Shown here: piece by piece, positions 1 through 40,831 of the stretch
Position numbering within the stretch: position 1 is the first letter of the stretch
How the letters are laid out: each line of letters begins with the position of its first letter
IMG/VR virus record: IMGVR_UViG_3300031772_000089
Location: 1-40,831 of that record
DNA length: 40,831 nt
Strand: one strand, 5' to 3'
Source of the DNA: a virus
Notes under the pieces: model-generated
Told to the model about the DNA's origin: nothing
Database searches by the model: none
What the model saw: only the letters and a program-made list of their open reading frames with translations
Program-made: the position numbers and the translations under genes

Positions 1-146
1 TTCCACGATTTTACAGCTTTAACTAATCCTAATAGGCCGGCACTTACAAGATCAAAATGACTGCAAACACTAGTAGGAGAGTGCTTACTGACGTTGTATA
101 AGATCAATCCTATAAAGGCGTCATAATGTGCTGTTGTTAATTTCAT
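1..146 (-). CDS. sigma-70-like factor, region 2 (partial, runs off window)
   Basis: Only the first 48 codons are inside the window. The start is ATG at 146, overlapping the stop of the upstream 44-aa gene (ATGA). Residues about 27-46 read HFDLVSAGLLGLVKAVKSW, which resembles the sigma region 2 core (DL-x-Q-x-G-x-x-GL-x-KAV-x-x-F) that binds core RNA polymerase and melts the -10 box. The 242-aa gene at 1016-1744 has the equivalent stretch DLLQTGRIAYCEAMRCF, so this could be a second sigma subunit or half of a split sigma. No region 4 can be seen because of the truncation. The family call rests on one short motif and is moderate. Confidence 0.55.
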   Translation of the reverse strand, partial: MKLTTAHYDAFIGLILYNVSKHSPTSVCSHFDLVSAGLLGLVKAVKSW

Positions 147-277
147 TTAGGACTTCTTACTACCTGACTCCATAACAGTACCATTTGAGTTAATTCTGCT
201 TCTTTTAGTGCTAGCTTTTTTTCTAACTCTTCTATGGTTTTCTTAAGGCTTATTATTTCTTCGTCTTTAGTTCTCAT
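143..277 (-). CDS. small coiled-coil protein, 44 aa
   Basis: ATG at 277 follows a strong GGAAGGAG ribosome site 5 bases upstream. The stop TGA overlaps the ATG of the next gene (ATGA). The protein is a charged heptad-like helix (EEIISLKKTIEELEKKLALK) followed by a more hydrophobic end. Its position just before a sigma-like gene and after another small helical protein suggests a co-translated set. A role as partner or modulator of the sigma-like protein is only a guess from position. No family recognised. Confidence 0.7.
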   Translation of the reverse strand: MRTKDEEIISLKKTIEELEKKLALKEAELTQMVLLWSQVVRSPK

Positions 278-438
278 TTTTTCTCCTTCCTATTCCAACT
301 ATGTTTTTTAGTGAATATATTTTCTTCTTTCTCTTTTTCTGTCATTATTTGCTTATATTCGGCGTCTCTATTTTTAGACTCTAGCTTTGTTACTCTGTCT
401 TTTAGCAGTTTAATTTCTTCTAATATGTTTTCGTTCAT
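274..438 (-). CDS. small charged helical protein, 54 aa
   Basis: Starts at ATG 438 with CTAGGAGAATAA just upstream, inside the end of the HNH gene; its stop overlaps the next start (ATGA). Sequence begins MNENILEEIKLLKDRVTKLE, a short predicted coiled coil, then a very charged tail (EKEKEEN, NRKEKK). Three genes in a row (HNH, this, the 44-aa gene) are linked by overlap, so they are probably translated together. Function unknown. Confidence 0.7.
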   Translation of the reverse strand: MNENILEEIKLLKDRVTKLESKNRDAEYKQIMTEKEKEENIFTKKHSWNRKEKK

Positions 439-735
439 TTATTCTCCTAGTTCATTTAGTATTTTTAGGTAATCTGGACGCCTATGAATTTCAAACCAAA
501 ATATAGTGCTTACTGGGTCCTTATGGAATATAAAGTGGCATTTAGAACATAAGCATATAAGGTTCTTTTCGTCGAATCTTAGTAAGGATTTCTTATAATA
601 TTTGCTTACAATATGGTGGACTTGTGTAGACGGTTCTTTTTCACAGTATTCGCAATTAGGTTTCTGTAATCGTAACCTTGTGCTAAGTTCTTTCCACTTG
701 TTTCTGTTTTTTAGGGCTTTACTTTGTTTTTTCAT
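439..735 (-). CDS. free-standing HNH endonuclease, 98 aa
   Basis: Compact HNH protein. A zinc-binding pair CEYC (about residues 28-31) and CSKC (about 63-66) bracket the catalytic VHHIV (H41/H42), followed by the DEKNLICLCSKCHFIFH segment with the helical asparagine and final histidine. This is the usual ββα-metal nuclease core with almost nothing added, like small phage HNH enzymes that nick DNA during homing or assist packaging. Its start overlaps the end of the upstream gene by 17 bases. Here it sits among regulatory genes rather than next to the terminase, so a homing role is more likely than a packaging role; this is inference. Confidence 0.85.
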   Translation of the reverse strand: MKKQSKALKNRNKWKELSTRLRLQKPNCEYCEKEPSTQVHHIVSKYYKKSLLRFDEKNLICLCSKCHFIFHKDPVSTIFWFEIHRRPDYLKILNELGE

Positions 736-1006
736 CTATACCCCTATTATCTAGTATTCCGTCGTTTCCCTCATCTTCCTCAATGGCGTCTAGGGAATGG
801 TTAGTATCAATCTTATCTAGGATCCAGTCGGTTAATTTTGTTACGGGTCTAGTCCATGGCACCTTACCGCCCCACTTAGTTTTAATTCTACCTATTCTGC
901 TTGAGATCGTTTCGTCTGGGTCACCTAGCAAAATTGAATTACCTAATTGATCCAAAGAAATTAAGACGTTCATTATATACCGGCCGGTTAATTTTAATAA
1001 TTTCAT
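719..1006 (-). CDS. small conserved phage protein with GDPDETISSR motif, 95 aa
   Basis: Start ATG at 1006 is preceded by AAGGAGGTAAT, one of the best ribosome sites in the window, which favours it over the internal ATG 11 codons later. The stretch LDQLGNSILLGDPDETISSR, then TKWGG, W and the acidic AIEEDEG end, matches a small protein family seen widely in phages and prophages. As far as I recall it is annotated hypothetical, often near lysis genes. The hydrophobic N-terminal part plus conserved W and acidic residues suggest a membrane-associated or peptide-binding protein, but the function is unknown. Confidence 0.8.
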   Translation of the reverse strand: MKLLKLTGRYIMNVLISLDQLGNSILLGDPDETISSRIGRIKTKWGGKVPWTRPVTKLTDWILDKIDTNHSLDAIEEDEGNDGILDNRGIDEKTK

Positions 1007-1015
1007 ATTACCTCC

Positions 1016-1744
1016 TTAAATCATCTCAGGTAGTCCTCTATAGTTTTTTCTCCTGTTATATTCCATGTAATAAATTCCATTGTATTTATACTTTTTCTTT
1101 ACCTTCTTCTTTTTCTTTTTAGGCTTGAGTTGGTTCCTTTTAAAAACATCAGATGGTTTTTCCTGTCTCCTCATGCAACGAAAAATCCGGGTTAAAATAT
1201 TGTCCAGCGCCTTATAAGTCAGATTGTTTTTTTTACAAATTTCTGCCATACTTAATCCGTTATAGCGATCTAATATTAACTGCCAGTATTTTTCTAAGGT
1301 GTCTTTTCGTAACGCCCTATACTGTTCATAGTCTAAACTCCAATTTTTGAAGAATAATTTTTTCATATTGTCTAGCATTTCTTTTTCGTCATCAGGTGAA
1401 AAATCATAAACAGTAGGTAAAGTTATTCGCTGGTAGTGCTTATAGTCGTCCTTTTGTTCTTCACCGTTTGCGAATACTGTTCTTATGTCTCCTGCAAGGA
1501 TCCAATTATGGCAAGGGTAATAAAAAGAGTTTATGTGGCTAATAAGTTTTCTTCTAATAACAATCCAAGCAAAACTAGTGAATTTAGTTTTTTTATTAGG
1601 TTTAAAACACCTCATGGCTTCGCAGTAGGCAATTCTACCGGTTTGAAGCAAGTCCTGGTAGTAGTCTTTTTTATAATTTAGCCTGCTTAAAACCGCACCA
1701 GTAAGTTGATCGGCTTCCTCTTGGTTGTAAGTTAATTTAGCCAT
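1016..1744 (-). CDS. phage sigma-70 family RNA polymerase sigma factor, 242 aa
   Basis: Residues about 25-75 form sigma region 2: DLLQTGRIAYCEAMRCF, then FKPNKKTKFTSFAWIVIRRKL, which mirrors the F-P-x-G-x-x-F-x-T-x-A-x-x-x-I-R pattern of regions 2.2-2.4. Residues about 160-195 (NGLSMAEICKKNNLTYKALD...) form a region 4 helix-turn-helix for the -35 box. The C-terminal 40 residues are a lysine-rich tail (KPKKKKKKVKKKYKY) likely to bind nucleic acid. It is the first gene of the leftward operon and diverges from the early rightward operon, a logical place for a switch regulator. ATG at 1744 has no Shine-Dalgarno and lies 7 bases from a TATAAT, so the mRNA may be leaderless. Confidence 0.85.
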   Translation of the reverse strand: MAKLTYNQEEADQLTGAVLSRLNYKKDYYQDLLQTGRIAYCEAMRCFKPNKKTKFTSFAWIVIRRKLISHINSFYYPCHNWILAGDIRTVFANGEEQKDDYKHYQRITLPTVYDFSPDDEKEMLDNMKKLFFKNWSLDYEQYRALRKDTLEKYWQLILDRYNGLSMAEICKKNNLTYKALDNILTRIFRCMRRQEKPSDVFKRNQLKPKKKKKKVKKKYKYNGIYYMEYNRRKNYRGLPEMI

Positions 1745-1751
1745 TGGTTAT

Positions 1752-1757
1752 ATTATA
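1752..1757 (-). promoter_or_regulatory. candidate -10 box for sigma gene (possible leaderless mRNA)
   Basis: A perfect TATAAT on the minus strand, preceded by GTTG, ends only 7 bases before the ATG at 1744. Transcription starting 6-8 bases downstream of the -10 would begin at or next to the start codon. The -35 region is poor (TTTTTA-like). Confidence 0.45.
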
Positions 1758-1793
1758 CAACGTTTTTGGTGAATAAAAACATTCATTTATTTC

Positions 1794-1821
1794 TTGAATT
1801 AATTAAATATTAGCATATACT
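1794..1821 (+). promoter_or_regulatory. promoter of rightward early operon
   Basis: TTGAAT (1794-1799), 16-base spacer, TATACT (1816-1821), followed by the AAGGAG site and ATG of the 97-aa gene. Good host sigma-70 type promoter. Confidence 0.7.
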
Positions 1822-1842
1822 AAACAAAACTAAAAGGAGAAT

Positions 1843-2136
1843 ATGAGTAAACCAACACCACTACAGGCTACGTTAGTTATGTATTGTGGGCAGATCTTAT
1901 ACGACTTTCACATGGTAGAACACCCGCCTAAAATACTACAAAAGAAATTATGGTTATATAGGCTATTATGGCGTTTTAGAAAGCTTATATTACCTAAAGA
2001 AAATATTGAGCCTATTCTTAGACGTATGTTTGAAGACATGGGTGTAAGTATTTTGTATATACACCAACTTGTTAGCTTATATGGCGATCTTTATGACGGT
2101 AAAATACCAAGAATAATAAGTGTGGATCCGCACTAA
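1843..2136 (+). CDS. hypothetical early protein, 97 aa
   Basis: First gene of the rightward operon, with AAGGAG placed 3 bases before the ATG. The protein is basic and rich in aromatic residues in its first half (LWLYRLLWRFRKLILPKEN) and ends acidic. No signal peptide, membrane span or known domain is evident. As the most promoter-proximal gene of an early-type operon it could be a host-takeover or regulatory factor, but this is position-based inference only. It is followed by about 700 bases without a convincing protein gene. Confidence 0.75.
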   Translation: MSKPTPLQATLVMYCGQILYDFHMVEHPPKILQKKLWLYRLLWRFRKLILPKENIEPILRRMFEDMGVSILYIHQLVSLYGDLYDGKIPRIISVDPH

Positions 2137-2150
2137 TATTGTTAATAATT

Positions 2151-2178
2151 TTGGATCCCTTCAATTATTTAATATATT
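2151..2178 (+). promoter_or_regulatory. candidate promoter of structured RNA
   Basis: TTGGAT (2151-2156), 16-base spacer, TATATT (2173-2178). It sits about 30 bases before the first stem of the structured region. No ribosome site or convincing reading frame follows. Confidence 0.45.
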
Positions 2179-2184
2179 ATTTGT

Positions 2185-2560
2185 TGTATTATTAAAAGTG
2201 TGGACCAGTGTTTATAACCGGTAAGGTTAAGTTGTTGAAACACCACATCCCCCTAGTAGAAACCTTAGGCTTGTATAAGGCTCCTATTTAGAAGGATGTA
2301 GTGTTGTGTCTAAAACCGTATAAGGTTTAAGAGTCGATGACACCACTGAGCATATTCTGGTCTATTAAGCTCATATCCGATGCCTGGCTTAGCGGGTTAC
2401 GGTTAGCGTTCAACCCAATTACGGATATTCCCCGACTACTAACGGTCCCGGGCGTAAGTATTCTACCCGGTCGATCACTGTGCTTTTTAAACTGTTCCGG
2501 TTGTCCATGTTTCAGGCTACCCGGTCTAACAGCAGAACGTCTCAAGCCTTTTCGTTCTTT
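2185..2560 (+). ncRNA. candidate large structured noncoding RNA
   Basis: The region is visibly less A/T-rich than its flanks and is packed with complementary segments: GTGTTT 2208-2213 with AAACAC 2238-2243, enclosing TAACC/GGTTA; ACATCC 2245-2250 with GGATGT 2294-2299, enclosing CCTTA/TAAGG; AAACC/GGTTT 2313-2328; TGAGC/GCTCA 2347-2373; ATATCCG 2373-2379 with CGGATAT 2422-2428, enclosing GGGTT/AACCC; CCGGG/CCCGG 2448-2470; CTGTTCCGG 2492-2500 with CCGG...AACAG 2521-2532; AGAACG/CGTTCT 2534-2558 followed by a T-rich run. A promoter-like sequence lies upstream. ORFs on both strands lack ribosome sites and look random. Strand is assigned from promoter and 3' hairpin and is not certain. It is not a tRNA, and I could not find a group I intron core. 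Large phage RNAs such as GOLLD or ROOL are a conceptual comparison only. Confidence 0.5.
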
Positions 2561-2683
2561 AATATTCATACTTAGATCATACAAGAAAACTTTTTTTATA
2601 CCTCTTAAATAATATTTTTTTGTTACCAAAAATAGATGCAGGTAAATAGAATTATTTTAGTGAAAGAAATAGTAAGATTTATG

Positions 2684-2712
2684 TTGTCTAAAGTTTTATT
2701 ATTATGTATAAT
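2684..2712 (+). promoter_or_regulatory. strong promoter ahead of leader RNA
   Basis: TTGTCT (2684-2689), 17-base spacer, perfect TATAAT (2707-2712). The expected start, about 2719, coincides with the first base of the 5' stem. The 14 bases TGTATAATGGTTGT recur exactly on the minus strand at 30436-30449. Confidence 0.75.
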
Positions 2713-2717
2713 GGTTG

Positions 2718-2811
2718 TGAAGATCATGCAGGACAAAAAACAACTTGAACCAGTAGCAGGAGCATCGTTAGCACACCTACCGCATGATCTTCAACTCCTG
2801 TCTACTGGTTC
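2718..2811 (+). promoter_or_regulatory. leader RNA with two interlocked long stems (pseudoknot or switch)
   Basis: TGAAGATCATGC (2718-2729) is perfectly complementary to GCATGATCTTCA (2782-2793). GAACCAGTAGCAGGAG (2747-2762) pairs with CTCCTGTCTACTGGTTC (2795-2811) with one bulged T. The order is A-B-A'-B', so the two stems cannot nest: they must form either a pseudoknot with loops of about 17, 19 and 1 bases, or two mutually exclusive hairpins. The element begins at the predicted transcription start and ends 8 bases before the AAGGAG that serves the next gene. That layout suggests control of translation or RNA stability. No known riboswitch class is recognised. Confidence 0.65.
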
Positions 2812-2831
2812 TTCTTATAAGGAGAATGGTT

Positions 2832-3386
2832 ATGTCTAATAGTTATTATGAAGCAATTGTTTCGGACGTAAAAGGTTGTAAGCTAAATAAAAAAGTGCAA
2901 AAATTATTTAAAGGCAAAACACTAAGCGAAGACGGAAAAACATTAAAGGTAGTTGGATGTTATGAGTATTCAGGTCCCTTTAGTCTTTTAGTTTTTGACG
3001 GAATAGAGCAATATAAAGAATTAGCAAAAATTAAAGACGGACTACTTTGGAGTTTTAAAGACGAAGGAGAACTAACAAAAGTAGAAATCTCTATTAATAA
3101 GAAGTGGCATACAGTTGCTTTATTTAATGAGAACCTACAATTTCTAGACATTATTTATTATGATCTAAAACATAGTTTAGAAAGAAAAGAAACAGTTGAT
3201 CTAATGGCACTACTTGAAAACATAAGAGGAATTATTGCCGACAGAAAACATGAAGACACCTATGGGTTAACAGAAATTGATCTGTTGAATATAAAGAAAG
3301 CGGATCTACTAAACCAAGTAGAAAGTATAAAACAAGAAATAAAAGCAAAGAAACATAAAGATGCCGTTGAACCAGAATTATTCTAA
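2832..3386 (+). CDS. hypothetical early protein, 184 aa
   Basis: I choose ATG 2832 because AAGGAG lies 7 bases upstream; an in-frame ATG at 2784 would sit inside the leader stem and has no ribosome site. The first 120 residues look like a mixed alpha/beta fold (LKVVGCYEYSGPFSLLVFDG, then WHTVALF and LDIIYYDL). The last 50 are a charged helix (DLLNIKKADLLNQVESIKQE) likely to be coiled coil. No known domain is recognised. Its translation is probably governed by the interlocked leader immediately upstream. It precedes the methyltransferase gene by 8 bases and should be co-transcribed. Confidence 0.8.
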   Translation: MSNSYYEAIVSDVKGCKLNKKVQKLFKGKTLSEDGKTLKVVGCYEYSGPFSLLVFDGIEQYKELAKIKDGLLWSFKDEGELTKVEISINKKWHTVALFNENLQFLDIIYYDLKHSLERKETVDLMALLENIRGIIADRKHEDTYGLTEIDLLNIKKADLLNQVESIKQEIKAKKHKDAVEPELF

Positions 3387-3394
3387 GGAGCGTT

Positions 3395-4381
3395 ATGGGC
3401 GAACAAAATTCACTAGTTATATTTACTAAGGCTTCTCAAATGTTAGCGGAGGCAGTTACAGTACAAAAGGCTAAAGAGCTAAAGGACCTTGCATTAACCG
3501 CTGCTGACTGGGCAAAAAGGAAGGGCATGGGTCAACAAGCTATTGCTTATGCTCAGTCTTATGCTTTACAGGCAGAACGCAGAATGGGCGAAATGCTTAA
3601 GACAACAGAAAGAAATAAGGGCGCAAAAGGTATAGGTAGGAGTGCGGTCATGTCCAGTGACCGCACTCCTACCCTTAAAGACATAGGTATTACAAAGAAC
3701 GAATCGGCAAGGGCGCAAAAGGTAGCAGATATTAACGAAGATATATTTTCTGAAATTATTAGCGGAGAAAAACCAATAACAAAAGCACTAGGAGAACTAA
3801 AACTAGCAGAACGCAGAACCGACATTAAACGACAAAAATCCGACATAGCATCCGGTAAAACAAAACTACCAGAAGGTAAATACGAAATTATTGTAATAGA
3901 TCCTCCTTGGCGTTATAGCGAAAAAGAAGATGCTGGTTACGACTCTAATAGTTTTCGTGGCACAACACCTTACCCTACCATGTCTATAGACGAAATTAAG
4001 AAGCTTAAACTACCTGCCTCTAACGACTGTATAGTATGGCTATGGACTACTCAGAAGCATTTAAAGTATGCATTCGGTATATTAGAGTCTTGGGGTTTTG
4101 AGGATAAGGCTATACTAACGTGGTGTAAAAATAAGATGGGTATAGGTAAGTGGCTTAGGTCTAAATCTGAGTTTTGCATTATGGCAGTTAAAGGTAAACC
4201 TAAAATTAACCTTACAAACCAGACTACCGTTCTTAATGCAGACGCAAGAGAACATAGTCGTAAGCCAGATGAGTTTTATAGCATGGTAGACGAACTTTGT
4301 ATAGGCAGAAAGTTAGACTATTTTAGCAGAGAAAGTAGAAAGGGTTGGGACAGTCATGGCGTTGAAGCTAGTAAATTCTAA
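3395..4381 (+). CDS. MT-A70 family DNA N6-adenine methyltransferase with N-terminal ParB/HTH-like region, 328 aa
   Basis: The C-terminal half (about 160-320) carries the MT-A70 signature DPPWRY (about 171-176), then WLWTTQKHL, ILTWCKNKMGIGKWLRS and EHSRKPDEFYSMVDEL. These are the catalytic DPPW and the substrate/SAM pocket of enzymes that methylate adenine at N6. The N-terminal half (AERRMGEML, then TPTLKDIGITKNESARAQK) is the helical DNA-binding fusion common in phage members. Likely roles are protection from host restriction or marking phage DNA for regulation. AAGGAG precedes the ATG. The gene contains a perfect 16-bp inverted repeat at 3635-3673. A nuclease-like gene follows directly. Confidence 0.9.
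   Translation: MGEQNSLVIFTKASQMLAEAVTVQKAKELKDLALTAADWAKRKGMGQQAIAYAQSYALQAERRMGEMLKTTERNKGAKGIGRSAVMSSDRTPTLKDIGITKNESARAQKVADINEDIFSEIISGEKPITKALGELKLAERRTDIKRQKSDIASGKTKLPEGKYEIIVIDPPWRYSEKEDAGYDSNSFRGTTPYPTMSIDEIKKLKLPASNDCIVWLWTTQKHLKYAFGILESWGFEDKAILTWCKNKMGIGKWLRSKSEFCIMAVKGKPKINLTNQTTVLNADAREHSRKPDEFYSMVDELCIGRKLDYFSRESRKGWDSHGVEASKF
3635..3673 (+). repeat. perfect 16-bp inverted repeat inside methyltransferase gene
   Basis: GGTAGGAGTGCGGTCA (3635-3650) and its exact complement (3658-3673) flank a 7-base loop. G/C-rich compared with its surroundings. It encodes the linker between the N-terminal region and the catalytic domain, and no T-run follows. Confidence 0.85.
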
Positions 4382-4394
4382 AAGGAGTAATAAT

Positions 4395-5063
4395 ATGTTG
4401 ACAAGCGATATAAGAAAAATGATGGAAGAATGTAAACCGGTATATAAGTTTGATGAATGTAATAAGGGTAATGAACCTTATAAAGAGAAGGCGAATACTT
4501 TAATAAAGGAGTTTTTTGGAGCAGAAGAAATTACTCCAGCAAATAACGCACAAGCAGACTATAATGGTACAGACTTCGTTATTACTAACTCTAAAGGGTT
4601 ACGACAAACTATAGACGTTAAATATATGAACACGCCTCTTTATGAGGAAAACAAAATAATTATTGAAGTAGACCATATTAACATAGACGGAACATTTAGG
4701 CGTTTAGGATGGTCGTTTCAACAAGACAAGAATACCGACTGGATTGTTTATTATTTTAGGAAGGCAAATAAAATTAGAGTTATACCGTTTTTGCTATTAA
4801 GAAAAATATGTATTATTAAAAAAGACTTATGGATTACAAAATACACTACGGGAGGAGCAAGAAATCCAGGTTATACTACTAGATGTATTTTTTTGCCAGT
4901 CAGTGAATATATAGATGCAGAAAAAGAAATATTAATTGTCGAACCGGTTGTGCAAACATGTGCTAAACCGGTTTCTGTTAAGGCAAATTTACCCGAACAG
5001 AAATATGAACCAAAAGCAGAAAAAATTACATGGGATGATACTATTTATGGAGTAATAACATGA
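4395..5063 (+). CDS. predicted PD-(D/E)XK-fold nuclease, 222 aa
   Basis: ATG 4395 has AAAGGAG 8 bases upstream; the longer in-frame start overlaps the methyltransferase and lacks a site. Around residues 35-75 the pattern E...YNGTDFVI...QTIDVKYM fits the core of PD-(D/E)XK nucleases (acidic D in GTDF, then D-x-K in DVK), followed by a hydrophobic strand TDWIVYYF typical of the fold. Candidates are a Holliday-junction or structure-specific nuclease, or a restriction-like partner of the methyltransferase. The C-terminal 60 residues look less ordered. It overlaps the next gene by ATGA. The family assignment is inferred from motif spacing only. Confidence 0.6.
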   Translation: MLTSDIRKMMEECKPVYKFDECNKGNEPYKEKANTLIKEFFGAEEITPANNAQADYNGTDFVITNSKGLRQTIDVKYMNTPLYEENKIIIEVDHINIDGTFRRLGWSFQQDKNTDWIVYYFRKANKIRVIPFLLLRKICIIKKDLWITKYTTGGARNPGYTTRCIFLPVSEYIDAEKEILIVEPVVQTCAKPVSVKANLPEQKYEPKAEKITWDDTIYGVIT

Positions 5064-5278
5064 CTCAAGACGAACAAGAGCAGATAGAAGAGCAATTAGA
5101 ATCCGCTAGAGCAGCTAATGATAATTTAGGTACCGATGATATTATTTTGAAAGAAGGAGATTATACCATAAGAGGTTGGCCGGTTAACGTAAAAAAATAC
5201 TTATATAAAGAAGCGTATACTTGCGAAGGTAAAACAACAATTGGTAGAAGGATTTATATTCGTGGAGAACCGGTCTAA
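5060..5278 (+). CDS. hypothetical protein, 72 aa
   Basis: Start overlaps the preceding stop (ATGA), with GGAG 9 bases upstream. Acidic helical N-terminus (DEQEQIEEQLESARAANDN) followed by a short beta-rich C-terminus (GDYTIRGWPVN, GRRIYIRGEPV). No family recognised. It is in the middle of a compact operon of small genes, each with its own AAAGGAG. Confidence 0.75.
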   Translation: MTQDEQEQIEEQLESARAANDNLGTDDIILKEGDYTIRGWPVNVKKYLYKEAYTCEGKTTIGRRIYIRGEPV

Positions 5279-5297
5279 AAATTAAAGGAGTAAAATT

Positions 5298-5465
5298 ATG
5301 AGTGCAGTATGCGGATGCAGTTCTAAAATAGACATGAGTAAATTTGACGAAATAACGGATATAAACTTTTATGAGGTTGTTGAAAAGAAAAATCCTAAAA
5401 ACAAAATTAGAATTATGGTACAGACGGTAAAGAAGGCAAGGAAACAAAAAAGTAAGAAAAACTAA
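5298..5465 (+). CDS. small basic protein with CGC motif, 55 aa
   Basis: ATG 5298 follows AAAGGAGTAAAATT. The protein starts MSAVCGCSSKIDMSKFDE and ends in a lysine/arginine-rich tail (KKARKQKSKKN). The N-terminal CGC could bind a metal or form a disulfide, and the basic end suggests nucleic-acid binding. No homologue recognised. Its ribosome site, spacing and operon position support it as a real gene. Confidence 0.65.
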   Translation: MSAVCGCSSKIDMSKFDEITDINFYEVVEKKNPKNKIRIMVQTVKKARKQKSKKN

Positions 5466-5477
5466 AGGAGAATAATT

Positions 5478-5639
5478 ATGCTTAGTTTTATTGCACTTGC
5501 CGTTTGTCTATTAACATCGCTTATGTGTTATATTATGTCGCTTTGCTATATTAGTCATGGCGATGTTAACAAGGCGATCTATTATGTTTTAACTGCTATT
5601 TTATTTAACTTAGTGGCTACTATGAATAAGAAAAACTAA
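5478..5639 (+). CDS. small membrane protein, two predicted spans, 53 aa
   Basis: AAAGGAGAATAATT precedes ATG 5478. Residues 3-24 (SFIALAVCLLTSLMCYIMSL) and about 34-49 (IYYVLTAILFNLVAT) are hydrophobic, joined by a short polar turn (SHGDVNK), and the protein ends NKKN. This is a hairpin membrane protein. Early phage membrane peptides often alter the host envelope or exclude other phages, but nothing in the sequence identifies the role. Confidence 0.7.
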   Translation: MLSFIALAVCLLTSLMCYIMSLCYISHGDVNKAIYYVLTAILFNLVATMNKKN

Positions 5640-5648
5640 AGGAGCAGT

Positions 5649-5837
5649 ATGAAAGGTGAAAAAATAATGTCAATAATTCTTATAAAGCTTTTTAAGGGTT
5701 GCTACTTAAATGGATTACTAGATCAATTAGAAAATGACGATCCAATTCTTAAAGTTGGAGAAGACGGAGAAACTAATTTTAGTGAAAGCGAAATAGAGTA
5801 CCTAAAGAAATTAGCAAAAAGGTTTCCAAATAAATAG
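5649..5837 (+). CDS. hypothetical protein, 62 aa
   Basis: AAAGGAG sits 4 bases before ATG 5649; a second ATG six codons later is possible. The N-terminal 25 residues are hydrophobic/amphipathic (IMSIILIKLFKGCYLNGLL), the rest acidic (ENDDPILKVGEDGETN) with a final charged helix. No domain recognised. Confidence 0.65.
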   Translation: MKGEKIMSIILIKLFKGCYLNGLLDQLENDDPILKVGEDGETNFSESEIEYLKKLAKRFPNK

Positions 5838-5843
5838 GTTAAA

Positions 5844-6029
5844 ATGAACGATTACCAACGACAACTTATACGTGAAGCAATAGACGATTTATGGTATAGT
5901 ATATTTGAAAAGAAACCTAATTGCTATGATATGGTGATTAAAAAGGATATAACAATAAACGACATAAAGAAATTACTACAAACAGCGCATATTAGGATAC
6001 ATCATTATACAAGTTACGAACAATACTAA
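5844..6029 (+). CDS. hypothetical protein, 61 aa
   Basis: Starts 6 bases after the preceding stop with only a weak site (TAGGTTAAA), so translation is probably coupled. Sequence shows aromatic and charged residues without recognisable motif (LWYSIFEKKPNCYDMV, HIRIHHYTSYEQY). Small helical protein of unknown function. Confidence 0.6.
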   Translation: MNDYQRQLIREAIDDLWYSIFEKKPNCYDMVIKKDITINDIKKLLQTAHIRIHHYTSYEQY

Positions 6030-6043
6030 TTAAAGGACTAACT

Positions 6044-6313
6044 ATGTTATACAAAGATAAAATATTGTTTGAAAAAGAACTAGAAGCATTGCTAAAACCA
6101 TTGCTAAAATCGCTATACCTTAAATGGAATATGTACGATGCTAGTATGGTCCACCAGGCGTTCACTCATTATATTTGTGGCAGAAATAATGCCAAGATTT
6201 TAAAATTGGTGAACTCAAGGAAAAGGCGTAAGCTAAAATTTAAGAAACTAAAAAGCGAATTAGAAAATGTTAAAGTGGCGCAGGAGTTAAATAAATACGT
6301 GGAGGCGTTATGA
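6044..6313 (+). CDS. hypothetical basic helical protein, 89 aa
   Basis: TTAAAGGACTAACT precedes ATG 6044. The C-terminal half is very basic and helical (SRKRRKLKFKKLKSELENVK), which suggests nucleic-acid binding. The N-terminal half (ELEALLKPLLKSLYLKW) is amphipathic. Its stop overlaps the next start (ATGA). No family recognised. Confidence 0.65.
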   Translation: MLYKDKILFEKELEALLKPLLKSLYLKWNMYDASMVHQAFTHYICGRNNAKILKLVNSRKRRKLKFKKLKSELENVKVAQELNKYVEAL

Positions 6314-6483
6314 CCAAGAAAGAAATGTTAGAACTAGGCGAAGACGAATATAAGCTAGAAAAATTTGTTATGAAAAAAGTTTACAAAAAATATAAGGCGG
6401 CTTATAAAAAATGGTGTTACGCCATGGATGAGTATATATTATGTGGCGGAGAAGAACCCCAGTTTAAGGATTATTTAAAATGA
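6310..6483 (+). CDS. hypothetical protein, 57 aa
   Basis: Overlaps both neighbours by ATGA, which is good evidence of real coupled translation, and GGAGG lies 4 bases before the ATG. Lysine/tyrosine-rich helix (KKVYKKYKAAYKKWCYAMDE) resembling in composition the neighbouring 89-aa protein. Unknown function. Confidence 0.65.
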   Translation: MTKKEMLELGEDEYKLEKFVMKKVYKKYKAAYKKWCYAMDEYILCGGEEPQFKDYLK

Positions 6484-6818
6484 ACGCTATCGATTTTTTA
6501 CAGCTTTCGGAAGAAGAAACAACTAATCCGCCAATTAAAGTTGATAAGAAACCGCTATTTGAACCTGCTTACGTGCCAATTTTTACTTCGCCGGTTAATA
6601 TTAAGAAGTTACGTTCGCAGATTATGGTGGACACTAGGGATCCTTATTTAACTGGTAGTGTTGCGGAAGGCATTATTAGACATAATTTAACCTTGGCGAT
6701 GCTAAAAGAACTTGAGTCGCACATTAAAATTGAGAAGATGCAAGAAGGTTTTAGTGTTTATGGACAGACGATGTTTGTAGGCAAGCTAGATGTGGTAGAA
6801 AGGAGAGAAAAAATATGA
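6480..6818 (+). CDS. hypothetical protein, 112 aa
   Basis: Start overlaps the stop of the 57-aa gene (ATGA) and its own stop overlaps the next ATG. The first 60 residues are proline-rich and probably extended (NPPIKVDKKPLFEPAYVPIF). The rest looks folded, with IIRHNLTLAMLKELESHIKI forming a helix and GFSVYGQTMFVGKL two strands. No known domain. Confidence 0.7.
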   Translation: MNAIDFLQLSEEETTNPPIKVDKKPLFEPAYVPIFTSPVNIKKLRSQIMVDTRDPYLTGSVAEGIIRHNLTLAMLKELESHIKIEKMQEGFSVYGQTMFVGKLDVVERREKI

Positions 6819-6946
6819 TTATGGAAATATTAGGCGTGTTTATTATATTATTGCTAGCTGGCGTGTTACATGATATTGAGGTACTTAATGAGACGTTAAA
6901 GGATATAATTTTTATTCTAAAAGATATTAAGGATAAAATAAAATAG
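6815..6946 (+). CDS. small membrane-anchored protein, 43 aa
   Basis: AAGGAG lies before ATG 6815, and the start overlaps the previous stop. Residues 4-18 (EILGVFIILLLAGVL) form one membrane span followed by a 25-residue amphipathic charged helix (NETLKDIIFILKDIKDKIK). Typical small phage membrane peptide of unknown role. Confidence 0.6.
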   Translation: MIMEILGVFIILLLAGVLHDIEVLNETLKDIIFILKDIKDKIK

Positions 6947-7243
6947 TGATTATTACAGACATAAATATAACGCACGAACAGATAGATATAACTAGCGGCA
7001 GCTAGAGAGTATTTAGCTAGAACTCCTACTGCAACCTTACAAGTAACCCTATTGTCACAAGAAGATTACAGAAACTTACAGGCGATGTTAGGTAGGAACG
7101 TAACACTGGTAGAATCACGTCCTGATGATATGCCAACTGTAACTTATAACGGACGGACACTTAGAGATTATTCTAAACCGCAACCAATTAAAACCAGAAC
7201 AGCAAAAAATAGTATAGGAGAACTTGATCTAAATGAACAATAA
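6946..7243 (+). CDS. hypothetical phage protein interrupted by a +1 frameshift
   Basis: From GTG 6946 (AAGGAT 11 bases upstream, TAGTG overlap) the frame reads IITDINITHEQIDI and then meets TAG at 7003. The +1 frame is open from 6992 and reads LAAAREYLARTPTATLQVTL and on to 7243. Removing one A near 6990-6991 joins them as EQIDILAAAREYLARTP, a sensible continuous helix. Ahead of the only in-frame start codon in the second frame (TTG 7052) there are 20 protein-like residues, so the second part is not an independent gene. Either a programmed +1 shift, a recent mutation, or a sequence error. C-terminal part has DDMPTVTYNGRTLRDYSKPQ; function unknown. Confidence 0.55.
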
Positions 7244-7634
7244 AGACAAAGCTATAATAGACGAACTTAAGCAAGCCATTACTAAAAGCCCATTAGAAAA
7301 GCTTCAACTTGTTTTCGGTGTAGGTAGCAAGGTAGAAGCTAATAGATTAAATTATGAGCGGTTTAATAAATGGCGCAAGAAGCACAGAAAACTACACAAC
7401 CTAAGAATTAACCATTACAGTAGAAAATTGCGTGGCTACTATGATAAACTACCTTTTAAAATAAAGTACCTGGAAGAACAATTAAAAAACCATAAGCGTG
7501 GTATTGTTACCGTATGTTATAATACTGAATGGTGCAGATTGCAAAGAGGTTATTACAAGGATCTTCCTGCTATAATTAAACGGCTTAAGCTAATACTTAG
7601 TGACTTTAAGAAAGGTAAAGTGCCTAGGAGTTAA
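7233..7634 (+). CDS. hypothetical basic protein, 133 aa, last gene of early operon
   Basis: Overlaps the end of the preceding frame by 11 bases. The protein is strongly basic and contains a loose internal duplication: LRGYYDKLPFKIKYLEEQL (about 67-85) and LQRGYYKDLPAIIKRLKLIL (about 105-124). The repeat GYYxxLPxxIKxL suggests two copies of a short helical unit that may bind nucleic acid. Its stop directly abuts the stop of the convergent gene on the other strand. Function unknown. Confidence 0.75.
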   Translation: MNNKDKAIIDELKQAITKSPLEKLQLVFGVGSKVEANRLNYERFNKWRKKHRKLHNLRINHYSRKLRGYYDKLPFKIKYLEEQLKNHKRGIVTVCYNTEWCRLQRGYYKDLPAIIKRLKLILSDFKKGKVPRS

Positions 7635-7646
7635 CTACCTCTTAGG
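7623..7646 (+). terminator. possible hairpin at convergent gene ends
   Basis: CCTAGGAG and CTCTTAGG form an 8-bp stem with one G-U pair on the plus strand, spanning both stop codons. No T-run follows, so terminator function is weakly supported. Confidence 0.3.
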
Positions 7647-7925
7647 ACAATTACTTATGTTGTTGTCAAGCTTTTCAAGTACTTCCGAATTTTTAGTAAT
7701 TGCCGCAGTAGTGTCTTTTATAATTACTTTAAGCTCTTCGTCGTCTTTACTTTTTTGACGGTAGACATAGACTAAACCTATAACCGATACTAGAGCAACT
7801 AAAGCCCATATTCCAGCGGAACTTAAATTACCTAAGTTTGCACCCTGAGTTGTAATTTGATCTACCGTACTTACTTCGCCTACTACGCTTAACGCCAACC
7901 AAGATCCATATACAAAAATGCTCAT
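7635..7925 (-). CDS. small membrane protein, possible holin, 96 aa
   Basis: Last gene of the leftward virion operon. The N-terminus is hydrophobic (FVYGSWLALSVVGEV), a clear membrane span lies at about 36-56 (SAGIWALVALVSVIGLVYVY) followed by basic residues, and the C-terminal 40 residues form a charged helix (DEELKVIIKDTTAAITKNSE). Size, two hydrophobic segments and a charged tail fit small holin-like proteins (compare BhlA/UviB types), and position after the tail genes is where lysis genes often lie. No endolysin is visible next to it, so the call is tentative. Confidence 0.5.
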   Translation of the reverse strand: MSIFVYGSWLALSVVGEVSTVDQITTQGANLGNLSSAGIWALVALVSVIGLVYVYRQKSKDDEELKVIIKDTTAAITKNSEVLEKLDNNISNCPKR

Positions 7926-7934
7926 GTGTATCTC

Positions 7935-8354
7935 CTAAAATATTATATTCTTTAATGTTAATGAGAAACCAGCTAATAAATAGTCTATACCGCCTTTAGT
8001 CGCCCATAAACTACAATAAGCCGTCTTAGATGCAACACCAGTAATATAAGCTAAAATATCTGCTTGATCTAGGTCTACAAGGCAATACATGGTACCTGCG
8101 CTTAAATTAATAGCACCAAACGAACTATTAGATACTGTTAGCAAAGGAGTACCATTATAAGATCCTGCTAGCTTTAGTGTAAATGTATAACCGGTCATAT
8201 TAACTGCCGTCTTAGTGGCATCGTTAATTGTCCAGTTAATTCGCATGTTATCTTTATAAAAAAATTCAGGGGTATCAACCTTAGATCCATTAGAGGACGT
8301 AAGATTAGAGTTGGAAGAATTTACACTGTAAGATTTTATATGTCTAGTTGTCAT
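7935..8354 (-). CDS. virion or baseplate-type structural protein, 139 aa
   Basis: ATG 8354 overlaps the stop of the upstream gene (TAATG), favouring it over an in-frame ATG 10 codons earlier. After a serine/asparagine-rich N-terminus, the body is all-beta: MRINWTINDATKTAVNMTGY and FTLKLAGSYNGTPLLTV resemble the N-terminal beta domain of upper baseplate proteins (BppU-like), which attach receptor-binding proteins to the tail tip. Position at the end of the tail genes agrees. Domain identity is inferred from pattern, not from a search. Confidence 0.55.
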   Translation of the reverse strand: MTTRHIKSYSVNSSNSNLTSSNGSKVDTPEFFYKDNMRINWTINDATKTAVNMTGYTFTLKLAGSYNGTPLLTVSNSSFGAINLSAGTMYCLVDLDQADILAYITGVASKTAYCSLWATKGGIDYLLAGFSLTLKNIIF

Positions 8355-8815
8355 TATATTTGTACCGCATTTTTCACAGAACACGCACTGTCTACTATCA
8401 TAACCTTACCTGAGACATTATTAGTAAGCACTATTTCAACAGTATAATTTTTGCTTGAGACATTAGCTAAGTCATTATCTAAGGCGGTACCACTAACGTT
8501 ACATCTGCAAGAAATAATACCAGCAACTACATTAGACAAGGCATAATCAGAAACATTATTCCACCTACTTTGATCGTCTACTACAACCACAGGACTTGCA
8601 TTAGAGCCATATAAGTCGCCTATATATAATGCCCATGAGTCGGTATTAGCAAAAGTTGAGAATGTATTAGAGGACGAACTAGCATAGCAATTAGCCTGTA
8701 AAATATATTCGTTACCCCTTACAAAATTAACAGTAGTAGAGGTAGGACTAACAGGTGCAACAATAAATCCAGCCCGGTCGTTATCAATATATAATGTTTT
8801 AGTGTTTAAACTCAT
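8354..8815 (-). CDS. tail-associated structural protein, 153 aa
   Basis: Beta-rich protein with many serine, threonine and asparagine residues, containing NFVRGNEYILQANCYAS near residues 30-46, similar in style to the neighbouring 139-aa protein (a polarised-input beta domain followed by strands). Both may be small tail-tip or fibre components arising from duplication. Only a weak ribosome site (TAGAGAAT) precedes the ATG. No catalytic motif. Confidence 0.5.
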   Translation of the reverse strand: MSLNTKTLYIDNDRAGFIVAPVSPTSTTVNFVRGNEYILQANCYASSSSNTFSTFANTDSWALYIGDLYGSNASPVVVVDDQSRWNNVSDYALSNVVAGIISCRCNVSGTALDNDLANVSSKNYTVEIVLTNNVSGKVMIVDSACSVKNAVQI

Positions 8816-8846
8816 AATTAAATATTCTCTAGTTTCTCAATTTGCT

Positions 8847-10325
8847 CTAATCAACACACAATATTCCATTTCTAACGAAAACCTGTTGAATTGCATAACC
8901 GGTCGAATTACATAAATATAAGGTTCCGGCTGTACTTTCCAATCCATTATGTGAGTTAACCGTTATTAATGGTGTGGTTATATTAAGTTCGTTCTCTGAT
9001 TGTAAAACTGTGTAGGCGGTATTGATCCTAAGCACAGCACCTGCATTTAGATCAATATCGTTGTCGGTTGTTAACGTTGCTCCGCCGTCATTAATAACAC
9101 TAAAACTATTAGTATTCCAGTAGTTTTGATCATTGTCAAGTAGTTGTAGGCTTTTAACTTTTACAACTCCTGCTTCGTCATAATTTAATACTTCGTTCCC
9201 CGCCGAATCCTTAAAAATACGACTGTCTGGTTCTATAGAAATTACTTCATCATGGTCCGAAATTACACCGGTCATTAGGTTACGTGCTGCGTTACCATCT
9301 GTCCGGAGATATCCACCCTTACCCGCCTGAGTGTCGTTAATGTTATGTGAGTCGTCGTCAAAATTCATCAGGTCGGCGTGAGGAATTTGACTTGCTACAT
9401 TAGAGTAAGATCTAAATGCAACATCCTGTGATACACCACCTACATCTGCTGGCCGAACAATAAGTCTGTCACCGCTAGAGTATGGCAGCACATTATTTGT
9501 TCCGCTAAGGTACCCTTTAATTTCTGCTGCGGCATCGTCCTGAGCAATTACGTTCCAGTCTAGCGATTTTTGGTCTAGCGGGAAAAAGGTCCACGCATAA
9601 TACGCAAACCAATCCTCAATATAATCCATCAGTGCATCCATGCGTTTGTATTTTACGGCACCATAACTGTCGGGCCACACAAAGGGGCGGATAACAAACT
9701 CATCGTCGTCTAAAAATGGAGTTTCTTCTTCCTGTGCTTTCCATCCTAAAATTTCTTGTTTATTATCGGTGTTGTATGATAGAGACATAGCATCTGGCCT
9801 GGAATACGCCTCAGTTATATCTCCAACATAATATGGCTCTACTGTTACTGTAGTACCAGATACATTTGCGTATGCTAAAACTGTGTTTTTGTAAACCGTG
9901 TCGGTAATTGGATACGCACCGGTTACTATATCTACGGTAACGCTTGTTGGTTTTAATGGATCGTTTAATTTTAGATAAACGTAACCGCTAGTAGGCGTTG
10001 CTAATGTATAAACATCATCGTAATGCTCACCCCAACTTGCAGGTATAGGATAAGACAAGTCCGCCACGTGCCTATACCAAACGCCACCATGGACATCGAC
10101 AGACGCAGTGTTAGCCACTACCTCAAAGTGGAATTCGCTAGAAACGGTATTGGCAGCGGTCTGAGGACTTATTGAAACATACATTCCGCTTGCATCGTCT
10201 TGAACAGTAAATACAGTAGCATCGAACTGGATATTATTTAGCTTTAATGCCTGCCTATTTACATTAGACCAGCTATCAAAGTTAATTCCTCTGTCGCCTT
10301 TTTTAGGTATTGGATTATAGCGCAT
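8847..10325 (-). CDS. large tail-tip or fibre protein, 492 aa
   Basis: ATG 10325 follows the upstream stop by two bases. The N-terminal 200 residues contain virion-type beta segments (GDRGINFDSWSNVNRQAL, FHFEVVANTASVDVHGGVWY). The centre is aromatic-rich (MDALMDYIEDWFAYYAWTFF). From about residue 330 come short beta repeats typical of trimeric fibres (GGYLRTDGNAARNLM, SRIFKDSAGNEVLNYDEAG, LTTDNDIDLNAGAVL). Position directly after the tape measure and a second structural gene supports a role in the tail tip and host recognition. No enzyme domain seen. Confidence 0.6.
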   Translation of the reverse strand: MRYNPIPKKGDRGINFDSWSNVNRQALKLNNIQFDATVFTVQDDASGMYVSISPQTAANTVSSEFHFEVVANTASVDVHGGVWYRHVADLSYPIPASWGEHYDDVYTLATPTSGYVYLKLNDPLKPTSVTVDIVTGAYPITDTVYKNTVLAYANVSGTTVTVEPYYVGDITEAYSRPDAMSLSYNTDNKQEILGWKAQEEETPFLDDDEFVIRPFVWPDSYGAVKYKRMDALMDYIEDWFAYYAWTFFPLDQKSLDWNVIAQDDAAAEIKGYLSGTNNVLPYSSGDRLIVRPADVGGVSQDVAFRSYSNVASQIPHADLMNFDDDSHNINDTQAGKGGYLRTDGNAARNLMTGVISDHDEVISIEPDSRIFKDSAGNEVLNYDEAGVVKVKSLQLLDNDQNYWNTNSFSVINDGGATLTTDNDIDLNAGAVLRINTAYTVLQSENELNITTPLITVNSHNGLESTAGTLYLCNSTGYAIQQVFVRNGILCVD

Positions 10326-10327
10326 GG

Positions 10328-11203
10328 TTAAATTGCAATAACAGAATCATCAAATAAAGCAGAAAAATCCCCATCTACATAAAGAGTATCAGAACCATCA
10401 GGACGTGGAACTGTCATATAAGGGACATCCCATTTTCCGTCAAGTCTAAGAATTTTATTCCATCCTTCAACTTCTAGGTTGTCTGTTACGTCTCCATGAT
10501 CGGGATTTCTATAGGTAAATTGTAGTTCTGCCCTCCATAATTTTTGGTTGTAACAATTATATAATACTTCTGTTGTCGCACCCTCAAATAGCCAGCATTC
10601 CATTCCACCACCAATAACTGTTCCAAATGGAGCCGGAGCACTATTAACTCTTGCCGTTAGGCTCTTTACGTTTCCTTGGAAAATTGTAAAATTAGAATCT
10701 ACAACATAGCGTGTAATTCTTAAGGTTGTTTTATTTACCTTGCTAGGAAGTGGTTGTACAACGGTAGTATCATCACTATCCCATAACCATCCAGCAGAAC
10801 CAGGAGCATTTACTGGATTTATATTAACAATTTCTCCACCAAATTCTACTGTCTTTGGTAAATCGGCAACATCGGTAGGAGTAGGAAGTTCTCCGCCAGC
10901 CCAAAAAGCAACAGGATCTATAGGTTCATTTGTATAACTACAAGACCATTCAAATTTATAAGGATGTCCAGCAAGGGGTTTAACGCTCCTACTGACGCAT
11001 ATCATATGTGTATAGTTTTGAGCGTAAGATCCATAATTAGGCGGAACTATCGGAAATTCAAATGTTTCGCCCATGTTAGGAACATCTACGTCCTCATCAA
11101 CGGTAGAATTTGGATCATACGTGAAAACCCTAGTAGCTGTTATTCCACGTTCTACTTCTGTATATTCAAAACCACCAGTACTCTCTTTAACTCCGATAGA
11201 CAT
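10328..11203 (-). CDS. distal tail structural protein, 291 aa
   Basis: Lies between the tape measure and the large fibre gene, the usual place for distal tail or hub proteins. The sequence is beta-rich with repeated aromatic/proline stretches (YDPNSTVDEDVDVPNMGE, PYKFEWSCSYTNEPIDPVAF, GTVIGGGMECWLFEGATTEV, LWRAELQFTYRNPDHG). The C-terminus DTLYVDGDFSALF looks like a conserved closing strand. I do not recognise a named family. Structural role is inferred from position and composition. Confidence 0.6.
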   Translation of the reverse strand: MSIGVKESTGGFEYTEVERGITATRVFTYDPNSTVDEDVDVPNMGETFEFPIVPPNYGSYAQNYTHMICVSRSVKPLAGHPYKFEWSCSYTNEPIDPVAFWAGGELPTPTDVADLPKTVEFGGEIVNINPVNAPGSAGWLWDSDDTTVVQPLPSKVNKTTLRITRYVVDSNFTIFQGNVKSLTARVNSAPAPFGTVIGGGMECWLFEGATTEVLYNCYNQKLWRAELQFTYRNPDHGDVTDNLEVEGWNKILRLDGKWDVPYMTVPRPDGSDTLYVDGDFSALFDDSVIAI

Positions 11204-11212
11204 TTTAACTCC

Positions 11213-12952
11213 TTACATGGTCTTAGCGTTTGAAGAATTGGTAGGATTTATATTACCATATTGTACAAGACTATTAGCATATGGACTTACTTTATTATAA
11301 GGCATAACAATATCCATTAAGCCCCAGTTAGAACTACCTTTGCCAGAATTAAAATTCTTAATTTCTTCTGCGTCCCTTAGCATAGCTTCTTTTAGTTCCT
11401 TATTTGCGTCTGTATTAGCTAGAACTGCATCTGTATTTTTATTCCTAGAATTCATTTCGTTTTCTTTGTTAATCATTTCTTGGGCAGCTTCATGTAGCCC
11501 TGCGAAAGTAGTAGTAGATGTTCCAGTAGGTAGGAATCTAAAAGGATCTGCGTTAGCTGCTTTTCTTTGTCTTGAAAGTTTATTACCTGCCGTTTCTCCT
11601 TCTAACGGAGTAATTATATTACCTATTGCAACACCAATTTTACTTAGGCTTTCTTCCCATGCCTTAATACCAATATCAGCTAAGTCGTCAAATATTTGTC
11701 CCCAACGTAAAGTAAAAAGGTTTTTAAGTATACTACCAAGAGCTTCAAACATAGCCATTAGTCCATCATAAATACCGGTTACAATGGACCAAATAAGTTT
11801 AACACCTAACCATATCTTGCTAGAAACATCTTTTATTAGATCCCATGTACTACTCCATTTAGCACCAGCTCCTTTCATAAGGTGTACGGCTGCATCTAAT
11901 ATAAATAAGCCAGTAGCGAATCTTAATAAACCTTTAAAAATAGCTCCAAAAGCAGTACCTAATTTTCCAATTTTACCGAAAAAGTCTACTAATGGCTGTA
12001 ATTTAGAAAGTAGTCTAGCAGAGTCTTTTGCAAATTCATTAGCGGGCATAAATCTTCCGGTAATTGGATTTCTAGTCGGCGGAGCATATGTTTTAAATAC
12101 CTTTCCTTCTTGACCCATTCTCCACATATTTTTAATCATATGAGGTATAGAAGCATTTATTTTTCCTTGTCCTATTCCTCTTGCTTGAATTTTAGCTGCG
12201 TATTCCTGTATAACACTTAAATGATTTAGTGATTTAATTAATGCATAAATACCACCACCAGTACCACCAGCACCAGCAGTAATAGCAGCTCCAGTAGCAA
12301 CTTCTCCGCCCAATTTCTTAGCGCCCGTTTTAGCAGCGCCCTTAGCAGCAGTAGCACCAACACCACCAGCAGCTGCGGTACCAGCTATTTCAGCACCTAA
12401 CGAAACCTTACCAAGCGACATTAATGCAGCTAACCCTCTTCTAATAGCTCCTTCCCAAAGCATTAATTTAGAAGTAATGCCAGTAACAATATATAAAATT
12501 GCACCCCATTTAACTACATTAAAAATCTGCTTAATCTTTTCAGCATCTAGGTTGTCTAATATATCCTTCAGTTTATTAATAACTTTAGTTAATATACCAG
12601 AGTCGTAAATTGTTTTACCTACCCTTGCAAGAAATTGATCGAAGGACCATCTTAGTTCTACCATTGAGTAACGTAATAGACTGGCTCCTTTTTCTGTGGT
12701 TTGCATATACTTCATTACGCCAGCAGTACCTAAAGCAACACCAGGAGCCACCATATATTTAAACATAGCCTTTGAAATCTTACCTAGCTCAAATCCTATA
12801 ATTTTATAGTTTCTAGCCTGCCTTCTAAGATTCATTACATGCTTGTCCATTGACTTACTAACTTCTGCTAACTGATCCTGTGTCATGGACTTAAGATCGT
12901 TCTTATCAAGACCTAGCTTTACTTTAATAAAGGCTTCAGCTATAGTATTCAT
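11213..12952 (-). CDS. tail tape measure protein, 579 aa
   Basis: Largest conventional tail gene, directly after the frameshifted chaperone genes. It is helical, begins with a coiled coil (KNDLKSMTQDQLAEVSKSMD), has several hydrophobic segments (VVKWGAILYIVTGITSKLML; LFILDAAVHLMKGAG; GVKLIWSIVTGIYDGLMAMF) and an alanine/glycine/lysine run at about 180-235. All are hallmarks of tape measure proteins, which set tail length, are chaperoned by G/GT proteins and enter the host membrane. At roughly 1.5 Å per residue, a general rule for this family, the tail would be about 85-90 nm. Its start overlaps the upstream stop by 4 bases. Confidence 0.85.
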   Translation of the reverse strand: MNTIAEAFIKVKLGLDKNDLKSMTQDQLAEVSKSMDKHVMNLRRQARNYKIIGFELGKISKAMFKYMVAPGVALGTAGVMKYMQTTEKGASLLRYSMVELRWSFDQFLARVGKTIYDSGILTKVINKLKDILDNLDAEKIKQIFNVVKWGAILYIVTGITSKLMLWEGAIRRGLAALMSLGKVSLGAEIAGTAAAGGVGATAAKGAAKTGAKKLGGEVATGAAITAGAGGTGGGIYALIKSLNHLSVIQEYAAKIQARGIGQGKINASIPHMIKNMWRMGQEGKVFKTYAPPTRNPITGRFMPANEFAKDSARLLSKLQPLVDFFGKIGKLGTAFGAIFKGLLRFATGLFILDAAVHLMKGAGAKWSSTWDLIKDVSSKIWLGVKLIWSIVTGIYDGLMAMFEALGSILKNLFTLRWGQIFDDLADIGIKAWEESLSKIGVAIGNIITPLEGETAGNKLSRQRKAANADPFRFLPTGTSTTTFAGLHEAAQEMINKENEMNSRNKNTDAVLANTDANKELKEAMLRDAEEIKNFNSGKGSSNWGLMDIVMPYNKVSPYANSLVQYGNINPTNSSNAKTM

Positions 12953-13718
12953 TTAACACTCTTTTTTATGGTTTTAGCTGGGTTTTGGATCTCTTCAAGT
13001 GTAAATTCGTTTCTGCCTGTCTTTTCTTTAAGCATTTTAAGAGTTGCTGCGAAGGCGGTTCTGTTAGCAATATTCTTGTCGGCATCGTATTTATTACTGT
13101 TGTCGTCCTTTTCACTACTTCCGGCCTCTGCTTTTAGAATCTTAAACAAATTGTAAAGTAATATTCTAATTTGAGGGATCGTAAGTCCTAATATATATTC
13201 GCTGGTAAAGCCGAATTTATACATTAAGATGACAATGAGATGGTCTAAGTCTTCGCTTAAACTTTGGCTTCCGGTACTTCCGCTTCCGCCATCATCAATG
13301 TCAATTTTTTTTTACAAACCTCAAAATCTTCGCCTGTTAGGTAGGAATGAATATAGGCTAATTCGTCAGGCTTGGCTCTAAAGATTAAGTCTGAGATTTC
13401 TTGTTCATTGACCGGCTGACATTTAGAAAGCCCAACCATGAAAAGCTCACACATACCAGTAGGACAGGTTAGGTAACTTAAGCATAATTGATCTAATTCA
13501 GCCTTGGTAGGTGTGTTTTTTAGAGCTGCTAGGTTCCAGTCAAGTTTTTCTTTTCCTGTTAGCGTCTCTGCAATTTCTCTAGCGTTCTTTTTATACTCAG
13601 AAATAATGTTAGCTTGTATAGGTGCGAATAGTTCTCTTATGGGCATCCTTAGCATCTTGTAGGATTTCCCAGCAACACTAACATCAATTGGCGCATTAAC
13701 CATTTCTACTATACTCAT
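12949..13718 (-). CDS. tail assembly chaperone GT fusion made by -1 frameshift
   Basis: The shorter product (13257-13718) can shift at a run of nine A residues (minus strand, 13305-13313, codons TGT AAA AAA AAA TTG). In the -1 frame translation continues as KKKIDIDDGGSGSTGSQSL, then SEDLDHLIVILMYKFGFTSE, into the frame that is open to 12949. The downstream frame alone would begin at an ATG with no ribosome site inside this helix. This is the conserved arrangement of G and GT chaperones, which coat the tape measure protein before tail-tube polymerisation. The slip direction and site fit the family; efficiency cannot be judged. Confidence 0.8.
13257..13718 (-). CDS. tail assembly chaperone G, 153 aa
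   Basis: Lies between the tail-tube genes and the tape measure, the canonical position. Begins with a beta portion (VSVAGKSYKMLRMPIREL) followed by helices and ends soon after the A9 slippery run with VPEAKV. In related siphoviruses this product is made in excess over the frameshifted GT protein and both bind the tape measure. GGAGAAAAGG lies upstream of the ATG. Confidence 0.8.
   Translation of the reverse strand: MSIVEMVNAPIDVSVAGKSYKMLRMPIRELFAPIQANIISEYKKNAREIAETLTGKEKLDWNLAALKNTPTKAELDQLCLSYLTCPTGMCELFMVGLSKCQPVNEQEISDLIFRAKPDELAYIHSYLTGEDFEVCKKKLTLMMAEAEVPEAKV
13305..13313 (-). promoter_or_regulatory. slippery A9 sequence for -1 frameshifting
   Basis: Nine consecutive A residues on the coding strand, 16 codons before the stop of the chaperone G frame. 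The -1 frame is open from here into the downstream T segment. Confidence 0.75.
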
Positions 13719-13746
13719 TTGCCTTTTCTCCTTTTTTTAATTAAAC

Positions 13747-14106
13747 TTAAGCAGCAGTGACGGAACCGCTAAACACAAAGGCGTGGTTAAAGCTTACTAG
13801 TCCATCTACCGGCGTACCAATAGTAATTGAATTAATAATAATGTCGCCGCTAATAGTATACCCACCACCAGCTGCCTTATCTTTAAAAGCGCAACCAGCA
13901 TGAGTACCTACAGTAGAGCTTGTTCCCATGGTAGTAAAATTACCATTAGCTCCTGTTAAGCAAGCAATACGTTCTTTCCATCCCGCCGAATCCATTGACG
14001 TAGCTTCTTGTACATCTACGGTTTGACTAACTTCCCATGACTTAATCTCAGTACCACCAGCGCCGGTTATTGTTCCAGCGAATCCACAAAGTGCACTTGT
14101 CGCCAT
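13747..14106 (-). CDS. tail tube (major tail) protein, copy 2, 119 aa
   Basis: Small beta protein. It shares the framework ALCGFAGTIT...EIKSWEVSQTVDVQEATSMDSAGWKE...CL..A.G.F with the adjacent 113-aa gene (AVCGSIGSIS...EIKNWELVLEQDIPDATSMLSAGKKEYIPCLKSASGSF). The motif W-E-x-x-x-x-x-D-x-x-x-A-T-S-M is reminiscent of tail-tube or neck-type small beta-sandwich subunits that replace the phage lambda gpV class. Located directly upstream of the chaperone gene, as tail tube genes usually are. Which copy forms the tube and which caps it is unknown. Confidence 0.65.
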   Translation of the reverse strand: MATSALCGFAGTITGAGGTEIKSWEVSQTVDVQEATSMDSAGWKERIACLTGANGNFTTMGTSSTVGTHAGCAFKDKAAGGGYTISGDIIINSITIGTPVDGLVSFNHAFVFSGSVTAA

Positions 14107-14132
14107 CTTACACCTCTTTAGTTATTAATAAT

Positions 14133-14474
14133 TTAAGCAATACCAACAGCACCAGTCGAAACGAAAGTATATTTAAATGTTATAGCATCTTCTACGTTAT
14201 CAGTAAGCGTTATGTCGGTTACTATAATGTCCAACGTGTAGGTATGGATAGCATTAATAAACTCTACACCTGCATGGGCACCAATAGCTCCACAAGGTAT
14301 TAGCGACTCAAAGGATCCGCTAGCACTCTTAAGGCAGGGTATGTATTCCTTTTTACCAGCGCTTAGCATACTGGTAGCATCTGGTATATCTTGCTCTAAG
14401 ACCAATTCCCAATTTTTTATTTCGCCGCCTAGACTTATACTTCCTATACTTCCGCAAACAGCAGCAGTTGACAT
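14133..14474 (-). CDS. tail tube (major tail) protein, copy 1, 113 aa
   Basis: Paralogue of the next gene, in tandem and separated by 26 bases. The shared motif EIKNWELVLEQDIPDATSM and conserved cysteine and glycine positions mark a recent or maintained duplication. Both end in a strand with FV(F/S)SG(S/A)V. Two different tube subunits, or one tube and one completion subunit, would be possible outcomes. An AGAGGTGAAAG ribosome site precedes the start. Confidence 0.65.
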   Translation of the reverse strand: MSTAAVCGSIGSISLGGEIKNWELVLEQDIPDATSMLSAGKKEYIPCLKSASGSFESLIPCGAIGAHAGVEFINAIHTYTLDIIVTDITLTDNVEDAITFKYTFVSTGAVGIA

Positions 14475-14552
14475 CTTTCACCTCTTATTTTATGGATTGC
14501 TCTAATTGCCTCATACACTAATAATTCTGCAAAACGACTAATTTGACTTGTT

Positions 14553-14981
14553 CTATTTTCCTGCCAGAATACGGAATTGCAAATGTATACCCCATATTTT
14601 ATTTTTTTCGTCATAAAAGGTAGTATTATTGTTGTATGAGATTGTGGCTATATGTGTCACGCCGTTTCCTGTAGCTAATGAACTTCGATGGTATAAATCT
14701 TCCAAAACGTCAGCAATTGTCTCTATTTGTGCGTGTTGACGATCATTACCCCATATACTCATTTGCCAGCGCCCGTCTGAATAGTTGAATCCAGCAGGTT
14801 GAATTGTTGACGGCATTGCCATTGTTAAATTGCTAGATATGTGGAATACGCCAATTATAGGATATACCTTAGCTTGCGGAGTAAATTTGTCTAAGTGCAT
14901 AGGAATATTTTGTACTGTCCAAAGAGTACTAGTTTGGTATTTAGCCCATATTGATTTTTTTATTTCCTGTATTATATTCAT
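14553..14981 (-). CDS. tail terminator-like protein, 142 aa
   Basis: Between the gp10-like tail completion gene and the tail-tube genes, where the tail terminator is expected. Size (about 140 aa) and pattern agree: a helical N-terminus (IIQEIKKSIWAKYQTS), a conserved-looking strand (YPIIGVFHISSN), then QMSIWGNDRQHAQIETIADV with a helix AEVLEDL-like, and a closing strand IWGIHLQFRIL. The family caps the growing tube and docks it to the head. No motif is diagnostic, so the call rests on order and size. Confidence 0.55.
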   Translation of the reverse strand: MNIIQEIKKSIWAKYQTSTLWTVQNIPMHLDKFTPQAKVYPIIGVFHISSNLTMAMPSTIQPAGFNYSDGRWQMSIWGNDRQHAQIETIADVLEDLYHRSSLATGNGVTHIATISYNNNTTFYDEKNKIWGIHLQFRILAGK

Positions 14982-15007
14982 ATCCTATTCACCACCTTAA
15001 AAGTTCC

Positions 15008-16357
15008 CTATAGTTTGCTAATAACCTCATCCATACTTGGCCTTAAGTAAGCTTGCATAGGCGTATTAATTGTTCCGAACTCAACATGACAATTAGATAT
15101 TATTAATCCATTAGCGTAATAAGAATGTATATCCTGTATTGACAAATCATACAGATTAGCATTATGCAAATTATGCTTTTGTTTTTTGTCTAAATAATTC
15201 CACTTATAAACACTAACAACGTCTGTTTTTTTAAAAACATTCATATTAATATAACTGTTTGTATTTGGATTACAAACCACATAAAAAACATTTGGATAAG
15301 GATTTGGATCGAATATATTTGTAAATCTCTTATCATAGAAGTGTATATGTGTAATTTTTAATAACGGATCTATTGTTAATAAATATTTGTCCCTATCAAT
15401 ATCTTTTTGTTGATCTTTATGCCAATAGGCTCCATCTGGTTCGTATATTTCATTTGTTTTAGGACAGTAAAAATCAACCCATTTATTCCCTATATTATAA
15501 TTAAATATATATTCAATTCCTCTAGAGTCCAACCAATCCTTTACCCATTGTTCGTATTTAGTAAACTTACTTTTTTTTCTAATATTATAATTAGGATGCG
15601 ACCTAGGATTATTTTTAAATCTTTTTTTGGCACTTTCGCTCATTTTTCTTTTTGATTCGGCGCTTCTTTTCATTCCAACATGAGGATTATTTCCTTTAAT
15701 ATTCCAATATTCTTGTCTACATTTATCCGAACAAAATTTTTGATTTAGATTAGTTAAATATCTTCTAAAAGAATTTTTACAATTTAAGCATATATTGATT
15801 GAACTTTTCCCAGTCCCCCTTCTCTTGTCCGTTTTAATAAGCGTCCACACCTTATCTGTTAATAATAAATCTTTTGACTCTATCCACTTATTACGTCCGT
15901 TCCTGTAAATTAGTATTTTGTGGTTATCGGTAAGAGTAATCTTATGTGTTTTATTTTTTCTATACTCAAATTCTATGTCTATTAAATTTGGGAAATCTTT
16001 TGCCTTATGTCTTATTTGTTTTAAAACCTTTTTAAAATCTCCTGTTTGAGTTAATACTTCGTCTCCTATTTTAACCATTCCAATTGTTTTTGTTCCATTT
16101 TTAGTTTTAATTCTGGTTTGTGCTCCAAATATACATGCATAAGTAGTCGTATCGGTTCCTACCAGCCTTTCATACTTAGTTTCTCCATCCTTCTTATGTA
16201 AACTATCCTTGAGCCTACCAGTATCCACCGGTACAATAGTTTTAGCATTTTCTAATACGTCATCTGCTACCTTGTCAATAAAGTCTTCACCCTCAGACAT
16301 AACATTATTAAGACCGGTCTCATTCCATTTAATTTTTATGTCGCCTATAATAGCCAT
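15008..16357 (-). CDS. HK97 gp10-like tail completion protein carrying an intein
   Basis: I place the start at ATG 16357 (TAATTATG coupling to the upstream stop). The extein is about 101 aa: residues 1-74 (GDIKIKWNETGLNN..., VPVDTGRLKDSLHKK) plus the final 27 (CHVEFGTINTPMQAYLRPSM). VDTGRL and the (Y-A-x-x)-VEFGT...A-x-LRP motif are the signature of HK97 gp10-type proteins that complete the neck. A 348-aa intein splits the conserved TYA|CHVEFGT motif. Without splicing the protein should be inactive. It lies between the head-closure paralogue and the tail terminator, the expected place. Confidence 0.85.
   Translation of the reverse strand: MAIIGDIKIKWNETGLNNVMSEGEDFIDKVADDVLENAKTIVPVDTGRLKDSLHKKDGETKYERLVGTDTTTYACIFGAQTRIKTKNGTKTIGMVKIGDEVLTQTGDFKKVLKQIRHKAKDFPNLIDIEFEYRKNKTHKITLTDNHKILIYRNGRNKWIESKDLLLTDKVWTLIKTDKRRGTGKSSINICLNCKNSFRRYLTNLNQKFCSDKCRQEYWNIKGNNPHVGMKRSAESKRKMSESAKKRFKNNPRSHPNYNIRKKSKFTKYEQWVKDWLDSRGIEYIFNYNIGNKWVDFYCPKTNEIYEPDGAYWHKDQQKDIDRDKYLLTIDPLLKITHIHFYDKRFTNIFDPNPYPNVFYVVCNPNTNSYINMNVFKKTDVVSVYKWNYLDKKQKHNLHNANLYDLSIQDIHSYYANGLIISNCHVEFGTINTPMQAYLRPSMDEVISKL
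15092..16135 (-). mobile_element. intein with NUMOD3 and Vsr-like homing endonuclease, 348 aa
   Basis: Begins CIFGAQTRIKTKNGTKTIG (block A, nucleophilic C1), block B is TLTDNHKILIYRNG with the catalytic H, and it ends YDLSIQDIHSYYANGLIISN before extein C+1 (blocks F and G with terminal N). Inside are a four-cysteine zinc-finger-like piece (CLNC...CSDKC), a NUMOD3-like DNA-binding element (HVGMKRSAESKRKMSESAKK) and a nuclease domain VDFYCP...EPDGAYWHKD, which matches the Vsr/EDxHD-type PD-(D/E)XK homing fold. All elements needed for splicing and homing appear intact. Confidence 0.85.
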
Positions 16358-16359
16358 AA

Positions 16360-18081
16360 TTACACCTGACCAACAGTACATGTCCCGGTTGCAGTACCCC
16401 CAGGATTATAATTCCCAATTACATCATCTGCCAAGCTATCTTTTTGAAACCACTCAGTTTGTGGATTACCCTGATAGTTGTTAGATATTGTCCAATAATA
16501 ATTGTCTTCGGAAGAATAATATCTATAGTGGACATAATAGGTAGATAACATTCTTTTATATACTGGGTGTCCAGCCCATTCGGCATATAAATTATATTCA
16601 CCCGTTACATCTGGACTTATTAAACCACGAACATAAATCTTATCTGCGCTGGAAGAAGAACTACTTGAACTACTTGAGCTACTTCTTATTTCAGTAGACG
16701 AACTTGAGCTATAACTAGAACTAGAGCTATGGCTTTCTTGTGGCGTGTCATAAACTGTTAGGCTTCCTTGGGTTCCAGTAGTAGGCGTATAGGTTCCATA
16801 AATATTAGTGCAGGTAGAACCTAAACCAATCTTAGACCAACTATAAGGATTCTTGTTGCCCTTAACAGAACTTATTCGCCATATTGTTCCCGGTTGCCAG
16901 TAAATATACCAGTCTACTCCATCCTTTAACATATGGTAGGAACAAGCACCATTAAATAATCCGTCATAATTATAGTCGCCTTCTGCATCCGGTAGGGCGT
17001 CACCACTTACATAAACCATGTCCATATAAGAGCTTGAAGAACTAGAAGAAGAACTTACGCTGCTATTAGAAATAGAGGACGTAGAGCTTGTACTTTCAGA
17101 AGACTTAGAAGAATTAGATTGTGTACTTGAGCTACTACTTTGAGTGCTGCTTGAATCGCTAGACTGGCTTATGTCCTCAGAACTGGTAGAACTACTGGAA
17201 GTGCTTTGAGAAGACTTAGAGCTATTACTTTGCGAACTGTATGAGCTATTAGAAACGCTAGATTCACTTGAGCTGCTATTAGAACTTCTAGACTGGCTAC
17301 TATGGCTACTACTTTGAGTGCTGCTAGAAGAACTAGATTGGCTTATATTCTCAGAACTGGTAGAAGAACTTGACGTGCTTTGAGAAGACCTAGAGCTATT
17401 ACTTTGAGAACTGTATGAGCTATTAGAAACGCTAGACTGACTTGAGCTGCTATTAGAACTCTTAGACTGTGTACTGGAACTACTGCTTTGAGTACTGCTA
17501 GAGGAACTAGATTCGCTATAATTTTCAGAGCTTGTAGAAGAAGAGCTTTCAGAACTCTTGCTACTCTTAGAGGCAGAACTTTCGCTAGAAGAACTGGTAC
17601 TGCTTGAAGAATTACTACTCTTAGAAGAACTACTTTGAGACGAAGAACTTTCCGTACTACTTGAATTAGAACTAGAGCTTGAGTTATGAGCATAGTAAGA
17701 ACTGCTAGAAGACTCTGAACTAGAACTACTTACATAAGGTATAATGTCTATAATCTGGTCTATCATCTTACAGTCAATTTGCATATGGCTACGGTAGTCT
17801 AAATCATTAATATTTATAATGTCGTATTTTTCACCATTATAGCAGTCAACCATTAAGTCGGATTCTTGTATGTCTAATTGATCTGGTATGTAAATTCTAA
17901 CAATAGGCACTACCATTTCCTTACCGTCAATGAAATCTTCTTGCCCTTCTAAATACATTATTCTGGCTTTAATATTAGGGAAGTGCAGGTAGTATTGCTC
18001 AAAGGCAGCACCGTAAATATCTTGCGAATTTACTACGCTATAAACATTGCACTGCGTAAATGTTAATCCAGCTACGCTCAC
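16360..18081 (-). CDS. head-closure protein paralogue fused to polyserine stalk and two lectin-like modules
   Basis: I prefer GTG 18081 (GTGA overlap with the glycosyltransferase stop; aligns with MSVTGL of the paralogue at 26673-27143) to a GTG three codons earlier. Residues 1-120 match that head-closure protein (VVNSQDIYGAAFEQYYLHF..., IDGKE...RIYI...SDLMVD...YDI). Then about 220 residues are almost only serine with scattered Q/K/T/E/Y, followed by a module with SGDALPDAEGDYNYDGLFNG, a second serine run, and a last module with SPDVTGEYNLYAEWAGHPVY. The modules are aromatic-rich and carbohydrate-binding-like. This places extended stalks at the head-tail neck. Confidence 0.75.
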   Translation of the reverse strand: MSVAGLTFTQCNVYSVVNSQDIYGAAFEQYYLHFPNIKARIMYLEGQEDFIDGKEMVVPIVRIYIPDQLDIQESDLMVDCYNGEKYDIININDLDYRSHMQIDCKMIDQIIDIIPYVSSSSSESSSSSYYAHNSSSSSNSSSTESSSSQSSSSKSSNSSSSTSSSSESSASKSSKSSESSSSTSSENYSESSSSSSTQSSSSSTQSKSSNSSSSQSSVSNSSYSSQSNSSRSSQSTSSSSTSSENISQSSSSSSTQSSSHSSQSRSSNSSSSESSVSNSSYSSQSNSSKSSQSTSSSSTSSEDISQSSDSSSTQSSSSSTQSNSSKSSESTSSTSSISNSSVSSSSSSSSSYMDMVYVSGDALPDAEGDYNYDGLFNGACSYHMLKDGVDWYIYWQPGTIWRISSVKGNKNPYSWSKIGLGSTCTNIYGTYTPTTGTQGSLTVYDTPQESHSSSSSYSSSSSTEIRSSSSSSSSSSSSADKIYVRGLISPDVTGEYNLYAEWAGHPVYKRMLSTYYVHYRYYSSEDNYYWTISNNYQGNPQTEWFQKDSLADDVIGNYNPGGTATGTCTVGQV

Positions 18082-18818
18082 TTTTGCCACCCTTGTTTAT
18101 TGGTTAGAAAATTAGTAACCGCCCTACAATTAAAATGCGTATAAACAATATTCTTTACCATAGGCTCTAAAAACATCTTAGGTGGTTGCATAGGGCTAAG
18201 AAAGAAGTCAGGCTCAAACATTTCCTTATAGTCTGCTTCATTAAAACCATTAGGCATAAGACTGTCCATATACTTAGCCATAGAAACTTCTTCGCTCCAC
18301 TTGTCAGTCATTGTTTCCCATACTTTAATAATCTCAGAAGCTATATTCTTTTCTCTAAAATATACAAAGCTAGCACATGGTACCTTTCTCCAATCTTTAG
18401 GTCGCCAAAATACTTTCATTTTATTGTACATACTTATGCTAGCCTGTATTTTAGACTTCTTATTCATTACTTCCCAAAAATCTAATGGTAACTCTTTTGT
18501 CCTAACGCAATCCCAATCTAAAAATATATATTCGTCAAAATCCTTAGCCGCCTGCTCAAATATTTCTAACTTATGCCTGAAATTTTCTTTAGTTAGATCC
18601 CATACTATAGGCTTCTTGTCTACTAATTTGCACTTAAATCCCATGTCAACTAGCTGCTTATAATTGTCTTCTCCAAATATATAAGACATGTCAGTAACGT
18701 CATACTTACAAGACTGAACTAATTTAATGTCATTAGCTATCTTAGTCCTACGTGCTTCCCATCGGTTATTAAATAAACCTAAGGTGCCCCATAATCCTCT
18801 TATAAATCCTCTATTCAT
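18078..18818 (-). CDS. GT-A-type glycosyltransferase, 246 aa
   Basis: Contains EYIFLDWDCVRT (D101, D103), a DxD metal/nucleotide-sugar site preceded by the helix NFRHKLEIFEQAAKDFDEYI, as in small inverting or retaining GT-A enzymes. A late PMVKNIVYTHFNC has the conserved C-terminal His. No signal peptide or membrane span, so it acts in the cytoplasm. It overlaps the gene on each side (ATGAATAG and GTGA), and both neighbours are serine-rich virion proteins. That context suggests it glycosylates those polyserine stalks during assembly. It could instead alter host surface sugars. Function from motif is fair; substrate is inference. Confidence 0.75.
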   Translation of the reverse strand: MNRGFIRGLWGTLGLFNNRWEARRTKIANDIKLVQSCKYDVTDMSYIFGEDNYKQLVDMGFKCKLVDKKPIVWDLTKENFRHKLEIFEQAAKDFDEYIFLDWDCVRTKELPLDFWEVMNKKSKIQASISMYNKMKVFWRPKDWRKVPCASFVYFREKNIASEIIKVWETMTDKWSEEVSMAKYMDSLMPNGFNEADYKEMFEPDFFLSPMQPPKMFLEPMVKNIVYTHFNCRAVTNFLTNKQGWQK

Positions 18819-21800
18819 AGAAACTCATCCATAATTTCGTTCCGTCGCAATTAACATAAGAATAGCCTTTTAACGCATAAGGATTAATTAAATCTAATGA
18901 GCCTACTAAATTACTGCAACAACCTGAACCGAATGGTCCTGTGTATACTTTAATATACTCTGGAGTGCCGTTAATATTCACCAATAAGTAACCGTAACCA
19001 GCCAAACCTACCGGCGTGCTAATAGAACCGTAGAAAATCTTATTAGAAGGCGTATAAGAACCTGAGCCGCCTTTAGTATAAAGTGGTATATAATAAACCT
19101 GGTTAGTAGAGCCGTTAATATTAACATTTAAGAAACCGTAAAGGGTGAATATGGCTGCTTGAGAACTGCTAGAACTAGAAGAACTTGAGTATTCACTAAT
19201 GCTTGACAAACTACTAAGCGAAGAACTACTGGTAGAAGACTCAGAACTAGCAGAACTCTTAGAACTTGAACTACTGGTAGAACTAGATGTGCTAGCAGAA
19301 CTTAAGGACTGAGAACTTAAAGAACTAGCTGAACTTAATGACTGAGTAGATTCAGAAGACTGACTAGATTTAGAGCTAGAACTACTGGTAGAACTGCTAG
19401 TAGAACTTGACGTAGAACTAGGAGTGCTAAGACTGCTTTCAGAACTAATGGAACTCTTAGAACTACTGCTTTCAGAACTTAAGGATTGGCTAGACTCACT
19501 ACTTTCAGAACTCTTTGAGCTAGAAGAACTTTCAGAACTTAATGAACTACTGCTAGAAGAACTTACGTCCGAAACAGAAGAAATAGAAGTAGAACTTTCG
19601 CTTGTAGAACTACTGGATGTGCTAGGACAGAAATCTAGAACATAACCAGCGCTACCATAACCTAGACCTTTATTCCATATTAAACCGTCGTTAGTAGGAT
19701 CCGGATATACGTCAGAATAATATAACCATAACGCAGGATTATTAGTAGGAGAATAAGCTACCGCCCATTTACCAGCGCTCTCAAAACAAAGATAATGACT
19801 GTTAGAAAATACCGGGTAGTTATTGAAATAATATCCAGTACGACAATAGCAACCATTAATATTTTTAGTTAGGCTTGAAGAACTGCTTGAGCTTTCTTCG
19901 CTTACAGAACTTTCAGAACTTAAACTACTCTCTGAACTTAAAGACTGAGAACTTTCAGAACTAGCAGAGCTTAAGGATTGCGAACTTAATGAGCTAGCAG
20001 AACTTAAGGATTGAGTACTTAATGAAGACTCACTAGATTCTGAACTTAAGCTACTGGACGAAGACTCAGAAGCAGAACTTAAACTACTAGCAGAACTCTG
20101 AGAACTTAATGAACTACTAGAGCTTTCACTTTCACTGCTAATAGAACTTAAAGAAGACGGTGAACTTGCAGAAGATTTACTAGAACTGCTTTCTGAACTA
20201 ATACTACTAGGACTACTAGCAGAGCTTAAAGAGGCAGAAGAAGCACTAGAAAGACTGCTAGAACTGGAATTAGAACTAGATTCGCTACTTAATGAGCTGC
20301 CTGAACTTAAACTACTTTCGCTGCTCTTGCTTGAACTACTTGAACTAGAAGATTCAATAGTAATAGACTTGCTAGATTCGCTAGAAAGACTTGACTTGCT
20401 AGAAGAACTTGTTGAACTACTTGAATTGCTAGAAGAAGTGCTTGAGCTTACAGAAGGTCCACCAAAGTCCTCAGGTATGGAGTCCCAATTAGTTAAACCG
20501 GAATCATCTGTAAAACACCCAGTTCCAGTAGGTCTAGGACTCCTTAGCCATAGCGTAGGAGCATAGCCAGTTAAGGATGTATTATGGTAGAATGTTCCTG
20601 CAAAGGTGGTTACAGCGGTGCAATTGTCAAACAGTCCAGTAGGTATTGCAGTTAAAGACGTATCGTAATAAAATGTATTTACAAAAGTAGTTACTAAAGG
20701 ATTATTATTAAATAGTCCATCGGGTATTGTTGGCAAGCTTGCGCAGGAAATAAAACAATAACTAAAGTCTGTTACCTTAATATTATAGTCGAATAAGCCA
20801 GGAGGTATGGTTACTAAATAAGTACAACTATGGAAGCAAGCAAAGAAGGTAGTAGCTTTTACGTTAAACTTAAATAAGTCTGCCGGTATGGACGTTATAT
20901 TAGTACAAGCCCTAAAGCAGTTACCAAAATCTAGTGCTTCAATATTGTTGTCGAATATATTAGCTGTTATTCCTGTTAGTCCTGTGCAACCATAGAAGGT
21001 ATTATTGAAAACTGTTACCTTGGTATTGTAGGCGAAGAGTCCTGCCGGTATAGATGTTAGACCTGCACAAACATAAAATGTATTTAAGAAAGTAGTTACA
21101 TTAGTGTTGTATCTGAATACATTGCTTGGTAAACCGGCAGTAGTTAAAGCACTGCACTGTTGGAAGCAATAACCAAAAGTAGTTACAGCGGTATTAAACT
21201 TGAATATGTCTACTGGAACAGACGTTAACGATGTGCAAATCTGGAATGTAGCAAAGAATGTAGTTATTCCAGTACAGGTGTCGAATAAGTTTTCTGGTAT
21301 AGATGTTATTTTTGTAGAACGGAAACAATAAGACATGTCGGTTACTAAGGATGTACACCCATTAAATAATCCGCTAGGTATGGATTCCAGTTTCGTATCA
21401 TCCATAAAGCAAGAATTAAATGTTGTTACAGCAGCATTAGTAGCAAATAAATCGCTAGGAATTGAAGTAAGATTGCTACATCCTCTAATAGCATTTGCAA
21501 ATGAATTAACTAGAGTGTTATACTTAAATAAATTATTAGGTAACGATGTTAAACCTGAGCAATTATAAAATACGTTGCCCATTGTAGTTACGGCAGTACA
21601 GGTATCGAACAGTCCGTCTGGTAACGATGTTAAAGACGTGCAACCATAGAAGGTATTAACAAAACTAGTTAATCCCGTAATACCATTAATAGGACTTAGA
21701 ATAGCTGTTAGTTTTGCCGGGTTAGTAGGGAATATTATTTTGGTAGCAGCGCCCTTTATGGTTAAGGTATAAACACCAGCAAGAGCATAAGTATGGGTGC

Positions 21801-22386
21801 CGGTAGCGCTTCCATTATAAGTATTAGATTGAGTATCGCCCCAAGAAACTATAAGGTTGGTAGCACTGGTATAACCTACTGCAAAGGTCTGATTAACGAC
21901 GGTAGTAGTTACTTGTAAGTTCCAACGGTTATCATAAGAGGAAGTAGACGAAGAAGAAGAATTAGAACTACTTGAAGAATTAGAGCTAGAACTACTAGTA
22001 GAACTACTAGAACTAGAACTACTTGAGCTAGAACTACTGTTGCTACTAGCGGAACTTTGAGAAGATTTAGACGAACTAGAATTACTAGAAGAACTATTAG
22101 AACTAGAACTTTCTTCGTCTGTAACTACTGGATTACCACTGGTTCCTACAGCTGGAACATAATTACCTTCCACCTTATAATCGGCTGGTAGATTTTTTGC
22201 CCATGAACTAGTTTCCAGATTACCTATAGGATTTGAAAAATACCAGCTAGGATATGTTGGATGACCGTCTGACCAAAGCCAATAACTACCCTTATTATAA
22301 GCAGGATAGCCATTATAAGTTCCCGATTCGTCATAATAACCGGTAACATCTGGACTTATAGAACCTGATACAATTTTCTGGCTCAT
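18811..22386 (-). CDS. giant serine-rich adhesin with PKD and BspA-type LRR domains, 1191 aa
   Basis: Domains in order: lectin-like module (SPDVTGYYDESGTYNGYPAY, 1-91); short polyserine; a PKD-like beta domain (VSWGD...GTHTYALAGVYTLTIKG, about 150-205); about 19 BspA/DUF285-type leucine-rich repeats of about 23 residues (consensus TTFxxxFxxCxxLTSIPxxLF, about 210-660); polyserine rich in LSS/ESS; a second module (NGCYCRTGYYFNNYPVFSNS); polyserine; a beta C-terminus with repeated (V/L)NINGT motifs. PKD and BspA repeats are binding scaffolds used by surface proteins. This is probably a virion adhesin. It is co-transcribed with the glycosyltransferase. Confidence 0.8.
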   Translation of the reverse strand: MSQKIVSGSISPDVTGYYDESGTYNGYPAYNKGSYWLWSDGHPTYPSWYFSNPIGNLETSSWAKNLPADYKVEGNYVPAVGTSGNPVVTDEESSSSNSSSSNSSSSKSSQSSASSNSSSSSSSSSSSSSTSSSSSNSSSSSNSSSSSTSSYDNRWNLQVTTTVVNQTFAVGYTSATNLIVSWGDTQSNTYNGSATGTHTYALAGVYTLTIKGAATKIIFPTNPAKLTAILSPINGITGLTSFVNTFYGCTSLTSLPDGLFDTCTAVTTMGNVFYNCSGLTSLPNNLFKYNTLVNSFANAIRGCSNLTSIPSDLFATNAAVTTFNSCFMDDTKLESIPSGLFNGCTSLVTDMSYCFRSTKITSIPENLFDTCTGITTFFATFQICTSLTSVPVDIFKFNTAVTTFGYCFQQCSALTTAGLPSNVFRYNTNVTTFLNTFYVCAGLTSIPAGLFAYNTKVTVFNNTFYGCTGLTGITANIFDNNIEALDFGNCFRACTNITSIPADLFKFNVKATTFFACFHSCTYLVTIPPGLFDYNIKVTDFSYCFISCASLPTIPDGLFNNNPLVTTFVNTFYYDTSLTAIPTGLFDNCTAVTTFAGTFYHNTSLTGYAPTLWLRSPRPTGTGCFTDDSGLTNWDSIPEDFGGPSVSSSTSSSNSSSSTSSSSKSSLSSESSKSITIESSSSSSSSKSSESSLSSGSSLSSESSSNSSSSSLSSASSASLSSASSPSSISSESSSSKSSASSPSSLSSISSESESSSSSLSSQSSASSLSSASESSSSSLSSESSESSLSTQSLSSASSLSSQSLSSASSESSQSLSSESSLSSESSVSEESSSSSSSLTKNINGCYCRTGYYFNNYPVFSNSHYLCFESAGKWAVAYSPTNNPALWLYYSDVYPDPTNDGLIWNKGLGYGSAGYVLDFCPSTSSSSTSESSTSISSVSDVSSSSSSSLSSESSSSSKSSESSESSQSLSSESSSSKSSISSESSLSTPSSTSSSTSSSTSSSSSKSSQSSESTQSLSSASSLSSQSLSSASTSSSTSSSSSKSSASSESSTSSSSLSSLSSISEYSSSSSSSSSQAAIFTLYGFLNVNINGSTNQVYYIPLYTKGGSGSYTPSNKIFYGSISTPVGLAGYGYLLVNINGTPEYIKVYTGPFGSGCCSNLVGSLDLINPYALKGYSYVNCDGTKLWMSFYE

Positions 22387-22389
22387 TTT

Positions 22390-24486
22390 TTAATACCCAA
22401 ATCCATAAAAATAATAGCATACCTTTAAATATTCGCTAGACTCAGAAGAACTACTTGTAGAACTACTGGAACTTGATTTTATTTCAGTAGAACTAGATTC
22501 GCTACTTTCAGAACTAATAGAAGAAATAGAAGACTCTGAACTACTAGATTCTGAACTAATACTTGACATAGAACTACTAGAACTGGAACTCTTAATTTCA
22601 GTAGAACTACTTGTCGAACTAATACTACTAGAAGACGATTCAGAATGGCTTTCGCTACTTAAAGAACTTAAAGAACTTGAACTGCTAGATCTTATTTCGG
22701 TAGAACTAGATTCGCTACTTTCAGAAGACTTACTACTTGAACTACTTGTAGAACTAGACTCACTGCTTTCGCTAGAACCACTACTTTCCGAAGATTCACT
22801 AGACGAACTACTTTCACTAGACGAACTAATTGTAGAACTAGATTCGCTACTTTCGCTAGATTCACTACTTTCAGAAGAAGCAGAACTTAAAGAACTACTA
22901 CTGGACGACTCAGAACTTTCGCTAGATAAAGTAGATTCTGAAGAAGCAGAACTTAAGGAACTACTACTTGAAGATTCAGAACTTTCAGAAGAACTACTAG
23001 ACTCAGAACTTTCGCTACTTAGACTGCTAGAAGTACTTGATTCAGAACTTAATGAACTTTCACTACTTAAACTGCTAGATGTACTTGATTCAGAACTTAA
23101 AGAAGACTTAGAAGAAGAACTACTGGTAGAATTTGAACTAGAACTACTTTCGCTTGATCCAGAAGAAGCAGAACTTAAACTACTAGACGTGCTACTTTCA
23201 CTACTTAATGAACTTTTACTTGAAGAAGAAGTAGATTCTGAGCTAATACTAGATTGAGAAGATTTAGAACTAGAAGACGTTGAATAAGAACTACTTTCTG
23301 AACTTATAGAACTAGCAGACGACTTAGAACTGGAAGAACTACTATTTGAACTTATAGAAGATTGAGAAGACTTAGAACTGGTAGAAGATTCCTGGTAAGA
23401 TTGCGAAGAACTACTGGGACAATCATCGTTAAAATATCCTGTGTCACCTGAACCATCTGCCCTATGCCATATATTACCTGCATTAGTAGGATCTATAAAA
23501 ACATTAGAATAGAATAACCATTGAATAGGATTATTAGTTAAGGTATCCGCCATTACCCATATGCCACTTAGTCCTCTAAATAATAATTTATAACCATTAG
23601 AATAAACAGGGTAGCCGTTAAAGTATTGTCCGTTCTTACAGTAGCAACCGTTAATAAGTGATTTTTGATAACTACTGCTTGAGCTAGAAGAAGAACTAGA
23701 CGAACTGCTATTTGAACTAGGTGAGCTTAAAGATGAAACAGAAGATTGAGAAGACTTAGAACTAGAAGAATTACTACTTCTAATTTGAGTAGACGAACTA
23801 GAACTAGAAGAACTAGATTGAGTAACACCACGTGGATTTATAACAAGTAACTGTGCTATCGGGATAAACGTCATACCACTAAACTCTATAGATCCGATTC
23901 CAGTGTCAGTTGTTTGCGATCTATTTCCGTAAGCCATTGCAATACTGATAGTATTATTACCATAATGATAATAGGCATCATAGGATTCTGTAAAAGTAGG
24001 AGGAGAAGTTGCAATAGCATAATCACTGCACGTAAGACTTGCAATTGTTATACCAAACAATAATATTTCAGAATTAGCTACAGTAGGAGTTACACCTCCG
24101 TTAGTAACAACACCACCTTCTGGGTTTCCGCTGAAAGGCATACCCCAATTAGAACCGCATATGGGGGTACCGGTATCGCAACCAGTAAAAGCAGAAATAG
24201 CACCTATATTCACTTTATTATCTGTCATCGTCCATGTAAAAGTAGAAGTAGCAACATCTATACTAGTAGCAAATTTATAATATAAAGCAGAAGTATTATT
24301 GGATTCCAAATTATCTTTTCTTATTTGAGTCCAACCACTAAGTGTAGGTCCAGTGTCTGCATCATAACTAGCAATATGGCAAATCATTAAATCGCCAACC
24401 GCTAGACCTGAAGGCTTAGGAATATTGCACTGGTAATTTCCAGATTCTCCGGAACTTATTCCTTTTGATCTATAAGCAATACTCAT
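22390..24486 (-). CDS. serine-rich adhesin with phage-type N-terminal domain, 698 aa
   Basis: Residues 1-215 form a compact beta domain seen in many phage and surface proteins (VGDLMICHIASYDADTGPTL, GWTQIRKDN, YYKFATSIDVATSTFTWTM, IGAISAFTGCDTGTPI). Polyserine follows, then one lectin-like module (NGCYCKNGQYFNGYPVYSNG), then about 320 residues of serine with E/K/T/L. It ends SEYLKVCYYFYGFGY, closely matching the end of the next gene. GGAAG precedes the ATG. No enzyme motif. Probably a surface-exposed virion protein with a long flexible stalk. Confidence 0.7.
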   Translation of the reverse strand: MSIAYRSKGISSGESGNYQCNIPKPSGLAVGDLMICHIASYDADTGPTLSGWTQIRKDNLESNNTSALYYKFATSIDVATSTFTWTMTDNKVNIGAISAFTGCDTGTPICGSNWGMPFSGNPEGGVVTNGGVTPTVANSEILLFGITIASLTCSDYAIATSPPTFTESYDAYYHYGNNTISIAMAYGNRSQTTDTGIGSIEFSGMTFIPIAQLLVINPRGVTQSSSSSSSSSTQIRSSNSSSSKSSQSSVSSLSSPSSNSSSSSSSSSSSSSYQKSLINGCYCKNGQYFNGYPVYSNGYKLLFRGLSGIWVMADTLTNNPIQWLFYSNVFIDPTNAGNIWHRADGSGDTGYFNDDCPSSSSQSYQESSTSSKSSQSSISSNSSSSSSKSSASSISSESSSYSTSSSSKSSQSSISSESTSSSSKSSLSSESSTSSSLSSASSGSSESSSSSNSTSSSSSKSSLSSESSTSSSLSSESSLSSESSTSSSLSSESSESSSSSESSESSSSSSLSSASSESTLSSESSESSSSSSLSSASSESSESSESSESSSTISSSSESSSSSESSESSGSSESSESSSTSSSSSKSSESSESSSTEIRSSSSSSLSSLSSESHSESSSSSISSTSSSTEIKSSSSSSSMSSISSESSSSESSISSISSESSESSSTEIKSSSSSSTSSSSESSEYLKVCYYFYGFGY

Positions 24487-24489
24487 ATT

Positions 24490-26016
24490 TTAACTTCCAA
24501 AATCATACGCATAATAACATGGCAATAAATATTCACTACTTAAACTGGTAGAACTACTAGAGGTACTTGAACTACTTGTAGAAGAACTTGTAGAACTGCT
24601 ATTAGAACTAATGGAACTAGCAGAAGATTTAGAACTACTGGTAGAACTACTAGAACTACTTTGGCTAGACTTAGAACTGGAACTACTGGTAGAAGAACTG
24701 GTAGAACTAGAAGTAGAACTAGTAGAACTACTGTTAGAGCTGGGTGTAGAACTGCTAGAAGACTCACTACTTTCGCTACTTAATGAGCTACTAGATTCGC
24801 TACTAAGGCTTGATTCACTTGACAACGAACTTGAACTGCTAGAACTTTTAATTGCGGTAGAACTGCTAGAAGAACTTTCGCTAGACTCAGAACTCTTAGA
24901 AGAACTTGAGATGCCTAATGAGCTTGTACTAGATTCGGAACTTAGAGAACTTTTACTTGAACTAGAGCTACTTTCACTATAGCCCATAGAAGAACTAGAA
25001 CTGGAAGATGAAGAAGAAGAGGTTGAACTAGAGGTGGAAGAACTATTAGAACTAGCACTACTTAAAGATGATTTAGAACTGCTAGATGTTGAACTACTGG
25101 TAGAAGAACTACTATTAGAACTAGGCGTACTAGCACTACTTAAAGAAGATTTAGAACTGGAAGAAGACGTAGAACTAGAAGTACTACTAGAGCTGGAAGA
25201 AGTTGAGCCGGCCGGCGGTGTATTATAAGAAATAATTACAATACCGGTTCCTCCATTTCCCGCCTTATTATCTGAGTTACCGTGCATTCCGCCGCCACCG
25301 CCACCGGTATTTGCTACGGCGTTTCCGCCAGTTAAACCTCCATTTCCTCCTCCTCCAGAGCCTCCGGTTCCATCTGTACCCGAATAAGATCCTCCGCCTC
25401 CGCCGCCCGCAAACCATCCAGCGGGACTTCCACCTACGCTAGAGAACCCTGAATATTGTAGACCTACGCCACCATTCCCTGCGTGTGTTAAGTTATTACC
25501 GTTTTGACCAACGGCACCGGCGCCTCCTCCACCTCCTTCGTTGTACGGAGAAGCCCAAGTATCAGCAACACCACCATCGTTCCCTTGACCGCTTATACCC
25601 GATCCCTTTGTACCTGTCTTTGCGGCCCCTCCTCCGCTTCCACCGTTTCCGCCGTTGTACGTCCCTTCGGGAATGTTATTAGTGCCACCCGAACCACCGC
25701 CAGTTGCCACGGATTTAGTAGCGATTGACGAATTGCCGCCGTTTGTAGATGGTCCTTGTGTGTTTTGCCCACCATTACCTCCGCCACCAACTATTACAGC
25801 ATAGGTACCAATAGAAAACACATTACTGGAAGCATATATTAAACCGCCGCCACCGCCACCAGCACCAGTATGCTGACCTCCGCCTCCGCCACCAGCAACA
25901 ATTAATATTTCACACGTAACTTCAACGTCAGTTACGAAATTTTCGCTTCCAACGTTAGAAAACTTATGAAAAGTTTTGCCTCCGCTAGTCGAAATTATAC
26001 CACCAGTAATAGACAT
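24490..26016 (-). CDS. glycine-rich and serine-rich adhesin, 508 aa
   Basis: Residues 30-265 are a glycine-rich sandwich (ILIVAGGGGGGQHTGAGGG, YAVIVGGGGNGGQ, GTGIVIISYNTPP), as in glycine-rich phage tail tips and adhesins such as the PG-II fold of T-even tip proteins. The remaining 240 residues are polyserine ending SEYLLPCYYAYDFGS, matching the neighbour. Long reading frames rich in leucine and glutamate on the opposite strand are only the complement of serine codons. Role: probably receptor or glycan binding, inferred from composition. Confidence 0.7.
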   Translation of the reverse strand: MSITGGIISTSGGKTFHKFSNVGSENFVTDVEVTCEILIVAGGGGGGQHTGAGGGGGGLIYASSNVFSIGTYAVIVGGGGNGGQNTQGPSTNGGNSSIATKSVATGGGSGGTNNIPEGTYNGGNGGSGGGAAKTGTKGSGISGQGNDGGVADTWASPYNEGGGGGAGAVGQNGNNLTHAGNGGVGLQYSGFSSVGGSPAGWFAGGGGGGSYSGTDGTGGSGGGGNGGLTGGNAVANTGGGGGGMHGNSDNKAGNGGTGIVIISYNTPPAGSTSSSSSSTSSSTSSSSSKSSLSSASTPSSNSSSSTSSSTSSSSKSSLSSASSNSSSTSSSTSSSSSSSSSSSMGYSESSSSSSKSSLSSESSTSSLGISSSSKSSESSESSSSSSTAIKSSSSSSSLSSESSLSSESSSSLSSESSESSSSSTPSSNSSSTSSTSSSTSSSTSSSSSKSSQSSSSSSTSSSKSSASSISSNSSSTSSSTSSSSTSSSSTSLSSEYLLPCYYAYDFGS

Positions 26017-26048
26017 ATTATTTGTCCACTAAAATATTTTTATTAAAT

Positions 26049-26660
26049 TTATTCTTCATTTATGTTTAACCAATTAATAGCGTTTATGGTTTTGGGCGTT
26101 GGGATGTTATGAGTTTTTTTAGTATTTTTATAATTTATGATTGAATTACCTTCTCTAACTTCATCATAAATATGAGCATTACCAAAAACCCTAGCATTAC
26201 CATAAATCTGAGCATTACCAGAAACCCTAGCGTTTCCATAAATACTAGCATTATCAGAAACCCTAGCGGTACCATAAACCAAAGCATTTTCATAAATATT
26301 AGTATCACCATAAACACTAGCATCGCCATAAACATTAGCATTACCAGAAACTCTAGTATTACAAAAAACCCAAGCGGTACCATAAACCCTAGCGTTTTCA
26401 TAAACCCAGGCATTATCATAAACCCTAACATTACCATAAATCCTAGCATCATCAAAAACCATAGCGTTACCATAAATCATAGAATTATCACCAACCCAAC
26501 AATCTCCTTTTTGACTTAGATTCTCTACTTTCTCTATCCATCCCCCAAAATCACCTTTCTTAACATCGGAGAATCTTTTGGTTGCAATAATCCTATAAAG
26601 AACATGCGAATTAATTATCTTACTTTTGTTTGTTAATTTATATTTCACAATCATGCTCAT
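26049..26660 (-). CDS. hexapeptide-repeat beta-helix protein, 203 aa
   Basis: N-terminal part reads YRIIATKRFSDVKKGDFGGWI, a conserved phage motif (R-I-x-A-x-x-x-F-x-V-x-x-G-D-x-GGWI). About 20 hexapeptide repeats follow (NARVYG, NASVYG, NARVSG), which fold as a left-handed beta-helix. The DNA shows an 18-base quasi-repeat (CCCTAGCATTACCATAAA-like). Such helices are robust, stack into fibres and sometimes bind ligands. The gene sits between a head-closure gene and the serine-rich adhesins, so it may be a decoration or fibre component. AAGGAG precedes the ATG. Confidence 0.75.
   Translation of the reverse strand: MSMIVKYKLTNKSKIINSHVLYRIIATKRFSDVKKGDFGGWIEKVENLSQKGDCWVGDNSMIYGNAMVFDDARIYGNVRVYDNAWVYENARVYGTAWVFCNTRVSGNANVYGDASVYGDTNIYENALVYGTARVSDNASIYGNARVSGNAQIYGNARVFGNAHIYDEVREGNSIINYKNTKKTHNIPTPKTINAINWLNINEE
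26135..26480 (-). repeat. 18-base tandem quasi-repeats of the beta-helix gene
   Basis: About 19 imperfect copies of an 18-base unit resembling CATTACCATAAACCCTAG (plus-strand reading). Each copy encodes one hexapeptide such as NARVYG. Explained by the protein fold; not CRISPR, since there are no unique spacers. Confidence 0.8.
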
Positions 26661-26672
26661 ACTTCTCCTTTT

Positions 26673-27143
26673 TTATACCCACACGCTACTGTTCCACTTA
26701 CTTATATTATTAGGACAAAGATTATCGCTACTTGAACTACTGGTACTTTCATAACCACTAGAACTACTGCTAGAACTAGAGCTTAAATAAGTTATAACAT
26801 TAATAATCGAATCTATTCTTTTAACATCGATCTGTAAATGATGCTTACGATCTAACCTATTAACGTATAAAATGTCATACTTTCTATTAGGGATTCTATT
26901 AACGTCTACAATAAGATCCGATGTTAGAATATTATATTGAGCACCTATGTAGATTCTATAAACAGACACGTTTTGAATTTTACCGTCTATAATTTTCTCA
27001 TAAGTAATTACTTTTTGGCGGAATCTAGCTGGTATACTTTTGTACTTAAGAAAATATTGTTCTGTGTTAGCGGCGTAAACGTCAGTACTTGTTACTACGC
27101 CGTAAACATTTACTAGAGTTGTGGCTAAACCTGTGACGCTCAT
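26673..27143 (-). CDS. head-closure (head-tail joining) protein, 156 aa
   Basis: Directly follows the adaptor gene, as head-closure proteins do. The core (VYGVVTSTDVYAANTEQYF..., IDGKIQNVSVYRIYI, SDLIVDV..KYDILYVNRLD, HLQIDVKRIDSIINVITYL) is shared with the first 120 residues of the gene at 16360. After it comes a short SSSSSSSSSGYESTSSSSS run and an ending CPNNISKWNSSVWV, so even this copy carries a small serine stalk. It should form the ring between adaptor and tail. Confidence 0.7.
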   Translation of the reverse strand: MSVTGLATTLVNVYGVVTSTDVYAANTEQYFLKYKSIPARFRQKVITYEKIIDGKIQNVSVYRIYIGAQYNILTSDLIVDVNRIPNRKYDILYVNRLDRKHHLQIDVKRIDSIINVITYLSSSSSSSSSGYESTSSSSSDNLCPNNISKWNSSVWV

Positions 27144-27167
27144 TATTCACTATCCCCAGCTATTATA

Positions 27168-28148
27168 CTAGATCACTTTCTTTTTGTAAAAGTCAAGAAG
27201 ATCGTGGTAGCGGTTTAAAAGCTGGGAAATCTGAGCGTTGTCTGCAAGTTTATAATTGTAATCGCCTAATCCTTCTGAGGCGTAAATTCCTTTGTAAATT
27301 CCACTGCCATCTAAATTGTATAAAGACATTAGATCCCTAATTATGCTGGCTACTACCCACTTAAGCTCTTGAGGAACTAAGGCAGTTGTATACCCGCTGT
27401 CATACACGATTAGAAGATCTGTTTCGTTGTACCAGTCTATAACACTTCCGGAATCTATGCTAGAATAACCATTATAATTAGAATATTGGTTAGACGACAA
27501 GTTATGGGTTACAGAAGCATAGTTAGGATTTATTAACAGGCGATCTGAGTTTTCATTAATTCTATAAACGTCACCTACAGAATTAGAAGTAGTTAGATCG
27601 AAGTAATTAAGACCGGCGTATAAGGTTTTACCGCTGGTAGGTCTTAAGGTTAGAGTGTTTATATTAGCTGCGGTTATAGTAGAAGGTATACTAGACTGGT
27701 AAGCAAACGTAACACCCGCTAAAGCTCCCTCTACTGCCGTTTTTAGTGTCCCTAGAGTAAGGTGGGTGCTAAATAAGAAGTCAGTAGAAACTAAAGTACT
27801 GGTATTAGTAGCTGTAAATTTAGCTTCTACTTGAATATTATTAGACGTTACCTGAGAAACATTGAAGTTGTAAATATTATTAGTGTCGGTTATTAGAATT
27901 GCGTCATAAGGAACACCTAAAAGTAATACGTTGTTAATGGGCCAGTTGTCGGTTAAAAGCTCATACTCCATTGTACACCACTGGCCCCATGTCTGCTTAA
28001 GAAATCTGCGTCTGCAATAATTTTCTATGGCACGACAGATTGTAGGTATATTAGCCGAAAGAAAGGTGTCGTAAGTAACAACACTAATATTGTCTAGTGC
28101 CTTTATTTCGGCAAGTGTCGCAATTTCGTTACTTCCAGGGTATGCCAT
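27168..28148 (-). CDS. head-tail adaptor (connector) protein, 326 aa
   Basis: AGGAGGT precedes the ATG. Two regions show the gp6/gp15-like connector pattern: an N-terminal helix with TFLSANIPTICRAIENYCRRRF and a C-terminal VPQELKWVVASIIRDLMSLYN. Between them lies a long beta insertion (about 80-240) with DTNNIYNFNVSQV and TLRPTSGKTLYAGLNYF, making it longer than typical 100-200 aa adaptors. Located just downstream of the capsid genes and before the head-closure gene, it should sit under the portal ring. Confidence 0.7.
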   Translation of the reverse strand: MAYPGSNEIATLAEIKALDNISVVTYDTFLSANIPTICRAIENYCRRRFLKQTWGQWCTMEYELLTDNWPINNVLLLGVPYDAILITDTNNIYNFNVSQVTSNNIQVEAKFTATNTSTLVSTDFLFSTHLTLGTLKTAVEGALAGVTFAYQSSIPSTITAANINTLTLRPTSGKTLYAGLNYFDLTTSNSVGDVYRINENSDRLLINPNYASVTHNLSSNQYSNYNGYSSIDSGSVIDWYNETDLLIVYDSGYTTALVPQELKWVVASIIRDLMSLYNLDGSGIYKGIYASEGLGDYNYKLADNAQISQLLNRYHDLLDFYKKKVI

Positions 28149-28176
28149 AACTACCTCCTAAAGGCTGAAGTAATTA

Positions 28177-29748
28177 TTAGCATGTACCTTCAGCAAGTAG
28201 ACCAGCTTCTCCAACCCAAGCTCCATCCGGGCAACCACCAGCATCATCCTTAGACGATACCCATTGATTCTGAGGATCGCCAACATCACCTGAGCAAGCC
28301 CAATAGCCAGTTACAGCGTCAAACCAAATATTGTAAGTTCCGTTGTTATAAACAGCCTTATTATTATAGTCTGCGCCCGTCCACGTATACTGTCCATTAA
28401 TAGCTACAGTAGTAAAGGTTGAAGCGCAATACTTCGTCTTACAACCTAATACGTTTTCACTTGAGCTAGAAGAAGAACTCTCACTCTTGCTAGACGAAGA
28501 ACTAGAGCTTTGAACTTCAGTACTTTCAGAACTTAAGCTTTGAGAACTAGGGCTTTGAGTACTTTCAGAAGAAGCAGAACTCAAACTTCCCGAACTAGCA
28601 GAACTTAAGCTTTGAGAACTTCTGCTTTGAGAACTTGCAGAACTTAAGCTTTGAGAACTTCTGCTTTGAGAACTTGCAGAACTTAAGCTTTGAGAACTTG
28701 CAGAACTCTGTGAATATCCAATGCTAGAGCTAGAAGAACTACTAGATTCACTAGAAGTAGAGCTAGAACTTTCATAATCTCCAGCAACGCAAGCTACATA
28801 ACAGTATTTCTTAGATCCGTTCTGTTCTCTTATCCAACTAGACCATAGAGGACAACCATTAATACGAATAATTGAACGGAAAGCTGTCTCATTAGAATTC
28901 CAGTATAAGTGTTCACTAATATCTTCTCTAAGAGGTTTAAGAGCTATTACATAAGCAGTAAAGTCGCCTAAGCAAATATCTCTTGAGTCCATGCAATCTG
29001 ACACATAAACAGGAAATCCAAATAAAATACCCTTAATCCTGCTACCTTTTTCATATAAAAATTCAAGAGGTAGAAGAGGGTTAGTGCTGTTAGAATATAG
29101 GGCTACAATTTCGTGCCAGGCATTAGCATCCATTACCCACATGCCGTTAATGCCACCATAATAAGCCTCTAACATTGTCTGTAAATTTGCAACCGTAAGA
29201 GGAACTGCATTAGTAACCTTTAGTGTCGCACGTGTTCCAATAGCAGTAGAACCCATTACACCATAACAATTAGTTGCGCCATTACCATATAGAATACTTC
29301 TGTCTATTTTCATTTTAATGGCGTCTTCAAATCCTTTACGTAAATATTGAGGGAGAACTATAGAATCTTGTACCAAAGCATTAGTAACTCTAGCAGCAAC
29401 ACCGATCTGGTTAAGTGCTAGTTCTGTTTGAGCAAATTTAGGGAAAGTTAGGGTAACGTCGGCGCCTTCGGTTAGTTCGTAGGTTATAATACCACCCAAA
29501 ATACCTTGAGTCATATTACGTTTGTTTTGATCTGCTATAGGAAGTAAAATACCGTGAGCTTTTTCACTTACGGTAACCTTCCATGAGTAATCGAAAATCG
29601 ATCCCTCAAGATATTCTGCTGATAGAATGTCACGGAAGATTTCTAGTTGAGTGAGATTTGCGCCTGTATTGTCTTCACCAGTACCGGCGGAGACTTTTTG
29701 AATTAACTCTTTGAGGGCCTTACCTTGAAGTTCTAATTTCTTACTCAT
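28177..29748 (-). CDS. second HK97-fold capsid-like protein with polyserine stalk and lectin-like tip, 523 aa
   Basis: Start ATG 29748 (AAGGA 8 bases upstream) is better than an ATG 15 codons earlier. The first 340 residues follow the HK97 capsid layout: N-terminal helix (KALKELIQKVSAGTGE), P-domain/E-loop region (AHGILLPIADQNKRN, TYELTEGADVTLTFPKF, LNQIGVAARVTNAL), long helix (YLRKGFEDAIKMKIDRSILY) and A-domain (MWVMDANAWHEIVALY, GFPVYVSD, CLGDFTAYVIAL). Then about 100 residues of serine with Q/L/A and a module ADYNNKAVYNNGTYNIWFDA. Two different capsid-type genes therefore lie in tandem, one displaying stalks, perhaps a vertex or minor subunit. Confidence 0.75.
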   Translation of the reverse strand: MSKKLELQGKALKELIQKVSAGTGEDNTGANLTQLEIFRDILSAEYLEGSIFDYSWKVTVSEKAHGILLPIADQNKRNMTQGILGGIITYELTEGADVTLTFPKFAQTELALNQIGVAARVTNALVQDSIVLPQYLRKGFEDAIKMKIDRSILYGNGATNCYGVMGSTAIGTRATLKVTNAVPLTVANLQTMLEAYYGGINGMWVMDANAWHEIVALYSNSTNPLLPLEFLYEKGSRIKGILFGFPVYVSDCMDSRDICLGDFTAYVIALKPLREDISEHLYWNSNETAFRSIIRINGCPLWSSWIREQNGSKKYCYVACVAGDYESSSSTSSESSSSSSSSIGYSQSSASSQSLSSASSQSRSSQSLSSASSQSRSSQSLSSASSGSLSSASSESTQSPSSQSLSSESTEVQSSSSSSSKSESSSSSSSENVLGCKTKYCASTFTTVAINGQYTWTGADYNNKAVYNNGTYNIWFDAVTGYWACSGDVGDPQNQWVSSKDDAGGCPDGAWVGEAGLLAEGTC

Positions 29749-29793
29749 TTTTGTATTCCTTAATGTTAGCCTTTTTATGTAGGCGTTATACAA

Positions 29794-30339
29794 TTAAATT
29801 GTTACTAACTCTGACTCTAACTTGCGCTTATTTACATGAAATTTTAAAACCGAATCTGTAATTTTTTGTATCTGTTCTTTAGTATGATACCTACCAGTTT
29901 GTGATTTAGCATTTTTTTCTCTTGCTTCTTTAGAAAATACTTTACCCTCATTAAAGTGTAATTCTCTATGGCAATTAGCACATAAAATAATACACTTATC
30001 TAATTCTGGTTTTGCTGTTTCCAAATTCCTAAACTTATTTATAATTGTTTCTTTTTTACTAGGATCTATATGGTGAAAATCTAAAGAACCAATACATTTA
30101 TCATATCCACACATGCTACATTTACCGCCTCTATAATCTAGCATATCTTTTTTCAGTTTACGCAATTTTTCTGTTTTTCTAATATTGCGTTCTTCTCTAT
30201 GCTTATCGTTTTGTACTTTATTATTAATATAATTACAAGATTTACATTCCCATGATTTATAGATTTTACCATTTCTTTCGAAATACCTTCTAAACTCAGA
30301 TTCGTCTTTCAAAGAACCACATGTTTTACATTTACGCAT
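29794..30339 (-). CDS. free-standing HNH homing endonuclease, 181 aa
   Basis: Begins with a zinc-ribbon (CKTCGSLKDESEFRRYF...CKSC), then the HNH core: CSMCGYD, SLDFHHIDPSKKETIINKF, and CIILCANCHRELHF with the final His and zinc-binding cysteines. Such genes insert between conserved phage genes; here it separates two capsid genes. It has its own TATAAT and a long hairpin upstream (30375-30449) and AGGAGGTTAC at the ATG. Active-site residues look intact. A tail NAKSQTGRYHTKEQIQK resembles a NUMOD-like DNA-binding end. Confidence 0.85.
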   Translation of the reverse strand: MRKCKTCGSLKDESEFRRYFERNGKIYKSWECKSCNYINNKVQNDKHREERNIRKTEKLRKLKKDMLDYRGGKCSMCGYDKCIGSLDFHHIDPSKKETIINKFRNLETAKPELDKCIILCANCHRELHFNEGKVFSKEAREKNAKSQTGRYHTKEQIQKITDSVLKFHVNKRKLESELVTI

Positions 30340-30360
30340 TGTAACCTCCTACAGTTACCC

Positions 30361-30432
30361 TAGAATAAAAATAGGGCTTGGGTCGGGGATCTAGGATAAT
30401 CCTTTTCAGTCTATAGAACCTAGACCCAAGCC
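30361..30432 (-). terminator. strong hairpin after capsid gene, also leader of HNH gene
   Basis: On the minus strand GGCTTGGGTC (30432-30423) pairs perfectly with GACCCAAGCC (30384-30375), extended by TAGG/CCTA inside, and is followed by TATTTTTATT. It looks like an intrinsic terminator for the capsid transcript. It also starts just after the TATAAT at 30442-30447, so it would be the 5' end of an HNH mRNA. Confidence 0.7.
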
Positions 30433-30441
30433 ATTACAACC

Positions 30442-30447
30442 ATTATA
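30442..30447 (-). promoter_or_regulatory. -10 box upstream of HNH gene
   Basis: Perfect TATAAT on the minus strand within a 14-base sequence (TGTATAATGGTTGT) identical to the promoter at 2705-2718. The -35 region is weak (TTACCC, 18 bases). Confidence 0.5.
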
Positions 30448-30457
30448 CAAACAATTA

Positions 30458-31741
30458 CTAGTCCTGGGTAACGAACGAAGCTACCACAGAAGTATCAGGA
30501 AGAGTTATCGTCTTAGGAATCAGAGGGCATCCCCCTACTCTAGTTATAAAACGGTACGTCTGCTGATTACTGATGAACTTGACATGTAACGACATAGCAA
30601 CCTGAGGAGTTAATGTTCCCTTAGTTAATAGAGCGTAGTTGTCAAACGCACCAAATATAATCTGTCCCGGAGTAGCCGCAGTAGCTTGCTCAATAACCTT
30701 AATAGGTCTACCAAACAAAGTACCGGCCGGCGCAACACTAGTATCCTTAACAAACAGAGGCATACCAGCAAGACCACCAGTAGCCAGAATAGCAGTGCTC
30801 TGACTCATAAGATTGGCATAAGCAGCCGTTCCCATAAGCCATACAGCCTGTTCCCTATAACCAGGGTTCATGGCGTTATACATTGCGTTATATTCAGCCT
30901 GAGTTGGGAATGCACCAGCAACAGTTACCGCCTTAGTACCAGCATGTCCTACAACAGCCGTACAAATACCAAGAGTGGCGTTTAGAATTTCATTATCTAT
31001 CATCCATGCAAATGCTTGTCCAACTTTACCAGCTACGAACGGTGCAATATTCGGACAGTCATCAACTAGAGCTTGAGTCAGGTAATAGAGTGCGCCCATC
31101 TGCTTAATAGGTACATCTACCTGTGTGAACGTAGGCTTAGAATCCGTAATATCCGAACCTTCATCTACGTTATAAAACCTAATTCCGCCCCACTGACTGG
31201 TTACTGTTCTTGCGCTTTCATCAATCTGCTTGAATTTCAGACCGTTTGCATAGTCCTCAACCACGAACTGTCTGCAAAGAGGAGCAACCTGAGCAGCCTT
31301 CATATAAGCTGAAAAGATCTCCTGGTTCCAAAGAGGATGTTGCACCAAATAACCACCTATGGCGTTAGCATCTTCCCCTAATCCTGCGCTAGCCTTCTGT
31401 ACCAAGCGTGGATCTACAATGTGCTTTTCCTCAGCGTTTCTAACAGCATGTAGGAATTCCTTCATAGACTTCCATTCGCCGCTAGAATCCTTAGTCACCT
31501 CAATAGTAGGTGTTTCTTTCTTAATTTCCTCTGTCATTTTAGACTCCTTTTCTTTTGACTTAATTTCCTGTACTTTGGCATCAATTACTTCCTGGACTTT
31601 CTCTGCGTCTTTCTTTTCTACTTCTTCGGTAAACAATTCAGCAACTTTAACATCCATATATTCCTTAGCAGTTACTTCGTCGGCGTCTATAATCGTGTTA
31701 GCCTTGTACTCTTTATGATCCTTAACCATTTTAATTTTCAT
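30458..31741 (-). CDS. major capsid protein, HK97 fold, 427 aa
   Basis: Residues 1-100 are a charged helical delta/scaffolding-like region (EEVEKKDAEKVQEVIDAKVQ) expected to be removed by the protease encoded next door. The remaining part is a typical HK97 capsid: AIGGYLVQHPLW, FVVEDYANGLKFKQID (E-loop), RFYNVDEGSDIT, ALYYLTQALVDDCPN (spine), AVWLMGTAAYANLM (A-domain), GRPIKVIEQAT and a C-terminal TYRFITRVGGCPLIP. AAGGA precedes the ATG. It follows portal and protease in the standard order and is probably the main shell subunit. Confidence 0.9.
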   Translation of the reverse strand: MKIKMVKDHKEYKANTIIDADEVTAKEYMDVKVAELFTEEVEKKDAEKVQEVIDAKVQEIKSKEKESKMTEEIKKETPTIEVTKDSSGEWKSMKEFLHAVRNAEEKHIVDPRLVQKASAGLGEDANAIGGYLVQHPLWNQEIFSAYMKAAQVAPLCRQFVVEDYANGLKFKQIDESARTVTSQWGGIRFYNVDEGSDITDSKPTFTQVDVPIKQMGALYYLTQALVDDCPNIAPFVAGKVGQAFAWMIDNEILNATLGICTAVVGHAGTKAVTVAGAFPTQAEYNAMYNAMNPGYREQAVWLMGTAAYANLMSQSTAILATGGLAGMPLFVKDTSVAPAGTLFGRPIKVIEQATAATPGQIIFGAFDNYALLTKGTLTPQVAMSLHVKFISNQQTYRFITRVGGCPLIPKTITLPDTSVVASFVTQD

Positions 31742-31840
31742 GTTTTTCCTTGTTAGTGTCCTTTTTAGATTAGCTTTCCTGTTTAGGGATTGGCTTTCTG
31801 AATATACACTATAATAATTCTACTAATTCTAAAATTGTCC

Positions 31841-32998
31841 CTAAATAATAACTACTCTTGTTTTTCCTATAATTCTAGCCTCTACGCATTTATTTATATA
31901 TTCCTCTACCTCCTCAGGTGTTTGAATAACCTCTATATAGCGTTTAACGTGAGGTTTGATCTCAATAACATAGGGTTCTACGGCTTTTTCTGTAGCAGCT
32001 AGAATAGCGGTCTTAAATTTATGCTCTTCTAACCACGTTCTAAATTCTTCAACCGTATATTTCTTAGCATCTGCCCTAATAGACTGTAATTCTGTTTTAC
32101 CAGCCGATGTAATACCGAAAATAGCATGAAGACCTGAACCAAACTTGTCATTCTGGCGTCTAAACTTGTCATACTTTCCTGGATCTTCTTGTCTAGCTGC
32201 GTGTTCGTTAGGAAATGGCTTTAATACCAATTCTTTTTCAATAGGTTCGCCTTCAATATTTTTAACAGGATCCTCTACAATAGGAGTTTCTTCTACTGGC
32301 TTCTCTGCATCTGGCGTGTCTTCGGTTTTAATAACAATTTTAGGTTCTTCTACTACAGGAATACTCTTTACACCTAAATATTTAATTAATTCAGGATCTA
32401 CTTCTGTCTTTAAGGATTTAACCATACATTCAGCGTTAGCAGGAATAGAAACCAAAGAAAACTCATATAAAGACCAGTTACTAATAATTCTATTGGTTCT
32501 TTCATATTCTTCTACTTTAAGTCCTAATGTCTTGCACATGTCGTCAAAGGTCTTAGTTCCTCTTAGTACGACTTCATTAGCAGCAAACCCAATAGAAATT
32601 CCCTTCATTGCTCCTGCTTTAACCAATTCAAATATATTCTTAATGACAGGAACCGAAAGCACGAACTTCATCTTAGCCATTATGTAACCGTCTTTATGAA
32701 CCAACTCTTCACACTTAGCTATGGGCAATAAAGAATAGTCATGGTTTATATAAATACTAGGAATCTTAACGAACTCAGTTGTGTCTACCCCACTAGAAAT
32801 TACAATGTCGCCTGTTCTGTCTGTATTTTGAGTGGTTATAGTACACCATACGGTTCCCTCAGATTCGTTTAAGGTTTCTACTTTACTGAGAATAACCTCT
32901 TTACGCTCTACAACCGAACCATCCTTAAATTTTACATCCGAATGGTTCTTCTGGTTTAGAAACGGTATTAACTGACTGGCTTTAACTGCTTCTTTCAT
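31841..32998 (-). CDS. prohead protease, HK97 family, 385 aa
   Basis: N-terminal domain has the protease core: strand TVWCTITTQNTDRTGDIVIS, catalytic INHDY (His about 90), KGISIGFAANEV with the nucleophilic serine of the (K/R)-G-(I/M)-S-(I/V/F)-GF motif, and WSLYEFSLVSIPANAECMV. The second half (about 205-385) is an acidic, proline-rich linker (EEPKIVIKTEDTPDAEKPVE) and a helical C-terminal part that may act as scaffold. Matures the capsid by cleaving the delta domain. AAGGAG precedes the ATG; located between portal and capsid genes, as expected. Confidence 0.9.
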   Translation of the reverse strand: MKEAVKASQLIPFLNQKNHSDVKFKDGSVVERKEVILSKVETLNESEGTVWCTITTQNTDRTGDIVISSGVDTTEFVKIPSIYINHDYSLLPIAKCEELVHKDGYIMAKMKFVLSVPVIKNIFELVKAGAMKGISIGFAANEVVLRGTKTFDDMCKTLGLKVEEYERTNRIISNWSLYEFSLVSIPANAECMVKSLKTEVDPELIKYLGVKSIPVVEEPKIVIKTEDTPDAEKPVEETPIVEDPVKNIEGEPIEKELVLKPFPNEHAARQEDPGKYDKFRRQNDKFGSGLHAIFGITSAGKTELQSIRADAKKYTVEEFRTWLEEHKFKTAILAATEKAVEPYVIEIKPHVKRYIEVIQTPEEVEEYINKCVEARIIGKTRVVII

Positions 32999-33007
32999 AA
33001 TAACTCC

Positions 33008-34489
33008 TTATAAATTGTTAGGTTCCTCATTTTCTTCAACACCTTCTGCACCTCTAGGATCTCTGTCTCTTTCTGAACGATCTCTTCTATCCGGTTCTCT
33101 TCCATCTACGGCTTCTACAGAACTGTCCGGAGGTGTCAAGTCTTCGCTTCTAATAGTCTCTTTAGCAGGAACATAAGGCAAATTACCCCAGTCTACATCC
33201 TGCAATCCTCTATTATGTCTTACTTCGTTAATTGTAATTACACCATTTCTTAAATCGTTGTCTTCCTGTTTAACATCTAGTGCTTCGTCGTTAGGTACAC
33301 ATTCGTCAAACTGGAAAAATAGATTGTCGTCATAAAGATTTATAAGTTTACCATTAAGTCTTTCCTCAATTCTCTTTAATTTAGGCTTAATAGTAAAACG
33401 CATGTAATTACTAATAGCCACATTAGCAGTAGCCCTATTAGCGTTTTCTGTGGTTATAAGATCTTCAGGAACTCCAAAGGCATTACAAATAACACTTCTT
33501 AGCCATTTCCTACCTTCTGCAAAATCTAGATCCTTAGGTGGTAAACTAATAGGTACAAACTCAAAATCTTGATCCATTACTTTAGTTTTACCTGCACGCT
33601 TCCAATTTCTTAAAGTCTTGTCCCAACTCTTCTGAACGTCTTCCATTGTATTTTTGTCAAGTCTTCCACCGGTATATTTTACAACAGCACTAGGAATTGC
33701 GTTATTTTCGGTTAAAGCTCTTAGAAAGTCATTAATTGAATTATAAAGGTAAACTTCGTCTAAAGCATACTCTAGATCGCCAATTCCGTATAAACCGGTA
33801 ATTAGGGCATTATTCCACACCCGCCAAAATAAACCAGGAGAAGTGTTCTTAAAGTGAATAATTTCTTCTTTAGGGTATTCTTTCTTGTAAATACCATTAA
33901 AAGTTCTATAACCCTTAATGTGCATGGTGTCGTCTAAGGTAACACTAGTATACTCAGCAGGCATAACTACTATTTTTTCAGGCAAACCATTCTTACCTTT
34001 AACTATTTGCCAGAACGCATTTCCAATAAGTCCTAAATAGCCAGCGGTTAGTTCCATTAAGTCATAATAGTCCAAGTCGTCATTCACATTATTTAGCACT
34101 TCATAAACCGGATGCTCAACAATTTCTACAATGTTATGAGCTTGCTTGACAATTAAACTTTTACTTTCTTTCTTAATTCTTCCTACTTCAATATGATTAA
34201 GCTCTTTATGAGGAAATACAATCTTTTCGTTCTTAGAATGAGTTAATGCAAACAATCTTAAAGGCGTAGAAGCAATACTAGACGAATTCTTACTATTACA
34301 AACACCTACAAAACCTTTATTAAGTTTTATAAGTTCTACCGGATTGTTATTTATGTGTTTAGGAGCAATTACCAAGGTGTCGATCATTCCAAAAGACGCT
34401 GGTACTGATTTTGTTTCTACATTGGCTAATTGCTTAACCAGTTCGCTCTTAGAAGGTTTTATATTTTTGGATCCTACTTGTCTGCTCAT
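33008..34489 (-). CDS. portal protein, 493 aa
   Basis: Order TerL-portal-protease-capsid identifies it, and the sequence fits the HK97/SPP1 portal type: GFVGVCNSKNSSSIASTPLR, ELTAGYLGLIGNAFWQIVKG, YKKEYPKEEIIHFKNTSPG, and the helix VYLYNSINDFLRALTENNAI with following LRSVICNAFGVPEDLITTEN. FGVP-E-L is a recurrent portal motif. The C-terminus is charged and disordered (EPDRRDRSERDRDPRGAEG). GAGGT precedes the ATG. It forms the dodecameric DNA gate at one capsid vertex and docks the terminase. Confidence 0.9.
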   Translation of the reverse strand: MSRQVGSKNIKPSKSELVKQLANVETKSVPASFGMIDTLVIAPKHINNNPVELIKLNKGFVGVCNSKNSSSIASTPLRLFALTHSKNEKIVFPHKELNHIEVGRIKKESKSLIVKQAHNIVEIVEHPVYEVLNNVNDDLDYYDLMELTAGYLGLIGNAFWQIVKGKNGLPEKIVVMPAEYTSVTLDDTMHIKGYRTFNGIYKKEYPKEEIIHFKNTSPGLFWRVWNNALITGLYGIGDLEYALDEVYLYNSINDFLRALTENNAIPSAVVKYTGGRLDKNTMEDVQKSWDKTLRNWKRAGKTKVMDQDFEFVPISLPPKDLDFAEGRKWLRSVICNAFGVPEDLITTENANRATANVAISNYMRFTIKPKLKRIEERLNGKLINLYDDNLFFQFDECVPNDEALDVKQEDNDLRNGVITINEVRHNRGLQDVDWGNLPYVPAKETIRSEDLTPPDSSVEAVDGREPDRRDRSERDRDPRGAEGVEENEEPNNL

Positions 34490-34512
34490 ATTAAATTACC
34501 TCATGCCTTATA

Positions 34513-36711
34513 TTAAAAGTTCTCTGTCTGACTACATTCTGCCCACATGTCTTCCTTGTTAATGTCCTCTTCGTCACGTTTATAAAGATCTTCCTCTTCG
34601 TCTAAAAATTTAGGGTAAATATAATTTCCTTGAGTGTCTTGAACTTCATTCACTACATACCTTAAAGCATCTAAGCAATCGTCTCCTTTCTTTACCGGTT
34701 TCTCAGAATTTCCTTTGTAGACATAATTTTCAAATTCACGTATTAAAGTGTCACATGAAGGATCTATAAGCAAACTACCATTACCTAAACGATCTCTAAT
34801 TCTGTCAATACCCACGTTTACGTCATGATTAGCCTTAAATGCCTGAATTCCTATATTACTCAATTCATTAGCCAATATAGGTGCAGAAGGATCGTATAAG
34901 ATTTGCAGGTTTCTATACTGTTCATTCATTTTAACTACGGTTTTCTTAATTTGAGCTATTAATAAGTCACTCTTGGCGGTTTCTTCTATTACGCTAATAA
35001 TATTTTTAGTAACCCCACATAATATAAAAGCTGCTAAATGTGTTTGTCCCCAGTCAATACTTAAATAATACTCTTCATACCCGCTCTTAGGTAATATTCT
35101 AACGTGTTGTTCCCTTGAGAAATTCTTAAATACCTGTCCTTCTATTGCTACCCATTCGCCATCTACCATTCTTTTTCGCCTGTCAGCATCCATATATTTA
35201 AAAGAGTCGAAGAAAGATTCAGGTAAATAGAAATTGTCATAAGAACTACTAGTAATTACCTTATGGTCCTTGTCCTTGTCTATAAAAAATTGCTTATATA
35301 ACCACTGGTCCTTATTAGGTGGTCCCGGGTTAGTAGCCAAATAAACCTGCATACTACCTTTCTTACTTCTCAAACCATAAGCCATTTCCTCATATTCTTC
35401 CAAAGTAAACTCAATAGCCTCATCTAAGCATAAACACCCAATATTCATACTTCTAACGCTCATTCCTCTGTCTAACCCTCTATACTGCAATATTCCTCCA
35501 CCTTTAATTTTTATAATACCTTCCGACTTATTATGGAATTCTATTGCCTCTGGCGGTATTATTTCAAAAAGTGACTCTAAGGTAGACGCTTTTAGATCTG
35601 TTAGGGTTTTTCTAGCAAGCAGTACTTTATTACCCGGCCTACTAGCTTCTCTGAAGGCGGCATAAGCTAAAACCCGGCTTTTACCGCTGTTATGATGAAT
35701 TAGCCCATTAGCAATATAATTATGGTATTTAGGAACTCCAATGTCATAAATCTTATTGCAGCGGTTTCGGTTAATTTCTTGTATAATAGAAGCGGTTAAA
35801 TAAGGAGAAAAACATGAATGAGAAAAATCGTGGACTTGGTAAGGGTTGTTGTTTTCGTGGTAAGCCGTCCAGTAATCGTAAATATCCTTGGCATTCTCAT
35901 AAAGAGGAGTGTTTGAAGATGTATGAGGACGGTATGACAATAAAGCAAATTCTGTCTCATTATGGTTTTGTTTGTAATAAGAACCTTGGTGAACAGCTTC
36001 GTCGTTTCTTAAAGAAGAATAATATGGTTGTTGATTTTCGTGGACTTCAGGGTAAAAATAATCCTTCTTGGAAAGGTGGCGTTTATATTGATCCTGCCGG
36101 TTATAGACTAATTCGGGTTCAAAATCATCCATCAAGAAATTCTGCTGGTTATATTCGTGAACATCGTTTAATAATGGAAAAACGCCTTGGACGCTATTTA
36201 ACTCAGAAAGAGGTTGTTCATCATATAAATGGCAACACTCAGGACAACCGCATTGAGAATCTTGAGCTTTATGAATCCAACGGTAAACATCTTGCGAACG
36301 AACTTGCTGGTAAATGTCCAAATTGGAGTATTGAGGGTAAGAAGAAAATCCTAAAAAGGAATCGCCTACAAAACAATCTTTCGCCAACTTCCAACCCTTA
36401 GTAGTAAGAAATAAATGATTCTTAGCAACTTTAACGATTTTACCGTCGCTAGTCTTTATTTCTAATATTTCTTCATATGACTTTAAATAAGGTATTTCTG
36501 CCTGTACCCACTCAAAATCGTTACCATTAAAGCTTAATACTATTGGCGCAGTATTATTTTTAACAAGCTCTTCTATTGCTACTTCTCCGTCTTTAGTTAG
36601 TAGCTTGGTTTCTCCTACAATACAACCACGCCCACCTGAGTAAAGTATGTATTTTTCCTTAGAATCTAAGAATTCGTACTGTTTTGGTAGTAATTTAACG
36701 TTTATTTGCAT
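34513..36711 (-). CDS. terL: terminase large subunit carrying an intein in Walker A, 732 aa precursor
   Basis: The spliced protein is 420 aa: residues 1-29 end GGRG and continue after the intein with SGKSRVLAY, rebuilding a Walker A loop (GGRGSGKS). Walker B is CLCLDEAIEF and a coupling motif follows (YLATNPGPPN). The RNase-H-like nuclease shows SIDWGQTH, YDPSAP and DDCLDAL. It packages DNA by ATP-driven translocation and cuts genome ends. The intein lies exactly in the P-loop, so packaging depends on splicing. The ribosome site is weak (TAGGGC). Next upstream is a 575-base noncoding region and a candidate small terminase gene. Confidence 0.93.
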   Translation of the reverse strand: MQINVKLLPKQYEFLDSKEKYILYSGGRGCIVGETKLLTKDGEVAIEELVKNNTAPIVLSFNGNDFEWVQAEIPYLKSYEEILEIKTSDGKIVKVAKNHLFLTTKGWKLAKDCFVGDSFLGFSSYPQYSNLDIYQQVRSQDVYRWIHKAQDSQCGCPECCHLYDEQPLSELNSVQGVFPLLNDVHEYNQQNFLMDDFEPELVYNRQDQYKRHLSKKDYFYPEVHENQQPYYSSLRNDEAVHQGSYYKQNHNETEFALLSYRPHTSSNTPLYENAKDIYDYWTAYHENNNPYQVHDFSHSCFSPYLTASIIQEINRNRCNKIYDIGVPKYHNYIANGLIHHNSGKSRVLAYAAFREASRPGNKVLLARKTLTDLKASTLESLFEIIPPEAIEFHNKSEGIIKIKGGGILQYRGLDRGMSVRSMNIGCLCLDEAIEFTLEEYEEMAYGLRSKKGSMQVYLATNPGPPNKDQWLYKQFFIDKDKDHKVITSSSYDNFYLPESFFDSFKYMDADRRKRMVDGEWVAIEGQVFKNFSREQHVRILPKSGYEEYYLSIDWGQTHLAAFILCGVTKNIISVIEETAKSDLLIAQIKKTVVKMNEQYRNLQILYDPSAPILANELSNIGIQAFKANHDVNVGIDRIRDRLGNGSLLIDPSCDTLIREFENYVYKGNSEKPVKKGDDCLDALRYVVNEVQDTQGNYIYPKFLDEEEDLYKRDEEDINKEDMWAECSQTENF
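35782..35807 (+). promoter_or_regulatory. -10 box and ribosome site of antisense HNH gene
   Basis: TATAAT (35782-35787) preceded by CTTG, then AAGGAG (35802-35807) 6 bases before the ATG. No good -35; TTGCAG is 20 bases away. These signals lie inside the intein coding sequence. Confidence 0.6.
35814..36401 (+). CDS. HNH homing endonuclease encoded antisense within the terminase intein, 195 aa
   Basis: A full-length HNH protein: an N-terminal helix-turn-helix-like part (ECLKMYEDGMTIKQILSHYG, about 32-51), then NNPSWKGGVYIDPAGYRLI, then the nuclease core REHRLIMEKRLGRYLTQKEV, VHHINGNTQDNRIENLEL (H136, H137, N145) and H159. This HNH_3-like layout is typical of phage homing enzymes. Codon use differs from its neighbours (frequent CGT and GGT for Arg and Gly rather than AGA), which fits transfer. 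It lies wholly inside the terminase intein but on the opposite strand, with its own AAGGAG and TATAAT. Confidence 0.88.
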   Translation: MNEKNRGLGKGCCFRGKPSSNRKYPWHSHKEECLKMYEDGMTIKQILSHYGFVCNKNLGEQLRRFLKKNNMVVDFRGLQGKNNPSWKGGVYIDPAGYRLIRVQNHPSRNSAGYIREHRLIMEKRLGRYLTQKEVVHHINGNTQDNRIENLELYESNGKHLANELAGKCPNWSIEGKKKILKRNRLQNNLSPTSNP

Positions 36712-37286
36712 GTTATAGCCCTATTAGAATTGTTTAACCGGCGCAGTAGAAATTGGCAAATTAGTGAAAATTAGCAGATTTTTATTTTTTTTAGAATTTT
36801 TTAGCGTATTCATTGGCATATTAGCATTCTGTATTTGGGAATTTAGAATATTAGCATATATTAGGTAATTTTAGAAAATTGTATTATAGCGTGTATTGAA
36901 ACCCCAACCCTAATTATTCACTACTTTTGGACTTCCTCCCAACTAAAGTGACTAGCAATCACTAAAAATGTTCTAAAAATGTTTTTACATGCCGGCTTAC
37001 TCATAACTCATGTCGCTACTTATTTTTAGACCGTGTGTAAATGTTTTCTACTGCGCCAACTAAAATGTTTTTAATTACCCAACTAGCAATTACTAATAGG
37101 CCAACTAATATTCCTTACCACGCCTGTTAGAAATACTAATATATGCTCCTTGTTCTGCTCCTTGTTTATTAGCTATGTCGCATAATAATGCTAATGTAAC
37201 CTAATAATGCTCATATTCCTTAGCAAAACATTAGATTCCCTAAGTGGCGTGCTAGTGGTGGGTCATAAGCCCTATTATTTTGCATG
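36712..37286 (+). other. noncoding region between small and large terminase genes, iteron-like repeats
   Basis: About 575 bases with no supportable gene. A/T-rich and full of short motifs around TTAGCA/GCTAAT. CCAACTA(A/G) occurs at 36939, 37056, 37079 and 37101 in the same orientation, the last three 22-23 bases apart. ACTAGCAAT(T/C)ACTAA occurs twice (36951, 37082). Location between terminase genes suggests a packaging (pac/cos) site or other protein-binding region. Hairpin AGTGGTGGG/CCTACCACT marks its right border. Confidence 0.5.
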
Positions 37287-37907
37287 TTAGCCTACCACTT
37301 TAGAAGAAACATTAGAATCATTAGCAGTGGTAACGCTATCTACAGTGACAGTAGCAGGCGTGTTAGCGTGATCTAATGATTTAGTAGCAGGCGCACTAGC
37401 TATCATCTTGTTAGCAGGCGGCTTAGTTATATGCTTGTCGTCCTTAGCAAAAGTAATGCTCATAATGTCGCCTTTTATTGATTCTAAAGGGGTTTTTAGC
37501 CTCCAGCCCATTAGCTCTGCATATAAACTTGCTGAGGCTACAATGTCCGATCCCTTTACTTTCTCCTTATTATCCTCATTAGCCCATATTTTCTTTAATT
37601 CCTTAAGCATTCTACCCTTTTCTCCTTTAGGCTTAGGTATTCTATGACGGGTAATTTTCTTCTTAGGTGGCAACTCTACTTGCTTCTCATTATTGTTAAT
37701 ATCCTGCTTAGGTGTCTCATTTACTGTCTCAAGTGTCTCAAGTGTCTCATTAAGCCTATTGTCCTTCTCTAATTGCTTCATAACCCTTACTATCTCTACT
37801 GCGCCGTTCTTATTATCTTCTACCACGCCAGCTACCACTTTAGAATCATTAGCAGTGGTAGTATCTTCTAAATCTTCAAACGGGTTAAATTCTTCTACTT
37901 CTGTCAT
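37287..37907 (-). CDS. candidate terminase small subunit, 206 aa
   Basis: Upstream of the terminase large gene in the same direction. The central part (GRMLKELKKIWANEDNKEKV, KGSDIVASASLYAELMGW) resembles the helical core of small terminase subunits, where a V/L-x-x-S-D-x-I-x-A-x-x-x-x-(A/G)-x-x-x-G-(L/W) helix pair is common. Both ends are low-complexity and contain the related pieces TTANDSKVVAGV and TTANDSNVSSKVVG, encoded by copies of a short palindromic repeat. It would recognise phage DNA and load the large subunit. Assignment is tentative and rests on order plus a short motif. Confidence 0.5.
   Translation of the reverse strand: MTEVEEFNPFEDLEDTTTANDSKVVAGVVEDNKNGAVEIVRVMKQLEKDNRLNETLETLETVNETPKQDINNNEKQVELPPKKKITRHRIPKPKGEKGRMLKELKKIWANEDNKEKVKGSDIVASASLYAELMGWRLKTPLESIKGDIMSITFAKDDKHITKPPANKMIASAPATKSLDHANTPATVTVDSVTTANDSNVSSKVVG
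37293..37332. repeat. palindromic repeat, copy 1 (TACCACT...AGTGGTA)
   Basis: TACCACT (37293-37299) and AGTGGTA (37326-37332) enclose TTAGAA...GAATCATTAGC. Same unit, shorter, at 37833-37860; both encode TTANDS...KVV. Confidence 0.7.
37833..37860. repeat. palindromic repeat, copy 2 (TACCACT...AGTGGTA)
   Basis: TACCACT (37833-37839) TTAGAATCATTAGC AGTGGTA (37854-37860). In-frame in the candidate small terminase gene, near its other end. Confidence 0.7.
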
Positions 37908-37925
37908 ATTCTACCTACTAATAAA

Positions 37926-37993
37926 GGGGGCTACCAAGGAAGGAGAACTATACTAAAGGCATATTCAGTATAGTAGATTACCTTAGTACCCCC
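37926..37993 (-). promoter_or_regulatory. nested hairpin in leader between 88-aa gene and small terminase gene
   Basis: Outer stem GGGGG-TAC-AAGG (37926-37939) with CCTT-GTA-CCCCC (37981-37993); inner perfect stem ACTATACT (37947-37954) with AGTATAGT (37967-37974). On the minus strand it is followed by TTTATTAG, a weak terminator-like tail. May attenuate transcription into the terminase genes. Confidence 0.5.
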
Positions 37994-38002
37994 AAAGCCC
38001 TG

Positions 38003-38269
38003 TTAAATGTCTCCTTTAATTAGCTTCCCTTCAAAGTATATAAATACGTGCTTATGCAGGTCATTCAAGTTAAAGCGATATTTCTCAGGTAATTTAGCGT
38101 CTCTAGCAGGCAACATATTAATACTCTTTACTACCACTTCAGAATGTTCCTTTGCAAACTCTTTTAGAAAACTGTACCCGTCATTGCAGCAACGATGTAT
38201 AAATATTGCTTCCTTATTATTATTAGCTTGACTTATTGGTTGAAGTGTGCTTGCCTGGTTATTCTCCAT
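38003..38269 (-). CDS. hypothetical protein, 88 aa
   Basis: First gene of the leftward operon, divergent from the gene at 38359. Residues 22-70 look folded (AIFIHRCCNDGYSFLKEFAK, EHSEVVVKSINMLP) with two adjacent cysteines. The C-terminus HKHVFIYFEGKLIKGDI ends in a strand-turn-strand pattern. The arrangement (beta, CC, helix, beta, beta) is loosely thioredoxin- or glutaredoxin-like, but no CxxC is present. No Shine-Dalgarno is evident before ATG 38269. Function unknown. Confidence 0.6.
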   Translation of the reverse strand: MENNQASTLQPISQANNNKEAIFIHRCCNDGYSFLKEFAKEHSEVVVKSINMLPARDAKLPEKYRFNLNDLHKHVFIYFEGKLIKGDI

Positions 38270-38302
38270 ACAATAATAGTTCTAAATAATTCTATTTTTG
38301 TC

Positions 38303-38330
38303 TTGCTATTCTTTCTAATTATGCTATAGT
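38303..38330 (+). promoter_or_regulatory. promoter, TTGCTA-16-TATAGT
   Basis: -35 TTGCTA (38303-38308), 16-base spacer, -10 TATAGT (38325-38330). The leader (CAAACAATAAAGAAAGGAG) resembles that of the gene at 39114. Confidence 0.7.
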
Positions 38331-38358
38331 CGTTTCAAACAATAAAGAAAGGAGTGCT

Positions 38359-38547
38359 ATGAAGAAACGGAAATCTTATAATGGAGGGTGGTGCCTAATA
38401 TTCTCTCCCATGCCTAAAAACTGTAATCCCGGTATAGGCAATTATTTAGCTATGTTTTTTGCCTACCTGATTTTATTTTTTGCCTACTTAATTTTATTAC
38501 TACCTTTTTGTTCTAAGCGTTTTGTTCTTACAATAAATAATTATTAA
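38359..38547 (+). CDS. small membrane protein with a repeated FAYLIL segment, 62 aa
   Basis: AAAGGAG precedes ATG 38359. A polar, basic N-terminus (MKKRKSYNGGW) is followed by a hydrophobic stretch holding a tandem repeat, FFAYLILFFAYLILLL (about 33-48), and a basic end (CSKRFVLTINNY). One membrane span, or a short hairpin, is likely. The direct repeat (TTTTTTGCCTAC...ATTTTATT) is also visible in the DNA. Function unknown. Confidence 0.6.
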   Translation: MKKRKSYNGGWCLIFSPMPKNCNPGIGNYLAMFFAYLILFFAYLILLLPFCSKRFVLTINNY

Positions 38548-38575
38548 AAAATTATTATTTATTTGAAAATAGTTG

Positions 38576-38604
38576 TTGCTTTGTCTCTGGTAATGTTGTA
38601 TAAT
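38576..38604 (+). promoter_or_regulatory. promoter, TTGCTT-17-TATAAT
   Basis: -35 TTGCTT (38576-38581), 17-base spacer, perfect TATAAT (38599-38604). Drives the 77-aa gene and those after it. Confidence 0.75.
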
Positions 38605-38658
38605 GTAGTTAGAGAATTGAGAAGGATATTGTTTCCTTCTACTAAATAAAAGGAGCGT

Positions 38659-38892
38659 ATGAAAAAGGCAAAGTTGGTTGAAGGTTTGCAGTGGTTGGTA
38701 AAGAGCGATCTGGGTGTTAAGGTTGGCGCATACAGGTTGGCTAGCGGGTTGAAAGCAAGAAAGAGTCATGTTGAAGTTGACGGTACTTTCTGGTATTGGG
38801 GTGCCGACGGTAGTTTGTATAGGGCGAAGTATGGGAACCCTGGCAGAGAAGAAGGCTGCCAGATTTCAAGTCTGTTGGGTATTCAAATGTAG
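38659..38892 (+). CDS. hypothetical protein, 77 aa
   Basis: AAAGGAG lies 4 bases before ATG 38659, downstream of a strong promoter. The protein is basic and rich in glycine and tryptophan (LQWLVKSDLGVKVGAYRLAS, DGTFWYWGADGSLYRAKYGN), suggesting a small beta-rich fold. Codon use is more G-rich than in the early operon. No domain recognised. Confidence 0.65.
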   Translation: MKKAKLVEGLQWLVKSDLGVKVGAYRLASGLKARKSHVEVDGTFWYWGADGSLYRAKYGNPGREEGCQISSLLGIQM

Positions 38893-38897
38893 GCTCT

Positions 38898-39041
38898 ATG
38901 AATCTCTATAGTCTTATATTAGCAGGCATATTAGCGGGTTGCGTACTGGGTTACACTATACTACCCTATGTACCCGCTATGCTCTTTTGGACGGTAGCGA
39001 TTCTGTTCTCTTATAGAATAGGCAAGTGGGTTTGGAAATAA
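38898..39041 (+). CDS. small membrane protein, two spans, 47 aa
   Basis: ATG 38898 is 5 bases after the preceding stop; no strong ribosome site, so coupled translation is likely. Residues 5-20 (SLILAGILAGCVLGY) and about 25-40 (VPAMLFWTVAILFS) are hydrophobic, ending in a basic tail YRIGKWVWK. Hairpin membrane protein of unknown role. Confidence 0.6.
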   Translation: MNLYSLILAGILAGCVLGYTILPYVPAMLFWTVAILFSYRIGKWVWK

Positions 39042-39050
39042 ATATTTATG

Positions 39051-39078
39051 TTGACTTTCTCTGTAGTTCTGGTATAGT
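39051..39078 (+). promoter_or_regulatory. promoter, TTGACT-16-TATAGT
   Basis: -35 TTGACT (39051-39056), 16-base spacer, -10 TATAGT (39073-39078), then an AAACAATAAATAAAGAAAGGA leader similar to that before 38359. Confidence 0.75.
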
Positions 39079-39113
39079 AGTCGCAAAACAATAAATAAAG
39101 AAAGGATACGACA

Positions 39114-39563
39114 ATGAGTAGAAATGCAGATAGATTGTTACGTATGGCAAGGCAGGCTAAATATTGGAACCATTTTTCAAGTGTAGAAAGTGCGGTTTCA
39201 GCTAATGCCAGTATAGAAAAAGAGAAGTGGCTAAAGGCAGTTAAAGAAGGCATGTGGGCTGTTAGTCATTATAGCACGTCTATTTTTCTTCAATATAGAG
39301 ATAACATAACAGAACTTGAGCGGTATGTAAGGCAGATACCAGATAATGAGTTTGCCGAATTTGTTACTGTCTATGGTTATTATCTAAAGTCAGTAATTCT
39401 AAAGCAGTACGGTAACGCTCATGTAAGGAGAAAGAAGATATTTAGTTTCTCTTTACAAGACCCTAAGAATTTCTTTCCGGATGCCTATGACAAGCAATTT
39501 AATGAGCACCTAAAAAGCATGAGTGAGCTTTTTCTAAACGCAAAGAATTGCCTGATTATATAA
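39114..39563 (+). CDS. hypothetical protein, 149 aa
   Basis: AAGAAAGGA lies upstream of ATG 39114, following a near-consensus promoter. Mostly helical, basic protein with aromatic clusters (AKYWNHFSSVESAVSANASI, GMWAVSHYSTSIFLQYRDNI, NEFAEFVTVYGYYLKSVILK). No membrane span and no catalytic motif. Probably an early-expressed phage protein; function unknown. Confidence 0.7.
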   Translation: MSRNADRLLRMARQAKYWNHFSSVESAVSANASIEKEKWLKAVKEGMWAVSHYSTSIFLQYRDNITELERYVRQIPDNEFAEFVTVYGYYLKSVILKQYGNAHVRRKKIFSFSLQDPKNFFPDAYDKQFNEHLKSMSELFLNAKNCLII

Positions 39564-39572
39564 GGAGCCATT

Positions 39573-39707
39573 ATGAACCGATTAAGCGATAGGCAGTTTG
39601 TTGAAGAGTGCATTGGTCCCGACTTTAGCGTTGAAGAGTTTGTCGAAGGGTATAAAACCAAGCATGAACTAATGACGGCGGCAAAAGAACTAAGGTCAAC
39701 CGTATGA
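39573..39707 (+). CDS. small acidic protein, 44 aa
   Basis: AAGGAG lies 5 bases before ATG 39573, 9 bases after the preceding stop. Sequence MNRLSDRQFVEECIGPDFSV EEFVEGYKT-like with a helical C-terminus (HELMTAAKELRSTV). Strong ribosome site and spacing support it. A further 15-codon frame overlaps its end (39704-39751) but is too short to call. Confidence 0.6.
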   Translation: MNRLSDRQFVEECIGPDFSVEEFVEGYKTKHELMTAAKELRSTV

Positions 39708-39799
39708 AGTGGTATGTTCAGAGTGCTTTAAGTTGTGTTTTACATAAATAAGGTTGCCACTGTACCTATGAAATTGGCAAAAAAAGAAAGAAGGTAAAT

Positions 39800-40405
39800 A
39801 TGGTTACGTTAAAGGTTAAGTTGGTACTTCAAGAAGAGTTGCTTGGAACCTGTAGTAATGACCCCTGCGTGCAAGCAGAGTTTATTGCAAGCAAGGCTCC
39901 AGACGCTCTTAGTACGGCAGAAGAAGTGGCGGCTGTAGGCGTTGACGAAGTTGTAAGCAAGGGTATGACTGTTTTTCCAAAAGAGAACGGCAGACCATTT
40001 GTTTACGATTATCAAATAAAAGGGTTTTTCAAAGACGCCTGTAGTGCCATGAGTCGGGTTAAGGGTAGCAAGAGCAGTAAGATTAAGGCGTATAAGAAGA
40101 TTATTGACGGGCTTATTTTTCCACAACCCCGCAAGATTTTTCTAAATATGCCTTGCGGTACAGTGATAGGCTCTTGTCAACGACCTTTGAGAGCTGCCAC
40201 GGCACAAGGTGAACGTATCGCTTTGGCTAATTCTGAAACCGTAGCAGTTGGTACAACCCTTGAGTTTGACATTAAGATTCTTGAAGACTCTTATGTTGAG
40301 CTGGTAGAAGAGTTGCTTGACTACGGTTCGTTGAAGGGCTTGGGTCAATGGAGAAATTCTGGAAAGGGCAGGTTTAGTTGGGAAAAGTGCAAAGGTAATG
40401 CATAG
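39800..40405 (+). CDS. conserved phage protein of unknown function (GLGQWRNSGKGRF family), 201 aa
   Basis: Starts with LKVKLVLQEELLGTCSNDPC, then EFIASKAPD, VDEVVSKGMTVFPKENGRPF, YDYQIKGFFKDACSAM, PRKIFLNMP, RPLRAATAQGERIALANSE and LDYGSLKGLGQWRNSGKGRF. I recognise this as a widespread, well-conserved phage protein of gut and Firmicutes-type phages. It begins with a strand-turn of ferredoxin-like type and ends with a glycine-rich loop, loosely reminiscent of RAMP proteins, but there is no Cas context. It lies directly before the purine-rich repeat array. AGAAGG precedes the ATG. Function unknown. Confidence 0.85.
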   Translation: MVTLKVKLVLQEELLGTCSNDPCVQAEFIASKAPDALSTAEEVAAVGVDEVVSKGMTVFPKENGRPFVYDYQIKGFFKDACSAMSRVKGSKSSKIKAYKKIIDGLIFPQPRKIFLNMPCGTVIGSCQRPLRAATAQGERIALANSETVAVGTTLEFDIKILEDSYVELVEELLDYGSLKGLGQWRNSGKGRFSWEKCKGNA

Positions 40406-40831
40406 TAAAGTCAGAGAAGCTAAGGTTATGCGTAGAATTGAGTAGCTAAGGTATAGTTAGGCAAAGAGTAGCTAAGGTATAGTTAGGCAAAGCAAAGTAG
40501 GTTGAGTAATGCAGTGGTAAAGCGAAGTCATGTCTTGTTTAGTATAGCTAGGGTAACGAATAGTTGTGTAGAGCACAGCAAAGGAATGGTAAAGTTTTGA
40601 GATGGGTTGCTAAGGTAAAGCTATGGGTTGCTAAGGTAAAGCATAGCCAAGTTATGTATAGCAAAGGCATGGTTTAGTCGGGTTTAGAGTGGCAGTGGCT
40701 AGGCTAGGCGGAGCACATCGAAGCAAAGGTAAGGCGATTCATTGTAGGGAGCTGCAACGGTAGAGCGAAGTAAAGTACAGTACGGCAAAGGCATAGCATA
40801 GGTAGGTTGAGAGTAGCGAAGTTAAGCAAAG
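40406..40831. repeat. purine-rich quasi-periodic repeat array, runs off window
   Basis: 426 bases to the window end with no open frame and very few C residues on the plus strand. Built from variants of GCTAAGGTA, GGCAAAG, AAGGTAAAGC and AGCAAAGG spaced every 5 or so bases. Two clear tandem duplications: AGTAGCTAAGGTATAGTTAGGCAAAG-type, 26 bases, twice from about 40441, and ATGGGTTGCTAAGGTAAAGC, 20 bases, twice from about 40602. No CRISPR-like regularity. Function unknown. Confidence 0.75.

Follow-up and report, generated by a model that had tools for sequence, protein, structure and literature searches.

In this study, the leader at positions 2718-2811 of a 40.8-kb uncultured phage record (the window, that is, the whole stretch of 40,831 nucleotides analyzed) was found to contain two long stems whose arms follow one another in the order A-B-A'-B' in one RNA, the arrangement of an H-type pseudoknot, and it looks like one member of a family of phage leaders defined by position and topology, not by sequence. 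The stems, their placement between a promoter and a Shine-Dalgarno (SD) sequence, the family and the covariation in one pair of leaders are supported at the sequence level. From these we infer that the stems form simultaneously and stack, and analogy with known mRNA leaders suggests that the knot may protect the 5' end. Our leading interpretation, held tentatively, is that the window element is a 5'-terminal RNA knot with coexisting stems, most likely shielding the mRNA end and leaving the SD open. The leader and the genes behind it are arranged as follows.

2684-2712 (+): predicted sigma70-type promoter, TTGTCT (2684-2689), 17 nt, TATAAT (2707-2712)
2718-2729 (+): 5' arm of stem A, TGAAGATCATGC; its first base lies at the predicted transcription start
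2730-2746 (+): loop 1, the A-rich 17-nt linker between A and B
2747-2762 (+): 5' arm of stem B, GAACCAGTAGCAGGAG
2763-2781 (+): loop 2, the 19-nt linker between B and A'
2782-2793 (+): 3' arm of stem A (A'), GCATGATCTTCA
2794 (+): 1-nt linker between A' and B'
2795-2811 (+): 3' arm of stem B (B'), CTCCTGtCTACTGGTTC, with a bulged T at 2801
2819-2824 (+): SD AAGGAG, 7 nt past B', with ATG at 2832
2832-3386 (+): first gene behind the leader, encoding a 184-aa protein without relatives
3395-4381 (+): second gene behind the leader, encoding an MT-A70 methyltransferase of 328 aa

The interlocked pairs of the preliminary description, given there as 12 and 16 bp, were both located, with their arms in the order claimed. 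Stem A consists of 12 Watson-Crick pairs with no mismatch (2718-2729/2782-2793), and stem B reaches 16 only when a bulge is allowed, as 10 + 6 pairs around T2801 (2747-2762/2795-2811). The promoter matches the consensus at 10 of 12 positions, and at least 10 matches are reached at 0.15% of random positions. As the transcription start expected from the -10 element is 2719-2720, stem A starts within 1-2 nt of the transcript end, in line with the earlier claim that the stems begin at the predicted start; the pairing of the first base is predicted from the position of the -10 element alone. In whole-window dinucleotide shuffles, the perfect parts of the stems (12 + 10) were matched in 2 of 290 cases, and the full score of 27, which includes the 6-bp extension, in none of 1,803 (maximum 26). 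The arms of A and B did not recur elsewhere within the window beyond chance.

No relatives of the 184-aa protein were found in the viral contigs, phages, genomes and related records searched, and therefore no homologue of the window leader was available for covariation, none being found in the collections searched. The protein had no family match, and its AlphaFold model was useless (pLDDT 41). An exact DNA pattern built from stem B was absent from the viral contigs searched. The covariance models of Rfam 15 gave no match to the window leader, and a riboswitch, ribozyme or other catalogued RNA was rejected on this ground and because the leaders described below have no shared core.

Leaders of the same plan were found in the 2.2 Mb surveyed, most of it phage loci that carry genes for related MT-A70 methyltransferases. 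About a dozen leaders, unrelated in sequence except for one homologous pair, consist of a sigma70-type promoter, interlocked stems over ~66-121 nt, an SD and a start codon, and the window leader at 2718-2811 shows each of these parts in turn. The recurrence of this layout in unrelated sequences of several other phages strongly supports the earlier placement of the stems in an mRNA leader. The first paired base lies 3-9 nt past the -10 element, and the promoters match the consensus at 8-12 of 12 positions (7 in L126). Several leaders have three stems, in the order A-C-B-A'-C'-B'. The carriers are L002 (whole record L098), L016 (L096), L019 (L102), L062 (L103), L059, L126, L129 and, weakly, L144, in all of which the leader begins 3-8 nt past a -10-like hexamer; three leaders belong to one phage (G014, L096), two to another (G001, L098) and probably two to the window. 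The leaders of L016 recur in the independently assembled contig L136, which was rejected as a source of covariation (99.99% identical to L016). All leaders but one lead into an SD and a start codon, the exception being L098:2961-3056, which is followed by TTTTT and by a gene 144 nt downstream. MT-A70-type genes lie directly downstream of five leaders (L019, L059, L062, L126 and L096-12178, the last by its DPPW motif), an association biased by the design of the survey, which took methyltransferase genes as its starting points. HNH genes follow L096-10418 and L098-9777 (Pfam), a RepB-type primase gene follows L098-2961, and the gene behind L096-8885 encodes a replication protein akin to the DnaD-like helicase loaders of phages.

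In 1.68 Mb of the survey set, with scoring rules tuned on part of the loci later counted, interlocked pairs scoring at least 24 numbered 10 vs 1.1 per shuffle, those that also had a -10 element at 2-9 nt numbered 8 vs 0.2, and pairs of at least 20 with both a -10 element and SD/ATG numbered 6 vs 0.15. No anchored leader was present in the 275 kb of six control phages, where shuffles gave 0.15. Because the -10 element had helped to select part of the leader list, a count starting from promoters is the cleaner test: at 578 strong promoters in the 2.2 Mb, interlocked pairs of at least 21 were found seven times vs 0.1 in shuffles, whereas nested pairs and serial pairs were both absent. The pair counted in L075, one of these seven, lacks a clear SD. 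A chance origin of the interlocking, in favour of which only the commonness of short inverted repeats in general can be cited, is negligible, being about 1 in 1,000 for the window alone by its shuffles and excluded far more strongly for the whole family by the promoter-anchored counts. Several further candidates were not counted. L009:8639-8743 scored as interlocked and reads as a terminator-like nested hairpin; L013:889-1017 has stems ahead of an SD, but their interlocking part is of low complexity; and the candidates in L038, L054, L057, L022, L041, L094 and L075 had poor promoter/SD context or lay in GC-rich coding sequence. In L013:889-1017, from a relative identified through its portal protein, a 12-bp stem encloses a 13-bp hairpin and extends as far as the SD of a small gene.

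The region 30355-30432 is probably a second leader of the window phage. It lies downstream of a 13-base promoter core that has no exact copies in the window other than the two at 2706-2718 and 30436-30448.

30436-30448 (-): promoter core GTATAATGGTTGT, identical to 2706-2718
30355-30432 (-): second, weaker interlocked leader, equalled in 5 of 300 local shuffles
30423-30432/30375-30384 (-): stem A of the second leader, 10 bp
30390-30399/30355-30364 (-): stem B of the second leader, 10 pairs including a G-U
29794-30339 (-): gene after the second leader, encoding a 181-aa protein that is HNH endonuclease-like by eye

This leader fits the family plan weakly, with its -10 element at 9 nt, and no Pfam match passed for the 181-aa protein. 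A phage-encoded sigma-70 region 2-like protein (1016-1744, minus strand) could serve the GTATAATGGTTGT promoters. Weaker interlocked stems of 8 and 10 pairs at 31763-31845 (minus strand), between a gene and a 427-aa major-capsid-like gene, form a possible third leader in poor promoter context.

When the leaders were compared pairwise, local similarity equalled that of shuffles except in one pair, and no conserved unpaired nucleotides were found. This pair, L096-8885 and L098-2961, is the only one with clear similarity (local score 31, shuffle maximum 22) and aligns from the -10 element through C'. Between the two leaders, one of the eight pairs of stem A and four of the ten of stem C show compensatory changes, stem C also having one broken pair and one G-U; stem B has one additional base pair, inserted on both arms. 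Because MAFFT misaligned the 3' arms, the arms were set by hand and compared by script, and since they were hand-aligned in a single pair of sequences, the covariation is support rather than proof. Of the covariation in homologues that the preliminary description had named as a check, this pair gives the one instance, no homologue of the window leader having been found in the collections searched.

The preliminary description had left the choice between a large pseudoknot and two competing hairpins. In three two-stem leaders of unrelated sequence, the loops have nearly the same lengths, 17/19/1 nt in the window, 15/22/1 nt in L059 and 20/17/0 nt in L062, with different lengths in L096-12178, L126 and L098-9777. 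With A' and B' stacked, loop 1 would have to span 2.8-4.8 Å per nucleotide and loop 2 2.0-2.8 Å, which is feasible. The linkers of three-stem leaders are short (6, 4, 4, 3 and 3 in L098-2961; 6, 3, 3, 2 and 1 in L096-10418), and their helices of similar length could lie side by side. By crude energy sums, both stems of the window leader together reach -42 kcal/mol vs -27 kcal/mol for the best nested fold; the margin is just 2-4 kcal/mol for L096-8885, L096-12178, L098-9777 and the second window leader, and in L126 the nested fold wins. Energies, geometry, the three-stem versions and the covariation thus favour the pseudoknot for most members, short of proof, with L126 going against it.

Considering the above results, we have proposed a plausible model of how the leader might work. 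Transcription would start at the first bases of stem A, and no stem could pair until A' emerges ~65 nt later. Stems A/A' and B/B' would then both pair, giving an H-type pseudoknot whose stems are unusually long and coexist; in it, A' and B' stack end to end, loops 1 and 2 bridge the stems, and the knot stops 7 nt before the SD, which would remain free; in relatives with a stem C between A and B, the same process would give a triple knot of order A-C-B-A'-C'-B'. The knot would serve as a sequence-independent shield and spacer: its paired 5' end should stop decay that depends on the 5' end (RppH/RNase E, RNase J), endonucleases would find little single-stranded RNA, and single helices of mostly no more than ~16 bp would be poor RNase III targets. 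Among the functions suggested earlier, protection of the RNA end is preferred, given that the genes behind the leaders differ and that the leaders lack a common sequence, and a generic role fits the variety of these genes (methyltransferases, HNH, primase, replication), whereas control specific to the 184-aa and methyltransferase genes found no support. The shield alone does not explain the interlocking, because an end could be protected by a simple hairpin at +1 as well.

That the leaders share no nucleotides argues against a ribozyme, a small-molecule riboswitch or sequence-specific binding, whereas recognition by a shape-specific protein is compatible with it. The fold might be the site of one phage or host RNA-binding protein, which would join several of a phage's transcription units into a post-transcriptional regulon controlled at the adjacent SD, as with gp32. 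That a phage can have two or three leaders (window, G001, G014) and that the structure lies directly against the SD are consistent with such a site, and gp32 offers a precedent (PMC3014915); the absence of conserved unpaired nucleotides among the leaders and of a candidate protein, the 184-aa protein occurring in none of the related records, makes it unlikely in our judgement.

Equally doubtful is a switch between A and B as mutually exclusive hairpins, in which A alone would free B' to cover the SD and B alone would open it. The calculated openness of the SD in the window is nearly the same in the knot (0.50) and with B alone (0.48) and falls to 0.19 when only A is formed, so that a weak switch would be possible. 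The nested fold of L126 points the same way, as does the second window leader, where CCTAGA is able to pair with TCTAGG on either side. However, stem A is never populated in the window under the nested model (P 0.000), so that co-transcriptional trapping would be required; a switch has no need for two arms of 12-16 bp, and both the short linkers of three-stem leaders and the loop lengths suit a pseudoknot.

Control of transcription, with the stems as an attenuator, antiterminator or antitermination signal acting on RNA polymerase, is quite improbable: a U run follows the last stem of L098-2961 and the T-rich stretch TTCTTCTT lies around the B' end in the window, but a U tract is missing from most leaders, which run directly into the SD, and the leaders have no common sequence of the kind found in put or nut sites. 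DNA-level operators with inverted half-sites for regulators would account for the location at promoters, and are very improbable given that the arms differ entirely among the leaders of one phage and do not recur in the window, that the elements are bounded by the start site and the SD, and that compensatory changes occur.

Among known structures, the nearest to the knotted leaders are the pseudoknot in the T4 gene 32 leader and the stem-loops that stabilise mRNAs at their 5' ends. The stems of the gene 32 pseudoknot are 6-7 bp long. In T4, T2 and RB69, gene 32 has an H-type pseudoknot with coaxial stems in the leader upstream of the SD, the same plan as proposed here; gp32 acts on it in a demonstrated autoregulation, it comes to lie close to the 5' end through RNase E processing at -71, and the T4 gene 32 mRNA is the most stable T4 mRNA (PMC3014915). 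In contrast to those shorter stems of related sequence at one gene, the leaders described here have stems of 10-16 bp, precede several genes, share no common sequence and need no processing. Downstream of the window leader are the 184-aa protein and the MT-A70 enzyme rather than the single-stranded DNA-binding protein of a T4 gene 32-type operator. The stem-loops of ompA, papA and aprE, which are known to stabilise their mRNAs (PMC7509114, PMC3997798), have a paired 5' end, as is predicted for our leaders, and like them leave the SD free a short distance downstream and need no sequence conservation, but they are simple hairpins, unlike the two or three interlocked stems here, and nested pairs were essentially absent from our promoter-based count. 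The arm order of the three-stem leaders is exactly the ABCABC order termed pseudotrefoil or triple knot in papers that treat the topological class (PMC3390330, PMC4885603). Structured leaders also precede the phage homing endonuclease genes I-TevI, segB, mobE and seg43(25), the last having its strong hairpin immediately ahead of an RBS that stays free (PMC2988022); these resemble our leaders in placing RNA structure ahead of phage HNH/homing endonuclease genes and differ in being hairpins that mostly hide the RBS, whereas here the stems interlock and the SD lies outside the structure. In the open-access literature searched, we found no description of a leader family of the present kind and none of ABCABC topology.

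It is conceivable, as a still more tentative generalization, that these leaders form a class selected for knot topology alone (H-type, pseudotrefoil), without conserved sequence, which diverse phages use at several of their operons, either as a generic cap-like shield of the 5' end or as a regulon read by shape. If so, the three-stem leaders would belong to the few natural RNAs that combine three full-length helices in ABCABC order, and RNA discovery based on sequence or nested structure (Rfam, pseudoknot-free covariance models) would miss such a topology-only family. If the knots form, they would provide natural long-stem pseudoknots and triple knots, a compact and portable part for mRNA protection, and a direct test of whether interlocked 5' ends stop bacterial decay enzymes.

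Some other features of the window were also observed. Within the methyltransferase coding sequence, a perfect 16-bp hairpin with a 7-nt loop (3635-3673) maps to the linker between the N-terminal and MT-A70 domains, which is variable in relatives. The region 2140-2600 contains ~430 nt without a convincing gene at 46% G+C vs ~33% around it; its minus strand folds better than most shuffles (z -2.5), with a 17+11-bp hairpin, and is possibly a non-coding RNA, for which neither an Rfam match nor similar phage DNA was found. The tail-region protein at 15008-16381 (minus strand) has an intein/Hint-like insertion and a DUF559 nuclease-like part, below the cut-off, and several large virion-region proteins at 16360-29793 (minus strand) contain long serine-rich low-complexity tracts. 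The large terminase at 34513-36711 (minus strand) carries an intein, with Pfam Intein_splicing above the cut-off.

Follow-up and report, generated by a model that had tools for sequence, protein, structure and literature searches.

The window analysed here is the whole of a 40,831-base tailed-phage record (IMG/VR). On its minus strand, an orf of 732 amino acids without internal stops (34513-36711) encodes a PBSX-like terminase large subunit (TerL) with a 312-residue intein inserted after residue 29, and the portal, prohead protease and capsid genes lie downstream. The N-extein (terminase residues 1-29, ending ...YSGGRG) occupies 36625..36711 and the C-extein (SGKSRVLAYAA..., including the stop codon) 34513..35688, both on the minus strand. 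Once joined, the exteins form the Walker A motif GGRG/SGKS, by which the N-extein was recognized together with the portal gene downstream, and the C-extein matches PF04466, PF03237, PF17289 and TIGR01547; the profile matches of the exteins include PF04466 at 3.7e-15 and the terminase family PHROG 2 at 1.2e-35. Searches with the window's terminase found three viral relatives. The joined exteins align only weakly and uninformatively at the junction with the intein-less terminase of AP45, and a pair of other terminase loci, one filled (L266) and one empty (L267), served for the insertion-site comparison in their place. Elsewhere in the window, an MT-A70 family methyltransferase (PF05063, 3e-28) is encoded on the plus strand at 3395-4381.

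The intein (35689..36624, minus strand; TerL residues 30-341, read from 36624 to 35689) begins with C1 and ends in HHN, followed by Ser+1, and mapping of the orf and of the intein ends gave the same coordinates, to the base, as the original prediction. That prediction also held that the splicing blocks are intact and that the intein has no nuclease in its own frame, and the profile searches bear it out on both points. Blocks A and B are matched by TIGR01445 (intein_Nterm, E = 3.4e-10, TerL residues 30-103), blocks F and G by TIGR01443 (intein_Cterm, E = 2.3e-7, residues 321-342, with the HHN/S junction), and the intein as a whole by PF14890 (1.7e-12); C1, the block-B histidine H70, the block-F aspartate D294 and the terminal asparagine N312 are invariant in intein alignments of 54 and 55 rows. 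The same searches found no nuclease domain in the intein's frame, and a degenerate in-frame endonuclease in the linker was rejected accordingly. In the AlphaFold model (for which the alignments were run without the row of locus L087), the HINT N-part (residues 1-95, 36340..36624, minus strand) has a pLDDT of about 97-98 over residues 1-90, and the C-terminal HINT part (35689..35802, minus strand; residues 275-312, with blocks F and G) has one of 86-98 over residues 271-313. Between them, the linker (residues 96-274, 35803..36339, minus strand) has a pLDDT of about 41-54 and is predicted to be disordered, with nearly no secondary structure. This model comes closest in fold to the mini-inteins of RecA and DnaB (TMt up to 0.89), among them the Mtu RecA intein splicing domain 2imz (Foldseek, TMt 0.89, E = 6e-7). 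Sequence and predicted fold together suggest that the window intein is capable of protein splicing.

Opposite the linker, and entirely within the intein, the plus strand encodes an HNH homing-endonuclease-like protein of 195 amino acids (35814..36401, ATG start) that has an N-terminal HTH region and an HNH_3 domain. A complete 195-residue HNH frame antisense to the middle of the intein had been predicted, and a comparison of both translated products with protein families proposed as a check; just as the intein matches intein profiles, the HNH protein matches PF13392 (HNH_3, 1.5e-11) and PHROG HNH families (to 4.2e-25), with a weak HTH match (Clr5, 4e-4) at its N-terminus. The catalytic core (H136/H137 ... 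N145 ... N149 ... H159; 36219..36290, plus strand) contains four residues, H137, N145, N149 and H159, that are invariant in a 56-row HNH alignment. The predicted structure has a pLDDT of 87.8, and its best structural match is a weak one to the homing endonuclease I-HmuI (E = 0.14, TMt 0.35). The low pLDDT of the linker, set beside the folding of the HINT parts and of the HNH protein, indicates that the nuclease information lies at the usual place of endonuclease insertion, but on the other strand. The HNH protein may be a DNA-cleaving enzyme whose expression, as originally proposed, would be uncoupled from that of the terminase.

Both of the expression signals predicted ahead of the HNH gene are present on the plus strand: a Shine-Dalgarno sequence AAGGAG (35802..35807) that ends 6 nt upstream of the ATG, and TATAAT (35782..35787), a possible -10 box. 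A TATA-like box, the AAGGAG and the ATGAATGAG start also occur in L089 and L346, the window's two closest relatives. Across the class of similar loci described below, Shine-Dalgarno sequences of at least 5 nt precede 28/60 HNH starts compared with 28/120 control frames, and 9/60 representatives lack one of 4 nt or more. A scan for the promoter consensus was not above chance (7 sites versus 5.4 +/- 2.4 in shuffled sequences) and was dropped as evidence for expression. These features are consistent with transcription of the plus strand and translation of the HNH gene.

The HNH protein and its alignments were used to scan viral and genome contigs, and the loci found, with some regions of phage records added, came to 265. 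An HNH gene antisense inside an orf of 450-2080 amino acids is present at 92 of these, which form 60 clusters at 85% identity; because the searches started from HNH sequences and loci were retained for having a long antisense orf, these counts are not an estimate of prevalence. Alignment showed inteins with the expected ends in 59/60 clusters (the other is cut by a contig end), 47/60 match Pfam Intein_splicing at E<=0.01, and 49/60 match an intein-bearing DnaB model. A broken HNH or intein frame in relatives had been named as grounds for doubting the arrangement; the opposite was found, both frames being intact in all 59 of the intein clusters. Large subunits of terminases from several families predominate among the host proteins, which also include DNA helicases, a Sak4-like AAA protein and an SbcC-like protein, and five loci of the class are in bacterial genome bins. 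Eight isolated phages of Pectobacterium and Dickeya carry the element (Taid, Pappous, Setonix, Amona, Koroua, Sabo, Ymer and Abuela); their terminase, where annotated, bears the label "hypothetical protein", and the HNH gene is without annotation in the records of Taid and Ymer, the two that were opened.

All 60 clusters share a single antisense register (0), in which first codon positions pair with each other, HNH position 3 with intein position 2, and HNH position 2 with intein position 3. This is probably not the easiest register in which to avoid antisense stops, since the easiest would need only synonymous changes of leucine and serine codons. Antisense orfs of at least 450 amino acids in another register were found at only three loci, none of which has the intein C-terminal motif. 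When the antisense-intein label was mapped onto the HNH tree, which is poorly resolved, 15 changes were needed compared with 44.6 in shuffles (0/500 as low), and the distances between inteins are correlated with those between their HNH genes (Mantel r 0.28, 0/2000). The single register, the clustering on the tree and the correlated distances point to one or few origins of the element class. A different history, in which a free-standing HNH homing gene moves alone and has repeatedly invaded inteins that are merely its landing sites, would suit the poor resolution of the tree and the roughly 15 label changes that it still requires, as well as pairs of loci in which the HNH gene is more alike than the N-part of the intein (93% versus 78% in L003 and L112; also Taid and Ymer). 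Repeated invasion is nevertheless unlikely given that every cluster uses one register, that the label is clustered and the distances correlate, and that in the terminase group of locus L131 the whole intein has moved with sharp edges.

The evidence for mobility comes from such relatives, since close alleles of the window's own intein are too few (its close terminase group consists of the three viral relatives) for its mobility to be demonstrated directly. From the terminase group that includes L131 and L266, 80 relatives were fetched, of which 66 have empty alleles (GGNR/SGKT) and seven are filled; in the remainder, a contig end truncates the sequence or the site cannot be read. Between L266 (filled) and L267 (empty), the difference is an intein of exactly 933 nt, with flanks 98.3% and 98.8-99.0% identical. 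The inteins of L266 and L268 are 100% identical in terminases that are 81-90% identical, and those of L131 and of L129, L132 and L139 are 98-100% identical, while the exteins directly outside them are 77-86% identical in most pairs. Empty and filled alleles, together with the contrast in identity between inteins and exteins, are the signatures of an active homing element, and constitute strong sequence evidence that the intein has spread horizontally among these relatives of the window element. In another pair (L012 and L260), the terminase C-parts are 98% identical as proteins and the HNH genes 56% identical, which reads as alternative intein alleles swapped at one site.

The distribution of the element also bears on whether the nuclease has ceased homing and acquired a phage function, such as that of a packaging HNH protein beside the terminase. 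HNH proteins encoded near terminases can take part in packaging (Kala et al. 2014, as cited in PMC10448857), and terminases are the majority of hosts in the class. A packaging role is, however, very improbable for an element that is missing from most relatives of one host terminase (the 66 empty versus seven filled alleles above) and that is found as well in helicases and other ATPases. Likewise, among the 913 phage records that match the Pectobacterium-type terminase, near-identity of the whole gene including the intein is limited to the eight phages; the other 905, taken by identity figure only, are less than 80% identical.

Coding on both strands has left its mark on the overlap. In 15 pairs of HNH genes, differences totalled 1158 at codon position 1, 987 at position 2 and 1769 at position 3, with position 3 exceeding position 2 in 15/15 pairs (p = 6e-5). 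The greatest divergence at position 3 and the least, in total, at position 2 is the pattern of a protein-coding HNH frame, and opposite to that of intein-coding constraint alone. Within the trio of the window, L089 and L346, the differences at positions 1/2/3 are 57/40/86, 52/39/71 and 46/27/67, the first two sets (86/40 and 71/39 at positions 3/2) being those of the window with its nearest relatives. Judged from these counts, the HNH frame is the conserved frame and bears most of the selection. The original prediction that about 590 bases code on both strands therefore stands as to the extent of the overlap (588 nt of orf), but not as to an equal share of constraint, selection being mostly on the HNH frame and the linker being predicted to be disordered.

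The intein frame is still kept open. Intein-frame stops are absent from the window HNH gene, where 10.6 are expected, and synonymous recoding of the gene left the intein frame open in 0/20,000 cases. Triplets forbidden as intein stops number 0 in 10,186 HNH codons of the class and 739 in 14,624 codons of other HNH genes, with normal counts in the other two registers; the class-wide zero is expected because the class was selected for open frames, and it is the improbability per gene that carries weight. Phenylalanine is followed by isoleucine, methionine, threonine, asparagine or lysine in 0/156 cases in class HNH proteins compared with 79/255, and isoleucine ahead of a codon beginning with A is encoded as ATA in 56/56 cases compared with 141/384. 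By these patterns, the constraint of an open intein frame extends into the sequence of the HNH protein. Over long evolutionary distances the linker otherwise drifts, to judge from L003 and L012, whose four-fold degenerate HNH sites are as diverged as those of the exteins (30/44 versus 116/173). At shorter range, the overlap is 96.3% identical between Taid (L087) and Ymer (L348) compared with 88.5% for the C-extein and 88.4% for the non-overlapping N-part of the intein, the latter over 43 nt only, as could result from either dual constraint or local, HNH-centred conversion.

These patterns leave hardly any room for the antisense HNH orf to yield no product, as it would if it were open by chance opposite an ordinary intein linker or were a decayed relic. 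GC-rich DNA does produce long antisense orfs, as the register-2 cases attest, but a chance orf would not be expected to match HNH_3 at 1.5e-11, to be conserved in frame and intact in 60 clusters, to keep invariant catalytic residues, or to encode a product for which AlphaFold predicts a fold where it predicts none for the linker; stop avoidance, the invariant residues, and the codon-position, dipeptide and ATA patterns led to its rejection. The element is no more credible as a group I or II intron that is removed as RNA, carries an antisense endonuclease gene and incidentally resembles an intein. Group I introns of that kind are known (PMC9548176), but no Rfam match at E<=1 was found on either strand of 34400-36900, and the unbroken orf has N- and C-terminal intein blocks, intein profile and fold matches, and a conserved C1 and terminal asparagine.

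The locus is very probably a mobile intein whose homing endonuclease is a separate gene opposite the intein's own middle. Terminase mRNA from the minus strand would be translated straight through the intein, the HINT ends of which would fold and bridge some 180 disordered linker residues (the HNH gene read antisense), excise the intein and join GGRG to SGKS, restoring the P-loop of the terminase. A separate plus-strand transcript would give rise to a free HTH-HNH nuclease, which would cut or nick intein-less terminase alleles, and repair would copy the element in. As a free protein, the nuclease would be expressed and would fold independently of terminase expression and splicing. Splicing, plus-strand transcription, DNA cleavage and the target site are in this scheme deduced from sequence. 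With less assurance, though on balance favoured, the class may be a widespread two-strand mobile lineage that has gone undescribed, in which inteins and HNH genes share DNA in a fixed register, travel together between phage terminases, helicases and other P-loop proteins, make the nuclease independently of the host protein, and are both constrained by the overlap.

Full-text literature searches found no antisense endonuclease in an intein, in keeping with the original statement that none was known; a 2025 preprint (doi 10.1101/2025.01.02.630785), which to go by its citation in PMC11855218 covers actinobacteriophage inteins of "non-canonical architecture", was outside their scope. Among the matches listed, actinophage genes belonging to the HNH family are either annotated as free-standing or located inside methylases, on the same strand where examined, which makes it less likely, though still conceivable, that the preprint describes the antisense arrangement. 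The class thus appears, from its sequences, to be recurrent and apparently mobile in phages, with no earlier description found in the literature searched.

Several known systems resemble parts of it. Antisense endonuclease genes opposite the strand of the host gene occur in nuclear group I introns (PMC9548176), but there splicing is by RNA, and dual coding does not arise because the intron needs no open frame. Fractured genes, in which a free-standing endonuclease gene reportedly separates the two parts of a split intein (Dassa et al. 2009, cited in PMC10448857), likewise have intein and endonuclease as separate genes at one site, but the intein is divided over two genes, whereas here one continuous orf overlaps the nuclease gene. 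Such a split arrangement was ruled out for free-standing HNH relatives, for which no intein blocks were found on the opposite strand within 1.3 kb.

The closest published relative is the ShiLan domain, a "hidden" out-of-frame HNH insert in phage methylases that has no splicing domain (PMC11855218). It shares a phage HNH gene of related type concealed in the second frame of an in-frame insertion, a host frame free of stops, and a patchy, homing-like distribution (PMC11855218). Its HNH gene, however, shares the strand of the host gene but not its frame, and its insert is thought to be retained in the host protein as a loop (PMC11855218), while that of the window is antisense inside a complete intein; the window element has neither the same-strand gene nor the missing splicing domain of a ShiLan-type insert. 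ShiLan-type inserts were also recovered by the present HNH searches, and in Mycobacterium phage Constella (L350) an HNH gene (1851-2468) is annotated on the same strand, in another frame, within a methyltransferase (1351-2778) in ShiLan-like fashion. Same-strand hidden HNH inteins were not found in this HNH family, the C-terminal intein motif being on the HNH strand only in L215. In a Nitrospira MAG (L171), a related HNH orf (3004-3471) is antisense in register 0 to a DNA methyltransferase orf (1523-4489), in a stretch that is in frame, lacks intein ends and has CxxC-type motifs near its borders; it is possibly the antisense counterpart of a ShiLan-type insert.

The element resembles canonical homing inteins in having a HINT domain with blocks A, B, F and G and, between the two halves of that domain, nuclease information where an endonuclease is usually inserted; it also lies at a conserved P-loop, and both empty and filled alleles are found among relatives. 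In canonical inteins, however, the nuclease (LAGLIDADG/DOD or HNH) is an in-frame domain, whereas here it is a separate gene of the opposite strand and the linker is predicted to be disordered. Inteins are defined and annotated by the nucleases of their own frames, and those of the antisense kind would pass as nuclease-less inteins or as hypothetical proteins, a mislabelling that the Pectobacterium and Dickeya phages exemplify. A free, separately expressed nuclease would alter the regulation and decay of intein homing. Long, fully embedded antisense coding is rare in nature. This class supplies dozens of cases as well as empty alleles, and leaves a clear statistical mark on the proteins, which makes the evolution of overlapping genes directly testable. 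The apparent tolerance of the HINT ends for a predicted disordered linker of this length is relevant to intein engineering. Both intein architectures seem to occur within one gene in L007, where a terminase (antisense orf 284-3832) has an antisense-HNH intein at the P-loop plus a second insert near its C-terminus (CYDPETEVL...MVCGN/C) that resembles a conventional in-frame intein.
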